Below, piece by piece: positions 1 through 64,000 of a stretch of DNA of 64,000 nt (positions are counted from its first letter, which is position 1; each line of letters opens with the position of its first letter). The translations under genes were made by a program, and so were the position numbers. Source of the DNA: Bolinopsis microptera (lineage: Eukaryota > Ctenophora > Tentaculata > Lobata > Bolinopsidae); contig NC_087084.1 of NCBI RefSeq assembly GCF_026151205.1, forward strand, positions 4,765,538-4,829,537. The letters are read 5' to 3'. The notes under the pieces are model-generated. The model searched no databases and was not told where the DNA came from. It was given only the letters and a program-made list of their open reading frames with translations.

Positions 1-2
1 CA

Positions 3-452
3 TTTAACGGAATATTATACCGTCAGAAGCGTGGAGCAGCGATGGGTCCTAAGAACTCATGTGAGTATGCAGATTGTGCTATGGATAAGATTGATATTTT
101 AGTTAATGAAGGAGATCTAGAATATGGCCCGCCTCATATACCAGCATTCTGGGGTAGATTACGTGATGACATTTATATGGCTTGGCCTGGTACTGTTGAG
201 GAACTATTACAATTCATGGAATGGCTCAATAGTATCCACCCAAACCTTTTGTTCACTTACGACTACTCTAGGGACGGCGTTGAGTTTCTAGACACCTATG
301 TCTATGGTGTTGGTGATGTTGTCCTCACCAAACTCTACTCTAAACCTAGTGACACCCACTGCTACCTTATCCCCACGTCATGCCATAGGAACCATGTTGT
401 AAAAAAACATACCCTTTGGAGTGGTGAGGCGGGTGAGACAGAACAACAGTGA
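3..452 (+). pseudogene. reverse transcriptase C-terminal part of the Penelope-like element
   Basis: The frame is open from base 3, so the true start lies outside the window. The motif QKRGAAMGPKNSC precedes WGRLRDDIYMAW, where the Asp-Asp pair occupies the RT catalytic position; Penelope-like RTs usually have RxRDD here. A thumb-like segment follows, with LEFLDTYVYGV- and TKLYSKPSDTHCY-type motifs. The frame then drifts into a non-homologous tail and stops at 450-452. The family continuation (IPFGVVRRVRQN-like) is in the next frame, so the last 15 or so residues here result from a one-base slip in the A run. It would have primed reverse transcription when intact. Confidence 0.85.
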
Positions 453-1389
453 AGACACTAACTTCTTGGAGCAGAGAGAGGTCTATATTCGTTACCTTCT
501 AGCCCGAGGTTATCATTCCAGTTTTAAAGAAGATGCCTTTAAAAGATTTAGTAATATAGCTAATAGGAAAAACTTGTATACCCTTAAAGACAAGGATGAG
601 TCGACTACCTGTTTAATACCCATGGTGATGGATCAAAATCCAGCACTTCCCAACATGGGGGGCATTATCCATAAGTATAAGCACCTTCTCAACCTTGATC
701 CGGCCCTGAAGAAGCTGGTACGTGCGGACAGTGTATTCGTGAGTCATCGAAAGAATCAAACTATCGGTGGCATGCTTGTACACAATAAGTATCGTGCCAG
801 TGGAACTTTAAACTGTGATAATGAGAGAGAAACAACTGCAAGTCAGATCCAGGAACCAGACTCCGAAAATCTAAGGGCGGTTCCCGGGGCTTTCGACCCA
901 GGGTGCCATGCTTGTGGTAAATGCTATGTTTGTAAGCAAAATTTCCTGTCCCCCTGTTCCAACTTTAGTAGTCACCATTCTAAACAAGTTTTCCCTATAA
1001 CTAAGTATATATCTTATCAGAGTTATAACCTCATTTATTTGATGGAGTGTAAGACTTGTAAACAGTCGTATGTCGGTTATACTACCTCAAATCTCCCTAA
1101 GAGATTCTCTAACCATAAGAGTCACATAAAGAAAGGTATAAGAAGTTGTAAATTAGTTAACAATTTTTTATATATTGATCATGGTTTAGATTTTAGTACC
1201 ATAGCCGCCTATAATTCCTCACTTAGTAAACACCTTTATGTTATTATAGTAGACGCTTTAGTATTTGAGCCCAATGTTAGTAAATCAGACAAAGAAAAGG
1301 CTATGGAAGCTAGAAAGGGGTTCTACCAAACCCAATTGAAAACCCTAGAAAGGTTTGAGGGTATGAACACCCTTGATAGTAACCACTAA
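421..1389 (+). CDS. GIY-YIG endonuclease domain of the Penelope-like element
   Basis: This is 322 codons in the frame one base off from the RT. It begins inside the RT thumb region (VRRVRQNNSEDTNF), so the listed ATG is not a genuine start. Residues about 165-180 form a Cys cluster (CHACGKCYVCKQ) typical of the linker before the nuclease. Residues about 200-240 carry the GIY-YIG pattern (NLIYLMEC, SYVGYTTSNL, KRFSNHKSHI). The domain nicks target DNA for target-primed reverse transcription. The frame ends at a normal stop. No frameshift is visible inside it, and the domain itself may still be intact. Confidence 0.85.
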   Translation: MVRRVRQNNSEDTNFLEQREVYIRYLLARGYHSSFKEDAFKRFSNIANRKNLYTLKDKDESTTCLIPMVMDQNPALPNMGGIIHKYKHLLNLDPALKKLVRADSVFVSHRKNQTIGGMLVHNKYRASGTLNCDNERETTASQIQEPDSENLRAVPGAFDPGCHACGKCYVCKQNFLSPCSNFSSHHSKQVFPITKYISYQSYNLIYLMECKTCKQSYVGYTTSNLPKRFSNHKSHIKKGIRSCKLVNNFLYIDHGLDFSTIAAYNSSLSKHLYVIIVDALVFEPNVSKSDKEKAMEARKGFYQTQLKTLERFEGMNTLDSNH

Positions 1390-1758
1390 CCATATACTTT
1401 TTAAGTCTGCCGGAGCTTAGTTTTAGTTTTTGTATTTGTAGATTTTACTTAGTTATACCAATATTCCAGAGATGTGCGTAAATTTTTTTTTACTTTAATA
1501 TAAATTTTACAGGTTTTTTTTGTGATTTTAAGTGATTTTCCGAGAATCAGTTATCAGTATTTAGATATGAGGTAAGATAAGAGTATATTTTTAACGGCTT
1601 TCAGTTTCTTTTTTAAATTTCCGTTCATCAGATTTTCCCACTGCTTTTAGTTTGTATTTAGTTACTTTAATGATATGATTTCTCAGAATTGATGTAAATA
1701 AATGATGCAAAGACTTACGAAGATCTAAGTCCAGCCAATGAAATATATATATATATTA
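1390..1758. other. AT-rich non-coding DNA
   Basis: Downstream flank of the Penelope-like element, ending in a short (TA)n run at about 1743-1756. I see no gene. Confidence 0.6.
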
Positions 1759-2559
1759 TGATTGGCTACTGGGACACGTCATACACACGGTTGGATTGTT
1801 AATTCGGTTGAAGTACCTTTACATCCATTATCACCATAATCTGAACATGATTTATTAAAAATTTGAAATATTGAAAACGAAAAATCTGAATAAACTGAAA
1901 ATTTTGAAACTGAAAGCTGCACTCAATTGATGGAAGGCAAAAATTTACTCATAACTAGAAAGGTAATGACTACAAATGAACAGCAGATTTATAAATCTGC
2001 TGATAAAAATTAGATAAAAGACATGGTAACTGATAAGAGTTTGAAATTACACGTAAGCAGATAAATTGTCTAAAATTTCTGTCGCAAATCAAGTTTATAG
2101 TGCATCATGAATTTAGGCCTGATCGATCAAAGTTATATTAGGAGATATTAGGAAAATTGTTCGGTCGGCCGGAAGGGAGTCCAGACTGAGTGTGGTGTGG
2201 AGGCAGGATCACTGAGAGACTCGAGATGCTTGAGAGAGTAGTGTACTCATCTACCGCCATCCAGTATGTGCCACCGGTAGAAATACATATATTATGATTG
2301 GCTACTGGGACACGTCATACACACGGTTGGATTGTTAATTCGGTTGAAGTACCTTTACATCCATTATCACCATAATCTGAACATGATTTATTAAAAATTT
2401 GAAATATTGAAAACGAAAAATCTGAATAAACTGAAAATTTTGAAACTGAAAGCTGCACTCAATTGATGGAAGGCAAAAATTTACTCATAACTAGAAAGGT
2501 AATGACTACAAATGAACAGCAGATTTATAAATCTGCTGATAAAAATTAGATAAAAGACA
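1759..2559. mobile_element. TRIM-like miniature LTR element (801 bp)
   Basis: Two direct repeats of 265 bp (1759-2023 and 2295-2559) look identical by eye and flank a 271-bp interior. Each repeat begins TG and ends CA, the usual LTR termini. The interior starts directly with TGGTAACTGATAAG, which has the position and TGG start expected of a tRNA primer-binding site. I see no clear polypurine tract and no coding capacity, which fits a terminal-repeat retrotransposon in miniature. Both flanks are TA-rich, so a target duplication cannot be read. Each repeat carries a perfect 22-bp palindrome made of CAGCAGATTTA and its complement (1981-2002, 2517-2538). A plain segmental duplication is the alternative. 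Confidence 0.55.
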
Positions 2560-3279
2560 TATATATATATATATATATTTCATATAAGGAACCCATCCCT
2601 CCCCTTTAGTGATTACGTACTATGTGAACGACCCCTACTGACCAAGGACCAACTAATTTGATTCTGTGATCAGCGATCGCCAGCAACGGAATTGTGATCG
2701 ATAGTCGAAACAATATTATACATTTTTACGGTTATAATGAAGCTAAAAGTAATAACAAATGTTGATAAATTATATTTTCAAAAACATTAAAAAGAACTCA
2801 CATGCAGGCATGCTTGATAAAATAATGAACCCATGTTTTAAAAAACCTGATATATATATATATTATTTTCATCCAAATATGTATATTTAAGTTAGTTTGA
2901 GTCCTTGAAATGTGGTTTAGTTTTTAATGTATTATTTGTAATAATGTCCGGTATCGCAATGCAGTCCTTTTTGAATCATCCCATCAGCACAATGGTAAAT
3001 GGTGTCCAATTAGCCAAGTAAAGGTGATTTTCCGTTACCTCCTAAAAATATAGTTTTACGATTCTTGTTAAAATTTCAAAATCAAAAATTATTGAAACCT
3101 ACCCTATCTAGGGATTTATAATGGTCTTAAACGAAAACTAATATGGGCTATGTGATATGGACATGGTTAATAGATCTTTAATTTAGCATTCCCAATTTAT
3201 AGATTTTAAGATCTTCAAAAAGGCGGTTAGTTATACGTATATCAAAAGCTATAGTTAGTAATTATAGTTACCGCTTAAT
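2560..3279. other. AT-rich intergenic DNA, downstream of the peptide-precursor gene
   Basis: Starts with a (TA)n microsatellite and includes another at about 2849-2863. No coding region was recognised. The 3' untranslated region of the minus-strand precursor gene must begin here. Confidence 0.5.
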
Positions 3280-3284
3280 TTATT
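3279..3284 (-). promoter_or_regulatory. polyadenylation signal overlapping the stop codon
   Basis: On the minus strand AATAAA spans 3284-3279 and contains the TAA stop (3282-3280) of the precursor gene. If used, cleavage would fall some 10-30 bases downstream and the 3' UTR would be very short. The hexamer is seen; its use is inferred. Confidence 0.35.
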
Positions 3285-6200
3285 CTACTCCGAGAACACC
3301 GACAGGGCCATTCCTGCCTTTACGCGGCCTGCCCCCTCTCGTCTCTAGTTCTTCTTCTCCGAAAATACCACCTAAAATGCCATTCGCTAAATCAGCAACG
3401 GCATTTGCTCCGGTTTCAATGAAATCGGCTGCATGGTCAACGATTGTGTTCTGAAAGTGTTGAGGATTATTTGTTGTTATCACACTTTATATAACAGATT
3501 AAGATATCAAAATTATCGTATTAATCAATGAAATAACTTGAAAATATTCGTTATTACTACCCTTGCGAAATTGTTCGAGGGAGTTATTGGTGGAAAATCT
3601 CTCTATAGTTCATCAAGCGACAATGGGACCAGGCTCATGGATTTCTGTGCAGCTAATCAACTTGTTATTGGTGGAACTCTGTTTCAGCATAGAGACAACA
3701 AGGGTACATGGCGGTCTCCCAACGGGTTAACTGTTAATCAAATAGATCATATTTGTATTAATGGACGATTCCAACACTCGCTACTCAATGTTAAGGTATG
3801 TCGTGGGGCGGACATTGGTTCAGATCACTATCTTGTTCGTGGACGGCTGCAAATCAAACTGCAGCCGGTAGCTAAGATCACTGCTAAAAGGCACGATGTG
3901 CCTGCTATCGAACATTTGCGAAACTCGTCTAAGGTTCAAGAGTACAACGTGGCTCTTCAGAACCGTTTTGATTGTCTGGCTAATGAGGTCAACCTTGAGG
4001 ACATGTGGGATAATTTCAAGCAGACAGTCACTGATGTCTCGATGGAAGTGCTTGGAAAGCGTCCCCGGAAGGTTAAAGAACAAAACCTTTCGCAAACCTC
4101 TAAGAACTTGATAGAGCAAAAATAGGATTGATAGGATAAAACATGGTAATAATGTTTTGTATGATGAGAGCATTCACTTCTTAAAATCCATAAAATCATT
4201 TCCATAGATAAAATATAAAATTGGAGCCAAAGCGTGATTTGAGGGTAAATCAATTGGTTGTGCCTACTAATCTATTAATGATACCTTCTTAGTAATTTAA
4301 AAGTATAAAGGATGATGTGTGAAGCATATTAAGATCATATTGTAAGCCAGAAACCGTTCTGGTTTTACTTTTAGGACTCCTATAGATGTAATGCAATGTA
4401 ACCCTTACCGGATCTTCTTCCGGTACTGGCTTTGTCTTTCTGTTTTTTCTTGGAGCAGATTTATCTTTCCTATTTTTTCCCCTTCTCCCTCTCGTCTCTA
4501 GTTCTTCTTCTCCCAAAATACCGGGTCCCCCTCTTCGCTCTAGTTCTTCTTCTCCCAAAATACCGGGTCCCCCTCTCGTCTCTAGTTCTTCTTCTCCCAA
4601 AATACCGGGTCCCCCTCTTCGCTCTAGTTCTTCTTCTCCCAAAATACCGGGTCCCCCTCTTCGCTCTAGTTCTTCTTCTCCCAAAATACCGGGTCCCCTT
4701 CTTCGCTCTAGTTCTTCTTCTCCCAAAATACCGGGTCCCCCTCTTCGCTCTAGTTCTTCTTCTCCCAAAATACCGGGTCCCCCTCTTCGCTCTAGTTCTT
4801 CTTCTCCCATTATATAGGGATGCCCTCTTCGCTCTAGTTCTTCTTCTCCCAAAATACCGGGTCCCCCTCTTCGCTCTAGTTCTTCTTCTCCCAAAATACC
4901 GGGTCCCGCTCTTCGCTCTAGTTCTTCTTCTCCCAAAATACCGGGTCCCCCTCTTCGCTCTAGTTCTTCTTCTCCCAAAATACCGGGTCCCCCTCTTCGC
5001 TCTAGTTCTTCTTCTCCCAAAATACCGGGTCCCCCTCTTCGCTCTAGTTCTTCTTCTCCCAAAATACCGGGTCCCCCTCTTAGTGTAAAATAAGATGGCA
5101 CCAGACCAGTCCTCCCGAGGCGTACCGATGGTATACAGTGCCTGCTCACAAAGGTGTACTCACAATATACACTACTCACTCAGTCGTTGTAGCGACTGAC
5201 AACTGCAATATAACTCACAATAACTAAGTATTGAACTCTACGTTAATACGACAATCACGATAACTTGTATTGCCAATTACTCTGATATGACTACTACATA
5301 CATGCAACTAAGTGCGGTACTGTGAATCAAACGGTTCAAATGCTACAATTCGGTCCTAAGCTAGAGTTGAACAAAGGAAACAGTTGAATCGAGTAATAAC
5401 GTTCGAATGATGAATATAAAGATATTATCAACAATCACAACTTAAACTGTGGCAAGACGGGCCACGTTTGGCGTTCTAGATCAGCGGTGAACACTTTGAT
5501 TAAACACGTCACCTAAAGAGCTTTTCCAGAACTAATCCTAACGTGTCCAGAAATGCGTTATCGACACGCGCCACGTGATACCACGTGGTCACTTAACTAC
5601 CTAAATCTACACTCATTACTAACGGTCATAATAATCACTAAATTACAATCTACACAACTGCTAAAACTACTCTAAAACTGCTGCAACCAGCCTCCATATT
5701 ACACTATATCCCCCGGGAAAATTTAATCGATTTCGTCAATATCTCCAGGAGGTATTGACAAATTCGACTAAATCCCCCCCTACCTACTAAATCCTTAAAA
5801 AAATCCTAAAACTCCCTCTTAAACAACACCCTAAAAATAAAAATACCAACAAAATCCCCGTGATGCAACTCACACGAAAAAACTACCCTTGAAAAATTTA
5901 CACGTGCTACAAAAATATAAAACCTAAAAAATACGTGTACCATCACGTACCAAATCTGAATAATTAAAATTACACGTGAAATCTCACGTGACACAATACA
6001 AATAAATTATAAAAACTAACGTGATACACTTCACGTTACAAACTTCAACTATTTCAACTAAATATTTACAAAACTTGCTACCCTACTAACTGTCCTTCTC
6101 CTAAACTGTCCCTCCTACTTCCCTTACTTCTTCTGCTGTTCTGTCCAAGTCGTAGCACCGTCTACCATCCACCGTCTCTGTCCACACCACCCGTTGTTGA

Positions 6201-9200
6201 ACACGTCCTCCACAACCATACTCCTAATCCAGGTACCGTACATCTAGGCACGAACCTACACTTACACGATTATTTTCGTACACCTAGTTACGAACATAAC
6301 TTACACAATTATCTCCGTACACCTAGTCACGAACATAACTTGCATAATTATCTCCGTACACCTAGTCACGAACATAACTTGCATAATTATCTCCGTACAC
6401 CTAGTTACGAACATAACTTGCATAATTATCTCCGTACACCTAGTTACGAACGTAACTTACACAATTATCTCCGTACACCTAGTTACGAAATTCACATAAG
6501 TCACTGCAGACCGTCATATTTATAGATATGAAGTCAAATCATCTAGATTAAACCTTATCGGCACATGATAATTAAAAGTCAACTAAAGGCAAATCTAGGC
6601 ATCAGGAGCGATGCTCTACCGGATTTAAAGGTGACTCCCACTCTACACTCTACTCTACTCCACGGTTCAACAACTAACTCCACCTCTCGCAAACTCTCCA
6701 CTCTCCAGGGTAGCAAGCCCTCCTAAAAAAACACATACATCACTCAACCATATCAACCGACATTAATGACACCAGGCATACCCTAAGCACGGCCGGAGAT
6801 AAGAAATGCAACGATGACTACCTTCCACAGGTTCCAGGTAGTCTGCAAAATATGACAACAATCGTCGTATCTGCCCGAGCAACAGATAACTGGCATCCCG
6901 TGACCAGCAATCCTCTAAAACCCAAGTTTTCTCTTTACCCTCTTCAATACAGCATTAATTCTTGATACCGGTCTAAAGTAATCCGGCCTCTTTAACTGAG
7001 CTCTATTTCTTAGAGAACGTCCTCCACTGACTACAGGCGTACTCTGTTCCTCAGGTAAGTAAGCTAGTGTACTGTTACTCTCCCCCAGCTCGACAGGACT
7101 TAAACTATCCTCTATCCCGGATGTAGGTTCCTCAACCCCTCTGCTCCACCCGGGTGTGTAGAAAGATCCAAAACTTGATCCCGTCTCCTGGATCGGTGAT
7201 GAAATGTGAATCGGAGTGTTAACCCTATCTGGTGTCTGAGGGTCATGTTGGATTGAAATGTCCTGACTTTCCGTTCTGAAAGGAAGTGTATATTCCGGTG
7301 ATAGAGGTACGTCAGGAATATCAATATTCTGACTAGACAAGGTACTCTCTTGAACCACAAAACTCCCTCTCTCCACTTGCTCAGGCATCCACAACTCCTC
7401 GTCACTACTGCTATCACTATCCCCACTATCACTTCTCACCGTGTCTCTCATTATCTCATTCTTCCAGCCATGTGCTCCATCACCGATTACTATCTCGCTC
7501 CCACTACTACACACTTTGTTGTTCTCTCCCATACCGCACATGACGTTATCTACGTCACTAATCACACCAAAACTATTCTCAGAGGATTCACTAACGGAAT
7601 AAGCGTTGTGATCACGTGTAATATTACTAGAGGATTCACTAACGGCTGAAGCGTTGTGATCACGTGTAACATTAATGAAGGATTCACTAACGGCTGAAGC
7701 GTTGTGATCACGTGTAACATTACTGAAGGATTCACTAACGGCTGAAGCGTTGTGATCACGTGTAACATTAATGAAGGATTCACTAACGGCTGAAGCGTTG
7801 TGATCACGTGTAACATTACTGAAGGATTCACTAACGGCTGAAGCGTTGTGATCACGTGTAACATTACTGAAGGATTCACTAACGGCTGAAGCGTTGTGAT
7901 CACGTGTAACATTACTGAAGGATTCACTAACGGATGAAGCGTTATAATCACATTCTACGTTACTAATACTATCTAACTCACTAATGGCTGAAGCGTTGTG
8001 ACTCAGAATGGTATTGACACCCGCAGACCTGGTAAACTCCTCTCCTCCCGATCTCTCATCTAGAATGACCTCTGTCTGGCACGATGCTTCCGCAAAACTC
8101 CTTCTGAATGGAACTCTGCTTCGTCTGTCCTCCTCAGCATTAGACTTTGTCGCCTTTATCATGTTCAGCCCGTGACTCTCCAACAACTCATTCTGAGTCC
8201 ATCTTTCACCACAGAACTTTTCTGCCTGACCCCTGTTCTCCTGAGCTTGTCTATCAATCGCAGTCCCTCTAACACCGATATCTTGACCTCTGATCCTCTG
8301 CACGCCGTGTATAAATTTCTTACCGCCTACAGGTTTCAATAGTGCGACGATCTTGTTTTTGCGGATCGTTATTTGCTCATCAGTAGAGTTAACACACTTT
8401 ATCGGGACCAATATTTTATCAGAGTGCACAACTGCATGAGCGAATGAAATGCCCGTGTCCCCAATACCTTGCTTGTACTGTGGCTTAATCACACCTTTAA
8501 AATTCACTCCTTTCGCCTGTAACTTTCCCCTGATGTACTGCACCGTGTTAGGAGGAATAATTGTGACCTTGCTACATCTAACTTTTATCTGCTGCTTGAC
8601 ATTCTCCGGCTTCTCCGTGAATGGTACACTATCTCCATTAGTCAGCACCAGTCTGCACTTGCTGTAGTCCAGAGTTACCCTATTTTACCTCAAGAAATCA
8701 TCTCCAATCAGGAATTCTGTGTCTAACAGATCAGTTACCACGAAGGTGTGTACAAATCTATTGCCAGCAACTACCACCTGTAGTTCTAACTCTCCCCTGA
8801 TTTGTATCTTGTCTTGAGAAAATGACTTCAATTTTTTTTTATTTGAAAATTCAATTAATTATTATATATATAAATCAAGCGTTACATTTCAGCCATGCAA
8901 AATTACAATGACATATTTTGATATACTAATTGATAAATGGAACTGCAATATAAGTTGCTTAATGTTTGGCCGGATGACAACTAACTAAAAGAGAAAAATA
9001 AACTTGATTACATAATAATTAATTCGGCTGAACCAACACATAGCAAGAGCCACATTAACGTTGGGGCCGTCTAAAATGTCATGTCACATGGTCGGATCCC
9101 GCTCTCTAGTCTCAGTCCTCTCAAAAAACCCGTGGACACAATACTCACAGCCGACCCGCTGTCAACAAAAAGGTAGGCTGCCACTCCTCTGCAACTCCCA

Positions 9201-12200
9201 GCCACCAAGATGTGTTTCCAGTTCACCGCATTCACCTCCTTCTGCTTCCCAGATGATTTTAATTGCGACTGATGGGAAATGAATTTTGTCCAGTCGCACG
9301 CCCGTTTAAATGGTCTCTCTGCATTCCATGCTGTTCAGTCTCTGTGGGTCTGTACTGCCTACCTCGTCCTCCAGATCGCCCTCTGTCGACGTTGCAGAAT
9401 CTTTGAATGTGACCCTCACCGTGACAATTATAACAGATCAACGGCCTGCGACTCTCTCCTCTACTCGCATCTCTACTCGCACCTCTACTCGCCCCTCTAC
9501 TCACCTCTCTGCTACTCTGCTCAACCGGACTCACTCTACTCCTGCAAACACTGGCAACATGCCCTTTACCTTCACACAGCTGGCACACTATATTGCTCCA
9601 ACACGAGTCAGCCTTGTGACCTTTCTTCCCACACATCTGACAGTCATTCTCATCCTTTTCTCTCTCACCTTGCCTGCCAACACCGTAAGTAGGTGTCGAG
9701 AATTCCAGTTTTGTCATCGGATCACTGTCCATATCTCCCTCTAATGCCTTGGATATGTGCTCCTCCTGTACAGCTAACCGGATCACGCTATCAAAATTCC
9801 TTGTCTCCGTGTTCATCTGAAGGAGCCGTCTCTTGATCGCAGGGTCTCTCACGCCCTGTATCAACACAGTGATACCTGCACTCTCTCTCTCCACAGCTCT
9901 CGGGTAGATCTTCTCAGCAGTGTCCTGTATTCTCTCTGCGAACTGCTCCACGCTCTCTAACGCTTCCTGTCTCATCTTGTGAAACGTTGTTCTCGTAATT
10001 CTCGCATCAGTAGCGGGATATAGCTCTCGTTTCACCGCACTGATCAGCATTTTCACGTCACCTCTCTCCTCACTCAACAGCCGAATGTTCTTGACTTTCT
10101 TGAACTTTGCATCGTCTTCTATCTGATTTGCAAGCCTCAAGTCTAGATTGTCCTTTACTCCGCATAACAGGACCCACTGCTCGAATCTCTGCAGAAATGT
10201 ACAGAAGTCATCATTTTTCCTGTACCTCGGCGCCTTACATTTCATCGTGTACTCTCCCTTATCTCTCTCTGTATTTCCGGGTTGCAAATCACCCCTCACA
10301 GTTGTTCTCGCTATTTCTTGCAACACGTTGCTTGTTTTCTCCATCTTTACATCTCGTTCCCTCATCAATTCCTCTCGCTCAAGTTCTGCTTCCTCTCTCC
10401 ACTTGATCATATCTCTCTCCAACTCTCTCACTCTGTTCAGACACTCCTCTCTCTTCTCGCTCAAATCAAACAACTCCACTTTGCTCTCTTTTATCTCCGT
10501 CTCTTTATCACTTGTGTCCCAAGACTTCATTTCCAATCTCACCTCCACAATCTGATCCACAATCCGTTTTTCCTCCTCTACTAGTTCCTTCATCTCCTGC
10601 TCCATGTTTGTGAGTCCAGACATAGTACCACTTTCCTAGGTTCTCCAGATAGTGTAAAATAAGATGGCACCAGACCAGTCCTCCCGAGGCGTACCGATGG
10701 TATACAGTGCCTGCTCACAAAGGTGTACTCACAATATACACTACTCACTCAGTCGTTGTAGCGACTGACAACTGCAATAACTCACAATAACTAAGTATTG
10801 AACTCTACGTTAATACGACAATCACGATAACTTGTATTGCCAATTACTCTGATATGACTACTACATACATGCAACTAAGTGCGGTACTGTGAATCAAACG
10901 GTTCAAATGCTACAATTCGGTCCTAAGCTAGAGTTGAACAAAGGAAACAGTTGAATCGAGTAATAACGTTCGAATGATGAATATAAAGATATTATCAACA
11001 ATCACAACTTAAACTGTGGCAAGACGGGCCACGTTTGGCGTTCTAGATCAGCGGTTAACACTTTGATTAAACACGTCACCTAAAGAGCTTTTCCAGAACT
11101 AATCCTAACGTGTCCAGAAATGCGTTATCGACACGCGCCACGTGATACCACGTGGTCACTTAACTACCTAAAACTACACTCATTACTAACGGTCATAATA
11201 ATCACTAAATTACAATCTACACAACTGCTAAAACTACTCTAAAACTGCTGCAACCAGCCTCCATATTACACTACTCTTCGCTCTAGTTCTTCTTCTCCCA
11301 AAATACCGGGTCCCCCTCTTCGCTCTAGTTCTTCTTCTCCCAAAATACCGGGTCCCCCTCTTCGCTCTAGTTCTTCTTCTCCCAAAATACCGGGTCCCCC
11401 TCTTCGCTCTAGTTCTTCTTCTCCCAAAATACCGGGTCCCCCTCTTCGCTCTAGTTCTTCTTCTCCCAAAATACCGGGTCCCCCTCTTCGCTCTAGTTCT
11501 TCTTCTCCCAAAATACCGGGTCCCCCTCTTCGCTCTAGTTCTTCTTCTCCCAAAATACCGGGTCCCCCTCTTCGCTCTAGTTCTTCTTCTCCCAAAATAC
11601 CGGGTCCCCCTCTTCGCTCTAGTTCTTCTTCTCCCAAAATACCGGGTCCCCCTCTTCGCTCTAGTTCTTCTTCTCCCAAAATACCGGGTCCCCCTCTTCG
11701 CTCTAGTTCTTCTTCTCCCAAAATACCGGGTCCCCCTCTTCGCTCTAGTTCTTCTTCTCCCAAAATACCGGGTCCCCCTCTTCGCTCTAGTTCTTCTTCT
11801 CCCAAAATACCGGGTCCCCCTCTTCGCTCTAGTTCTTCTTCTCCCAAAATACCGGGTCCCCCTCTTCGCTCTAGTTCTTCTTCTCCCAAAATACCGGGTC
11901 CCCCTCTTCGCTCTAGTTCTTCTTCTCCCAAAATACCGGGTCCCCCTCTTCGCTCTAGTTCTTCTTCTCCCAAAATACCGGGTCCCCCTCTTCGCTCTAG
12001 TTCTTCTTCTCCCAAAATACCGGGTCCCCCTCTTCGCTCTAGTTCTTCTTCTCCCAAAATACCGGGTCCCCCTCTTCGCTCTAGTTCTTCTTCTCCCAAA
12101 ATACCGGGTCCCCCTCTTCGCTCTAGTTCTTCTTCTCCCAAAATACCGGGTCCCCCTCTTCGCTCTAGTTCTTCTTCTCCCAAAATACCGGGTCCCCCTC

Positions 12201-12956
12201 TTCGCTCTAGTTCTTCTTCTCCCAAAATACCGGGTCCCCCTCTTCGCTCTAGTTCTTCTTCTCCCAAAATACCGGGTCCCCCTCTTCGCTCTAGTTCTTC
12301 TTCTCCCAAAATACCGGGTCCCCCTCTTCGCTCTAGTTCTTCTTCTCCCAAAATACCGGGTCCCCCTCTCGTCTCTAAAAGGGATGCTACTTCCGCCTGA
12401 AAAAATCAACGATCAAAGTTGATAAAAATCGTGAAGATAGCAATATTTAGTCATTTTAACAATCTTCCATCAATTTGGCCGTATCCCCACGTGTGCAACT
12501 TTTTTATTTTCAACTGTTAAACTAATTTAGTGTTGAACAGATGATAAAGTTTATTTTAATTTGAAACTCTTACCTCTTTCTTTACTAGTTTTACATTTGC
12601 CACGTTTTCGGGGTCTGCTACTTCCGTCTGAAAAAATTAACGATCATTAACATTATGCCAAGCTGTATGTCGGATTCGGGATGTGTCTCTTTTTTAGATC
12701 TTGACTAATTTCTAAAATAAACTCCATGTAAGATTAAAAACTTTATAGCAATTATAATAAAATATAACTCAAAACTAACGAAGATACCGATAATGAATCG
12801 AAAAATAAAGTTGATATCACTCTGTTTTCGTTTTTTTTTGTTGAAATAAAATCATAAACTGGTTTAAACTCTCACCTCACTGTTGAGGCTCCTGGCTGTG
12901 CCAGGAGCAAACAGGGCCACAAAGAAAGTGAGGAGCACTACTGTAGTTACAGCCAT
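3280..12956 (-). CDS. secreted multi-copy repeat (peptide-precursor-like) gene, interrupted by an LTR element
   Basis: Four exons, all joined by phase-0 GT-AG introns. Exon 1 (12956-12876) encodes 27 residues with a clear signal peptide: MAVTTVVLLTFF, then VALFAPGTA and likely cleavage before RS. Exon 2 (12627-12574) encodes 18 residues. Exon 3 (12396-4409) carries about 41 units of 14 residues, consensus GGPGILGEEELERR, then a Lys/Arg-rich segment ending PVPEEDP before the donor GTAAGG. Exon 4 (3450-3280) encodes 56 residues including one degenerate unit (GGIFGEEELETRGG). Exon 3 contains the LTR element 5082-11273; without it and one 5-bp target duplication the exon is 1791 bp, in frame, giving about 698 residues in all. 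With it, translation stops at 11266-11268 just inside the LTR, after about 26 units. Signal peptide, identical units and dibasic spacers resemble neuropeptide or other multi-copy secreted precursors. I recognise no named family; a repetitive structural or defence protein is possible. Confidence 0.75.
3586..4125 (+). pseudogene. LINE apurinic-endonuclease fragment in the last intron of the precursor gene
   Basis: An open plus-strand frame of about 180 codons matches the C-terminal part of the endonuclease domain of non-LTR retrotransposons. The pattern RLMDFCAANQLVIGGTLF is followed by GTWRSPNG, NQIDHICINGR and GSDHYLVRG. The SDH motif contains a catalytic histidine of the exonuclease/endonuclease/phosphatase fold. 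The upstream half of the endonuclease and the whole reverse transcriptase are missing, and the frame stops at 4123-4125. It lies antisense inside the intron 3451-4408, so it is a dead fragment. The exact clade cannot be fixed from this piece. Confidence 0.8.
4500..5081 (-). repeat. 42-bp minisatellite, 3' block (15 units, variable)
   Basis: Fifteen 42-bp units encode the 14-residue repeat on the minus strand. Here the units vary: one reads GHPYIMGEEELE, others begin AG or RG instead of GG, and two end ETR instead of ERR. Because 42 is divisible by three, several frames on both strands stay open. The block ends at the LTR insertion, with target duplication CTCTT at 5077-5081. Confidence 0.95.
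5082..5706 (-). repeat. 3' LTR of the retrotransposon
   Basis: 625 bp, near-identical to 10651-11273. It contains the CACGTG-type motifs CCACGTGATACCACGTGG near 5571-5588. It is the 3' LTR because the element is read on the minus strand. Confidence 0.92.
5707..6914 (-). other. non-coding 3' region of the LTR element, with ACGTG motif cluster
   Basis: Between the tail ORF and the 3' LTR I find no coding frame. At 5870-6050 the core ACGTG or its complement recurs at least eight times. A 39-bp minisatellite follows at 6236-6489. Just inside the LTR the minus strand reads CCCGGGGGATA, a weak candidate polypurine tract. Confidence 0.5.
6236..6489. repeat. 39-bp minisatellite inside the LTR element
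   Basis: About 6.5 copies of a 39-bp unit starting CCGTACACCTAGT and containing ACGAACATAACTT. Units differ at a few positions (TTACGAAC or TCACGAAC, TTACACAA or TTGCATAA). Confidence 0.9.
6915..8648 (-). CDS. post-protease linker fused to Pol C-terminal tail, with 16-residue repeats
   Basis: The frame is open for 577 codons and begins right after the protease remnant. It runs further upstream in the same frame to an in-frame TAA at 8687-8685, so the listed start is only a frame limit. Residues 1-110 or so (IIPPNTVQYIRG, LVPIKCVNSTDEQ, IRKNKIVALLKPV) resemble the segment between protease and RT in Ty3-like Pol. Residues 230-370 or so hold about eight copies of a 16-residue unit (DHNASAVSESFSNVTR). 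The last 40 residues (RSLRNRAQLKRPDYF, then a basic end) resemble the C-terminal end of Pol after integrase. The RT, RNase H and integrase cores are absent, so this looks like an internal-deletion product. Confidence 0.7.
   Translation of the reverse strand: MLTNGDSVPFTEKPENVKQQIKVRCSKVTIIPPNTVQYIRGKLQAKGVNFKGVIKPQYKQGIGDTGISFAHAVVHSDKILVPIKCVNSTDEQITIRKNKIVALLKPVGGKKFIHGVQRIRGQDIGVRGTAIDRQAQENRGQAEKFCGERWTQNELLESHGLNMIKATKSNAEEDRRSRVPFRRSFAEASCQTEVILDERSGGEEFTRSAGVNTILSHNASAISELDSISNVECDYNASSVSESFSNVTRDHNASAVSESFSNVTRDHNASAVSESFSNVTRDHNASAVSESFINVTRDHNASAVSESFSNVTRDHNASAVSESFINVTRDHNASAVSESSSNITRDHNAYSVSESSENSFGVISDVDNVMCGMGENNKVCSSGSEIVIGDGAHGWKNEIMRDTVRSDSGDSDSSSDEELWMPEQVERGSFVVQESTLSSQNIDIPDVPLSPEYTLPFRTESQDISIQHDPQTPDRVNTPIHISSPIQETGSSFGSFYTPGWSRGVEEPTSGIEDSLSPVELGESNSTLAYLPEEQSTPVVSGGRSLRNRAQLKRPDYFRPVSRINAVLKRVKRKLGF
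7575..7965 (-). repeat. 48-bp tandem repeat in the tail ORF
   Basis: About eight 48-bp units encode the 16-residue repeat. Each unit contains GATCACGTGTAACATTA. Most units differ by one or two bases, for example SFSNVTR versus SFINVTR. Confidence 0.92.
8685..9260 (-). pseudogene. retropepsin (protease) of the LTR element, disrupted
   Basis: The N-terminal part reads VAAYLFVDSGSAVSIVS, with the catalytic DSG codons at about 9163-9155. The C-terminal part, at about 8830-8688, includes FVVTDLLDTEFLIGDDFLR, the usual end of a retroviral-type aspartic protease. A non-homologous stretch of about 227 bp (8832-9058) separates the halves; its length modulo 3 explains the frame difference. An in-frame TAA follows FLR at 8687-8685. 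The N-terminal half is in the -1 frame relative to gag, as expected for a frameshift-expressed Gag-Pro. It cannot be functional as it stands. Confidence 0.8.
8832..9058 (-). mobile_element. short insertion splitting the protease
   Basis: About 227 bp with no similarity to the element. On the minus strand it ends in a run of nine A next to the resumption of protease sequence, which suggests a short retroposed (SINE-like) insertion. A target duplication is not clear and the borders are approximate. Confidence 0.45.
9259..10623 (-). CDS. gag: Gag polyprotein of the LTR element
   Basis: 454 residues, intact from ATG (MSGLTNMEQ) to stop. Residues about 5-105 are Glu/Lys/Arg-rich with long heptad-like stretches, a probable coiled coil. 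Residues about 130-300 resemble a retrotransposon capsid domain (FCTFLQRFEQWVL, MRQEALESVEQFAERI). Three CCHC zinc knuckles follow: CQMCGKKGHKADSC, CQLCEGKGHVASVC and CYNCHGEGHIQRFC, the last two separated by Ser/Arg-rich spacers. Gag assembles the particle and the knuckles bind RNA. It starts about 28 bp inside the 5' LTR (10651-11273). An intact Gag in an element without RT is notable. Confidence 0.9.
   Translation of the reverse strand: MSGLTNMEQEMKELVEEEKRIVDQIVEVRLEMKSWDTSDKETEIKESKVELFDLSEKREECLNRVRELERDMIKWREEAELEREELMRERDVKMEKTSNVLQEIARTTVRGDLQPGNTERDKGEYTMKCKAPRYRKNDDFCTFLQRFEQWVLLCGVKDNLDLRLANQIEDDAKFKKVKNIRLLSEERGDVKMLISAVKRELYPATDARITRTTFHKMRQEALESVEQFAERIQDTAEKIYPRAVERESAGITVLIQGVRDPAIKRRLLQMNTETRNFDSVIRLAVQEEHISKALEGDMDSDPMTKLEFSTPTYGVGRQGEREKDENDCQMCGKKGHKADSCWSNIVCQLCEGKGHVASVCRSRVSPVEQSSREVSRGASRGASRDASRGESRRPLICYNCHGEGHIQRFCNVDRGRSGGRGRQYRPTETEQHGMQRDHLNGRATGQNSFPISRN
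10630..10647 (-). promoter_or_regulatory. candidate tRNA primer-binding site
   Basis: Three bases inside the 5' LTR the minus strand reads TGGAGAACCTAGG. It has the TGG start and the place of a primer-binding site, but I could not match it to a particular tRNA. Confidence 0.3.
10651..11273 (-). repeat. 5' LTR of the retrotransposon
   Basis: 623 bp. Relative to the other LTR it has GTTAAC for GTGAAC, AAAACT for AAATCT, and a 2-bp deletion near 10777. These few changes date the insertion as recent. Confidence 0.92.
11274..12366 (-). repeat. 42-bp minisatellite, 5' block (about 26 near-identical units)
   Basis: About 26 units with almost no variation by eye, in contrast to the variable 15-unit block on the other side of the LTR element. 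On the minus strand each encodes GGPGILGEEELERR. The first unit is preceded by ETR and lies 30 bp inside the exon. Confidence 0.96.
12574..12627 (-). CDS. exon 2 of the precursor gene
   Basis: 54 bp, 18 residues (TEVADPENVANVKLVKKE), bounded by TTTTTTCAG and GTAAGAG. Its first codons and upstream acceptor (TTTTTTCAG, then A/GCGGAAGTAGCA) closely match the start of exon 3 (12396), as though one exon start had been duplicated. Confidence 0.75.
12876..12956 (-). CDS. exon 1 of the precursor gene (signal peptide)
   Basis: 27 codons from the ATG at 12956-12954 to the donor GTGAGAG. A hydrophobic core VVLLTFFVALF is followed by APGTA, a good signal-peptidase site. The protein is therefore expected in the secretory pathway. 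Confidence 0.78.
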
Positions 12957-13546
12957 GACTGCTGAATTACATGTTTAGTTCATTATTTGGTCAGCTTTGC
13001 CGTTTTGCCCCGATTTTAACCTTTTAATTTTAAAAAGTACTCGAGCAAGTTAAATACTCGTATGTTTTTTATTTTATAAATTTATGTGACACCGTTTAAA
13101 CGCCTATAAATGTTTCAAAGCTCGGCTTACTAAAACTAGTCCATCGTTATTCATCGGATTCAGGGCTTTAAAAATGTTAAAGTGATTAACCTTTATCAAA
13201 AGCAAATTGGTCACGTTAACGCAACTAGTGAACTTGACGTCGGGCACGGTATTCTACGAATTAAAAGAATTATTTTCTCCGTCTGTTAGTATTTTCACAG
13301 CGTCAAATTTCTTTTTTGTAATCGGAAAACGTATTTTCGAAAATAGAAAATATCACGATATTATTATGATATTATTCCAAAACAGATTTTTGGTCGCCTG
13401 TGAAACCGAATCGCCCACAAGTACACCATGCAGGATTGTATTTTCTATAAATGGGCAAACATACGCTGAGAGATCATGAAATTGCAGCACAAGAGTTTGA
13501 AATTGAATTAATAAGTACAAAATATAAAAAAACTGCAAAGGATGTT
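12957..13546 (-). promoter_or_regulatory. presumed promoter region of the precursor gene
   Basis: On the minus strand TATAAAA lies at 13078-13072, about 115 bases upstream of the ATG, a plausible TATA box. The rest is AT-rich and borders the satellite array. Short open frames here on both strands look random. Confidence 0.35.
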
Positions 13547-14863
13547 CAAAAATGTTGCCAAGTTGTAACGTTACAACTTGTTGCCAGGATGGTTGAGCGA
13601 GTACTGACTTACTGAGCAGTTGTAAGCTCTAAACTGCTCGCAGCATACTCTAAACAGACACTTCTTCATGATGCCTAAGATTGCAGATTCTCATGATGAT
13701 CATTGATCATGAACTTTCCCCTATTCGCACACCGAATGGGTGTATAAACACATGATTATATAGATCACTCAATTCTTTTTGCTTATATGCAGTACATGTA
13801 TATTGAAAATTACACGATGGAGTGCCCGGTACGTTGTTTTGTGACCTCAACAACTTGAGGGGGAAACATGGTTATTGTCCTTCTTACATAGTTATTCAAC
13901 GGTTTTTACTAAATCCTCGTAATTCTTCGCATCATTTTGATTTATTAACATCAATTCTCAAATTATTTGTTATATAGTAGTGTTGAAAGTACTAAATATA
14001 TATATAAGTGACTAGGCGAGTGGGCGGGCCGCAGCACTTTTTTTGTCGGAACCTATCTACAGTAACAACTATCTGTTTGGTCTACTGAGAAACCTTGTTT
14101 ACTGTAGTTATGCTATTTTTGTAAAACAACGTACTAAAATAATGTTTTTGCATGGTGTCTAACAATGTAAGTGTAATCGGTACACTGGGTACAGTTCAGC
14201 AAATAACACAGAGGGGAGTCCCCCGGTTTCAGTTATATGGCTATAATTGTCCTGCCTGAGTTGTGAGCAGGACATGAAAGGAGATAAAATTAAACTTGGT
14301 CGGATTTTTAAAAATGTTGTACCATAAAATTTGTTATACTTATTTGGAATGATCAGTGAGTTCCGTCATAGTGCCATATTTAATGATGCGCGGATTTTGG
14401 AGCCAAAACAGCAGCTAATTTGAGAATTAACTTAATGTCTGATGATTGGATATGCTCCAAATTTTTCGGAAAGCTTCTTTTTAAGTGCTCAAAGGTGTCC
14501 ACAAATTTTGCCTAGTTGTTACGTTACAACTTGGTGCCTGGATGGTTGAGCGTGTACTGACTTACTGAGTAGTTGTAAGCTCTAAACTGCTCGCAGCATA
14601 CTTTGAACAGACACTTCTTCGTGATGCCTAAGATTGCAGATTCTCATGATGATGAACATTCCCTTATTCGCACACCGAATGGGTGTATAAACACATGATT
14701 ATATAGATCACTCAATTCTTTTTGCTTTTATGGAGTACATGTATATTGAAAATTACACGATAGAGTGCCCGGTACGTTGTTTTGTGACCTCAACAACTTG
14801 AGGGGGAAACATGGTTATTGTCCTTCTTAAGCCCTTTGTATCATTTAGAAGACATAGTTATTC

Positions 14864-15289
14864 GGCGGAGTCTAAAAAGTGACTACCCGACTCACCATGA
14901 TTATCGCTCATAGAACATATTATATCAATGACTTGCATTCAATTTTTTTAAATATTGATCCCATTAACTTCTTCAATACACAGGACTTAATACGTCCACA
15001 AGATAAAAACGTACCTTTAAAAAATGAAGACTGGATATCCACGCCCACCCTCAATAAAGAAGAAAAGAAGAACACCCAACATACAGGAACACTCTTCGGT
15101 CCCTCCTTTACTATCTTTATACTTTTATTATGGTTACTATTTTTCCATATTGTTATTTTTATACCCAGTCGGCTCAGTGTGTTTTGGTTCGGGCCTTGCT
15201 TGCTGGCCCTGCCATGGCTCTCTAGCTTAGGCAGGTTTGACTTATACATATATATATTTCATTGCTGAACTTCTACACAATAAAAAAAA
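14864..15289 (+). mobile_element. retro-insert copy 1 in the satellite
   Basis: A 426-bp segment is present only in long units. It interrupts the sequence that elsewhere forms the right arm of the hairpin (GACATAGTTATTC, then GTTTTGACT). It ends CACAATAAAAAAAA, a polyadenylation-signal and poly(A) pattern, so it looks like a 5'-truncated retroposed sequence. It holds an ORF from the ATG at 14897 to 15268 (123 residues) with one hydrophobic stretch (FTIFILLLWLLFFHIVIFI). I do not recognise the protein; it may be the 3' end of a non-LTR or Penelope-type element. Confidence 0.6.
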
Positions 15290-16322
15290 CTGTTTTGACT
15301 TTTGACTAGATCCTCGTAATTCTTCGCATCATTTATTAACATCAATTCTCAAATTATTTGTTATATAGTAGTGTTGAAAGTATTAAATATATATATAAGT
15401 GACTTGGCGAGTGGGCGGGCCACAGCACTTTTTTTTGTCGGAACCTATCTACAGTAACAACTGTCTGTTTGGTCTACTAAGAAACCTTGAGGTAGATTCA
15501 TAAGCACTCAACAACTATGATGACGAAGTATCTCGCTGTCCTGCCTGTCAAAGAACTTACTGTAGTTATGTTATCTTTGTAAAACAACGTACTAAAATAA
15601 TGTTTTTGCATGGTGTCTAACAATGTAAGTGTAATCGGTACACTGGGTACAGTTCAGCAAATAACACAGAGGGGAGTCCCCCGGTTTCATTAATATGGCT
15701 ATAATTGTCCTGCCTGAGTTGTGAGCAGGACATGAAAGGAGATAAAATTAAACTTGGTCGGATTTTTAAAAATGTTGTACCATAAAATTTGTTATACTTA
15801 TTTGGAATGATCAGTGAGTTCCGTCATAGTGCCATATTTAATGATGCGCGGATTTTGGAGCCAAAACAGCAGCTAATATGAGAATTAACTTAATGTCTGA
15901 TGATTGGATATGCTCCAAATTTTTCGGAAAGCTTCTTTTTAAGTGCTCAAAGGTGTCCAAAAATGTTGCCTAGTTGTTACGTTACAACTTGGTGCCTGGA
16001 TGATTGAGCGTAAGTACTGACTTACTGAGTAGTTTAAGCTCTAAACTGCTCGCAGCATACTCTAAACAGACACTTCTTCATGATGCCTAAGATTGCAGAT
16101 TCTCATGATGATGAACGTTCCAGTATTTGCACACCGAATGGGTGTATAAACACATGATTATATAGATCACTCAATTCTTTTTGCTTTTATGGAGTACATG
16201 TATATTGAAAATTACACGATAGAGTGCCCGGTACGTTGTTTTGTGACCTCAACAACTTGAGGGGGAAACATGGTTATTGTCCTTCTTAAGCCCTTTGTAT
16301 CATTTAGAAGACATAGTTATTC

Positions 16323-16746
16323 GGCGGAGTCTAAAAAGTGACTACCCGACTCACCATGATTATCGCTCATAGAACATATTATATCAATGACTTGCATTCA
16401 ATTTTTTTAAATATTGATCCCATTAACTTCTTCAATACACAGGACTTAATACGTCCACAAGATAAAAACGTACCTTTAAAAAATGAAGACTGGATATCCA
16501 CGCCCACCCTCAATAAAGAAGAAAAGAAGAACACCCAACATACAGGAACACTCTTCGGTCCCTCCTTTACTATCTTTATACTTTTATTATGGTTACTATT
16601 TTTCCATATTGTTATTTTTATACCCAGTCGGCTCAGTGTGTTTTGGTTCGGGCCTTGCTTGCTGGCCCTGCCATGGCTCTCTAGCTTAGGCAGGTTTGAC
16701 TTATACATATATATATTTCATTGCTGAACTTCTACACAATAAAAAA
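16323..16746 (+). mobile_element. retro-insert copy 2 in the satellite
   Basis: Same segment as at 14864, with a shorter A tail. The encoded ORF is identical in sequence to copy 1. It was amplified with the unit, not inserted again. Confidence 0.6.
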
Positions 16747-17779
16747 GCTGTTTTGACTTTTGACTAGATCCTCGTAATTCTTCGCATCATTTATTAACAT
16801 CAATTCTCAAATTATTTGTTATATAGTAGTGTTGAAAGTATTAAATATATATATAAGTGACTTGGCGAGTGGGCGGGCCACAGCACTTTTTTTTGTCGGA
16901 ACCTATCTACAGTAACAACTGTCTGTTTGGTCTACTAAGAAACCTTGAGGTAGATTCATAAGCACTCAACAACTATGATGACGAAGTATCTCGCTGTCCT
17001 GCCTGTCAAAGAACTTACTGTAGTTATGTTATCTTTGTAAAACAACGTACTAAAATAATGTTTTTGCATGGTGTCTAACAATGTAAGTGTAATCGGTACA
17101 CTGGGTACAGTTCAGCAAATAACACAGAGGGGAGTCCCCCGGTTTCATTAATATGGCTATAATTGTCCTGCCTGAGTTGTGAGCAGGACATGAAAGGAGA
17201 TAAAATTAAACTTGGTCGGATTTTTAAAAATGTTGTACCATAAAATTTGTTATACTTATTTGGAATGATCAGTGAGTTCCGTCATAGTGCCATATTTAAT
17301 GATGCGCGGATTTTGGAGCCAAAACAGCAGCTAATATGAGAATTAACTTAATGTCTGATGATTGGATATGCTCCAAATTTTTCGGAAAGCTTCTTTTTAA
17401 ATGCTCAAAGGTGTCCAAAAATGTTGCCTAGTTGTAACGTTACAACTTGGTGCCTGGATGGTTGAGGGTGTACTGACTTACTGAGTAGTTGTAAGCTCTA
17501 AACTGCTCGCAGCATACTTTGAACAGACACTTCTTCGTGATGCCTAAGATTGCAGATTCTCATGATGATGAACATTCCCTTATTCGCACACCGAATGGGT
17601 GTATAAACACATCATTATATAGATCACTCAATTCTTTTTGCTTTTATGGAGTACATGTATATTGAAAATTACACGATAGAGTGCCCGGTACGTTGTTTTG
17701 TGACCTCAACAACTTGAGGGGGAAACATGGTTATTGTCCTTCTTAAGCCCTTTGTATCATTTAGAAGACATAGTTATTC

Positions 17780-18206
17780 GGCGGAGTCTAAAAAGTGACT
17801 ACCCGACTCACCATGATTATCGCTCATAGAACATATTATATCAATGACTTGCATTCAATTTTTTTAAATATTGATCCCATTAACTTCTTCAATACACAGG
17901 ACTTAATACGTCCACAAGATAAAAACGTACCTTTAAAAAATGAAGACTGGATATCCACGCCCACCCTCAATAAAGAAGAAAAGAAGAACACCCAACATAC
18001 AGGAACACTCTTCGGTCCCTCCTTTACTATCTTTATACTTTTATTATGGTTACTATTTTTCCATATTGTTATTTTTATACCCAGTCGGCTCAGTGTGTTT
18101 TGGTTCGGGCCTTGCTTGCTGGCCCTGCCATGGCTCTCTAGCTTAGGCAGGTTTGACTTATACATATATATATTTCATTGCTGAACTTCTACACAATAAA
18201 AAAAAC
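17780..18206 (+). mobile_element. retro-insert copy 3 in the satellite
   Basis: Same segment and ORF, at the same position in the unit as the other copies. Confidence 0.6.
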
Positions 18207-19212
18207 TGTTTTGACTTTTGACTAGATCCTCGTAATTCTTCGCATCATTTATTAACATCAATTCTCAAATTATTTGTTATATAGTAGTGTTGAAAGTATT
18301 AAATATATATATAAGTGACTTGGCGAGTGGGCGGGCCACAGCACTTTTTTTTGTCGGAACCTATCTACAGTAACAACTGTCTGTTTGGTCTACTAAGAAA
18401 CCTTGAGGTAGATTCATAAGCACTCAACAACTATGATGACGAAATATCTCTCTGTCCTGCCTGTCAAAGAATTTACTGCAGTTATGCTATCTTTGTAAAA
18501 CAACGTACTAAAATAATGTTTTTGCATGGTGTCTAACAATGTAAGTGTAATCGGTACACTGGGTACAGTTCAGCAAATAACACTGAGGGGAGTCCCCCGG
18601 TTTCAGTTATATGGCTATAATTGTCCTGCCTGAGTTGTGAGTAGGACATGAAAGGAGATAAAATTAAACTTGGTCGTATTTTTAAAAATGTTGTACCATA
18701 AAATTTGTTATACTTATTTGGAATGATCAGTGAGTTCCGTCATAATGCCATATTTAATGATGCGCGGTTTTTGGAGCCAAAACAGCAGCTAATTTGAGCA
18801 TTAACTTAATGTCTGATGATTGGATATGCTCCAAATTTTTCGGAAAGCTTCTTTTTAAGTGCTCAAAGGTGTCCAAAAATGTTGCCTAGTTGTAACGTTA
18901 CAACTTGGTGCCTGGATGGTTGAGGGTGTACTGACTTACTGAGTAGTTGTAAGCTCTAAACTGCTCGCAGCATACTTTGAACAGACACTTCTTCATGATG
19001 CCTAAGATTGCAGATTCTCATGATGATGAACGTTCCAGTATTTGCACACCGAATGGGTGTATAAACACATGATTATATAGATCACTCAATTCTTTTTGCT
19101 TTTATGGAGTACATTTATATTGAAAATTACACGATAGAGTGCCCGGTACGTTGTTTTGTGACCTCAACAACTTGAGGGGGAAACATGGTTATTGTCCTTC
19201 TTAAGCCCTATT

Positions 19213-19290
19213 CAAAACCGTTGAATAACTATGTCTACTAAATGATACATAGATGTATCATTTAGTAGACATAGTTATTCAACGGTTTTG
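19213..19290. repeat. 78-bp perfect hairpin in a short unit
   Basis: Arms of 36 nt (CAAAACCGTTGAATAACT at the outer end, perfectly mirrored) surround the six-base loop ATAGAT. The same hairpin recurs at 21745-21822 and 23863-23940. Confidence 0.93.
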
Positions 19291-20312
19291 ACTAAATCCT
19301 CGTAATTCTTCGCATCATTTTGATTTATCAACATCAATTCTCAAATTATTTGTTATATAGTAGTGTTGAAAGTATTAAATATATATATAAGTGACTAGGC
19401 GAGAGGGCGGGCCGCAGCACTCTTGTTGTCGGAACCTATCTACAGTAACAACTATCTGTTTGGTCTACTAAGAAACCTTGAGGTAGATTCATAAGCACTC
19501 AACAACTATGATGACGAAATATCTCTCTGTCCTGCCTGTCAAAGAATTTACTGCAGTTATGCTATCTTTGTAAAACAACGTACTAAAATAATGTTTTTGC
19601 ATGGTGTCTAACAATGTAAGTGTAATCGGTACACTGGGTACAGTTCAGCAAATAACACTGAGGGGAGTCCCCCGGTTTCAGTTATATGGCTATAATTGTC
19701 CTGCCTGAGTTGTGAGTAGGACATGAAAGGAGATAAAATTAAACTTGGTCGTATTTTTAAAAATGTTGTACCATAAAATTTGTTATACTTATTTGGAATG
19801 ATCAGTGAGTTCCGTCATAATGCCATATTTAATGATGCGCGGTTTTTGGAGCCAAAACAGCAGCTAATTTGAGCATTAACTTAATGTCTGATGATTGGAT
19901 ATGCTCCAAATTTTTCGGAAAGCTTCTTTTTAAATGCTCAAAGGTGTCCAAAAATGTTGCCTAGTTGTAACGTTACAACTTGGTGCCTGGATGGTTGAGG
20001 GTGTACTGACTTACTGAGTAGTTGTAAGCTCTAAACTGCTCGCAGCATACTTTGAACAGACACTTCTTCATGATGCCTAAGATTGCAGATTCTCATGATG
20101 ATGAACGTTCCAGTATTTGCACACCGAATGGGTGTATAAACACATGATTATATAGATCACTCAATTCTTTTTGCTTTTATGGAGTACATTTATATTGAAA
20201 ATTACACGATAGAGTGCCCGGTACGTTGTTTTGTGACCTCAACAACTTGAGGGGGAAACATGGTTATTGTCCTTCTTAAGCCCTTTGTATCATTTAGAAG
20301 ACATAGTTATTC

Positions 20313-20736
20313 GGCGGAGTCTAAAAAGTGACTACCCGACTCACCATGATTATCGCTCATAGAACATATTATATCAATGACTTGCATTCAATTTTTTTAA
20401 ATATTGATCCCATTAACTTCTTCAATACACAGGACTTAATACGTCCACAAGATAAAAACGTACCTTTAAAAAATGAAGACTGGATATCCACGCCCACCCT
20501 CAATAAAGAAGAAAAGAAGAACACCCAACATACAGGAACACTCTTCGGTCCCTCCTTTACTATCTTTATACTTTTATTATGGTTACTATTTTTCCATATT
20601 GTTATTTTTATACCCAGTCGGCTCAGTGTGTTTTGGTTCGGGCCTTGCTTGCTGGCCCTGCCATGGCTCTCTAGCTTAGGCAGGTTTGACTTATACATAT
20701 ATATATTTCATTGCTGAACTTCTACACAATAAAAAA
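20313..20736 (+). mobile_element. retro-insert copy 4 in the satellite
   Basis: Same segment and ORF as the three others, in a long unit lying between two short units. Confidence 0.6.
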
Positions 20737-21744
20737 GCTGTTTTGACTTTTGACTAGATCCTCGTAATTCTTCGCATCATTTATTAACATCAATTCTCAA
20801 ATTATTTGTTATATAGTAGTGTTGAAAGTATTAAATATATATATAAGTGACTTGGCGAGTGGGCGGGCCACAGCACTTTTTTTTGTCGGAACCTATCTAC
20901 AGTAACAACTGTCTGTTTGGTCTACTAAAAAACCTTAAGGTAGATTCATAAGCACTCAACAACTATGATGACGAAGTATCTCGCTGTCCTGCCTGTCAAA
21001 GAATTTACTGTAGTTATGCTATCTTTGTAAAACAAGGTACTAAAATAATGTTTTTGCATGGTGTCTAACAATGTAAGTGTAATCGGTACACTGGGTACAG
21101 TTCAGCAAATAACACTGAGGGGAGTCCCCCGGTTTCAGTTATATGGCTATAATTGTCCTGCCTGAGTTGTGAGTAGGACATGAAAGGAGATAAAATTAAA
21201 CTTGGTCGTATTTTTAAAAATGTTGTACCATAAAATTTGTTATACTTATTTGGAATGATCAGTGAGTTCCGTCATAATGCCATATTTAATGATGCGCGGT
21301 TTTTGGAGCCAAAACAGCAGCTAATTTGAGCATTAACTTAATGTCTGATGATTGGATATGCTCCAAATTTTTCGGAAAGCTTCTTTTTAAATGCTCAAAA
21401 GTGTCCAAAAATGTTGCCTAGTTGTAACGTTACAACTTGGTGCCTGGATGGTTGAGGGTGTACTGACTTACTGAGTAGTTGTAAGCTCTAAACTGCTCGC
21501 AGCATACTTTGAACAGACACTTCTTCATGATGCCTAAGATTGCAGATTCTCATGATGATGAACTTTCTCGTATACGCACACCGAATGGGTGTATAAACAC
21601 ATGATTATATAGATCACTCAATTCTTTTTGCTTTTATGGAGTACATGTATATTGAAAATTACACGATAGAGTGCCCGGTACGTTGTTTTGTGACCTCAAC
21701 AACTTGAGGGGGAAACATGGTTATTGTCCTTCTTAAGCCCTATT

Positions 21745-21822
21745 CAAAACCGTTGAATAACTATGTCTACTAAATGATACATAGATGTATCATTTAGTAG
21801 ACATAGTTATTCAACGGTTTTG
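21745..21822. repeat. 78-bp perfect hairpin, second copy
   Basis: Identical to 19213-19290 by eye. Confidence 0.93.
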
Positions 21823-23862
21823 ACTAAATCCTCGTAATTCTTCGCATCATTTTGATTTATCAACATCAATTCTCAAATTATTTGTTATATAGTAGTGTTG
21901 AAAGTATTAAATATATATATAAGTGACTAGGCGAGAGGGCGGGCCGCAGCACTCTTGTTGTCGGAACCTATCTACAGTAACAACTATCTGTTTGGTCTAC
22001 TAAGAAACCTTGAGGTAGATTCATAAGCACTCAACAACTATGATGACGAAATATCTCTCTGTCCTGCCTGTCAAAGAATTTACTGCAGTTATGCTATCTT
22101 TGTAAAACAACGTACTGAAATAATGTTTTTGCATGGTGTCTAACAATGTAAGTGTAATCGGTACACTGGGTACAGTTCAGCAAATAACACAGAGGGGAGT
22201 CCCCCGGTTTCAGTTATATGGCTATAATTGTCCTGCCTGAGTTGTGAGTAGGACATGAAAGGAGATAAAATTAAACTTGGTCGGATTTTTAAAAATGTTG
22301 TACCATAAAATTTGTTATACTTATTTGGAATGATCAGTGAGTTCCGTCATAGTGCCATATTTAATGATGCGCGGATTTTGGAGCCAGAAAAGCAGCTAAT
22401 TTGAGAATTAACTTAATGTCTGATGATTGGATATGCTCCAAATTTTTCGGAAAGCTTCTTTTTAAATGCTCAAAAGTGTCCAAAAATGTTGCCTAGTTGT
22501 AACGTTACAACTTGGTGCCTGGATGGTTGAGGGTGTACTGACTTACTGAGTAGTTGTAAGCTCTAAACTGCTCGCAGCATACTTTGAACAGACACTTCTT
22601 CATGATGCCTAAGATTGCAGATTCTCATGATGATGAACTTTCTCGTATACGCACACCGAATGGGTGTATAAACACATGATTATATAGATCACTCAATTCT
22701 TTTTGCTTTTATGGAGTACATGTATATTGAAAATTACACGATAGAGTGCCCGGTACGTTGTTTTGTGACCTCAACAACTTGAGGGGGAAACATGGTTATT
22801 GTCCTTCTTGAGCCCTATGTATCATTTAGTAGACATACTCATAGTTAAAGTTATTCAACAGTTTTTACTAAATCCTCGTAATTCTTCGCATCATTTTGAT
22901 TTATTAACATCAATTCTCAAATTATTTGTTATATAGTAGTGTTGAAAGTATTAAATATATATATAAGTGACTAGGCGAGTGGGCGGGCCGCAGCACTTTT
23001 TTGTCGGAACCTATCTACAGTAACAACTGTCTGTTTGGTCTACTAAAAAACCTTAAGGTAGATTCATAAGCACTCAACAACTATGATGACGAAATATCTC
23101 TCTGTCCTGCCTGTCAAAGAATTTACTGTAGTTATGCTATCTTTGTAAAACAACGTACTAAAATAATGTTTTTGCATGGTGTCTAACAATGTAAGTGTTA
23201 TCGATACACTGGGTACAGTTCAGCAAATAACACTGAGGGGAGTCCCCCGGTTTCAGTTATATGGCTATAATTGTCCTGCCTGAGTTGTGAGTAGGACATG
23301 AAAGGAGATAAAATTAAACTTGGTCGGATTTTTAAAAATGTTGTACCATAAAATTTGTTATACTTATTTGGAATGATCAGTGAGTTCCGTCATAATGCCA
23401 TATTTAATGATGCGCGGTTTTTGGAGCCAAAACAGCAGCTAATTTGAGCATTAACTTAATGTCTGATGATTGGATATGCTCCAAATTTTTCGGAAAGCTT
23501 CTTTTTAAATGCTCAAAAGTGTCCAAAAATGTTGCCTAGTTGTAACGTTACAACTTGGTGCCTGGATGGTTGAGGGTGTACTGACTTACTGAGTAGTTGT
23601 AAGCTCTAAACTGCTCGCAGCATACTTTGAACAGACACTTCTTCATGATGCCTAAGATTGCAGATTCTCATGATGATGAACGTTCCAGTATTTGCACACC
23701 GAATGGGTGTATAAACACATGATTATATAGATCACTCAATTCTTTTTGCTTTTATGGAGTACATTTATATTGAAAATTACACGATAGAGTGCCCGGTACG
23801 TTGTTTTGTGACCTCAACAACTTGAGGGGGAAACATGGTTATTGTCCTTCTTAAGCCCTATT

Positions 23863-23940
23863 CAAAACCGTTGAATAACTATGTCTACTAAATGATACAT
23901 AGATGTATCATTTAGTAGACATAGTTATTCAACGGTTTTG
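23863..23940. repeat. 78-bp perfect hairpin, third copy
   Basis: Identical to 19213-19290 by eye. Confidence 0.93.
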
Positions 23941-26031
23941 ACTAAATCCTCGTAATTCTTCGCATCATTTTGATTTATCAACATCAATTCTCAAATTATT
24001 TGTTATATAGTAGTGTTGAAAGTATTAAATATATATATAAGTGACTAGGCGAGAGGGCGGGCCGCAGCACTCTTGTTGTCGGAACCTATCTACAGTAACA
24101 ACTATCTGTTTGGTCTACTAAGAAACCTTGAGGTAGATTCATAAGCACTCAACAACTATGATGACGAAATATCTCTCTGTCCTGCCTGTCAAAGAATTTA
24201 CTGCAGTTATGCTATTTTTGTAAAACAACGTACTAAAATAATGTTTTTGCATGGTGTCTAACAATGTAAGTGTAATCGGTACACTGGGTACAGTTCAGCA
24301 AATAACACAGAGGGGAGTCCCCCGGTTTCAGTTATATGGCTATAATTGTCCTGCCTGAGTTGTGAGCAGGACATGAAAGGAGATAAAATTAAACTTGGTC
24401 GGATTTTTAAAAATGTTGTACCATAAAATTTGTTATACTTATTTGGAATGATCAGTGAGTTCCGTCATAGTGCCATATTTAATGATGCGCGGATTTTGGA
24501 GCCAGAAAAGCAGCTAATTTGAGAATTAACTTAATGTCTGATGATTGGATATGCTCCAAATTTTTCGGAAAGCTTCTTTTTAAGTGCTCAAAGGTGTCCA
24601 CAAATTTTGCCTAGTTGTTACGTTACAACTTGGTGCCTGGATGGTTGAGCGTGTACTGACTTACTGAGTAGTTGTAAGCTCTAAACTGCTCGCAGCATAC
24701 TTTGAACAGACACTTCTTCATGATGCCTAAGATTGCAGATTCTCATGATGATGAACTTTCTCGTATACGCACACCGAATGGGTGTATAAACACATGATTA
24801 TATAGATCACTCAATTCTTTTTGCTTTTATGGAGTACATGTATATTGAAAATTACACGATAGAGTGCCCGGTACGTTGTTTTGTGACCTCAACAACTTGA
24901 GGGGGAAACATGGTTATTGTCCTTCTTGAGCCCTATGTATCATTTAGTAGACATACTCATAGTTAAAGTTATTCAACAGTTTTTACTAAATCCTCGTAAT
25001 TCTTCGCATCATTTTGATTTATTAACATCAATTCTCAAATTATTTGTTATATAGTAGTGTTGAAAGTATTAAATATATATATAAGTGACTAGGCGAGTGG
25101 GCGGGCCGCAGCACTTTTTTGTCGGAACCTATCTACAGTAACAACTGTCTGTTTGGTCTACTAAAAAACCTTAAGGTAGATTCATAAGCACTCAACAACT
25201 ATGATGACGAAATATCTCTCTGTCCTGCCTGTCAAAGAATTTACTGTAGTTATGCTATCTTTGTAAAACAACGTACTAAAATAATGTTTTTGCATGGTGT
25301 CTAACAATGTAAGTGTTATCGATACACTGGGTACAGTTCAGCAAATAACACTGAGGGGAGTCCCCCGGTTTCAGTTATATGGCTATAATTGTCCTGCCTG
25401 AGTTGTGAGTAGGACATGAAAGGAGATAAAATTAAACTTGGTCGGATTTTTAAAAATGTTGTACCATAAAATTTGTTATACTTATTTGGAATGATCAGTG
25501 AGTTCCGTCATAGTGCCATATTTAATGATGCGCGGATTTTGGAGCCAGAAAAGCAGCTAATTTGAGAATTAACTTAATGTCTGATGATTGGATATGCTCC
25601 AAATTTTTCGGAAAGCTTCTTTTTAAGTGCTCAAAGGTGTCCACAAATTTTGCCTAGTTGTTACGTTACAACTTGGTGCCTGGATGGTTGAGCGTGTACT
25701 GACTTACTGAGTAGTTGTAAGCTCTAAACTGCTCGCAGCATACTTTGAACAGACACTTCTTCATGATGCCTAAGATTGCAGATTCTCATGATGATGAACT
25801 TTCCCGTGTTCGCACACCGGATGGGTGTATAAACTGTGTAAGGCCTACACGGACCGCCTCTAACTAGCCAATCCCTGTTTACATGCCGTGTAGCAGGGGA
25901 CTAGAAAGAGCTAAACTAGTAAGCGGGGCATAGCCAATACACTATACTTCCATCATTGAGTATATTACCAACCAAAAGGAAAATTTCCTTGTGTTTGGAA
26001 TCTATTCACTATAGTTATAACTTATAGTAAT

Positions 26032-26221
26032 ATTTGACCAAAACCAGTGTCTCTCTTTTTCAAACAAAAGATATTAATTAAATTTGAATAACCGTCCGCA
26101 AATGCAAATTGATACCGAGAATGAAATCGGCCGCTCGCTTTTCCCATTCATTCACGGTTTACGAATTGTAATAAAGCTTATTGCGGTCCACTCTACCCAT
26201 AATTATGGGTTTTGGTCAAAT
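26032..26221. mobile_element. MITE-like element, copy 1
   Basis: The terminal inverted repeats ATTTGACCAAAACC and GGTTTTGGTCAAAT bound about 190 bp of non-coding DNA. A second, oppositely oriented copy lies at 61637-61795. This copy lacks a stretch near its left end (the CCATAAT/ATTATGG part of the longer repeat) that copy 2 keeps. No target duplication was confirmed. Confidence 0.65.
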
Positions 26222-27449
26222 TGAGTAATTTAAATTAGTGTCAAAGAGTTGAAATTAATGGGACTTTTTCGTTACTTCTGCCAAAATTTCCGGACGTCCG
26301 GATTTTCAGAAACCACCCCCTCCCCCTAGTCCGGATTTGTCCGAAATTCCAAAACCACCCCCTCCCTATTTGCCGGACGTCCTAAGCTAAGTAGATGGCC
26401 CCTAAGTTTATTATTATTATTAGGCCTAGGGACAGGGACCGAGAGTGCTTGTCCATTGTTAATGGACTAACTCGGCGCACGCTACTACTACTAGTACTAC
26501 TAGTACTACTATAATACTACTACTATATGCTATACTAGCTTCGAAGAAATTTAGACGAGTATTATCCGTCAAGTGTCAAAGCTTCTTGCATATAATATAC
26601 GCGACGAGAGGAGCAGGCAATAAACTCAAAACTAGCGTCTATCTAGCAAGCTAGATAAATTTGCCCATGTTGTAAATAATAGGTTTATCTGGATCGGAAC
26701 TGTTATGTTTGAAACTCATTCGTTTTGAGAAACATTCACCTAACCATGTGCTTTCGCGCCACTGTGGAGTGTGGGCGCCACTGCAAGCGCAAGGGCTCTG
26801 GATAGAGCAATGAGAAACACTAAAAATAAAATGGGCCCACCCCCAGTTTAATCATTGAAATTAGTGATACTGACTAGGGTTAAGGTTAGGCGGGTTATTA
26901 CTATTAGAGTAAGGTTTTATTACGTTCAACACTACTATATAACAAACAATTTGAGATCATGAATACGATGTCACATTGAAACGTTGAATAATTCCTTTCC
27001 TGATTAAAAGCCTTTTCCTTGTTGCATCAAACGGGATCAATAGAAATTTACCCAAGAAAACGTTAGGGTTAGGGTTAGGCAATCTAAATAACGGGTGTTA
27101 TTTATATTTGAAGTGGGATAGATCAACATGGGCTCGCTATAATAGATTCGTCGTACCAAGCTAATTACGATTCTGTAAAAATCGCGATTCCGCACATGCC
27201 GCGATTTCCTTTTGACCTTGATATATCGTACTCTACTGTCTAGTCTACAATCTAGAGCTATAAAATTAAAACGGAGTATGAGTTACCACGATAGTCTTTT
27301 ATTTCTCCGCTAAGTCTACGATTCTGCTAACTAACAATTGAGTCGGGGGTCGATTAAATGTTCATAGATATGGATTACAGAGATTACATTCACACATAGT
27401 TGAACAGCATGAAACAAGTGTAAAACAAACAAACGAATATAATTATATT
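26222..27449. other. intergenic DNA with short simple repeats
   Basis: Holds two imprecise copies of a CCACCCCCTCCC block beside CCGGACGTCCGG (26287-26390), an ACT-rich triplet tract (26480-26530), and a short TTAGGG run (27063-27082). No coding region was recognised. Confidence 0.5.
27061..27082 (+). repeat. short interstitial telomere-like repeat
   Basis: Three tandem TTAGGG-type hexamers, with a related TAGGGTTAAGGTTAGG at about 26876-26891. They are too few for a telomere. Confidence 0.6.
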
Positions 27450-27485
27450 TCAAGCTCGTAAAGGATCGTTGCAAAACTCTAGTTC

Positions 27486-27620
27486 GTCAGTAATTCTCTT
27501 GTCGAACTTTAGTACGTGTCGAACTTGAGTCCAGGTAGCGCACTTTAGTTCGACAGAGTCGAACCTTAGGGTTTGTCGAACTACAGTACGTGTCGAACTA
27601 GAGTGCATACTGTTCAAAGG
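27486..27620. repeat. GTCGAACT-type dispersed repeat
   Basis: The core GTCGAACT or its complement recurs at uneven 15-35-base spacing, often followed by a TAGTACGTG-like tail. Similar clusters lie at 28025-28100, 31490-31545 and 38816-38850. Confidence 0.6.
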
Positions 27621-28117
27621 GTGCAAGATGTTCAGCTCGACAAAATACTGGTGCAAAATATTTCTTAGGCCCTGCAATGACTCATCCAGATTGTGTCTTC
27701 AAGAGCAGGAACTTAGCTGCTAAATCGTCGAAAGAAAAGATAAATGCCTAATAAAATACAGCTTTTAACGGTTATGGTTTGTATTATATATTGGAACAGC
27801 ACTGCATAGCCATATGTCTTAGAACTTTAGTATAATTTTATGAAGCGTAAAAAAATCAACTGGAGACTGTTCCAATTCATCATGGTGTCCGTCTCAGAGT
27901 TTCACTTGAAGCGTGGGTATATATTATTTTTGGGTATATTTATTTTTTTCTGTATACACGATCACTCATCAAAAGTATTAATTGCACGTTACCTATTATA
28001 CTTTGGACTTTTGGGCGAAAAATTATTCTAGTTCGACACTTATGACTTAGGCTATAATTCAACAACTAAAGTTCGCCATTAATCACCCCTTTCGAACTTC
28101 AGCTATATAACAGAAGT

Positions 28118-28855
28118 TAGGGCCTGTCGTGATATCATGGATCGCTTAGGTTCCACCAGGATCTGGTAGTCCTCATAATTCTGCGGCCTCTATGTGTCGT
28201 CATCTCGCACAACTCTTTAAGAATCTTGTGGATTTGGCATGTGAAAATTTGCAGCCTTCCAGACATTGATTGGGTTAACGAGGTGTCGTACGTCACCTCA
28301 AGATCGGGTGACAGGGGGCTGACCAGGCCAGAACCCAATTGATTGGGCCTGAGGTCACGTGATTATGAGCCTGAGGTCACGTGACTATGACGTCACCAGA
28401 CCTTCCTCTCCGTTTCCCGCTCATTGGACCAGGTGAGCTTGCATGCATGTGAATGTGGGTGTAAGTATAGCTGTACTGTAGTTTATACCTAATTAAACCC
28501 CTATAGAAACCGACAATTTATTTTCTGGCAGAAAGCTAGAAATTTACTAAAATATCGTCATTGTTTTAAATTTATTTTGAAGACCATTCCTGACCTAAAA
28601 TCGCACGAGAAATCGATTAAACTTAGTTTCAGAACTCAACAATGCTTCCTTATGCCTCAAAATCCATGTTTTATCGATACAATCAACATATCGATCCTGT
28701 AGTTCAACTTATTACTTAAAGGGTTCAAGTATAGTTACGCGGTAGACAAACTAAAACAAAATTGTAGGTTTATAACCTACCAGGACGTGTGCCGAGTTAA
28801 GCTCGAGTCGAAGGTAATATTTGGAACAAATATTTTAAGAGTATCACCCGTTAAA
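28118..28855. repeat. left terminal inverted repeat of the Mutator-like element
   Basis: About 738 bp and near-perfect over most of its length; similarity declines in the last 30 bases, near a TAC-triplet run. Confidence 0.88.
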
Positions 28856-28862
28856 TAAACTT

Positions 28863-29050
28863 ACTACTACTACTACTACTACTATGTCGGAGCTAAGTCC
28901 GATCTACGCCAGAAAACCCCCTCCATATATCCCTGTCCCGCATCAGGGTTCGCAGTTCCTCTTTAGAGTTTGTCCCAACTTCCTTCAGTAACATAGACAA
29001 GTAGCTTTGTCTTGGTCGGCCTTGCTGTGCTCTACCGTGCGTAGGTTCCC
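28863..29050 (-). pseudogene. 3' end of a LINE (RT C-terminus plus triplet tail)
   Basis: The minus strand encodes GRPRQSYLSMLLKEVG, then RTLMRDRDIWRGF and a stop at 28895-28893. This resembles the last residues of many LINE polyproteins (GRPR, then DRDxWR). After the stop, an AGT-triplet tail runs to 28863, a microsatellite end seen in several LINE clades. Everything upstream is missing, so this is a 5'-truncated insertion sitting inside the Mutator-like element. Confidence 0.65.
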
Positions 29051-29587
29051 ATAAGACTAAATCACTGGCAAGTTAAATTATGTGGCAGTTGTATTGCAAT
29101 TTGTGCAATTTCAGTTGGGCAGCTTTTTAAAGTGTCTGTTATTTCAATTTTCGTGAGTCGGCGATTGGTACAGTATAAATGGAAAAGACAACTACTTTTT
29201 ATATTAATATAATGTTTTATTTTATAAGGTTATTTATGAATTTATTCGAGAAATAATCTGGAAGTATTATCGGCATCTTTTCACACATATATATTATATG
29301 ACTACGAGCACATACACAGTGGCCAATAAGCTGTACACAGCAGGGTTTTAGCGTAATAATCGATCTTTTAGAATGTTCTAGTATGAGTGTAGAATAGCCA
29401 TAAGAGCTGAGTGTAAGATTAGGTAGGATTAGTGTATAGCTTTTGGATGGTTTTGCGGAGTAAGACACGCGTTAGTAGGGTGCATTAGTTAACAATGTGT
29501 GGCCAATTGCAACAGCTTATTCTACTGATAGAATACATCGACCAATGGCAGCAGTTTTAATTAAGATTACGCTAAAAAAGGCTGCTA

Positions 29588-30505
29588 AATTACGCAAGAA
29601 GGGAGTTGGAGATTAACCCTGCTGTCGATATGGTCACTGGATCCATGATGAGGCATGGCATCAGAAATGTCACGATGACTAATATTCTTCGTGACATGAC
29701 TGCTATTTCGGACACCCTGAATCAGTCATTCTCGCTAAACTAGGTATTTATTTAACACCATAACACAGCCTTTAAATGATGTTTCATAATGTGTCCTACG
29801 TAGCACTTTATCAGTTTAAGTAATTGGGATATATTATTCATTTCTATAAAATCTTTTAAATTTGATTGAATGATGAATTTCAGCCGATGATGAACAAGAT
29901 GTGCGGAGGGAGGGTGTGGCCGATTGTCTGAAAATCCTTGACTGGGAGGAGAAGGTGCCACCCTCCCGACGTGTGAGGGTTTTTTACAAGCCATACTTGG
30001 ACATGACCGCAAGGAAGTTCACTGAGTTCCCCATCTACAAGGAGGATTCTTGTGGATGGTGGTTTAAAACGGGAGTCGGTAATAATTATTATTATCAAAG
30101 ATACTTTTTTCCATAATATTTGTCATATGTTAACGATCAGCTTAATCAATCATTCATTCGACATATTATTATACTACTACTAGAACTAACGTGTTCGAGT
30201 TAGGTTATAGTTTCTTCAGGCTCAGTACATGATGTAAATACAAAATAACACAATTATCCTCAGCAAAGAAGGAGTATGCTCGGGTAACCCTACCCCCCTT
30301 GCTACGTGGTCTGACGAGAGCCGCTATTATATCATTTATAAGAATGCCTCTCAAAACAGCATTTGTTAACAACAACCAAGCTGTTGAGAGGCAAGTGGCG
30401 CTTATGTCAACCTGTGGTAAGAAGGTGGTATGGGAGGATAGGAAATCTGGGCAACAAATTGCTGTCGCAGAGCACAGACAGCAAACGAAAAAGCAGAAGA
30501 AGTGA
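29588..30505 (+). CDS. unidentified spliced ORF inside the Mutator-like element
   Basis: Two exons join in frame: 29884-30078 (after TTTCAG, before GTAATA) and 30264-30505 (after CCTCAG, to TGA). Both junctions are phase 1, giving about 144 residues, including DCLKILDWEEKVPPSRRVRV and a Lys/Gln-rich end. An upstream open stretch (about 29588-29743, reading EINPAVDMVTGSMMRHG) may be an earlier exon, but it ends in a TAG right before GTATTT and its phase does not match. I do not recognise the protein. It could be captured host sequence, as in Pack-MULEs, or the remnant of a transposon-encoded protein. Confidence 0.4.
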
Positions 30506-30724
30506 AATTACAATAAATCAGATATATTGTATTTCCTAAGTGGCTCACAAGTAGGAGCTCATCCATTATTTCTTGTATTGTCACAAAAAACGTCTGTAGC
30601 TTACTGTTACTAACTGATGATGGACTTTGATACGATTCGTTGATATGATTTTTTGACGTATTGTATACAGCTAACACTTAACCATATGGTTCAGACAAAA
30701 GGACAATTAAACTGGTGTTTTGTT

Positions 30725-31453
30725 TTTAACGGGTGGTACTCGTAAAACATTTGTTCCAAATATTACCTTCGACTCGAGCTTAACTCGGCACACGTCCTGG
30801 TAGGTTATAAACCTACAATTTTGTTTTAGTTTGTCTACCGCGTAACTATACTTGAACCCTTTAAGTAATAAGTTGAACTACAGGATCGATATGTTGATTG
30901 TATCGATAAAACATGGATTTTGAGGCATAAGGAAGCATTGTTGAGTTCTGAAACTAAGTTTAATCGATTTCTCGTGCGATTTTAGGTCAGGAATGGTCAT
31001 CAAAATAAATTTAAAACAATGACGATATTTTGGTAAATTTCTAGCTTTCTAGAATTGTCGGTTTCTATAGGGGTTTAATTAGGTATAAACTACAGTACAG
31101 CTATACTTACACCCACATTCACATGCATGCAAGCTCACCTGGTCCAATGAGCGGGAAACGGAGAGGAAGGTCTGGTGACGTCATAGTCACGTGACCTCAG
31201 GCTCATAATCACGTGACCTCAGGCCCAATCAATTGGGTTCTGGCCTGGTCAGCCCCCTGTCACCCGATCTTGAGGTGACGTACGACACCTCGTTAACCCA
31301 ATCAATGTCTGGAAGGCTGCAAATTTTCACATGCCAAATCCACAAGATTCTTAAAGAGTTGTGCGAGATGACGACACATAGAGGCCGCAGAATTATGAGG
31401 ACTACCAGATCCTGGTGGAACCTAAGCGATCCATGATATCACGACAGGCCCTA
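30725..31453. repeat. right terminal inverted repeat of the Mutator-like element
   Basis: About 729 bp, inverted copy of 28118-28855, ending CAGGCCCTA before the 9-bp target duplication. Confidence 0.88.
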
Positions 31454-31462
31454 AACAGAAGT

Positions 31463-32204
31463 ACAAAATAAAGTCCATGTAGCGTACTCTAGTTCGACAG
31501 AATCGAACTTTAGGGTGCGTGTCGAACTGTAATACTTGTTGAACTTAAGTCCGTGTGCCATTCTGGATGCTGTCCAACTCCAGCAATCTAATTACAATTA
31601 TACTTATAGAATTATCGCAATCATGATTGTCAACAAATGACATATTGACACAGACAAGATCCTGCCCGATAATAACAATTGGTTATTATGCTGTCTGATA
31701 GCCCTTTTGTGTGTCCACCACATCCAAATATCCCGAATATAATAACGCTCACTTGCTCTTGGTCTCGAATTATACCAAACATAGCTTAATGAGGTACATT
31801 CAGGTGTATAGCCTCACAAGCCCACGTGACCTTTACTTTTCCCACGTGACTTGCACGTGGGCCCACATCTTGACTTCAATTGGTCCACCCAGCCCTCATG
31901 ACACTGATATTAAACAACTACTGGCCGATCAGCCACCCCTGGCCTCTCTCTGTGGCAACAGCTGTTTGGGTATACGGTATTATGCAACGTTTCCATCTCA
32001 AAGCGGTAGTCCATACTAGTGTTGTCTTCATTATACTCGTGTCTTTGTGTTAACGTGTTTTGATACATAGTACGCAGATCGCAGGTTTTGGCAAATTTGG
32101 CTGATTTCCACCAAATAGGGTCAACTCATACTTACAACGTTATATTGTAATTATATTGGGAGTTGCACGTGGTAAAGACCAGGTTATAGAAACAGAATGA
32201 GTAC
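31463..32204 (+). promoter_or_regulatory. upstream region of the MFS transporter gene
   Basis: Contains GTCGAACT-type motifs at its left end and three ACGTG motifs at 31823-31860. No TATA box stands out. An open frame at 31711-32019 has no recognisable protein features. Confidence 0.35.
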
Positions 32205-33680
32205 ATGAGGCGGGCACACCGACCATCCGACCAGTACAGTTTAGTAGATGAAGATTCAAACCGCCCCCGAGAACTCACCGTCCTCCAAAGTTTCCTGATT
32301 CTCACATCAAGTCTAGCTGCGGAGGTATGTTGTGGTGCTATCTTCATCTTCAACTTCTACATACCATACTTTGTGAGTTATGTAAAGATACGGGGCTCTA
32401 AACCGGACATTACCCTGGAAGATGGTAAACTGTTTCTGCTGCTAATTGCAGCTAGTAATGGGATGAGTGGCTACCCACTGGGTATCATGATATCAGGACT
32501 GCCTGTTAACATTAGTTTAACATTAGGAGCCGGGGTGTTTGGGCTAGGTTACATGATGATCTTTCTAGGAGTTGCATTCCATTACAGCTTTGTAATCGCT
32601 GGAGCCATCTGTTTAGGATTTTCTGCTCAGACGATAAACATCAGTGTTCTTCTGAGGTGCCTCCGAAACTTTAAAGCACACTGGGGTATAGTCAGTGGTT
32701 CTCTCCTGGGCGTGGCATTCGGATCAACCGCCATATTCCATATCTGGGAACGAGCTGTGGTTAACCCCCTGAACATCAAACCAGAAATGCTGAACTCCAC
32801 AGCATTTGAATGGTACTATGATAACCAAGACGTACTGGACAGGTGTAGTGACTTTTATTGGATCATGGGTGGGTGTATGGCGGTGTTACTGATGTACACT
32901 CTGGTAGTTTACAGAATATACCCCTCACCTCCACCTTTAGAAGAGGAGATCATGCCTTTCTTCACCGCGTGCAAAGAAACCGTCTCTAAGATCCTGTCTG
33001 ATGTAAGGTTCATACTGACTCTCATAGCCTTTGAGTTCGCTGGAGTGTCGGGTCTATGCGCCAGATCAAGTCTCAAGACGTACGGAGAGACTTTCATCCC
33101 TGATGAGCACTACCTGTCAGCAGTGGGCAGCAGCGGGTCCTTCGCAGGAGCTGTTGGGTCGCTCACCATGGGGATCTTACTGGACATCACCCGGTCCTCC
33201 AACTCCACTGGAACCAGCCCTAAACTGCTTCTCCTGAACTGTTTGCTAGCGTTTACTGCTTCAGTCATGATGATATTTGCAGCACAAGAGGGTAAGATCT
33301 GGTTCTTGTCCTGTTATGATATGATCCTGTTCGGGTTTGGAGGCTTCAGTGCAGTCAGCGCTATGGTTCTCTACGAAATATTCGGTATCTCAAAGTTCCC
33401 TGTCGCTTACGGAATCTCAAGTCTGACTACCTTCTTGTCCTTTCTGTGGTACTGCTTCTCCATGTTTAGTGGATTACCGGGTAAAGATTTCTGGCTGGCT
33501 AATGCTCTGTTTGCTTTTATGGCGGTTGTGAGTTCCATAGGTCTGATCCTACAGTATCAGACCCACCCAGTGGCCAACCCAGGGGACAATAGTAGTTTTC
33601 TTACTGATGATGAAGAGGACAATGAGTTTATCTTTCACGGTGGGAAAAAGTACATTCTTCAAAAGAGTAGAAATATGTGA
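32205..33680 (+). CDS. major facilitator superfamily transporter (oxalate/formate or monocarboxylate type)
   Basis: 491 residues in one exon. An acidic and basic cytoplasmic N-terminus (MRRAHRPSDQYSLVDEDS) precedes about 12 hydrophobic segments in two groups of six. The first begins at about residue 27; a hydrophilic loop falls near residues 235-260. Features of the anion-transporter branch of MFS include SGYPLGIMISG in the second helix region, SLLGVAFGS, and a long loop ending in the acidic C-terminus SFLTDDEEDNE. It would move small organic anions or similar solutes across a membrane with protons or by exchange; the substrate cannot be read from sequence. The ATG is the first in frame; an upstream ATG at 32196 opens only two codons. 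AATAAA occurs at 33996-34001. The lack of introns contrasts with the neighbouring 13-exon gene and may reflect retroposition. Confidence 0.85.
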   Translation: MRRAHRPSDQYSLVDEDSNRPRELTVLQSFLILTSSLAAEVCCGAIFIFNFYIPYFVSYVKIRGSKPDITLEDGKLFLLLIAASNGMSGYPLGIMISGLPVNISLTLGAGVFGLGYMMIFLGVAFHYSFVIAGAICLGFSAQTINISVLLRCLRNFKAHWGIVSGSLLGVAFGSTAIFHIWERAVVNPLNIKPEMLNSTAFEWYYDNQDVLDRCSDFYWIMGGCMAVLLMYTLVVYRIYPSPPPLEEEIMPFFTACKETVSKILSDVRFILTLIAFEFAGVSGLCARSSLKTYGETFIPDEHYLSAVGSSGSFAGAVGSLTMGILLDITRSSNSTGTSPKLLLLNCLLAFTASVMMIFAAQEGKIWFLSCYDMILFGFGGFSAVSAMVLYEIFGISKFPVAYGISSLTTFLSFLWYCFSMFSGLPGKDFWLANALFAFMAVVSSIGLILQYQTHPVANPGDNSSFLTDDEEDNEFIFHGGKKYILQKSRNM

Positions 33681-34620
33681 TTGTTGATTGTGTTAAGTTT
33701 TTAATCTAATAATGCTGCGTACAGATGGTATATGACGGCGTTTGCATTATGATGTCATAGAATTAATTAACAATGATTTTTGTAGGTGCATGTGAACAAA
33801 CCCCCATCTTTTTCAATTTTGCGTGTCAGATCACAGATGTATAATTCTTATAATTGTATTCACAATTAAATTTTATCACCACGAATTTGGCTTCATTATT
33901 TGGATTCATACTGCTTAGTATTAGTAACTAGTGGCCTAATAGAAAAATACTCAACTGGTCCCTCAGTTGTCTTAATTAATGGACTCAAGAATGCGAATAA
34001 AACAATATATTAAAAATGAAATAAAATAAATTAAATATCACTTCACAAGAGTTGTTATACTAATACTAATATCATTATATACTGTACTGTACAGATATAA
34101 TACAACTCAATTTTATGTTAGTATTACAAAAACCATGTATAAATAGTCAAAATATAAAGTAAATGAAAATTCCCAAGAATTTTCTCACCGTCGAGTATCA
34201 GTAATCGAACTATCGGTAACCTATGCATGCTCAGCCCAGGCTTATCTAGCATTAACAAAAGGTTGACAAAAGTTTAGAGATATAGTGTTATTCAATCCCA
34301 TAATAGAAATCACATAAATCATAACAAGATTTATCTAATTACTTATCACAAAACGAAATTATCTCAAATATCTACGCTAAATTTAATAACGTATATGATG
34401 ATGTTTTGTGGAAATAAAGAAACATTTGCAAGAGTACGCAAAGGATTTAGCAAAGGCATGAAGTTATAAAAGTAAAATTCTGTAAAAATCAAAGAAACGA
34501 AATATTGATGAAGACCAGGTCTCTCATGCAATATTGCTATAAATTCATTAAATAAGTAAATAGAACTGTAGAACTGGAAGTGGAAATTGGTGCATACATA
34601 TCAAACTGATTAAAACGTTT
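33681..34620. other. convergent intergenic region
   Basis: AT-rich DNA between the 3' ends of the transporter (plus) and the metalloproteinase (minus). It should hold both 3' UTRs. A minus-strand AATAAA near 34630-34625 could end the metalloproteinase transcript. Confidence 0.5.
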
Positions 34621-34822
34621 GTTTTATTAATATCAAATAAATAATCTGATACTAAATTGTCCGTTTGATCCCTCGCCAAATACAAAAACCAACCACCAAA
34701 GTTCAATTCCTAATGTTCCGGCCTGCAGTTTCTTCGCCATTTTCACATTCTTTTCTTTAGTAGTTTCAGACCTCAAGTCCTCACTAGGAAGGACCGAGTT
34801 TTAATCTACAGGGCTGGTTTCC

Positions 34823-37800
34823 TCAGACTATACGAAGTGCAAGGACGGACACAAGCATTGTGCTGGCAATGTGCCCAGAGGAAGATGAGGAGTCAACAAG
34901 GGCTGCCACTTCCTCGCTACCATCCTCCATTGACTGAAAATATATTGTGTTATAATCATTATTTCTTGTAATCCCATTTATCATTATCAAACTTTACACA
35001 AATCCGAAGTAGTAATATAAAATATCATAGGGATCTGATAAGTTTACAAATATTTATTGCATCAAAAGTTTTGTAAAAAGGATCCTTTATCTGAATAATC
35101 ATTAGGAGAAAAGACCACAAAAAACACTGGTTGGTATCTCAAAAGCCTTCATTTATAGCCGCCATACGTTGACTTTACGACAGTGGCCGCTTGATAAAAC
35201 TTGCCAAAAATCCCTGGAGAATTTATATCTACAAGCTATCGGCTATTCAACCACGTAGATAGGACGTTTACTTACCACGAAGTTAGCGTTATGATCTTCA
35301 CAGGAGAGCCACTTGTTTTCAGTGTCGTATCTCTGACCTTGAAGTCTGTAGAGTCTGTTGCTGTACAACCAGTAACTCTGCGGGGTTGAAGTTTGTTATA
35401 GTCTTTAACTTGGATAGGTTAAATAACGAAAATATAGCATGAACCAACATAATCAGTTTAATGTTAACTGACTATAAATGTATTACTTGTATTTTAATAG
35501 CACTGAAAGTATTGAAAAGTATTGCTGTTAGTGTTAAAAAAGTAGTGCATAATGCATATGACATATCTAATTATAGCTTCACCTACGACACTCATCTGCA
35601 TAACTTAAATAAGTAAATATTGTAGAGTTGCCAACGGGGTCATGTTATACAATTACAACTGAATAGCTTAAAGTAACTATAGACTGACAGGTCCCCTCCT
35701 AAGCTATGTCCCCAGAATGCAATATTTTAAATTTGTATGATTCATGAAAGTCTAAGAAAAGCGGTCAGAGAAGTAACGATGCAGTGAAAGGTGGCCATGT
35801 TAGAATATAGAAAAGAATCCATTAAAGGTTCTGCATTCGAGACTTTAAGAGACCCTTTACAACAATGCAAGTTAAAACATGTACATGATAGATTTATTTG
35901 TAGCTGATCAATGCGAATGAGTGAGGGGATTTGAAAGTGGTGTATTACAAATTACCATGACATATGTCGCGGTTAAAAAGTGTGAATATGGTGATTAGTG
36001 GTACTGGTAACTGGAATAATGTTCAAGATGATTCTAATGATTTCAGCTTTGATGTCGAGTAACTTTTCAAACTTGATATTTTGACTATAAAAATAACGAG
36101 TACTTGCTATTGCTTAACGGACTAACTGGTTTAACAAGCGGACTTTATTTTGATTATATTATGCCTCCTTAATGTTGAAGCAAAATAAGTTAATAATTTT
36201 GATTCAGCCACCATATTGACACGTTCTTGATTTTAAAAATCGTAACAAGCGGAATTAAATTAAATTGTGCCTCCTTGATGTTACAACAAAGTTAGTTAAT
36301 AATTTATATAATTTGACACGTACTTTATCTTTAAAAACGTAAGTTTTGCCGTCAGGAGCCGAGGTGATGGCGTCCAGGGAGTTAGGAATTCCTCTCCAGG
36401 TTCTAATAGTTCGGGGATACCCAGGATCTATTCTCTGAAAAAGAAAATGTATTAGAATCGTTGTTATTGTTAAATAAATCGATTATCATGCGTGTGAGCT
36501 GATAGAAAAAAAATGGCTGGGGCTAAGACCTTTTTTTTTGTCGAACTTTTAACCAGATGCAAACCAGACCGTATGTTTTTGATTGCCAAACCGAACTGAA
36601 ATTTAGGTCGCTACAAAATGTACCATTAAATCCATCAGGAAAAAACGACCGCTTTAGTTACATTATTTGAAAGCTTTTTTCCTAAAATACTTATGTGTTC
36701 ATCGGGCCATTATATCAGACTCCCGAAACCATTGAAACATATTTCACGGTTAATTTATCCGCATACCAAGATATGTATCAGCAACCCGGAGATAGCTACA
36801 ACATGTCATCACGATTACAAAAACCTCAAGAAAACAACCGATAATTTTGCTAAAGAATTTTAAGAAATTTTCCTTTGTTTCAGCACCCTGATTTGTCGTC
36901 GGAGACCCATCGGTGCTGCCACATTCTATTTTGAGACCCCATGTAAGTTCCAAATTTCCGAATCACCCCACGCTCCATGTTAAAGCCTCCAACATTCTAA
37001 CATCCGAATATTTTGAGTGTTACGCAATAGACTGATTTAAAGGTCATGGCACCAAATTGAGGGATCTGAGACTGTTCATACTTATTGTTGACATACAACT
37101 GACATGGTGCCATTACGGCTTCAGTTGAAGCCATCTCGGTGAATCTGTTAATTCTATTGTGGCCAGCCTTTGAGGTATAATATTAATAGCCCCCTCAAAT
37201 TAAAGGCGTTAGAGAATGAATATAAATCAGGTAATCTAAATCAATCTGTCAATCAATCTGTCATCGATGAATTATTTTTAGTGATTATACCACGTATGAT
37301 TTATTAATATCATCTAAACAAGAAGAAGTTATACGAATACTCACATTGCTCCAGAAGTCGTATCTCCAGTACTTCCCGTTGCTACCGAACAAGTAACCCT
37401 TACTGTTGTGGGACCACCTGAGAGATTTTAACTGTGAAGTTAAAAGAACATTATTTAATAACTATTTTTAAAGCGGATAAATTAACTGCTTTTAAAGGTT
37501 TGTTGTGATGGTTGATGTGACTGGATATGTTATCATATACCATATTAGGAACTGTTGTCATGTTAGGTAATAGGTATAACAGGCAGTGTTATAAAAGTTT
37601 GGTGTGTTTCACGGTGCGATGGTTCAATAACCTATTGTTCAATGTCCTATCAGACTATAGGAGTATAGGCAATAAAGCAATAAACATTACTAGAGCCATC
37701 TATCACGCTATAAGACCGCAAACACCGCAACAAATGTTTTGACAAAAAAACAGTTTTAAGAGCAAGAAAGGAATTCCAAAATATTTCATCCTACCGAGCA

Positions 37801-40800
37801 AATATCAAAAAGATAAATGATGAAACATACTTGAAAGCGGCTACGATATTGTCGTGAATTCCTCCAAAATCTTTGACATGTTTAGGAAAGCCACGATCCA
37901 CAGACTTCCTGACCCAGTCCCACCTCCATAGCATTTTGTTCCTGAGTGATGAGGAAATGTTTAACTTTATGTTGGACTTTAAAATGGCTGAATTACTAAA
38001 GTCAAAGAGGTGGAGTGAAATGATGTTTAGATTTTGTTAAGTTTTTGTATTATCTACAAAGCAGTTTGTTGAATTGGGTGAAACTGGAAATGTTAGACTA
38101 TAACACACCAGCAATCACAAAAGAAGAAGCCGAATATGAACTAAGATTACGCGATGGAAGTTTGTGTTAAGACTATTGTTAAGAATTTTATTCTGTTAAA
38201 AATCTAACAAAAAATCAAGTTTTGCAACAGTAGTTTGAGCCTACTATAATAACAGGGACGTAGTTTTGCGCCTTCTACAAAAGAAACCTACTACATATTT
38301 ACCTGAAGAAGTAAATTTTGTTGTTGATACCAGCCATGGCAGCGGTGATAGGACCGGATATCCCGGGAAAGACGGAGGATATTTTAACGGGATAGTGGGG
38401 CATGGAGTCCTGCTGGTTATACATCCACACTTGGTCTCCTCGGAACATGAAGAACGCTTTACCTGAAAATATGAATGGATTATTATTACTTTTATTCATT
38501 TATTGAAAATTATTAATCAACTATATACAGCAAACACAAGATAATAGAAATTAAATCGTAAAATCGAGTGGCCGAGTAGTCTCGACTCACCCATAACTTC
38601 TCCAAAGACGTCTATCATGAGCTTTGTACACTAAATCGTTGAAATTACTTAAACTAAATCTTTTATTTACAATCACAATAATTATTGAAAATGATGTATT
38701 TAAAAGAAATGGGTTGATTGAATAATGATTATGTTATCATGTTATATGATTATGTAGCTGATTATATTACGATGATTGTATACAACTTAACAGTTTCAAT
38801 TCTTTGTTTAACAAACCGTCGAACTAGGGTACGTGTAGAACTAAAGTACGTATTCCTTAATTTTGAATTGGCGCCTGACCCGTCTATGCTTCTTACTTTC
38901 TTACAAAAACTTTGTTTTCATAGTCAATACATGTGGTGAAGTTGATTAATCGCAACAAAGCTGTTACCGCTAGTTCCGAGAAACCCAAGCCATAGCCAAG
39001 ATGTCAGGGGCCAATTTAAACTGACAACACTTAATGTTGTTAATCACACTTTAAGTCAACAGGTTCGATTTACTCTTACAGGGGACATTTTGGCTGAGAA
39101 TTTTCCTTGTGTTTAAAGTTTTTCCCGGTAGAATTCCCAATAGAGTTATGAGGCTGCAGCCTTATAAAGTCCGCTTTCAATACGTACTTGACTTACAATT
39201 TGTTAATCAAACAATTATTATCGTTTAATTACATAATATTAGTAATTACTTAACAAAAATTACTGACCTATGGTTAAAACAGCATCAATTTTATCGGCAA
39301 CTATGCAAGTTTCTTTAGTTGAACTCATCATAGCGAAATCGGTGCTGGCTGAAGCGTCCCAAGGGGCCATTGTCGTTACTGCTTCTGTGACTTTTTTAGT
39401 TGCTGAAAGATGTTTAAAATTAAATTCAGTGAAAATATTTCAAAAGTAACAACCATCAAAAGTAAGCAGTCAAAATAATCAACACAAAATATGAGAATAT
39501 GGTAGTTACGCTAGTAATCGATAAGGACCCAGTAGTTATTGTAAAAATATTTGAAAGGCAAGAACATTTTTATCATATTAAAGCCGATGGGGATCGGAAC
39601 CACTTCCTGGATAACATATCAGTTAAATTATCTAAAAAGTAAAAAGGATAACATAGGGACTCACCAGTGCCGTACAGCTTAATAATTCCCTCAATATCAT
39701 CATCTCCGAGTTTATCAAACACTCCTCTCTTGTAGACAGGATTCATCACACTGTCTTTTACTTTAGTATGTTTTAATCCTAGAGCATGTCCAATCTCGTG
39801 CACTGCTCCCTGGAAAAAATAAACATTTAAAAAGCATAAAAAAGATCTCAGACGTCATCTTCATTTGACAACACCATAATCGAGCTGGCCATTAAATCGG
39901 AGTCATCTAGAAAACGTGTTAAACTTAGTCACGTGATCGTCCAGTCGTGTAGAGTGATTTATCATATCATCCATTCAAGATTCTTATTTTCTTATCTTGT
40001 TGAAAAAACCCGCGTACTTCAACACTTTATTAATTGAGTAAAGGGGAGTTTTGAAAACAACATTATATTCACAATTCATGGTTCATGGTTGGTAACGTGT
40101 CCACGAGCCAAATCTAATAATCCACTTATTTGGTGAAAGATAATGACGCTCGGTACGTACGTGGAACTTGAACCCTTAATACGTTTTCCATTCTCTTATA
40201 CACATGGGACCTTATCTACCTAAAATACACCCTGTAACCTTTCACTTTAATTAGTGGTTCCAACGACAGTCCTACAAATTGCCACAGATACTTGCAAATG
40301 TTGCACGGCTTAAAAATCTGATTCAAAAGATTAAAAGTAAAAAACGCCCTGTCACGCCCTGTCTCCAAAGTGACGATAACCGCTCAAAACCTCACGATAA
40401 ACGAATAATTATAATTAAATAATTGATAAATAATAATTATAATTAATTAATTGAAAGGTTACTCACCCACATGAGATCATAGCCATCTTTTTGGGCTCCA
40501 TTTAACAGCCAGTTTTCGTCGTCATCAAAATGTATTTCCCCAACAGTCGGGAAGGAAGCGTGAGCTAATACTCCACCCGGTCCATCAAATGATAATCTGG
40601 GGGAAGGGCAAGTTTAATAATACATATAATTGATATTTACAGGTACAGCTTGTAGGGGATAAATTATCGCTTTTCAATTATTGTTAAGTGTTTTAATACG
40701 CACCTTCATTTCGAATTATTACGGAATCTTTTATATTTTTAGAGCTTGGACCAACCCCTTTAAAGGTTTAGTGCGCTTGAAGAACTAGAAAGTGCGTTTG

Positions 40801-43800
40801 AAGCTCGCAATAGAGCGATTGAAGCAAAACCGATTACCATCAGAAGCTTTATTTTGAGCGGGCCTTTGATTTACAGTAAATTGTAAAATAATCAAAGTAG
40901 TATCGACAAGCTGGCTGTACTGAATCGGATTATACTGCTGAAATCGGCTTGAAACGCACGACTAGCGAGTTGGAAGTGGTAGAATATCACTTGAAGTGTC
41001 AAAATACAGCTTCAAGTGGCACTCAGTTACGCTTTTTATCAGACTTCAGAGCACTTCAAAAGCAGGATCTAGGTAACTACTCTAATACCTTAACAATTTC
41101 TGTCGGCACTTAAGTCATTATTTTATTAAGTTACTGCAATAACAATTCTTCTATGGCGAATTGACTGATCAATCTGGATGGTCGGTCTTATATAATTTGT
41201 ATTTGACCCTAGCAGCCAGCAGGTGGACATTTTTTTAAATTAGAAAAAGATTTTTCAGAACTCTTACTTTTTATCCATGTGAGAGGTTCTGTTGGTCTCG
41301 TGAGACCCTTTAACAAACGACACTATTAAGTCGGCATGCTTTTCTTTGTGGGTCTTTGTAAACGTCAAGTCGGCAGAATCCTGCCACAGATCTAGGGCAG
41401 AGGAAAATATGTCGTCAATCGAAGATTTAGCTAGGCTTTTTTGCTCGGAGTACTTTGATATAAGGTATTTGAGATCCTTTCTTCTCCATTTGGAAGCAAT
41501 TGCGTATCTTTTCAGGCGCCTGCAATATATTGTCATGATGAAATGGATATATTAGTATAATGATATATTTGATAGTTACGACACTGAAAATGTAATAATA
41601 AAGTGATAATTTAAGCGGAATTTAAGGTTTCAAGGAAAATGTCAAAATAAACCGCCAGCATCATCGAAGACATACAAAAACTTTGACAAATTATCAAGGC
41701 CATGCCAGCTATGTCAGTGGCTTACAAATTCCTAAAACCGATAGTTTATAACATACATGAGGAGGAACTAAAGATTGGTTCTAACGAAAACTTGTCAGTT
41801 GAAGTCGCTTTTACCTACAGTTAAGGCGGTTAATAAGTTAATTATATGACTTACCCTGAGGTGGATTGTTCAGGCTCAAAATCTGGCATCCCACATCGTG
41901 GAGTGGCCATTTTTTGAAGTGTTTCATCGTCCAATACACCAGTTAGATTTAGACTATGGTAATCCTGAAAAGAAAATAAAGTTTAATAAATATAAGTAAA
42001 ATAAATAAATTAGTTAATTCCAAAGCTACCTGGAGATAAATATCTTTATCAGTAACAGTGTGATTTAGGAAATATTTTCTGCCCGTGAAAATCATTCGTT
42101 CACGTCTATATTTGGAGGAGTAATTCTAGAAAGTCTATAAATGATATTCATATAGTTGTTAAACCGCACAAAATTCCTCAGAATCTCTTGCAAAATTATT
42201 TGCTATCCTCCTCAAATATCAAGAAACCACGCAAGTTTTGCAGGTCAATGGTATTCTTGCTAGAACTTCATTGGGAACGCGAATCAGTTTAACAAAAACC
42301 AAGACTTTCGAAACGTGAGCTCCATAATCTAACATTAACATTCATTTTTCTTAATGTAAAACTTTTCCAATCTAAACTTATTAAAATTTTACAGTGTCAG
42401 TACGTGATTTGAGATCTCCACATTCCACAGGATATAACAGTAAGACCATAAAAATTGGTAATGGTAGCTTTTGTTAAGATTTGTCGGATGTCGTATGGAC
42501 TGCACAGCGCAGTTAAGGTAGCTTCAGTTCAATTTTGCAGAATTCTCGCTATACTTGAAATAAATTGGAAACGCGTGATCACCAAAACACTTCACGAAAA
42601 CCTCCAGTAGGTATCACAACGTGATCTTTGGTAAAATCTTAAATATCCGAAAAATCGGTCGCTTTTGCCCTTTTGGACGCATTTGTCGGCACTCTCAGGT
42701 ATACCCTTATATTACCGTAAAAGTAGATATTTGCAATATTTCATTCATAAAATTAGACCCAGAATCCCTGCAAAAGTTGAGCGCATGATATTGATAAGAA
42801 TTTAAGAGATATTTGTTTAATTGCCAGGATATACCTGTTTAAAGTTAAAACTCAACAAAACTTCTAATACACCTAAAATTGCACTATGGTGTGTCCCCTA
42901 ACTTTGATAAGCTTTTGTGCTAGTTGGATTTCTGATGGAATGTCTTACGAAACCTGTTAATCAGCAGCAAGTCTGTAGCCAGCTATGCAAATCCCCGTGA
43001 GGCCTGAAACCGTAACAATGACAACAATGTTAAGACCATCAGTGCAGAGCAATTAGTTGTAGAGTTATTATATTATATAGGGGCAAGTGTTGTAGTAGCT
43101 GCAGTTTTGGAACTTTTAGAAGTTTTAGACGACTCGTAGATGGACTCAGACGATGAATTGATACTAGAGTTAGGCGCTGGATTGGTCGCACTTTTCTATT
43201 CTGATGGCTTCTGGAACTGGATTTAAAACAAAACACCAACAGTGAAACAGTGAAAGACAACATACGCACATAGGGTACCCCCATAGAAATGCTATGATAA
43301 TGAATATGTGAAATATGTTGGCTAGATTGAGCATTTAAACAACAATTATAATAATTTCTTTAAAAAGTGCCGTGTACAACATACAATGATTTATAATCGG
43401 CTTACCTGAAACTTTAAGATAGAACTGCTAAGATGTTCTTCTCCGTTTGTAGCTGCCGCTGGGTCTATCTCTAAGTATCCGTACTTCTTCAAATAATCCT
43501 GTAACATGTTGGATTTAGGGCTTCTAAAACTTACTGGCCTCATTCGTGATTCGTTTGTTGAGGTACTTATTACTATTATAGTTGAAAGTGAAGTTAATGA
43601 TTTCTTGGAAAGACTGGATTTCCGAAAAGTGAGCGAGCAGCTTTGATGAAGGTTAAATCTATCATCGCCAATAAATTGACTTTCTAAATCAAATTATTGA
43701 TCATATCGTTTAGCGAATAAAGAACAATAAGTCTTACCTCGGGATCAGTTGATGAAAGCAAAGTAAACGAGCAAAAGAAGGGAAGGATGTACGCTAGCAC

Positions 43801-43818
43801 TGACACAGCCATTGTCAT
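34823..43818 (-). CDS. matrix metalloproteinase, furin-activated, with hemopexin domain and GPI-type tail
   Basis: Thirteen exons: 43818-43738, 43498-43406, 41964-41855, 41519-41268, 40596-40467, 39809-39665, 39402-39268, 38462-38303, 37941-37831, 37417-37345, 36434-36324, 35377-35276 and 34933-34823. All junctions are GT-AG and in phase; total 537 residues. Order: signal peptide (1 to about 22); prodomain with the cysteine switch PRCGMPD (80-86, Cys82); furin site RLKR (96-99); catalytic domain with [11 protein letters not shown] (His226, Glu227, His230, His236 bind zinc and act in catalysis) and Met-turn M244; linker (about 271-302); four-bladed hemopexin domain closed by Cys303 and Cys493; then a Ser-rich stretch (516-520) and hydrophobic C-terminus ([14 protein letters not shown]), as in GPI-anchored membrane-type MMPs. 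It should cleave matrix or surface proteins at the cell surface. The family and domains are clear; the GPI anchor is inferred. Confidence 0.93.
38816..38850. repeat. GTCGAACT-type motif pair inside a metalloproteinase intron
   Basis: CCGTCGAACTAGGGTACGTG is followed by TAGAACTAAAGTACGT, the same pattern as at 27486-27620. Confidence 0.45.
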
Positions 43819-43840
43819 ATCTGAACTGAAACAAAAAACT
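43819..43840 (-). promoter_or_regulatory. splice-acceptor-like sequence just upstream of the metalloproteinase ATG
   Basis: On the minus strand TTTTTTGTTTCAG ends ten bases before the ATG, with a second CAG five bases later. This is a strong 3' splice-site pattern, so there is probably a 5'-UTR intron, or a trans-splicing acceptor if the species uses spliced leaders. Confidence 0.4.
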
Positions 43841-46800
43841 GAGTCCTTCTTCAAAAATCACTTGTATATAATCGCTAATTTTAACGTGAACCATGCCGCA
43901 AGAAAAATGGCAACGATTGTTTTCTAAACAAGGGCACTTTATTTCGTATTATCGCTTCTCAGATCGATTTTCAAAAAGCTTTGATAAGTTAAGATATATT
44001 TTTTCTACACCGCTAATTTAATAACTTTCTACACAGTTTCGGTGTCTTTCTTTTTTGCTAGACAATTATCCAATTACGGTGGCATAAGCACGGTAAATAT
44101 AAAACCGATCTGATTAGGATAATAACTTTATTTAATCATAAGCGCATCGGTCTACAGTAATAAGATAACACTCAATAAAGTAATACACTTAATCGATTCA
44201 TCGTTAGTAAAAGTAACGTCATCAATAAGTTGGGTGCACTATTGCTATTGATTAATTGAAACTGCAAGGAATAACCCAATTGTGTTGCCCCGAAAATAAG
44301 GTGTTAAAATCTCGAGATAATATTACGAGGGTATGTTTAAGAATAATTAATAAAGCGTAACTATCTTAGTTCTCACTTCTCGGGCACTTGCAGAGAAATA
44401 TAACTCAGCGTAATTGTCAAGCTTTTAAAAATATCTATTATTCTTAAGATGTATCTTAATCAACAAAGATTGTGTCAATTGCCATAGTAACAGGCAAACA
44501 CAAACGACAAAATTCCTTTTATTTGTGTATTCGTGTCAATGGTTTTAAAATTATATCAATCAATATTGAAACATATCGCATAATTTGCATGCAGTTTGTC
44601 AATTATAACACCAACAAATTTTATCAAATTGACAACACTTGATCGCTAAGGTAACAAAACTCGATCGCCTAGGTAACCAAAAATTACGGCAATTATCACG
44701 CAGACCCCAAAGACTTATCATCTGGAGAGGCTTCTTTAAATATCTGATTAACATATCTCTGGTATATCAGCTTTTAAAGATACGTATCCTCCTTTGAGGA
44801 TCACTAACCGATTTACACAAGACATCATGGCACGGTGAGAGAAAAACTTAAACTAAAAATATCTTATCTCTCTTTGATGAACTAGAAATAACTTTACGAG
44901 GACGGATTATTAGTAAGAATAAAGATTCTTGAAGAATTGCTCTGTGCAGCTCCTCTTAGTGCAGTAAAGCCTGATAAGTGTGCTGCAGTGCAATCTACCG
45001 AAGTCTACTGCTACTCATCAAATACCAATGATAATCAGTGATGTTGTGAGGGTTCTTGCCACAGAAAACGGGCTGGAACTTATGTCTGTTTAAAAACTTA
45101 GATCTGATATAGTGGATATATAGTGGAGATATAGTGCAAATATAATGCAGATATAGTGCAGTAACTGTGCAGATTCAGCGCAGACACTGTAGTCTGTATC
45201 ATGATCGTCTGTTAATTCTCCAATATCGGGTACAAATATGCAGAAGATTAGAGAACATGCTGATTGGTGAACTAATAAAGCCGTTACATAACTAATCTAA
45301 TATAACAAGATCACAACTGTTATAACTTAAATCTGTAAACTTGGCAAATAAAGGAAATGTTAAGAAGGCTAACAAATATCAGCCGAGAGACGATATGTAA
45401 CTAGTGAATTTATTCAGAAGCCAAGAAGTGTAAGTCAGGTTCCGTGCAATGAACAGACTTTTAGACTTTGTAACTTGATTGTTGATGATAAGCCGGAAGC
45501 CCGTTAAAATATTTGTTATTATCGGAGTGATAATATGAATTAATTTTTCACGAGTAAACTTATGCAGACAAATATATGGTTATACGTCTTAATGTTAACG
45601 TTATTATGAATGTTTTTGCACAATTCTGATGATAGTTAAATTGTTTTTACATAGAGATACTAAATAACAAATACCGGAGAAAACTGCAGAACAAAATAGG
45701 ATTACGTTCTAAAATAACCGATACTAAAGATATATGTTTTCATATCATAACATGTTGACGTCCTGTGACCGGGCTGAATTTATTAAATCATTGTTAGATT
45801 ATCTATTAAATTATTTCCATATAGCGCATATCAAATATATAACTAAATGTGAACAAATTTTAATAACAAATTATGTTGAAACGCTAAATATCCATTCACT
45901 GAATTATACCTCTTAAAAAGCCTGAATTGGGTAATCAACTTACGAATCATTGGAACCAAATCGTAATCTAATCATGGCGTAAGTGACAAATGAGATTATC
46001 TAGAGTGACTGTTTTTAATATTATATCAATAAATTTAAGTAATTGGGGACTTATGAAGATAACCTTTTAGTCTGTAGCTCTAGATAAATCAGACTGCCAG
46101 TAATCGGGAAATCACAAATAGAAATGACGGTTAAATCAATATTCTAATATTGTATGCATCTGCTCCACATATTTATAGGGGATGAATCAAAACAATGGTA
46201 ATATTTTTATTCAGTTATTTCCATTCCTGGACCAACGAGCTAGTTCGAGAGAACATATCTCAGTATTGCTTTACCCAGTAACTCTATTGTTAATTCATTT
46301 ATTGTTACATAAGTCATGCTAAAGTTATTCTAAAAGGTTTGGTAATTCAATTTAAATTATCACAAAAAATTTGAATTGGGCGTTATGATCAATCAAAAAA
46401 TTCCGAAGAAGCAGTAACCTTCTTTTTATAGGTCTATTGTAATGTTTTATCACTTCAGCCACAGCCTTACCGACAGATTATTGCAATTTGAGGTTTTTTT
46501 CGAATGCCCAAATGTATTTTAATCAAATTCTACGTTATGGCTGAAGGAAATGCAACTTGAGGGACCGGATGATAAGTATAAACAAGTAAATAATCATAAT
46601 ATAAAAATAATCATTCTAAAGAACGGCAATGAGATTTTGAGAATTCCCCTTGACAATAATTTAAAACTGTTTGAGTGATTACAATTGACCTCAACCTTTC
46701 AACGAACAAAATTGTAAAATCCTTGCAAAAGGTTTAAATTACGGTATTTAAGGACAGGTTCTGTAGAAAATTATGTAGAAAATTGGATAAATCAGTCAGA

Positions 46801-48039
46801 CTTAACTTTAAAACCACATATCAATTTGAGCTACATTTCTTAATCCTCAGAAAAAAATAACTATAGGCGATTTCAAAAAAGGGAAGACTTAGTAGGTTTG
46901 ACATGTTTAAAAAGAAGCCTCGACTGCAGCATTCGACTGCAAGAACTGTGCAGAATTACAATATATATAATTCACAAAGTACAACATACAATAATGAACT
47001 ATGTTTATTGAATATTTAGCACACTTTTTAACAATTGGTGTAAATTGAGTCTTGCTAGATGTAAGCTCTCACTAAGGTGAGATATGACGGAAAACGTGGC
47101 AAGATAGAGTAAAAATCGCAGGAAAACGGGAAAAGGGCCATGCAAATTTTCCATGGCAGCATACATCTTTGATATAATACCTTTCAGTGACACCATTTGA
47201 ACCACTTTTTTAATGGGGTATTTGGCACCACGATCTCTGATGGTGACTTAGATGGTGCTAGACGTTCATGTGGACAATAAAGCTTGCTATTAGACCTACT
47301 GTCTTGTCTTGTCGTAGGCTTTACTTAGAACTTAAGGAGATACATGGCTACAGATATTTAGATTATTGGTGCCTTTGTGTGTTCATGGTAGCCATAGGAT
47401 CCGTGGGGTCTGTTGGCGTTTGAATCGGCAGATCCATTTTAAACTAATTACAACACTACAAATATATTACATTTATTGAGAATTATGTAATGTAACGCGA
47501 TGGAAATATTTCAAACGGGCATATCCTGTCCAAACCCAGGATGCACTCTAAGAAGAATTCGTTGTAACTTTGTTTGAAAAGCATTAATATGCATTGGTGA
47601 AAACATCTCAATCTCTAATAATTTTGGAACCACTGAACCAAAAAAATGTTGCCGTTCTATCAAATATATGGTATTTAATTGTAACTTTCATTAAGTCATG
47701 CCAACTGATCCGTTAATTGATATCAATGGCAAATAAAATATGTGACTGACCGTGTAATCGGACTACTGAATTAGAACCACACAGACTAATATCAGTTGTG
47801 ATAGCTCAAATAATTTATGATCTTTAACTAAAAGCAAATAATAGATAAACCATCTGAAATCAGTAAACCCACGACGTTTAAAATTGAAGTATGATCCACA
47901 TGTTGAACAGAAACTACTCCAGGATATAGCAATGCAGCTGCCCTACTATACTGCAGAGTGCAGGCCCTACAAATAACCTGACATAAAACCCATGAATATA
48001 AACAGAAAACTAAACATAGCTCCACTCGAGCTAACTGAT
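43841..48039. other. AT-rich intergenic DNA
   Basis: About 4 kb without a gene that I can support. A loose tandem repeat based on ATATAGTGCA lies at about 45110-45190. The other open frames (for example at 45734 and 47005) are short, AT-rich and without recognisable features. Confidence 0.5.
47550..47592 (-). repeat. dispersed repeat fragment, inverted partner at 58558
   Basis: About 40 bases match 58558-58598 in reverse complement; the shared core is GCTTTTCAAACAAAGTTACA. Confidence 0.6.
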
Positions 48040-48392
48040 CTAATGTCCACCTAATGTCCACCTAATGTCGACCTAATGTCCACCTAATGTCCACCTAATG
48101 TCCACCTAATGTCCACCTAATGTCAACCTAATTTCCACCTAATTTTTACCTAATGTCCACCTAATGTCCACCTAATGTCCACCTAATGTCCACCTAATGT
48201 CCACCTAATGTCCACCTAATGTCCACCTAATGTCCACCTAATGTCCACCTAATGTCCACCTAATGTCCACCTAATGTCCACCTAATTTCCACCTAATGTC
48301 CACCTAATGTCCACCTAATGTCCACCTAATGTCCACTTAATGTCCACCTAATGTCCACCTAATGTCCACCTAATGTCCACCTAATGTCCACC
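48040..48392. repeat. 12-bp minisatellite (CTAATGTCCACC)n
   Basis: About 29 copies of a 12-bp unit. A few variants cluster at 48115-48150 (CTAATTTCC, CTAATTTTT, GTCAACC). Confidence 0.96.
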
Positions 48393-50085
48393 ACTGACTG
48401 AGAGCACACAACAACAACTGCTCAACAGGAACAACTGCAGGATTAGTCCACATGCAGCCCCTATAAATACCGGTAAAGCGCGTCTATAGGGTCGCCAGGA
48501 ACTGCTGAAGCTCTTTTGATGCTGCAACAGTTATATGGCATGAAGCTGGTAGCACTGAGCTGCTCTCTTACAATGCAGCTATATTGTGACTATATAACTA
48601 TCTTGTATGTGTTTTTTAACAACTTTGTTGGAGGGTTACGATAGAGTATGCAGGAGATTTGGTGACGGAAGTGTTTGGAGTGAGTTTATCCTGGATACGT
48701 AATATTTTAACTGGATACGTAGTATTGATGTGGTATTTTAAGTTTTAACTGGCTAGAGCGGAAGTGTCATTATTATGTCTTGGTGATGAACTGTAGGGGT
48801 AGTTATAGCTGTTCTAAAATGACGTAAAAACGTCAGTTTTTTTAGTGTGAAAAGTTCATCACGAGGTCGGCATGTAAATATATTTTATAACACATGTTGC
48901 GTTGTTATGTTATTTTGTTATTAACCTGTAGATAATAGAATTGGTAAAACTTATCATGTTGTTGTTCTATTCAATGATGCATTTTTTGAAGAAATGACTT
49001 CCTTAGTTCCTTGGTATCGGCAATATATATAAATTCACAGAACCTTTAGTCTGGAAATTTTTTGTTGGCATTATAAATACAAAATTTTCGTTGCGGAAGT
49101 CGCAAACGATATTTTCATTTCCTGCTTAATTTTTAGACTATTGGACCTAAACCATTTTGTGTGTTTGTAATCATTGTTGTTTGATTGTAATCAACTGTTG
49201 TTTGTAATCATCATTGTTTGATTGTTATCAACTATTACAATTGATTTCAAGTTAGTTAGGAGGTCAGTAGACTTAAAAATGCGATAAAAGGAAGTACCTT
49301 TAAAATATTTCAATTATTGGCACGGAAAATATCGCGTGGCGACAATTTCATGTTAAATGATTAAGAATTAAGGAATGTGGACAAACGACATTAAGTTAAG
49401 TTAAGTTATAATTTTCTTGAAACTTTATAATAACATTAATACTGACCCGTGAATGAGTAAATAACTAAATTTTGATCAAAGGGCCAGGGCAGAAACCTTT
49501 AAATTTAAGAATAGAAGAAGCTCAAGCATATAATCATCTAACTATAAATAAGTTAGTAAGGCACGGATAAAAAGTTTTCTTTGAATATATCATATCAATC
49601 TTCAAAATAGCCAAGAATGTGATCGGTAGATAGTGATATCGGCGCTGGATGTTTAATTTCTTTAAACTATTTACTTTTTAATGAATCATAATGCCATAAT
49701 TTGGCACAGATAAATATCATGAGGCGACAAATAATTTTCAGGAAATTTTGGTATGCGGAGAGTTAGCATGAAGTTAAGTTAGCAGGGTTATAGTGTTTAA
49801 AGAACTTTTAATAACATGTTGTTACTTTATATTTTAGGGATAAAAATGTTTCAATTTTCTAAATTGACCCGTTATTAACAGCACAAGAATGGTATTCTGG
49901 GCCGACAGAATCTCAGATAATTGATACGAGCATGTCTCTACAAATTGAGTCTCCAGTTTAGTAGGTGAGGTATCGCTATTTTTACCAATCAATGATGGAC
50001 CCAGCTCTAACCGAGTTCATGTTGCTAGGTTGGGGCAAGGTTGGTGGCGCTTAGTACGACCCACAGGGAGAATAAAGTGCAAAGA
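48393..50085. other. AT-rich intergenic DNA
   Basis: No gene recognised. TGTTTG/TAATCA repeats at about 49168-49230 and a small AAGTT repeat at 49391-49410 are the only structure seen. Confidence 0.5.
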
Positions 50086-50578
50086 AACTGCTGCTAACTG
50101 CTGCTGACTGCTTCTGATTGCTGCTAACTGCTGCTAACTGCTGCTGACTGCTGCTAACTGCTGCTGACTGCTGCTAACTGCTGCTAACTGCTGCTAACTG
50201 CTGCTAACTGCTGTTAACTGCTACTAACTGCTGCTAACTGCTGCTAACTGCTACTAACTGCTGCTAACTGCTGCTAACTGCTGTTAACTGCTACTAACTG
50301 CTGCTAACTGCTGCTAACTGCTGCTAACTGCTGCTAACTGCTGCTAACTGCTGCTAACTGCTGCTAACTGCTGCTAACTGCTGTTAACTGCTACTAACTG
50401 CTGCTAACTGCTGCTAACTGCTGCTAACTGCTGCTAACTGCTACTAACTGCTGCTAACTGCTGCTAACTGCTGCTAACTGCTGCTAACTGCTACTAACTG
50501 CTGCTAACTGCTGCTAACTGCTGCTAACTGCTGCTAACTGCTGTTAACTGCTACTAACTGCTGCTAACTGCTGCTAAC
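50086..50578. repeat. 10-bp minisatellite (CTGCTAACTG)n
   Basis: About 49 copies of a 10-bp unit. Variant units GTTAACTG and ACTAACTG occur as adjacent pairs at irregular wider intervals, which indicates a higher-order unit of several decamers. Confidence 0.96.
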
Positions 50579-53292
50579 CATGATGCTGTCACGCAAGCTA
50601 TTAATTGGCTCCTTGTGGGAAGGATCCATGGTTGAAGAAGCAAGCTAAGCCATCAGCAAAATATTGGGAACAATTCTGACTATAAAATATTGCAAGTAAA
50701 AAGTTTGGTTCAAGATATTGTAAAGCTTCATAAAATTGAAATGTATTTTTTTCGTAATTTCCACCATGAAAGCATATTTAAGCTGCTGATTTTTTTATAT
50801 TTGCTATATATTTCATTATTATATTTCATTATTTAACTGTTCATTAAATAAAAGATCTAATATCCACGTACATTTTTGACAGGATTGGAGAGTTTCACAG
50901 GATGGGCTAGTGAATTCACGGGCGGAATTTAAGGGCGGACTTTATTCCAGGAAGTCAGACCACTTTAGACGTAGCGGGTCAAATATACTTCCTGTTAAGT
51001 CATACTATCATATTATAATACCGATAAATATTTGGTGTTTAGAGATAAGAAATTAAAACTATCAATATTTGGTCAGTACCAAAAGTTCGATAGAGCATCC
51101 TAAATACGGGTCACTACTTAGCACTTCTTGAGTTTAGGTTTTATTATTAAAATAAAGGTTTAGAATTCAAAAATTAAAACTATCAGCCATTCGGTAGATA
51201 CTTAAAGTTGTATTATTATAACAGACATTTAGAGATTATAAATTAAAACAATCGGCATTTGGTAAGTACCGAATGTTTGGCTGATCGCCTGGATCAAAGC
51301 AACCGTTGTCTGTGCGTTGTCCCTCGAGTAGCCTTAGTACAGTCAAACACTGATATAGTTAATATATATAATAAAATATAGTTTAATCTTAATTATACTT
51401 ACTTCCTATAGTCCTATAGTCTAATTGCTAAAATCTGACTAACTTTGATGCACATTGTTTGTATGAGCGTCGCACCGTCAAACATCAGCAATTTACAGGG
51501 TGGGCTCTTATTTGACAGAGCATGCTACTTAGACCCTAGCTAGACGGTACGTGATTATAGCCTGTCTAAAATACTAAAATAGGACCACGATCATATAGCA
51601 AGACGGTGAACGAAACGATTATAAAAGCCCTCCATTTTATAACGTACTTAAGTTGCAGGATAAGTTGATTAAGAGTCTAAGGTCAAAGTTGTACGACGTT
51701 TTACAAAAAATTGACGAATTAGAGTTGAGCTGAAACGTTAGAACAGTAAAATAAAATTAACTGCTTTGAAGCGTTTAGCAGTCACCGCGTTTTAATTTTG
51801 TTCAACACAATAACGCGGTTATTGTATAATATAAGCACTTAACTTAGGCGTATCTACACAATTCCCTGCGAAGTGCGTGCTTCCCTTGCGTTGCAAGCCC
51901 TGCCTCTTGTAAAAACAACCACTTTTGTAGATGCAAACAGTTTATACGCCTTTTAATGCTTATTGAGACCCGATTCAATAATATAAATTAATGTAGTATC
52001 CTATTAGTATTGGGGCTCATGCCACCATAATGCGGGTTTACTACTACTACTTACAGTACCACTTTGTTATCAAGACATTACAAATTTGATTCAGGAAACT
52101 TCGGCTCAATATACTTCCTGGGCTAAATTTCTATTATTTTTAACAAATAATTAAAACATATTATAGACTTAAAACGATTGGCCTAACGGCCTTGCCCCTC
52201 AGACAACCTTAACAGTCAGGATACCAAAAAATACCATCCAGGAAACTTTATGTCCATATTTCCTGGCTAAAATGTTTATCTCAATGCACCGACAAGCACG
52301 ACCGGATTGTTATTTATCAATAAATTAGAAAGTGAAGATTAAAACTATGTAGGTATTCTAGGAATCCTGACACGTGCAAGTGTTTATCTCTTGTGCCTGG
52401 TAAGTCAAGGAAGCTCGCCTTAGGCCACATTTTTGTGAACAGAACTGTTAAATAGGGTACATGGGTAGGAACTATAACAGTGGAATTCATTCGTATGCCA
52501 GCTTTAATAATGCAGAATTTATGAATTCATCTGAAATGAATTATTCACGACAAATACGATCACTTAAATTAAATGATCTCTGATACAGACACTATATCCC
52601 AGGGGATTCTTATAACAGCTATATCTCCGTATATAAGAAGCTCAGGACTTCCAAAATATGCCACTTATATAAGATAATTCTAGAAGGAATGTATACTATC
52701 AGTTAATATTTGATAGTATCTGTTACAATCTCTATCTTCCTGGCCTATTATATCACAGTGAAGACGCGGATATCAGATATACTTGGAAGATTTCTTATTT
52801 GTAAGAATGGAGGGGTTCCGCGTGTGTACCGCTTCAACCTACCTCATAACCATTATAATAAAAGTGATTATGTCTACAATCTACAATCTACATGTATATA
52901 ACTAATTATAGAGCTTCACTGCTGTGGAATTCGGCAAAAGACTATAGTAAATAGTTACAAGGAAATCTTCTATCTTCATGCTTTTCTCAGAACTGAAGTT
53001 CACTGTACTGTCTATTGCTGGAACCAGGGATATTATCCGTTATGGCAGGGATATTATCCGTACAAACAATCTATTGTTTCACATAATCACATAAAATATT
53101 AAACGATCCCGTTTGAGTGCCTAAAGTTCTAAAAGTGCACAATGTTGAGTTTGGGGCTAATAGTTAAGATCGCTCCGGAGCCATTTCCTTAGAATAGGAA
53201 CCCTTATTTACGCTAACGAATCATGGATATGCCACAGAAATTGTAAGAAAAAATGAAACGTTTGGTTTCTACGACAGTTTATGTTAAACGGG
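50579..53292. other. intergenic DNA with degenerate repeats
   Basis: At 51020-51290 three loose copies of a roughly 95-bp unit share AATTAAAACTATC and ATTTGGT(A/C)AGTACC. At 50945-51000, 52090-52120 and 52235-52270 the pattern CAGGAA, then ATATTTCCTG or ATACTTCCTG, recurs. No gene recognised. Confidence 0.45.
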
Positions 53293-53605
53293 AAATGTGT
53301 AATGATAGGATTCAAATCTGTAACAAAACTGGGACCGCGAGGTTGTCACCTTATCAGGGTTAACGACAAAATCAGGAATTTGGCTTCACTATTAGTATTT
53401 AAACATAATTACTGTGCTGGCAAGTACGACCATCAGCCTTTATCCCCCCTTTCATATTTGCTTCATTTAGACTCATCAGAAGTCTTTCAGCATGTTCATA
53501 GTATGATAGGATTCCCATCTGTAATAAAAATGGGACCGAGGGGAGTTGAAACCTTGTCAGGGAAAAGACAGAATCAGGAATTTGGCTTCACTATTTAAAC
53601 ATTTA
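53293..53605. repeat. direct repeat pair of about 110 bp
   Basis: Copy A (about 53300-53407) and copy B (about 53503-53605) share ATGATAGGATTC, ATCTGTAA, TGGGACCG and AATCAGGAATTTGGCTTCAC, about 210 bases apart. Confidence 0.75.
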
Positions 53606-53699
53606 TGGTACTTAACTGTGTGAGTACTCTGATACTTAGAATAAGAAATACTCTGAACGAATCCTATGTATATTATCATATTATGAATTGTTTTAATAT

Positions 53700-53895
53700 T
53701 CCTGTACACAGGGCAAGTACAGGGCAAGTAAAGGTTAAGTAAGGGTAATAAGGTAAAGGTAAATAAGGTAAGTAAGGTAATAGGGAATGTAAGTAAGAAG
53801 TAAGTAATGTAAGTAATAAGGGTAAGTAAATGGTATAAGGAGAAGGGAGTAAGGTAAGAAGTAATAGGGTAATAAGGGTTATAAAGGAAGGGATA
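53700..53895. repeat. purine-rich GTAAG low-complexity tract
   Basis: About 190 bases made of GTAAG, GGTAA and AAGTAA words with almost no C on the plus strand. Confidence 0.75.
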
Positions 53896-54339
53896 TAGTC
53901 TAAGCAATATTAAAACAGCACAAAATTACTATTCAGTTTCGCAAATTACCCAAACTGCCTGAGGGCCTAAAGGCGGTTTCATTGATAGAAATCTAAAAAA
54001 TAAAAAACCTCGACGGATAGAAAAAAAACGCGCCAGTTGGATTATAAAAATACTTTGAACAGTCGACTGGAGCGGATCCTTTTAAAGAAGGCCACAGACC
54101 ATAGGTGTCTAGCCAACTGAAAATGCCACCAAATTTATAAATTGAAAGGTTTTTAGAACAAAATGATTTTGTGATAAGATTAAGACATGGAGCACTGTCT
54201 CCGGAAAATGAGCGGGGACCTGCAAATAACACAAAGGGGGGAAAACGTGCAAATAATAGCTAGTGGAGACAAATGAACTATGTCTACAGTTCGGACAACA
54301 TTTTTACTGTTACCATGGAAACAGTAAAATTATACGTCT

Positions 54340-54925
54340 CTAGATTACTATACCCAGAATTCATCTAAAACCTATCCTAAGTTAGGATTCCTAACGTTGA
54401 TAGAAAGTCTGGCATTTGATGAATGTCTAAAATAACTAGACTTCACCCGAAAACTTACTTAGTGTCGATATAAATGAACGTCTACTGCAATGATCCGGAG
54501 TCATCCAATACGCAAAAAACAATTTATTACAGTAACATAAAATATGGTATTTGGCGAATGTTTAGAATACCCAGTATTCATCCGAAAGTTAAATTTGTGT
54601 TGACGTAAAATAGTTTCTTTGATAAACGTCTAAAGTAACCTGCAGACTTCACCCAAAAGCTAACTTAGTGTCGACGTAAACTCTGGTATTCGATAAACGT
54701 TTAGAATATCAAAAATTCATCCGAAAGTCAACTTTATGTTCAATGTCTTAAGTCCCCAGACTTCAGCCGAGATCAAACTTACTGTTGACGCAAAATATAG
54801 TATTTGACGAACGTCTAAAGTCACCAGACTTCATCAGAAAGCAAAGTTACTGTCGATATAAATAAACGTCTAGAAAGGCCCGAACTCATCCAAAAGCTCC
54901 TCTAACCCCGATATAAAACCTAGTA
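54340..54925. repeat. degenerate tandem repeat, about 60-130-bp spacing
   Basis: The words GTATTTGACGAACGTCTAAA, AGACTTCACCCGAAA and TTAGTGTCGA(T/C) recur seven or eight times with many changes. An old tandem array is the simplest reading. Confidence 0.6.
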
Positions 54926-57900
54926 TTTCTCTTCTAACACTGTTTAACAGGCTCATTTTCGTGATTCCAAAGCTTTTCTCTGACGTGGTGAGCGTCACCA
55001 GAAAGGTCCAAAAGATTAACAACTACACTGCAACAGAAGCTTGCAGGTAGGTTTGCAAACTGGACGGCGGAAATAGACTGATAATACTTATGCGAGGTGG
55101 TGTTAAAAAGATGAATTTTAAGCACCGTAATTCTTAAGATTTCTATCATCATTCCTGAATGAATAGAAATTCGCTAGACCCAATATGCCTAATTTTAAAA
55201 CTAATACTAATTTGTTTCAGAGCTAATTGTATAGAAATATGATTAATGATAAAGTATCTGTCAGGTAAATCACCACACAAGCAGCCAACAATAACATAGT
55301 ACGAATATCTCAACTCTAGAGAAAGCTGGAGAGAGAGGGTGGAATTAGAGAAAGTACGATGTCAACTGGTACTCACGGTAACCATAGTAACTGTAACCAT
55401 GGTAAGTGGTAACTGTAACCATGGTAACCTGATCGCCAAATTCGTGCATAGCAAAAGAAACAACCAATACCCCAACCAGTTTTGGCTTGTTTTTATACGC
55501 AATATAGAGTTACCCAGGATCACTGTAACCCGGGGAGAGGTCACAACACGGTCATCATTACATCACGTGATCACGTCATGTCACTAACTGTGGAAGTAAG
55601 GGTTATACATAGACACTGCAGCACACAAAAGTAATGAATCCACAGAAGCGAGGGTGACATGCGACACCAACTTAGTTTAAAGACCTGAGCTTCAAATTAT
55701 TAAAAGTACCAAAATAAAGGTGATATGTTATGTTATATGAGGTCAACAACAGCCAGCGGGACGACTGCGGACCAGAAATACAATCAATTATAATTCGTGA
55801 TGTGATTTCATGTTCTATGACTTACAGAGGGTGCAGATTACAATTAGTTCCTGCCCGGATCGGGGCACCAGCTAATACAGTTACAGGGTAGCAGGGTAGT
55901 CTTTACTGGGTAGTCTGTATTCTGGAGTCTGTAATCTGGAGTCTGTAATCTACTATTGTATTGTAGTCTACTGTCTGGTATCCGTGCAGGGACAGCGTGG
56001 TGACAGATGACGTGGTATTACCTCATGTAAAGCAAGCTGTGACAGTGAGAGCTAGCGCTCCACAAGAATAACGTGGGAATTAGTATTCCTGCTGTGGGAA
56101 AGCTTTGCTAATAGATCATAGTTCATATAACAGGCCATATTATGATTCATACAGGATGACACAATGTTATTTAGAATAAGATTGGACCGATATACTATGA
56201 ACCAAAACACAAATAAGTGAAAAAACTTTGTCCCGACATTGTGACACTAAGTTAGATTTGCCGACACTAAATATCAGCTTGAAGTGATGACAAACCCTGA
56301 TGATTTATCTATTTTACAGGGAAGGCCACTTTTTTTCACAGCCGTGAGCCAGCTGTCAGCCCGGTGTTACTTGTTTAGGGTGTCAGGGTGTGTGGGTGAG
56401 GCTAACCATGGACTACGTGTTAATTGTGATCTGAGCCCTTTTAAATGCCACCTCAGCCTTTTAAATGCCACCTATGCCATGTCACCAACCCATTGAAACT
56501 GCCCTTAAACTTCATCTTCTCAAGTAGAAGTATAGAAAGACTGAAATTCTTTTCTATATTTCATGTCATCTAGAAGCTCTAAAAGATAACAATGCCGACT
56601 GAGGTCTGGTTGTCTCGAGTATACCAGAGTCTGAGTTTTAGTCCGAGAAACCGGCCAAACATATACCTGCAACGTGGCTGCTTTTACATGAATGATGTTT
56701 AATTTGTTTGGAGTGAAGAAGTACCTTGAACATAGTAATTAAATATTCTATTTCAATGATATATTGCATTTTAATGAGGTATGCAAATAGCTTTTAAGAT
56801 GCCTTAAAGGCATTTCATAAATTCGAGGGATTCCTGTGACGCTTAAGCATCGGCATAGATCTTGGTGAAAGTTAATTTCAAGTGATTAATGTTATGTTAA
56901 ACAAAATTATCTGCCAATAAGGCTAATAACTACATGGCTATATTATCTTAAAATCATGAGTAGCATATGGATGCGATGAGGTCTAGCAACATAGTGATAT
57001 GTAGTAAATAATAATGCATGCCTAGAATAGATAGAGTTTCGAGCAGGGAGAAGCCATGGGAAGTTGTAAGTATCTACAAAACTTTTTTTGGAGTCTTCTT
57101 TTCTAAAAATAAAGCCATTTATTTTAACCGGACAAGTAGCAAGTACCCTAAAATAACGATTATCTTGCATCAAAATTTGTTAAATGGTAACTTTTTAGAA
57201 TGTAGATGTTAAACAATATTTTGTTTGAAATTAGGAATTGCTGGAATATTATACTATTGCAGAACTTAAAGATGTAAAGAATGCTTGCATACAAGTTCGA
57301 ACTGAGCAGAATTTATTTAATAAACTTGTTAAAATTCATAAAATAATAAATAATTTGAATTTATTAACGATTCTTCATTTGAAAGGTACAGGTGTTACAA
57401 TTAAAGTGGTGAAATAGTAACAAAGTTTAAATTTTGGATTAGATGACACTTGGACCGTGGGTAAATATCTAAAAATTATTAATAATAATTAAAAATTATT
57501 ATTCATGATTAAATCTCTATATTAGCCATTATAACACATGATCATTAAAATGTCTTAGTAAGATATGGTTCGGGAAGGATAATTGTAATACATAGGAGTT
57601 GTATTATGCGTGGTTAAGGCAGGAGTCTCAAGGACCTTAAGACTTTAAGACTAATGGGTCAATCATATGTCAATTTTTTTCAGTTCGAAATCTACTTGAG
57701 TACTTGGTTCAGAGTGAACTTTTTAGGGTCGACTAATTCACCGTCCGCATGAGCCTATGGATATTTTTGAACTGTGAAAAACCTGGAGTATTCCCAGAAT
57801 ACATCGACAACAACTAATTTATCTCTGTTAATCAATGCAGCATTGTCGTAGGCAAAATTTTCAGCCGCTTCTATATTGTCAGTCAGTAGTGTCCTATGAC

Positions 57901-60900
57901 CATTGACCAACCAATCCCGTCATCGTACTTTAACCATATTAATTTTATTCGTCATCAACACTGTCTTTAAAACACTCAGCGTAAATCTGTCTCATACTCT
58001 GTTTAAAAGGCTGTTATAGCAACAATTGCATGTTGTTAACAGTCAAAAACCTTAGTCCTTGTTAATGTATGCTTCCTACTTCCTATCTATCATTCCTCAA
58101 CCGTAAAACTGGCTTAACTCCACCCCAGTCAATCAATCCAATCTAGGTGGTTATATAGATTACCCCTACATTGCCCCGAGTATGCCCGGATTGTGCCCCA
58201 AGTTATTTTATCCCAACTAGATGCGTTTTGCCTGAACTCTGCTCAACCTGATACTTGGCTCATGCCCAGACTTATGACTACATATGCCCCAACCGTGCAT
58301 AGACAGTTAACCGAGTGGCTCTGCAGTCCGGCCTGCAATTCATTTGCAAACACTTTAATCGCATATCAGTGATGAGGTTTTAATCTAATCTAAAGAAAGC
58401 TCTGACCGTTGCAGTAAAATAATCTCAACTCACTTCTCGTCGACAATTCTCTAATCCGTGCTGATTCTAGATCCGTTATCAAGGGCGATAAGTTACCGAA
58501 TCTATAAATCGTTCCTTCGAGCGTGAAGATTCCAGGATGGTGTATGCTTATCCAACAACATATTAATGCTTTTCAAACAAAGTTACAACGAATTCTTCAT
58601 GTAGTATAATCCCTGATAATACAATACCAGGAATCAAGATCATAGATCCCGTGGAACCCCACCATCGGACATGGAATACAGCGGGTATTTGTATTGTCCA
58701 ACTGTGATGATTACCGTTGAAAAGATAGAATAGCACTAGAGAAATCAAGAAGTAAAGAAGCTGTGTGATGACAAGGAGGGTGCGGAGATATAATGACGTC
58801 TAGAATCTATATAAAGAGACTAGGCTCCTGATTTAATAGAACATAACAGCTAATCTTAACGCTTCATTTCGAGAAATAGCAGAGGATTTGCACAATCTTC
58901 CAAACATCCCGATCCAGACGATCAGTCTGTGGAATTGGACAGAATTGGAGAGACTGCTATAAATACTACAATTTAAAAGCTTCTTTAAAACGTGCTTCTT
59001 GATAACAGTAGAATTAAAGTTCATTAATTCAACAATAACACAAGCTAACGAGGCAACTGTAAGCCCCAACTAGCTGACAAGAGAAATAAGGAGATCTGGC
59101 GCACTATGCAGGTTACGATACTATATAAGTATTATAACCCTACTTGTAGACACACATCATCAAGATCATGATTTAACCGACAGCAAGTGCACTTGTAATT
59201 TATCAAGCTTGTTGTCGCTTAAATCATATTTTATTCCCCTTCAAATACTCAACAAGAATTTGAAGCCAAAAAACAAATCACATCGGATAACCGGAAGAAA
59301 GATTGAAAATGACAAAATGACAGACGCACGAGACTATAGGACGCGAGAAAAAGGGGTTTGGAAAATTAAAATGTTGACGCCGACGATTATAAAGGAGTAT
59401 AACAGCCTGTCTCCAACACTCCTATGATGTATCAAATGAAACAATCAGTCAAAGAGAAGTTGCATGCGCCCCTCCGCCAACCAGGCAACAGATGGTTTGT
59501 CGGGCAACACGTTGGACAAAAGAGAAATAGGAACCAATAACCGCCGAAATAGATACATGAGTAGTCATTAAGTATAAACTGTAACCAGTTCTCCACCATG
59601 CAACTTTTAGCTTCATGCAGAACTAAAAAGTGCATGTCTTGATTCGTCAGTGGTCGAAGCGCAGACTGGAAATTGGCTGGGACTAACGTCTTTTAGATTT
59701 TTCATAGACCACGAATTCCCGCCCTTTTTCCACAGCTAAATTTTACTTTCTGATTTACCGTGGAGTTAGGGGGAAAGGAAACAGCCGCTTTAAATGAAGA
59801 TTAACGATAATTGGGGCTTTGATTATTCACATGATGTAAGTTAAACCTCATTTGGAGAAAACGAAATGGCCACGACAAATTTCCATTTTAGACAAGGTTT
59901 TTGGGTTTGGAGGGAGCTATTTCAAGTTCCGTTTATTTAATCTTTTTACATCGACAGTGTTGAGACCAAAGTCTAACTGAATACCAAACTGCAATCAACA
60001 TATTGAATTGGCAAAGAATACTAAGTTTTGACACTTTAAAATTCTGTCCAAGTACTTATAGTTATACTTATGCTACTGTAAGTGTAAGTGTAAAACATAA
60101 AATTCAACTCACCACATATCCTAGGCCAAAGAATTCGTGTTGCTGTTAATTGTTATAATCGCGGCATTTACTTAACCCGTCGAGATGAAATGCAAAACTC
60201 GTCGGAGTGTTAAAAATTAATTGCATTAACATTGTTATTTTAATCAAATTAAGTCTTGCACAATTTTACTTCTAGCGCATTTTTCATGTTCATTTTTATG
60301 TGCTTGGCTGTATTTTGATACATGGTTTGGTAAGTTAAAAACAGGAATACTTAAACATCCGTCGACGGCCAAGCCGGCAGTATACTTGGATGATGTCCCA
60401 ATATCAATGCTTTAAGTTTAACAATTTTGTTTGTTTATAAGTATTGATATTGAGACAGAAGTGAAGCTTTGGATTAATGCGTGTGTGAACGCAGACGCAC
60501 GCGCTCACATCGACTTTTAAACATTGATGGTAAATTGTTGATTGTCTACCTGCTGCCAAGCCGCAAGTACTCGCGTCATGCAGTATTTGTAAACAATAGT
60601 TCCTCTCCACAACCTATTACGCATGCGTTTAGTTTTTACCCCTCTCCGATAATTCTTTATCGATCGAGTAAATTGTTTGGCACAATCGAATGATGATAAA
60701 TAATCATTCTATAATCGATTTTACGTGACTAACTTTTGGAATTGAGACGCGTTCAACGCAACATATATGATTCGGACAGGTAATTAAAAAGTAAACCCTA
60801 ATTAGAAACAAGGTTTTGGATCCTGATCCTAATTCTGAATAAAAATAGAAGCACGTCCTTTTCAGGACTGAAATGGACGAGATTATATTTATAGCGAAAG

Positions 60901-61055
60901 AAACGAAATTAAACATTTACGATACCTAAATTAAAATATATGACAACAATTATATTTATAGCCCCAACACAAATTCTTACCCTCCCACAAAACCCGAACC
61001 AAAAATTTGATTTCGCCGACCTCCTTCTTAATAAAGTCTCAGAAACTATTGACCT
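54926..61055. other. intergenic DNA, no supported gene
   Basis: About 6 kb. Small features only: repeated GTAACCATGGTAAC-type palindromes at 55377-55428, the dispersed repeat at 58558-58598, and a G-rich 5'-like patch at 55905-55960 (CTGGAGTCTGTAAT repeats). At 57018-57065 a short ATG frame ends in a good donor (GTAAGTA), but I found no partner exon. Confidence 0.45.
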
Positions 61056-61114
61056 AGTAATGTCGTATTAATGACGTAGTAATGACGTAGTAATGACGTA
61101 GTAATGACGTAGTA
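61056..61114. repeat. 11-bp repeat TAATGACGTAG
   Basis: About five copies, each containing TGACGTA, a CRE/ATF-like half or full core. Confidence 0.8.
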
Positions 61115-61636
61115 TAAATGTCTGATATGGGTCACACGATTGTGCAGCACCTTACTTACAAGACACTAGTATTTTCATGTAAACTGTTTAATCCACTAGT
61201 GATCCTGGTCTCTGTCGTCGGATCCCTGAGGAATACAATTTTGCTGCAGGGCTTGATCCAGTTTACAAACTCTATGCTAAAAAAACAGAAACAATATCCA
61301 GCTCAAATAGATGATGAACTGATCGGCTCCTAAATTTCTTAAACAGTTGAACATGTACTGTAAAGGAAGCAGAGACGCTGATGCAAGAGGTAGAAAGGAT
61401 TGCTGCTACAGCCAGTGGGGATAGGGCGACTTCTGCATGTCCAACAGCGACATCTGTCCGACTCAGAAAATAGGTTATTCGGACAATAGTTTATGTCGGA
61501 TCCTACCGTACGATTTTTTTGAAACTTTTCATAAAGTATGGTGCTTAAAGGATGGATAATCTGTGTAAGTTTGAGCGATGTGCCAAATTTGAGATATCAC
61601 CTTAAATGGTTTGCAGTAGTACCAAGGCTACTATAA

Positions 61637-61795
61637 TGGGATGGGAAAAGCGAGCGACCGATTTCATTCTCGTTATCAGTTTGCATTTGCGGACGGTTAT
61701 TCAAATTAATATCATTTCCTTTTGTTTGGGAGAGAGAGAGACACTGTTGCGGTCCAGTGTCCACTCTACCCATGATTATGGGTTTTGGTCAAATT
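61637..61795. mobile_element. MITE-like element, copy 2
   Basis: Reverse complement of 26040-26160 over most of its length, ending in CCCATGATTATGGGTTTTGG. Its left end is not recognisable, so this copy is truncated or rearranged there. Confidence 0.6.
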
Positions 61796-61892
61796 CCATT
61801 GTAAGTCATACCATAATTGGAGATTATGCGGAAAATCAAAAATCTTTCGCCCCGGTGACTCGTACTCCGTTTTATACCTTATCAGACCTTAT

Positions 61893-61981
61893 TTGAACGG
61901 ACATAACTTGAACGCTCATCTTAATGTCCGTTCAAATAAAGTCCGTTCATTTAATGTCCGTCCAAGTTAAAGTCCGTTGAA
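61893..61981. repeat. GTCCGTTCA motif cluster
   Basis: Five copies of GTCCGTTCA or close variants, plus one inverted GAACGGAC, at roughly 16-base spacing. Confidence 0.75.
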
Positions 61982-62195
61982 ATTTTTAAAATTTTTTTTC
62001 CATTCCGAACTTTTTGTCCAGAATATGACAACTTTTAATTTCAGTGTATTTCAATAGCTACCATTAAACTAATACTCCAGTAGCAGGGAGGAGTTGAGTG
62101 TGCACTTCGATGTACAGAGTTTTTTGCTGCTGAATCAGGTTAAATAGGTCATTGGTAACTCAAAAAATCGAGGGCCGCATGTTGTGTCGCTAGTC

Positions 62196-63075
62196 CCAAC
62201 CCTGTGGAGCCACGCCCATATTTCATATCAGGTATATATTTATCTCAGCTTCTGAAGGTCTTAGAGACTCAAACTTGAGTTTAAAATGACCGCAATACAC
62301 ATGTTTATATTGGTACTATGAAGGTCATGAAAGCCCAAAATGCTTATTTTTGGAAAAAATTCAGAAAAACCAATTTTCACTTGGGCGCGAGTAAAAAATA
62401 TACACTAGAAATTGAGTGAAAATCGAGTAAGCAGTTCAGTGTCTACAACATTTCTAAACACAGGGTCCTCTGTTAGGTCATTCTTAATCAGAATTGATAA
62501 AGTAAGCAAATTTTATTAGTAGTTTCAACCCTGAGGAGCCACGCCCATATTTCATATTATGTGCGAATATCGGAAATTTGTATCTCAGCTTCTGAAGGTC
62601 TTAGAGACTCAAAGGTGGGCTTAAAATGACCGCAATGTACATGTTTATATTGGCACTATGAGGGTCATGAAGGCCCAGAATGCTTATTTTTTGGAAAAAT
62701 TCAGTAAAACCGATTTTCAAGTTTGCGACACTTGGGCGTGAGTAAAAATCGACGCTTAGAAGTTAAGTGAAATCGAGTATGAAGTTCAGTGTCTGCAACG
62801 TTTCTAAACACAGGATCCTTTGTAAGGTCATTCTGAATCAGAATTGATAAGGTACGCAAATTCTATGAGTAGATTCAACCCTATACTAGGGAGCAAAACT
62901 CCTAAATTACCCCCAGGCGCAAATATATGACTTTTCTATCTCGGCTTCTGAACGTTGTAGGGGCCTCTCTTTGAGCTCAAACTAACTACGATGGCCACAT
63001 TTATATACCAACTGTAAAGAAACATAGGGTCTATACTCTATGACTATAGTGCTTAGTTTTTAAAAACTCATTAAA
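62196..63075. repeat. tandem repeat, about 330-360-bp unit, 2.5 copies
   Basis: Units start near 62196 and 62526 (GGAGCCACGCCCATATTTCAT) and a diverged third near 62880. Shared words are TCTCAGCTTCTGAAGGTCTT, AAAATGACCGCAAT and TTCAGTGTCTACAAC. No coding capacity seen. Confidence 0.85.
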
Positions 63076-63247
63076 AACTGTTTTAACCTTCATGCATCAT
63101 AAAATAGTAACATCAAACATGTACTTAATTATGGTATCTCGGGCTAAAAAAGTCTTTAGACATTTCCAGCACAGTAAAACGTTCAATATGAACACATTCG
63201 GATAACATTTATGGAGCAGCACATACCACCTAACTTTAATTTTGGTA

Positions 63248-64000
63248 TAACTGCAAAAATACTCAGTTTCAGAAGCTCCTTCCAGCTATCTTAGGCTGCC
63301 ATCAGCTCCCTCTCTGGGACTCTCTCCAGTACTGCTTGGCTATTATGGCTAATCAACTTGAATCCAACCTCATGTAGTAGAATCTACTTCTAGTTACCTT
63401 CTGCTAAGTCCATGTCAACTCTACCCAGCTACCACCACCAATATGTTATAATTTTAGATCTTTCTAGCAACCTCTGATATGAGTGCTGTATAACCTCTGC
63501 TGCATCCAACAATTTCTAGCTCATTAAGGAAGAGGAAATTTGCTGTTTCTAGCAACCTCTAAACGCCAGAATAAAATGTTGCTGATGGTTGCTAGACAGG
63601 GCAAGAAGTAGCCCACTACCCTAAGCTAAAGTTGCTAGAAATAGCAGAAGTTGGAGGAATCTTGGTGGTAGCTAAATAGAGGTAGCCGAAGTAGGTGGAG
63701 ACAGCTGGAATTGGTGGTTTCTGCCATCTGGTGGTATAGTAGCTGGATAGAGGAAGAGGTAGCACTCATATCAGAAGTTGCTAGAAAGATCTAAAATTAT
63801 AACATATTGGTGGTGGTAGCTGGGTAGAGTTGACATGGACTTAGCAGAAGGTAACTAGAAGTAGATTCTACTACATGAAGTTGGATTCAAGTTGATTAGC
63901 CATAATAGCCAAGCAGTACTGGAGAGAGTCCCAGAGAGGGAGCTGATGGCAGCCTAAGATAGCTGGAAGGAGCTTCTGAAACTGAGTATTTTTGCAGTTA
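63248..64000. mobile_element. foldback element with 240-bp inverted arms, reaching the window edge
   Basis: The arms 63248-63487 and 63761-64000 are near-perfect inverted copies (left TAACTGCAAAAATACTCAG, right ending in its complement). The 273-bp centre holds smaller inverted pieces built on TTGCTAGAAA and GGTAGC words. The right arm stops at the last base of the window and may extend further, though left-arm similarity also begins at 63248. No ORF of note. Confidence 0.85.

Follow-up and report, generated by a model that had tools for sequence, protein, structure and literature searches.

A candidate secreted multi-copy peptide precursor in the ctenophore Bolinopsis microptera, with its repeat array divided by an LTR retrotransposon

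The window analysed here, a stretch of 64,000 nucleotides, carries a gene on its minus strand that comprises a signal-like leader, a short spacer exon, an exon built around a tandem array, and a terminal exon. The features are as follows, in window coordinates.

12876..12956, minus strand: exon 1, signal-like leader MAVTTVVLLTFFVALFAPGTARSLNSE, donor GTGAG (sequence reading; six genome-wide matches, its own copy counted)
12574..12627, minus strand: exon 2, spacer TEVADPENVANVKLVKKE, phase 0 (a similar exon in paralogues and in RefSeq P0001, P0004 and P0006; absent from P0005)
12367..12396, minus strand: start of exon 3, AEVASLLETR (sequence reading)
11275..12366, minus strand: array part 1, 26 units GGPGILGEEELERR (26/26 identical in DNA)
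10650..11273, no strand assigned: LTR, higher-coordinate copy (LTR-LTR alignment); the frame from array part 1 stops within it at 11266
9259..10635, minus strand: gag-like ORF of the retrotransposon (zinc-knuckle matches weak, under the Pfam cut-off)
5081..5706, no strand assigned: LTR, lower-coordinate copy (LTR-LTR alignment)
5081..11273, no strand assigned: the whole LTR retrotransposon, 6,193 bp, inserted in the array (paired LTRs, target duplication, other genomic copies; long ORFs on the minus strand)
4490..5077, minus strand: array part 2, 14 units including AGPGIL, GHPYIM and RGPGIL variants, two ending ETR (unit-by-unit reading)
4409..4489, minus strand: basic tail of exon 3 GRRGKNRKDKSAPRKNRKTKPVPEEDP, donor GTAAGG (similar tail in paralogue unit exons)
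3280..3450, minus strand: exon 4, terminal unit NTIVDHAADFIETGANAVADLANGILGGIFGEEELETRGGRPRKGRNGPVGVLGVE and stop codon (sequence reading)

The signal-peptide, short and C-terminal exons proposed in the earlier note are confirmed as exons 1, 2 and 4, all in phase 0 and with GT-AG borders. The single continuous repeat exon of that note has to be given up, because its reading ran across the retrotransposon that cuts the array. The insert divides the array into 26 and 14 units of 42 bp, or 40 in exon 3; once the similar GEEELETRG stretch of exon 4 is added, the previous count of about 41 was fair. Since four of the six frames of array part 1 are free of stops, an open frame in the array is no evidence by itself, and we chose the frame on the splice sites and on the agreement of its reading with that of paralogues and homologues. 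The leader is hydrophobic and ends in small residues, as judged by eye, and is conserved among leader copies. The first residues of exon 3, together with its acceptor, resemble those of exon 2.

Aligned over 624 bases, the two LTRs differ at 2 positions (622 identities) and by a further 2-bp indel. A target duplication, CTCT, flanks the insert (5077-5080 and 11274-11277), and the LTR has at least 54 genomic matches, both window LTRs counted, a lower bound from scoring 40 of 123 candidates. These paired repeats, the duplication and the further copies are what we expect of an LTR retrotransposon, and the pairing and the clean duplication make the insertion look real rather than a mis-join. Read from the signal side, the frame as assembled continues ...ELERRVV and stops inside the LTR, two codons past unit 26; the interrupted allele would encode the leader and 26 units, then stop.

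An uninterrupted copy of the array runs from C11:19861225 on, with 87.3 copies (TRF). Over six blocks upstream of about 12.47 kb, each with 0-1 mismatch per 300 columns, this second copy follows the window closely; in its array and beyond it downstream, indels are abundant, as would be expected of raw-read gap filling, and the stretch of about 87 copies could be the other haplotype, wrongly placed. There is a substantial possibility, somewhat below even odds, that the insertion and the assembly of repeats have left the window copy non-functional or with a wrong copy number, a dead gene or in part an artefact, which would be compatible with the family reading developed below. The frame stop inside the LTR agrees with this, as do the error-rich sequence of the second copy beyond its first units and the assembly procedure (wtdbg, gaps closed with TGS-Gapcloser, Illumina polishing; PMC10232365); against it, the leader and 26 units can still be translated.

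All 26 units of part 1 and 9 of the 14 in part 2 match the reference unit in DNA. The units end in RR in 38 of 40 cases and in TR in the other two, leaving short units with dibasic separators, and GEEELE(R/T)R is conserved in 40/40. Outside the RR/TR site there are nine substitutions over the 40 units, every one in the first 16 bases, which encode the GGPGIL part; seven of them share a single unit and may represent one event. Between the array core and this gene's own exon 4, 26 of 27 bases are shared. Taken together with the signal-like leader, and in keeping with the earlier note's proposal of a dibasic-spaced precursor, these features suggest a secreted multi-copy peptide precursor, one of a small family in B. 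microptera, which would be cut at dibasic sites to give GGPGILGEEELE or, after acidic trimming and amidation, GGPGIL-NH2 (probability about 0.6). The exons, the array, the insertion, the family and the RefSeq models of relatives are shown by the sequences, whereas secretion, cleavage and a peptide as the product are what we infer here. Against this reading, repeats of identical DNA may multiply with no selection acting on them, and the second copy has 36 G-to-C changes at a single base that produce GQEELERR, a change in the supposedly constant part.

The family has so far been seen in B. microptera and a few other sources. The signal exon has six genomic matches, five of them on C11, and exon 4 has nine, eight on C11. 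The window gene carries the leader MAVTT...GTA and the spacer TEVAD...LVKKE, and its exon 3 tail and exon 4 show the phase-0 unit exon, GEEELETRG and a basic tail ending PVPEEDP. For a paralogue at C11:6650559-6662873, the exons that we derived agree with RefSeq LOC134822633 isoform X2 (leader, spacer and six unit exons) at 98% identity over 96% of the query. LOC134822633 (P0004) and LOC134822634 (P0001) are both uncharacterised RefSeq proteins of B. microptera. The former has the leader, spacer, phase-0 exon plan, GEEELETRG and PVPEEDP-ending tail of the window gene, but one unit of up to about 68 residues per exon, ending GEEELETRGRR, and no in-exon array. The latter shares the leader, the spacer and a terminal segment, REELETRG, but has one unit, other middle exons, and R replacing G before the acidic run.

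A third relative, P0005 (JGI, a 1202-bp contig), has the family's signal sequence, then the short units QYGEEELEKR and EYARLFGEEELETRGKR (of the GEEELEKR and GEEELETRGKR types), a basic tail, and long units rich in DTLLDAAADIIG; because the signal, short and long units run without a break, it resembles a spliced transcript. It differs from the window gene in having 2 short units rather than 40 and, of the leader region, the signal part only. The earlier expectation that a related gene would share the exon plan is borne out in part: P0004 agrees with the exons derived for a paralogue, and P0005 shares the signal and a pair of short units, of which one ends in KR, but lacks the TEVAD spacer. Its five complete GEEELE borders read EKR twice and ETR three times, so that a dibasic pair stands at a unit border in two lineages. 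The other Bolinopsis proteins, P0001 and P0004, have ETR at the border, and cutting straight after GEEELE is therefore not a family rule. P0002 and P0003 (ENA) are single units, of use to alignments only. P0008, from a lichen fungus (27% identity), was rejected as a relative and taken as low-complexity noise, and weak array matches on C10, C6, C2 and C8 were set aside because they encode an unrelated repeat, the C10 match being a minisatellite with a 42-bp unit.

That the gene belongs to no named family, as first supposed, agrees with our searches. Both array parts and exon 4 matched 0 Pfam families at E <= 0.1, and every match of the relatives in Pfam and NCBIfam lay under the curated cut-offs; the strongest by E-value, NCBIfam Rv1535 with P0004, was rejected because its 27.2 bits fall short of the cut-off of 62. 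A PDB sequence search gave a single match, at E 3.5, and Rfam gave nothing over the window at gathering thresholds. For the 26-copy piece, no protein matched at E <= 1 among 7,995 candidates scored (lengths about 205-653 aa), so a RefSeq protein for it was not found. A literature search for EEELETRG found no paper, and the family goes unnamed in the titles and abstract openings listed for work on ctenophore neuropeptide precursors, Bolinopsis neuropeptides, ctenophore antimicrobial peptides, and Mnemiopsis colloblasts and single-cell prohormones.

An array rich in Gly/Pro and Glu/Arg might instead be left uncut, as a structural, mucous or adhesive repeat protein forming a polymer or a charge-balanced secretory matrix. 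Extracellular structural proteins commonly contain Gly-Pro repeats made uniform by unequal crossing-over, and in the canonical units an acidic segment (-6) alternates with a basic tail (+13). AlphaFold gave no fold for P0005 (mean pLDDT 37.1, from a two-row alignment that carries little weight either way). We nevertheless consider this reading unlikely, given that unit borders repeatedly carry basic pairs (RR, KR, GRR) in two lineages and that Mnemiopsis colloblast candidates are reported to show no enrichment of low-complexity regions (PMC6278862).

The leader raises another alternative, since a similar one precedes LOC134822628, an unrelated Cys-rich protein. Frog-skin and cone-snail peptide families likewise join a shared leader to varying mature parts, and the products here could be secreted peptides that serve in defence or resemble venoms. 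The canonical segment does show amphipathic character (maximum moment 0.54, no control run), but the segments are acidic rather than cationic: the 12-mer has a charge of -4 and the canonical segments -6 and -10, with the basic tail (+13) left out as a product, which is not the cationic amphipathic peptide expected of an antimicrobial. With no Pfam match above cut-off either, we regard a defence role as distinctly improbable.

Returning to the peptide precursor, a plausible course for its origin can be proposed. In the family, a leader made of the signal exon, usually with a short spacer exon, is followed by phase-0 exons, each canonical one encoding a single acidic segment of about 30-35 residues, -G-EEELE-TR-G-(R/K)R, and a strongly basic low-complexity tail. 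The C-terminal piece of a unit, from GIFGEEELETRGG to GILGEEELERRGG, would have been amplified within one exon to give the 42-bp tandem array, with the border ETR turned into dibasic ERR in the window copy. Because ERR is dibasic, each precursor would then yield dozens of copies of one short peptide on cutting at basic pairs. Antho-RFamide-type precursors of cnidarians resemble the array in that numerous short copies are separated by acidic and basic spacers; they differ in that Gly is followed there by a basic residue. The ctenophore neuropeptide precursors that Hayakawa et al. reported in 2022 (VWYa, NPWa, FGLa, RWFa, WTGa, NVFa/NIFa and others), compared by description only, are secreted, with basic/acidic sites and Gly amide donors. 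According to PMC9525235, cleavage of B. mikado precursors takes place at both basic and acidic residues, the acidic ones being major sites, and peptidergic cells of Mnemiopsis express carboxypeptidases and PAM.

The mature product of such a precursor might be an amide rather than the non-amidated dodecapeptide proposed in the earlier note. Dibasic cutting and removal of EEELE would expose a Gly for amidation by PAM, giving GGPGIL-NH2 and, once, GHPYIM-NH2 from the array, and -IF, -LF or -VL-amides from canonical units. Gly directly precedes the acidic run in 40/40 window units and in 14 of 15 occurrences in P0001-P0005, where F, L or Y stands before it in 13 of 14, and an 11-row unit alignment has no invariant columns other than G-E-E. 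That alignment omits the P0001 unit, with its R in place of G; a 7-row alignment that includes it has E-LETRG as its invariant columns, Gly not among them. The occurrences are, moreover, related to each other and not independent, and many second-copy units read G-Q-E. The known peptides of B. mikado include FGLa, RWFa, NVFa/NIFa and GVFa, but the excerpted account does not state acidic cutting on the C-terminal side after Gly (PMC9525235). A Gly followed by a basic pair, the amidation signal, occurs at the last unit (ETRGRR) and at 5/5 EEELE borders of P0004, but in internal array units (ERRGG) it is absent unless acidic trimming occurs. The retention of Gly and the acidic cleavage in B. mikado make GGPGIL-amide a serious rival product, although we hold the amidated case only tentatively and think it somewhat unlikely.

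It is more speculative still, and rather doubtful, that one leader cassette serves two routes of peptide multiplication, by duplicated exons or by minisatellite growth within an exon, with dibasic and acidic trimming and amidation yielding -IF/-LF/-IL-amides and 40 to about 87 copies of GGPGIL-amide per precursor, copy number varying between alleles and the insertion switching the precursor to a truncated form.

Ctenophores are a leading candidate for the sister group to the rest of the animals, which gives their peptide systems a bearing on whether nervous systems had one origin or two. The family may illustrate a growth route of multi-copy precursors, in which the inter-copy border turns dibasic as the array expands, and the retrotransposon insertion provides a natural truncated copy to compare with the uninterrupted one. 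An unnamed precursor family with in-exon amplification also supplies defined masses to seek in existing peptidomes. The computed monoisotopic values are 1198.5717 Da for GGPGILGEEELE as free acid, 511.3118 Da for GGPGIL-amide, 1197.5877 for GGPGILGQEELE, 972.5756 for LANGILGGIF-amide and 901.5385 for VANGILGIF-amide.

The gene appears to work like a putative multi-copy peptide precursor, with its array of 42-bp units divided by a mobile element:

12956-12876, minus strand: exon 1, encoding MAVTTVVLLTFFVALFAPGTARSLNSE
12627-12574, minus strand: exon 2, encoding TEVADPENVANVKLVKKE
12396, minus strand: start of exon 3, first residues AEVASLLETR
12366-11275, minus strand: exon 3, array part 1, 26 units of GGPGILGEEELERR
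5081-11273: LTR retrotransposon between the array parts, with paired LTRs, flanked on both sides by the four bases CTCT
5081-5706 and 10650-11273: LTRs of the retrotransposon, with TAGTG start and CACTA end
5077-4490, minus strand: exon 3, array part 2, 14 units followed by a basic tail
3450-3280, minus strand: exon 4, a 56-residue terminal unit and stop

All exon borders are GT-AG and phase 0. The earlier note had proposed four phase-0 exons and about 41 units; the leader, spacer and exon 4 agree with that plan, and exon 3 holds 26 plus 14 units, but these form two blocks on either side of the element at 5081-11273 rather than a single repeat exon. The units of part 1 are identical in DNA (26/26), and 9 of the 14 in part 2 match this reference unit. 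Exon 3 closes with a basic tail with a PVPEEDP terminus and a GTAAGG donor.

Over 624 aligned bases the two LTRs have 622 identities, and they differ further by one 2-bp indel; an LTR query found at least 54 genome matches, including the window's two, the best elsewhere being 98% identical. Among the ORFs of the interior is a gag-like one, whose zinc-knuckle matches are weak and below the Pfam cut-off; three of the element's ORFs were scanned, and none gave a reverse-transcriptase match. The interior also has its own tandem repeats, one of 48-bp units at 7583-7951, within an open frame, and one of 39-bp units at 6236-6489. The frame that enters from the signal exon stops within the LTR (...ELERRVV*); the assembled copy, unless the element is spliced out, would therefore comprise the leader and 26 units only, without basic tail or terminal unit.

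Because four of the six frames of array part 1 are stop-free, ORF length is no proof of frame; on sequence comparison, it is the relatives that fix it. Genome searches gave six matches to the signal exon (five on C11) and nine to exon 4 (eight on C11). At C11:6650559-6662873 we derived nine phase-0 exons, namely a leader, a spacer, six unit exons with tails and a terminal exon, which RefSeq LOC134822633 isoform X2 of Bolinopsis microptera matches (98% identity, 96% query coverage). The two models disagree at the end, where the last X2 exon lies at C11:6695229, about 32 kb past our terminal exon; in the RefSeq locus (P0004, C11:6650559-6695333) this exon falls beyond the neighbouring gene LOC134822634 (C11:6671288-6682074). 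The window gene shows both features tested for membership in the LOC134822633-type precursor family. Leader exons like the window's (L042; C11:6174722, LOC134822628) also precede an unrelated Cys-rich protein whose C-terminal end is hydrophobic, which suggests that the leader is a cassette used more than once. In the last intron, 3532-4125 holds an ORF fragment that we take to resemble a LINE endonuclease piece; this intron sequence is also present in the C11 paralogue, where it lies between unit exons.

The homologue P0005, a JGI entry on a 1202-bp contig, has a signal sequence of the same kind but, unlike the window gene, no TEVAD spacer. After the signal come TQYGEEELEKREYARLFGEEELETRGKR, a basic tail and long units, with no interruption in reading; this unbroken reading is expected of a cDNA, which P0005 probably is. 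Its short units and the 40-unit window array both come first among the unit-bearing segments behind the leader, and both run into the same kind of tail. The border after GEEELE is EKR (2/5) or ETR (3/5) in P0005, ETRGRR in P0004 (5/5), and ERR (38/40) or ETR (2/40) in the window array. The array core and the gene's own exon 4 are identical at 26 of 27 bases (GGTATTTTCGGAGAAGAAGAACTAGAG).

A second copy on C11 has a signal exon (C11:19860664) whose protein is identical to the window's, the same opening ten residues of exon 3, and an array of 87.3 copies (Tandem Repeats Finder) without the retrotransposon. Compared with the window, each of the six blocks upstream of about 12.47 kb shows 0-1 mismatch per 300 columns. 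Past about the tenth unit, its array averages 1-2 substitutions and about 2 indel bases per unit, with as much noise in the part downstream. According to PMC10232365, the assembly was made with wtdbg, TGS-Gapcloser and Illumina polishing. We infer that the noisy stretch is raw-read gap filling of a very recent duplicate or other haplotype. A recurrent G-to-C change giving GQEELERR (36 occurrences) is present also in the first two units, within the clean stretch, and looks real.

The precursor would enter the secretory pathway, dibasic enzymes would cleave at RR, and a carboxypeptidase would then remove the arginines, yielding GGPGILGEEELE as a free acid of 1198.5717 Da. In Hydra, a non-amidated peptide has a reported role in contraction (PMC12440616). 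Alternatively, the acidic residues may also be trimmed and the exposed Gly amidated, giving GGPGIL-NH2 (511.3118 Da). That Gly is kept in 40/40 window units and 14/15 occurrences in P0001-P0005, G-E-E are the invariant columns of an 11-row unit alignment, and B. mikado peptides are cleaved at basic and also at acidic sites (PMC9525235). However, this alignment leaves out P0001 (LOC134822634), which has R there; a 7-row alignment including it has invariant columns E-LETRG, Gly not among them; the GQEELERR variant also argues against amidation, and acidic cutting after a C-terminal Gly is not stated in the available text of PMC9525235. Outside the RR/TR site, nine of nine array substitutions fall in the GGPGIL part, seven of them within one unit (GHPYIM), perhaps as a single event; a further six bases are changed at the RR/TR site itself, in the two ETR units. 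Besides a peptide precursor, the product may have a structural or adhesive role. The net charges, -4 for the 12-mer and -6 and -10 for the canonical segments, make an antimicrobial role less likely.

Elsewhere in the window, 13536-25834 is a macrosatellite whose shifts are about 1.07 and 1.46 kb, holding copies of gene-upstream DNA (13536-14097); on C11, related DNA occurs in both orientations near the second copy. A 496-aa open frame at 32190-33680 matches MFS_1 with E 2.7e-5, short of the curated cut-off. The ORF at 403-1389 has a GIY-YIG domain (Pfam E 5.4e-8) and is, we presume, perhaps a remnant of a Penelope-like retroelement. The stretch of about 3.3 kb at 28117-31454, with long near-perfect inverted arms (402 nt at 100%, 326 nt at 98%), looks like a fold-back transposon.
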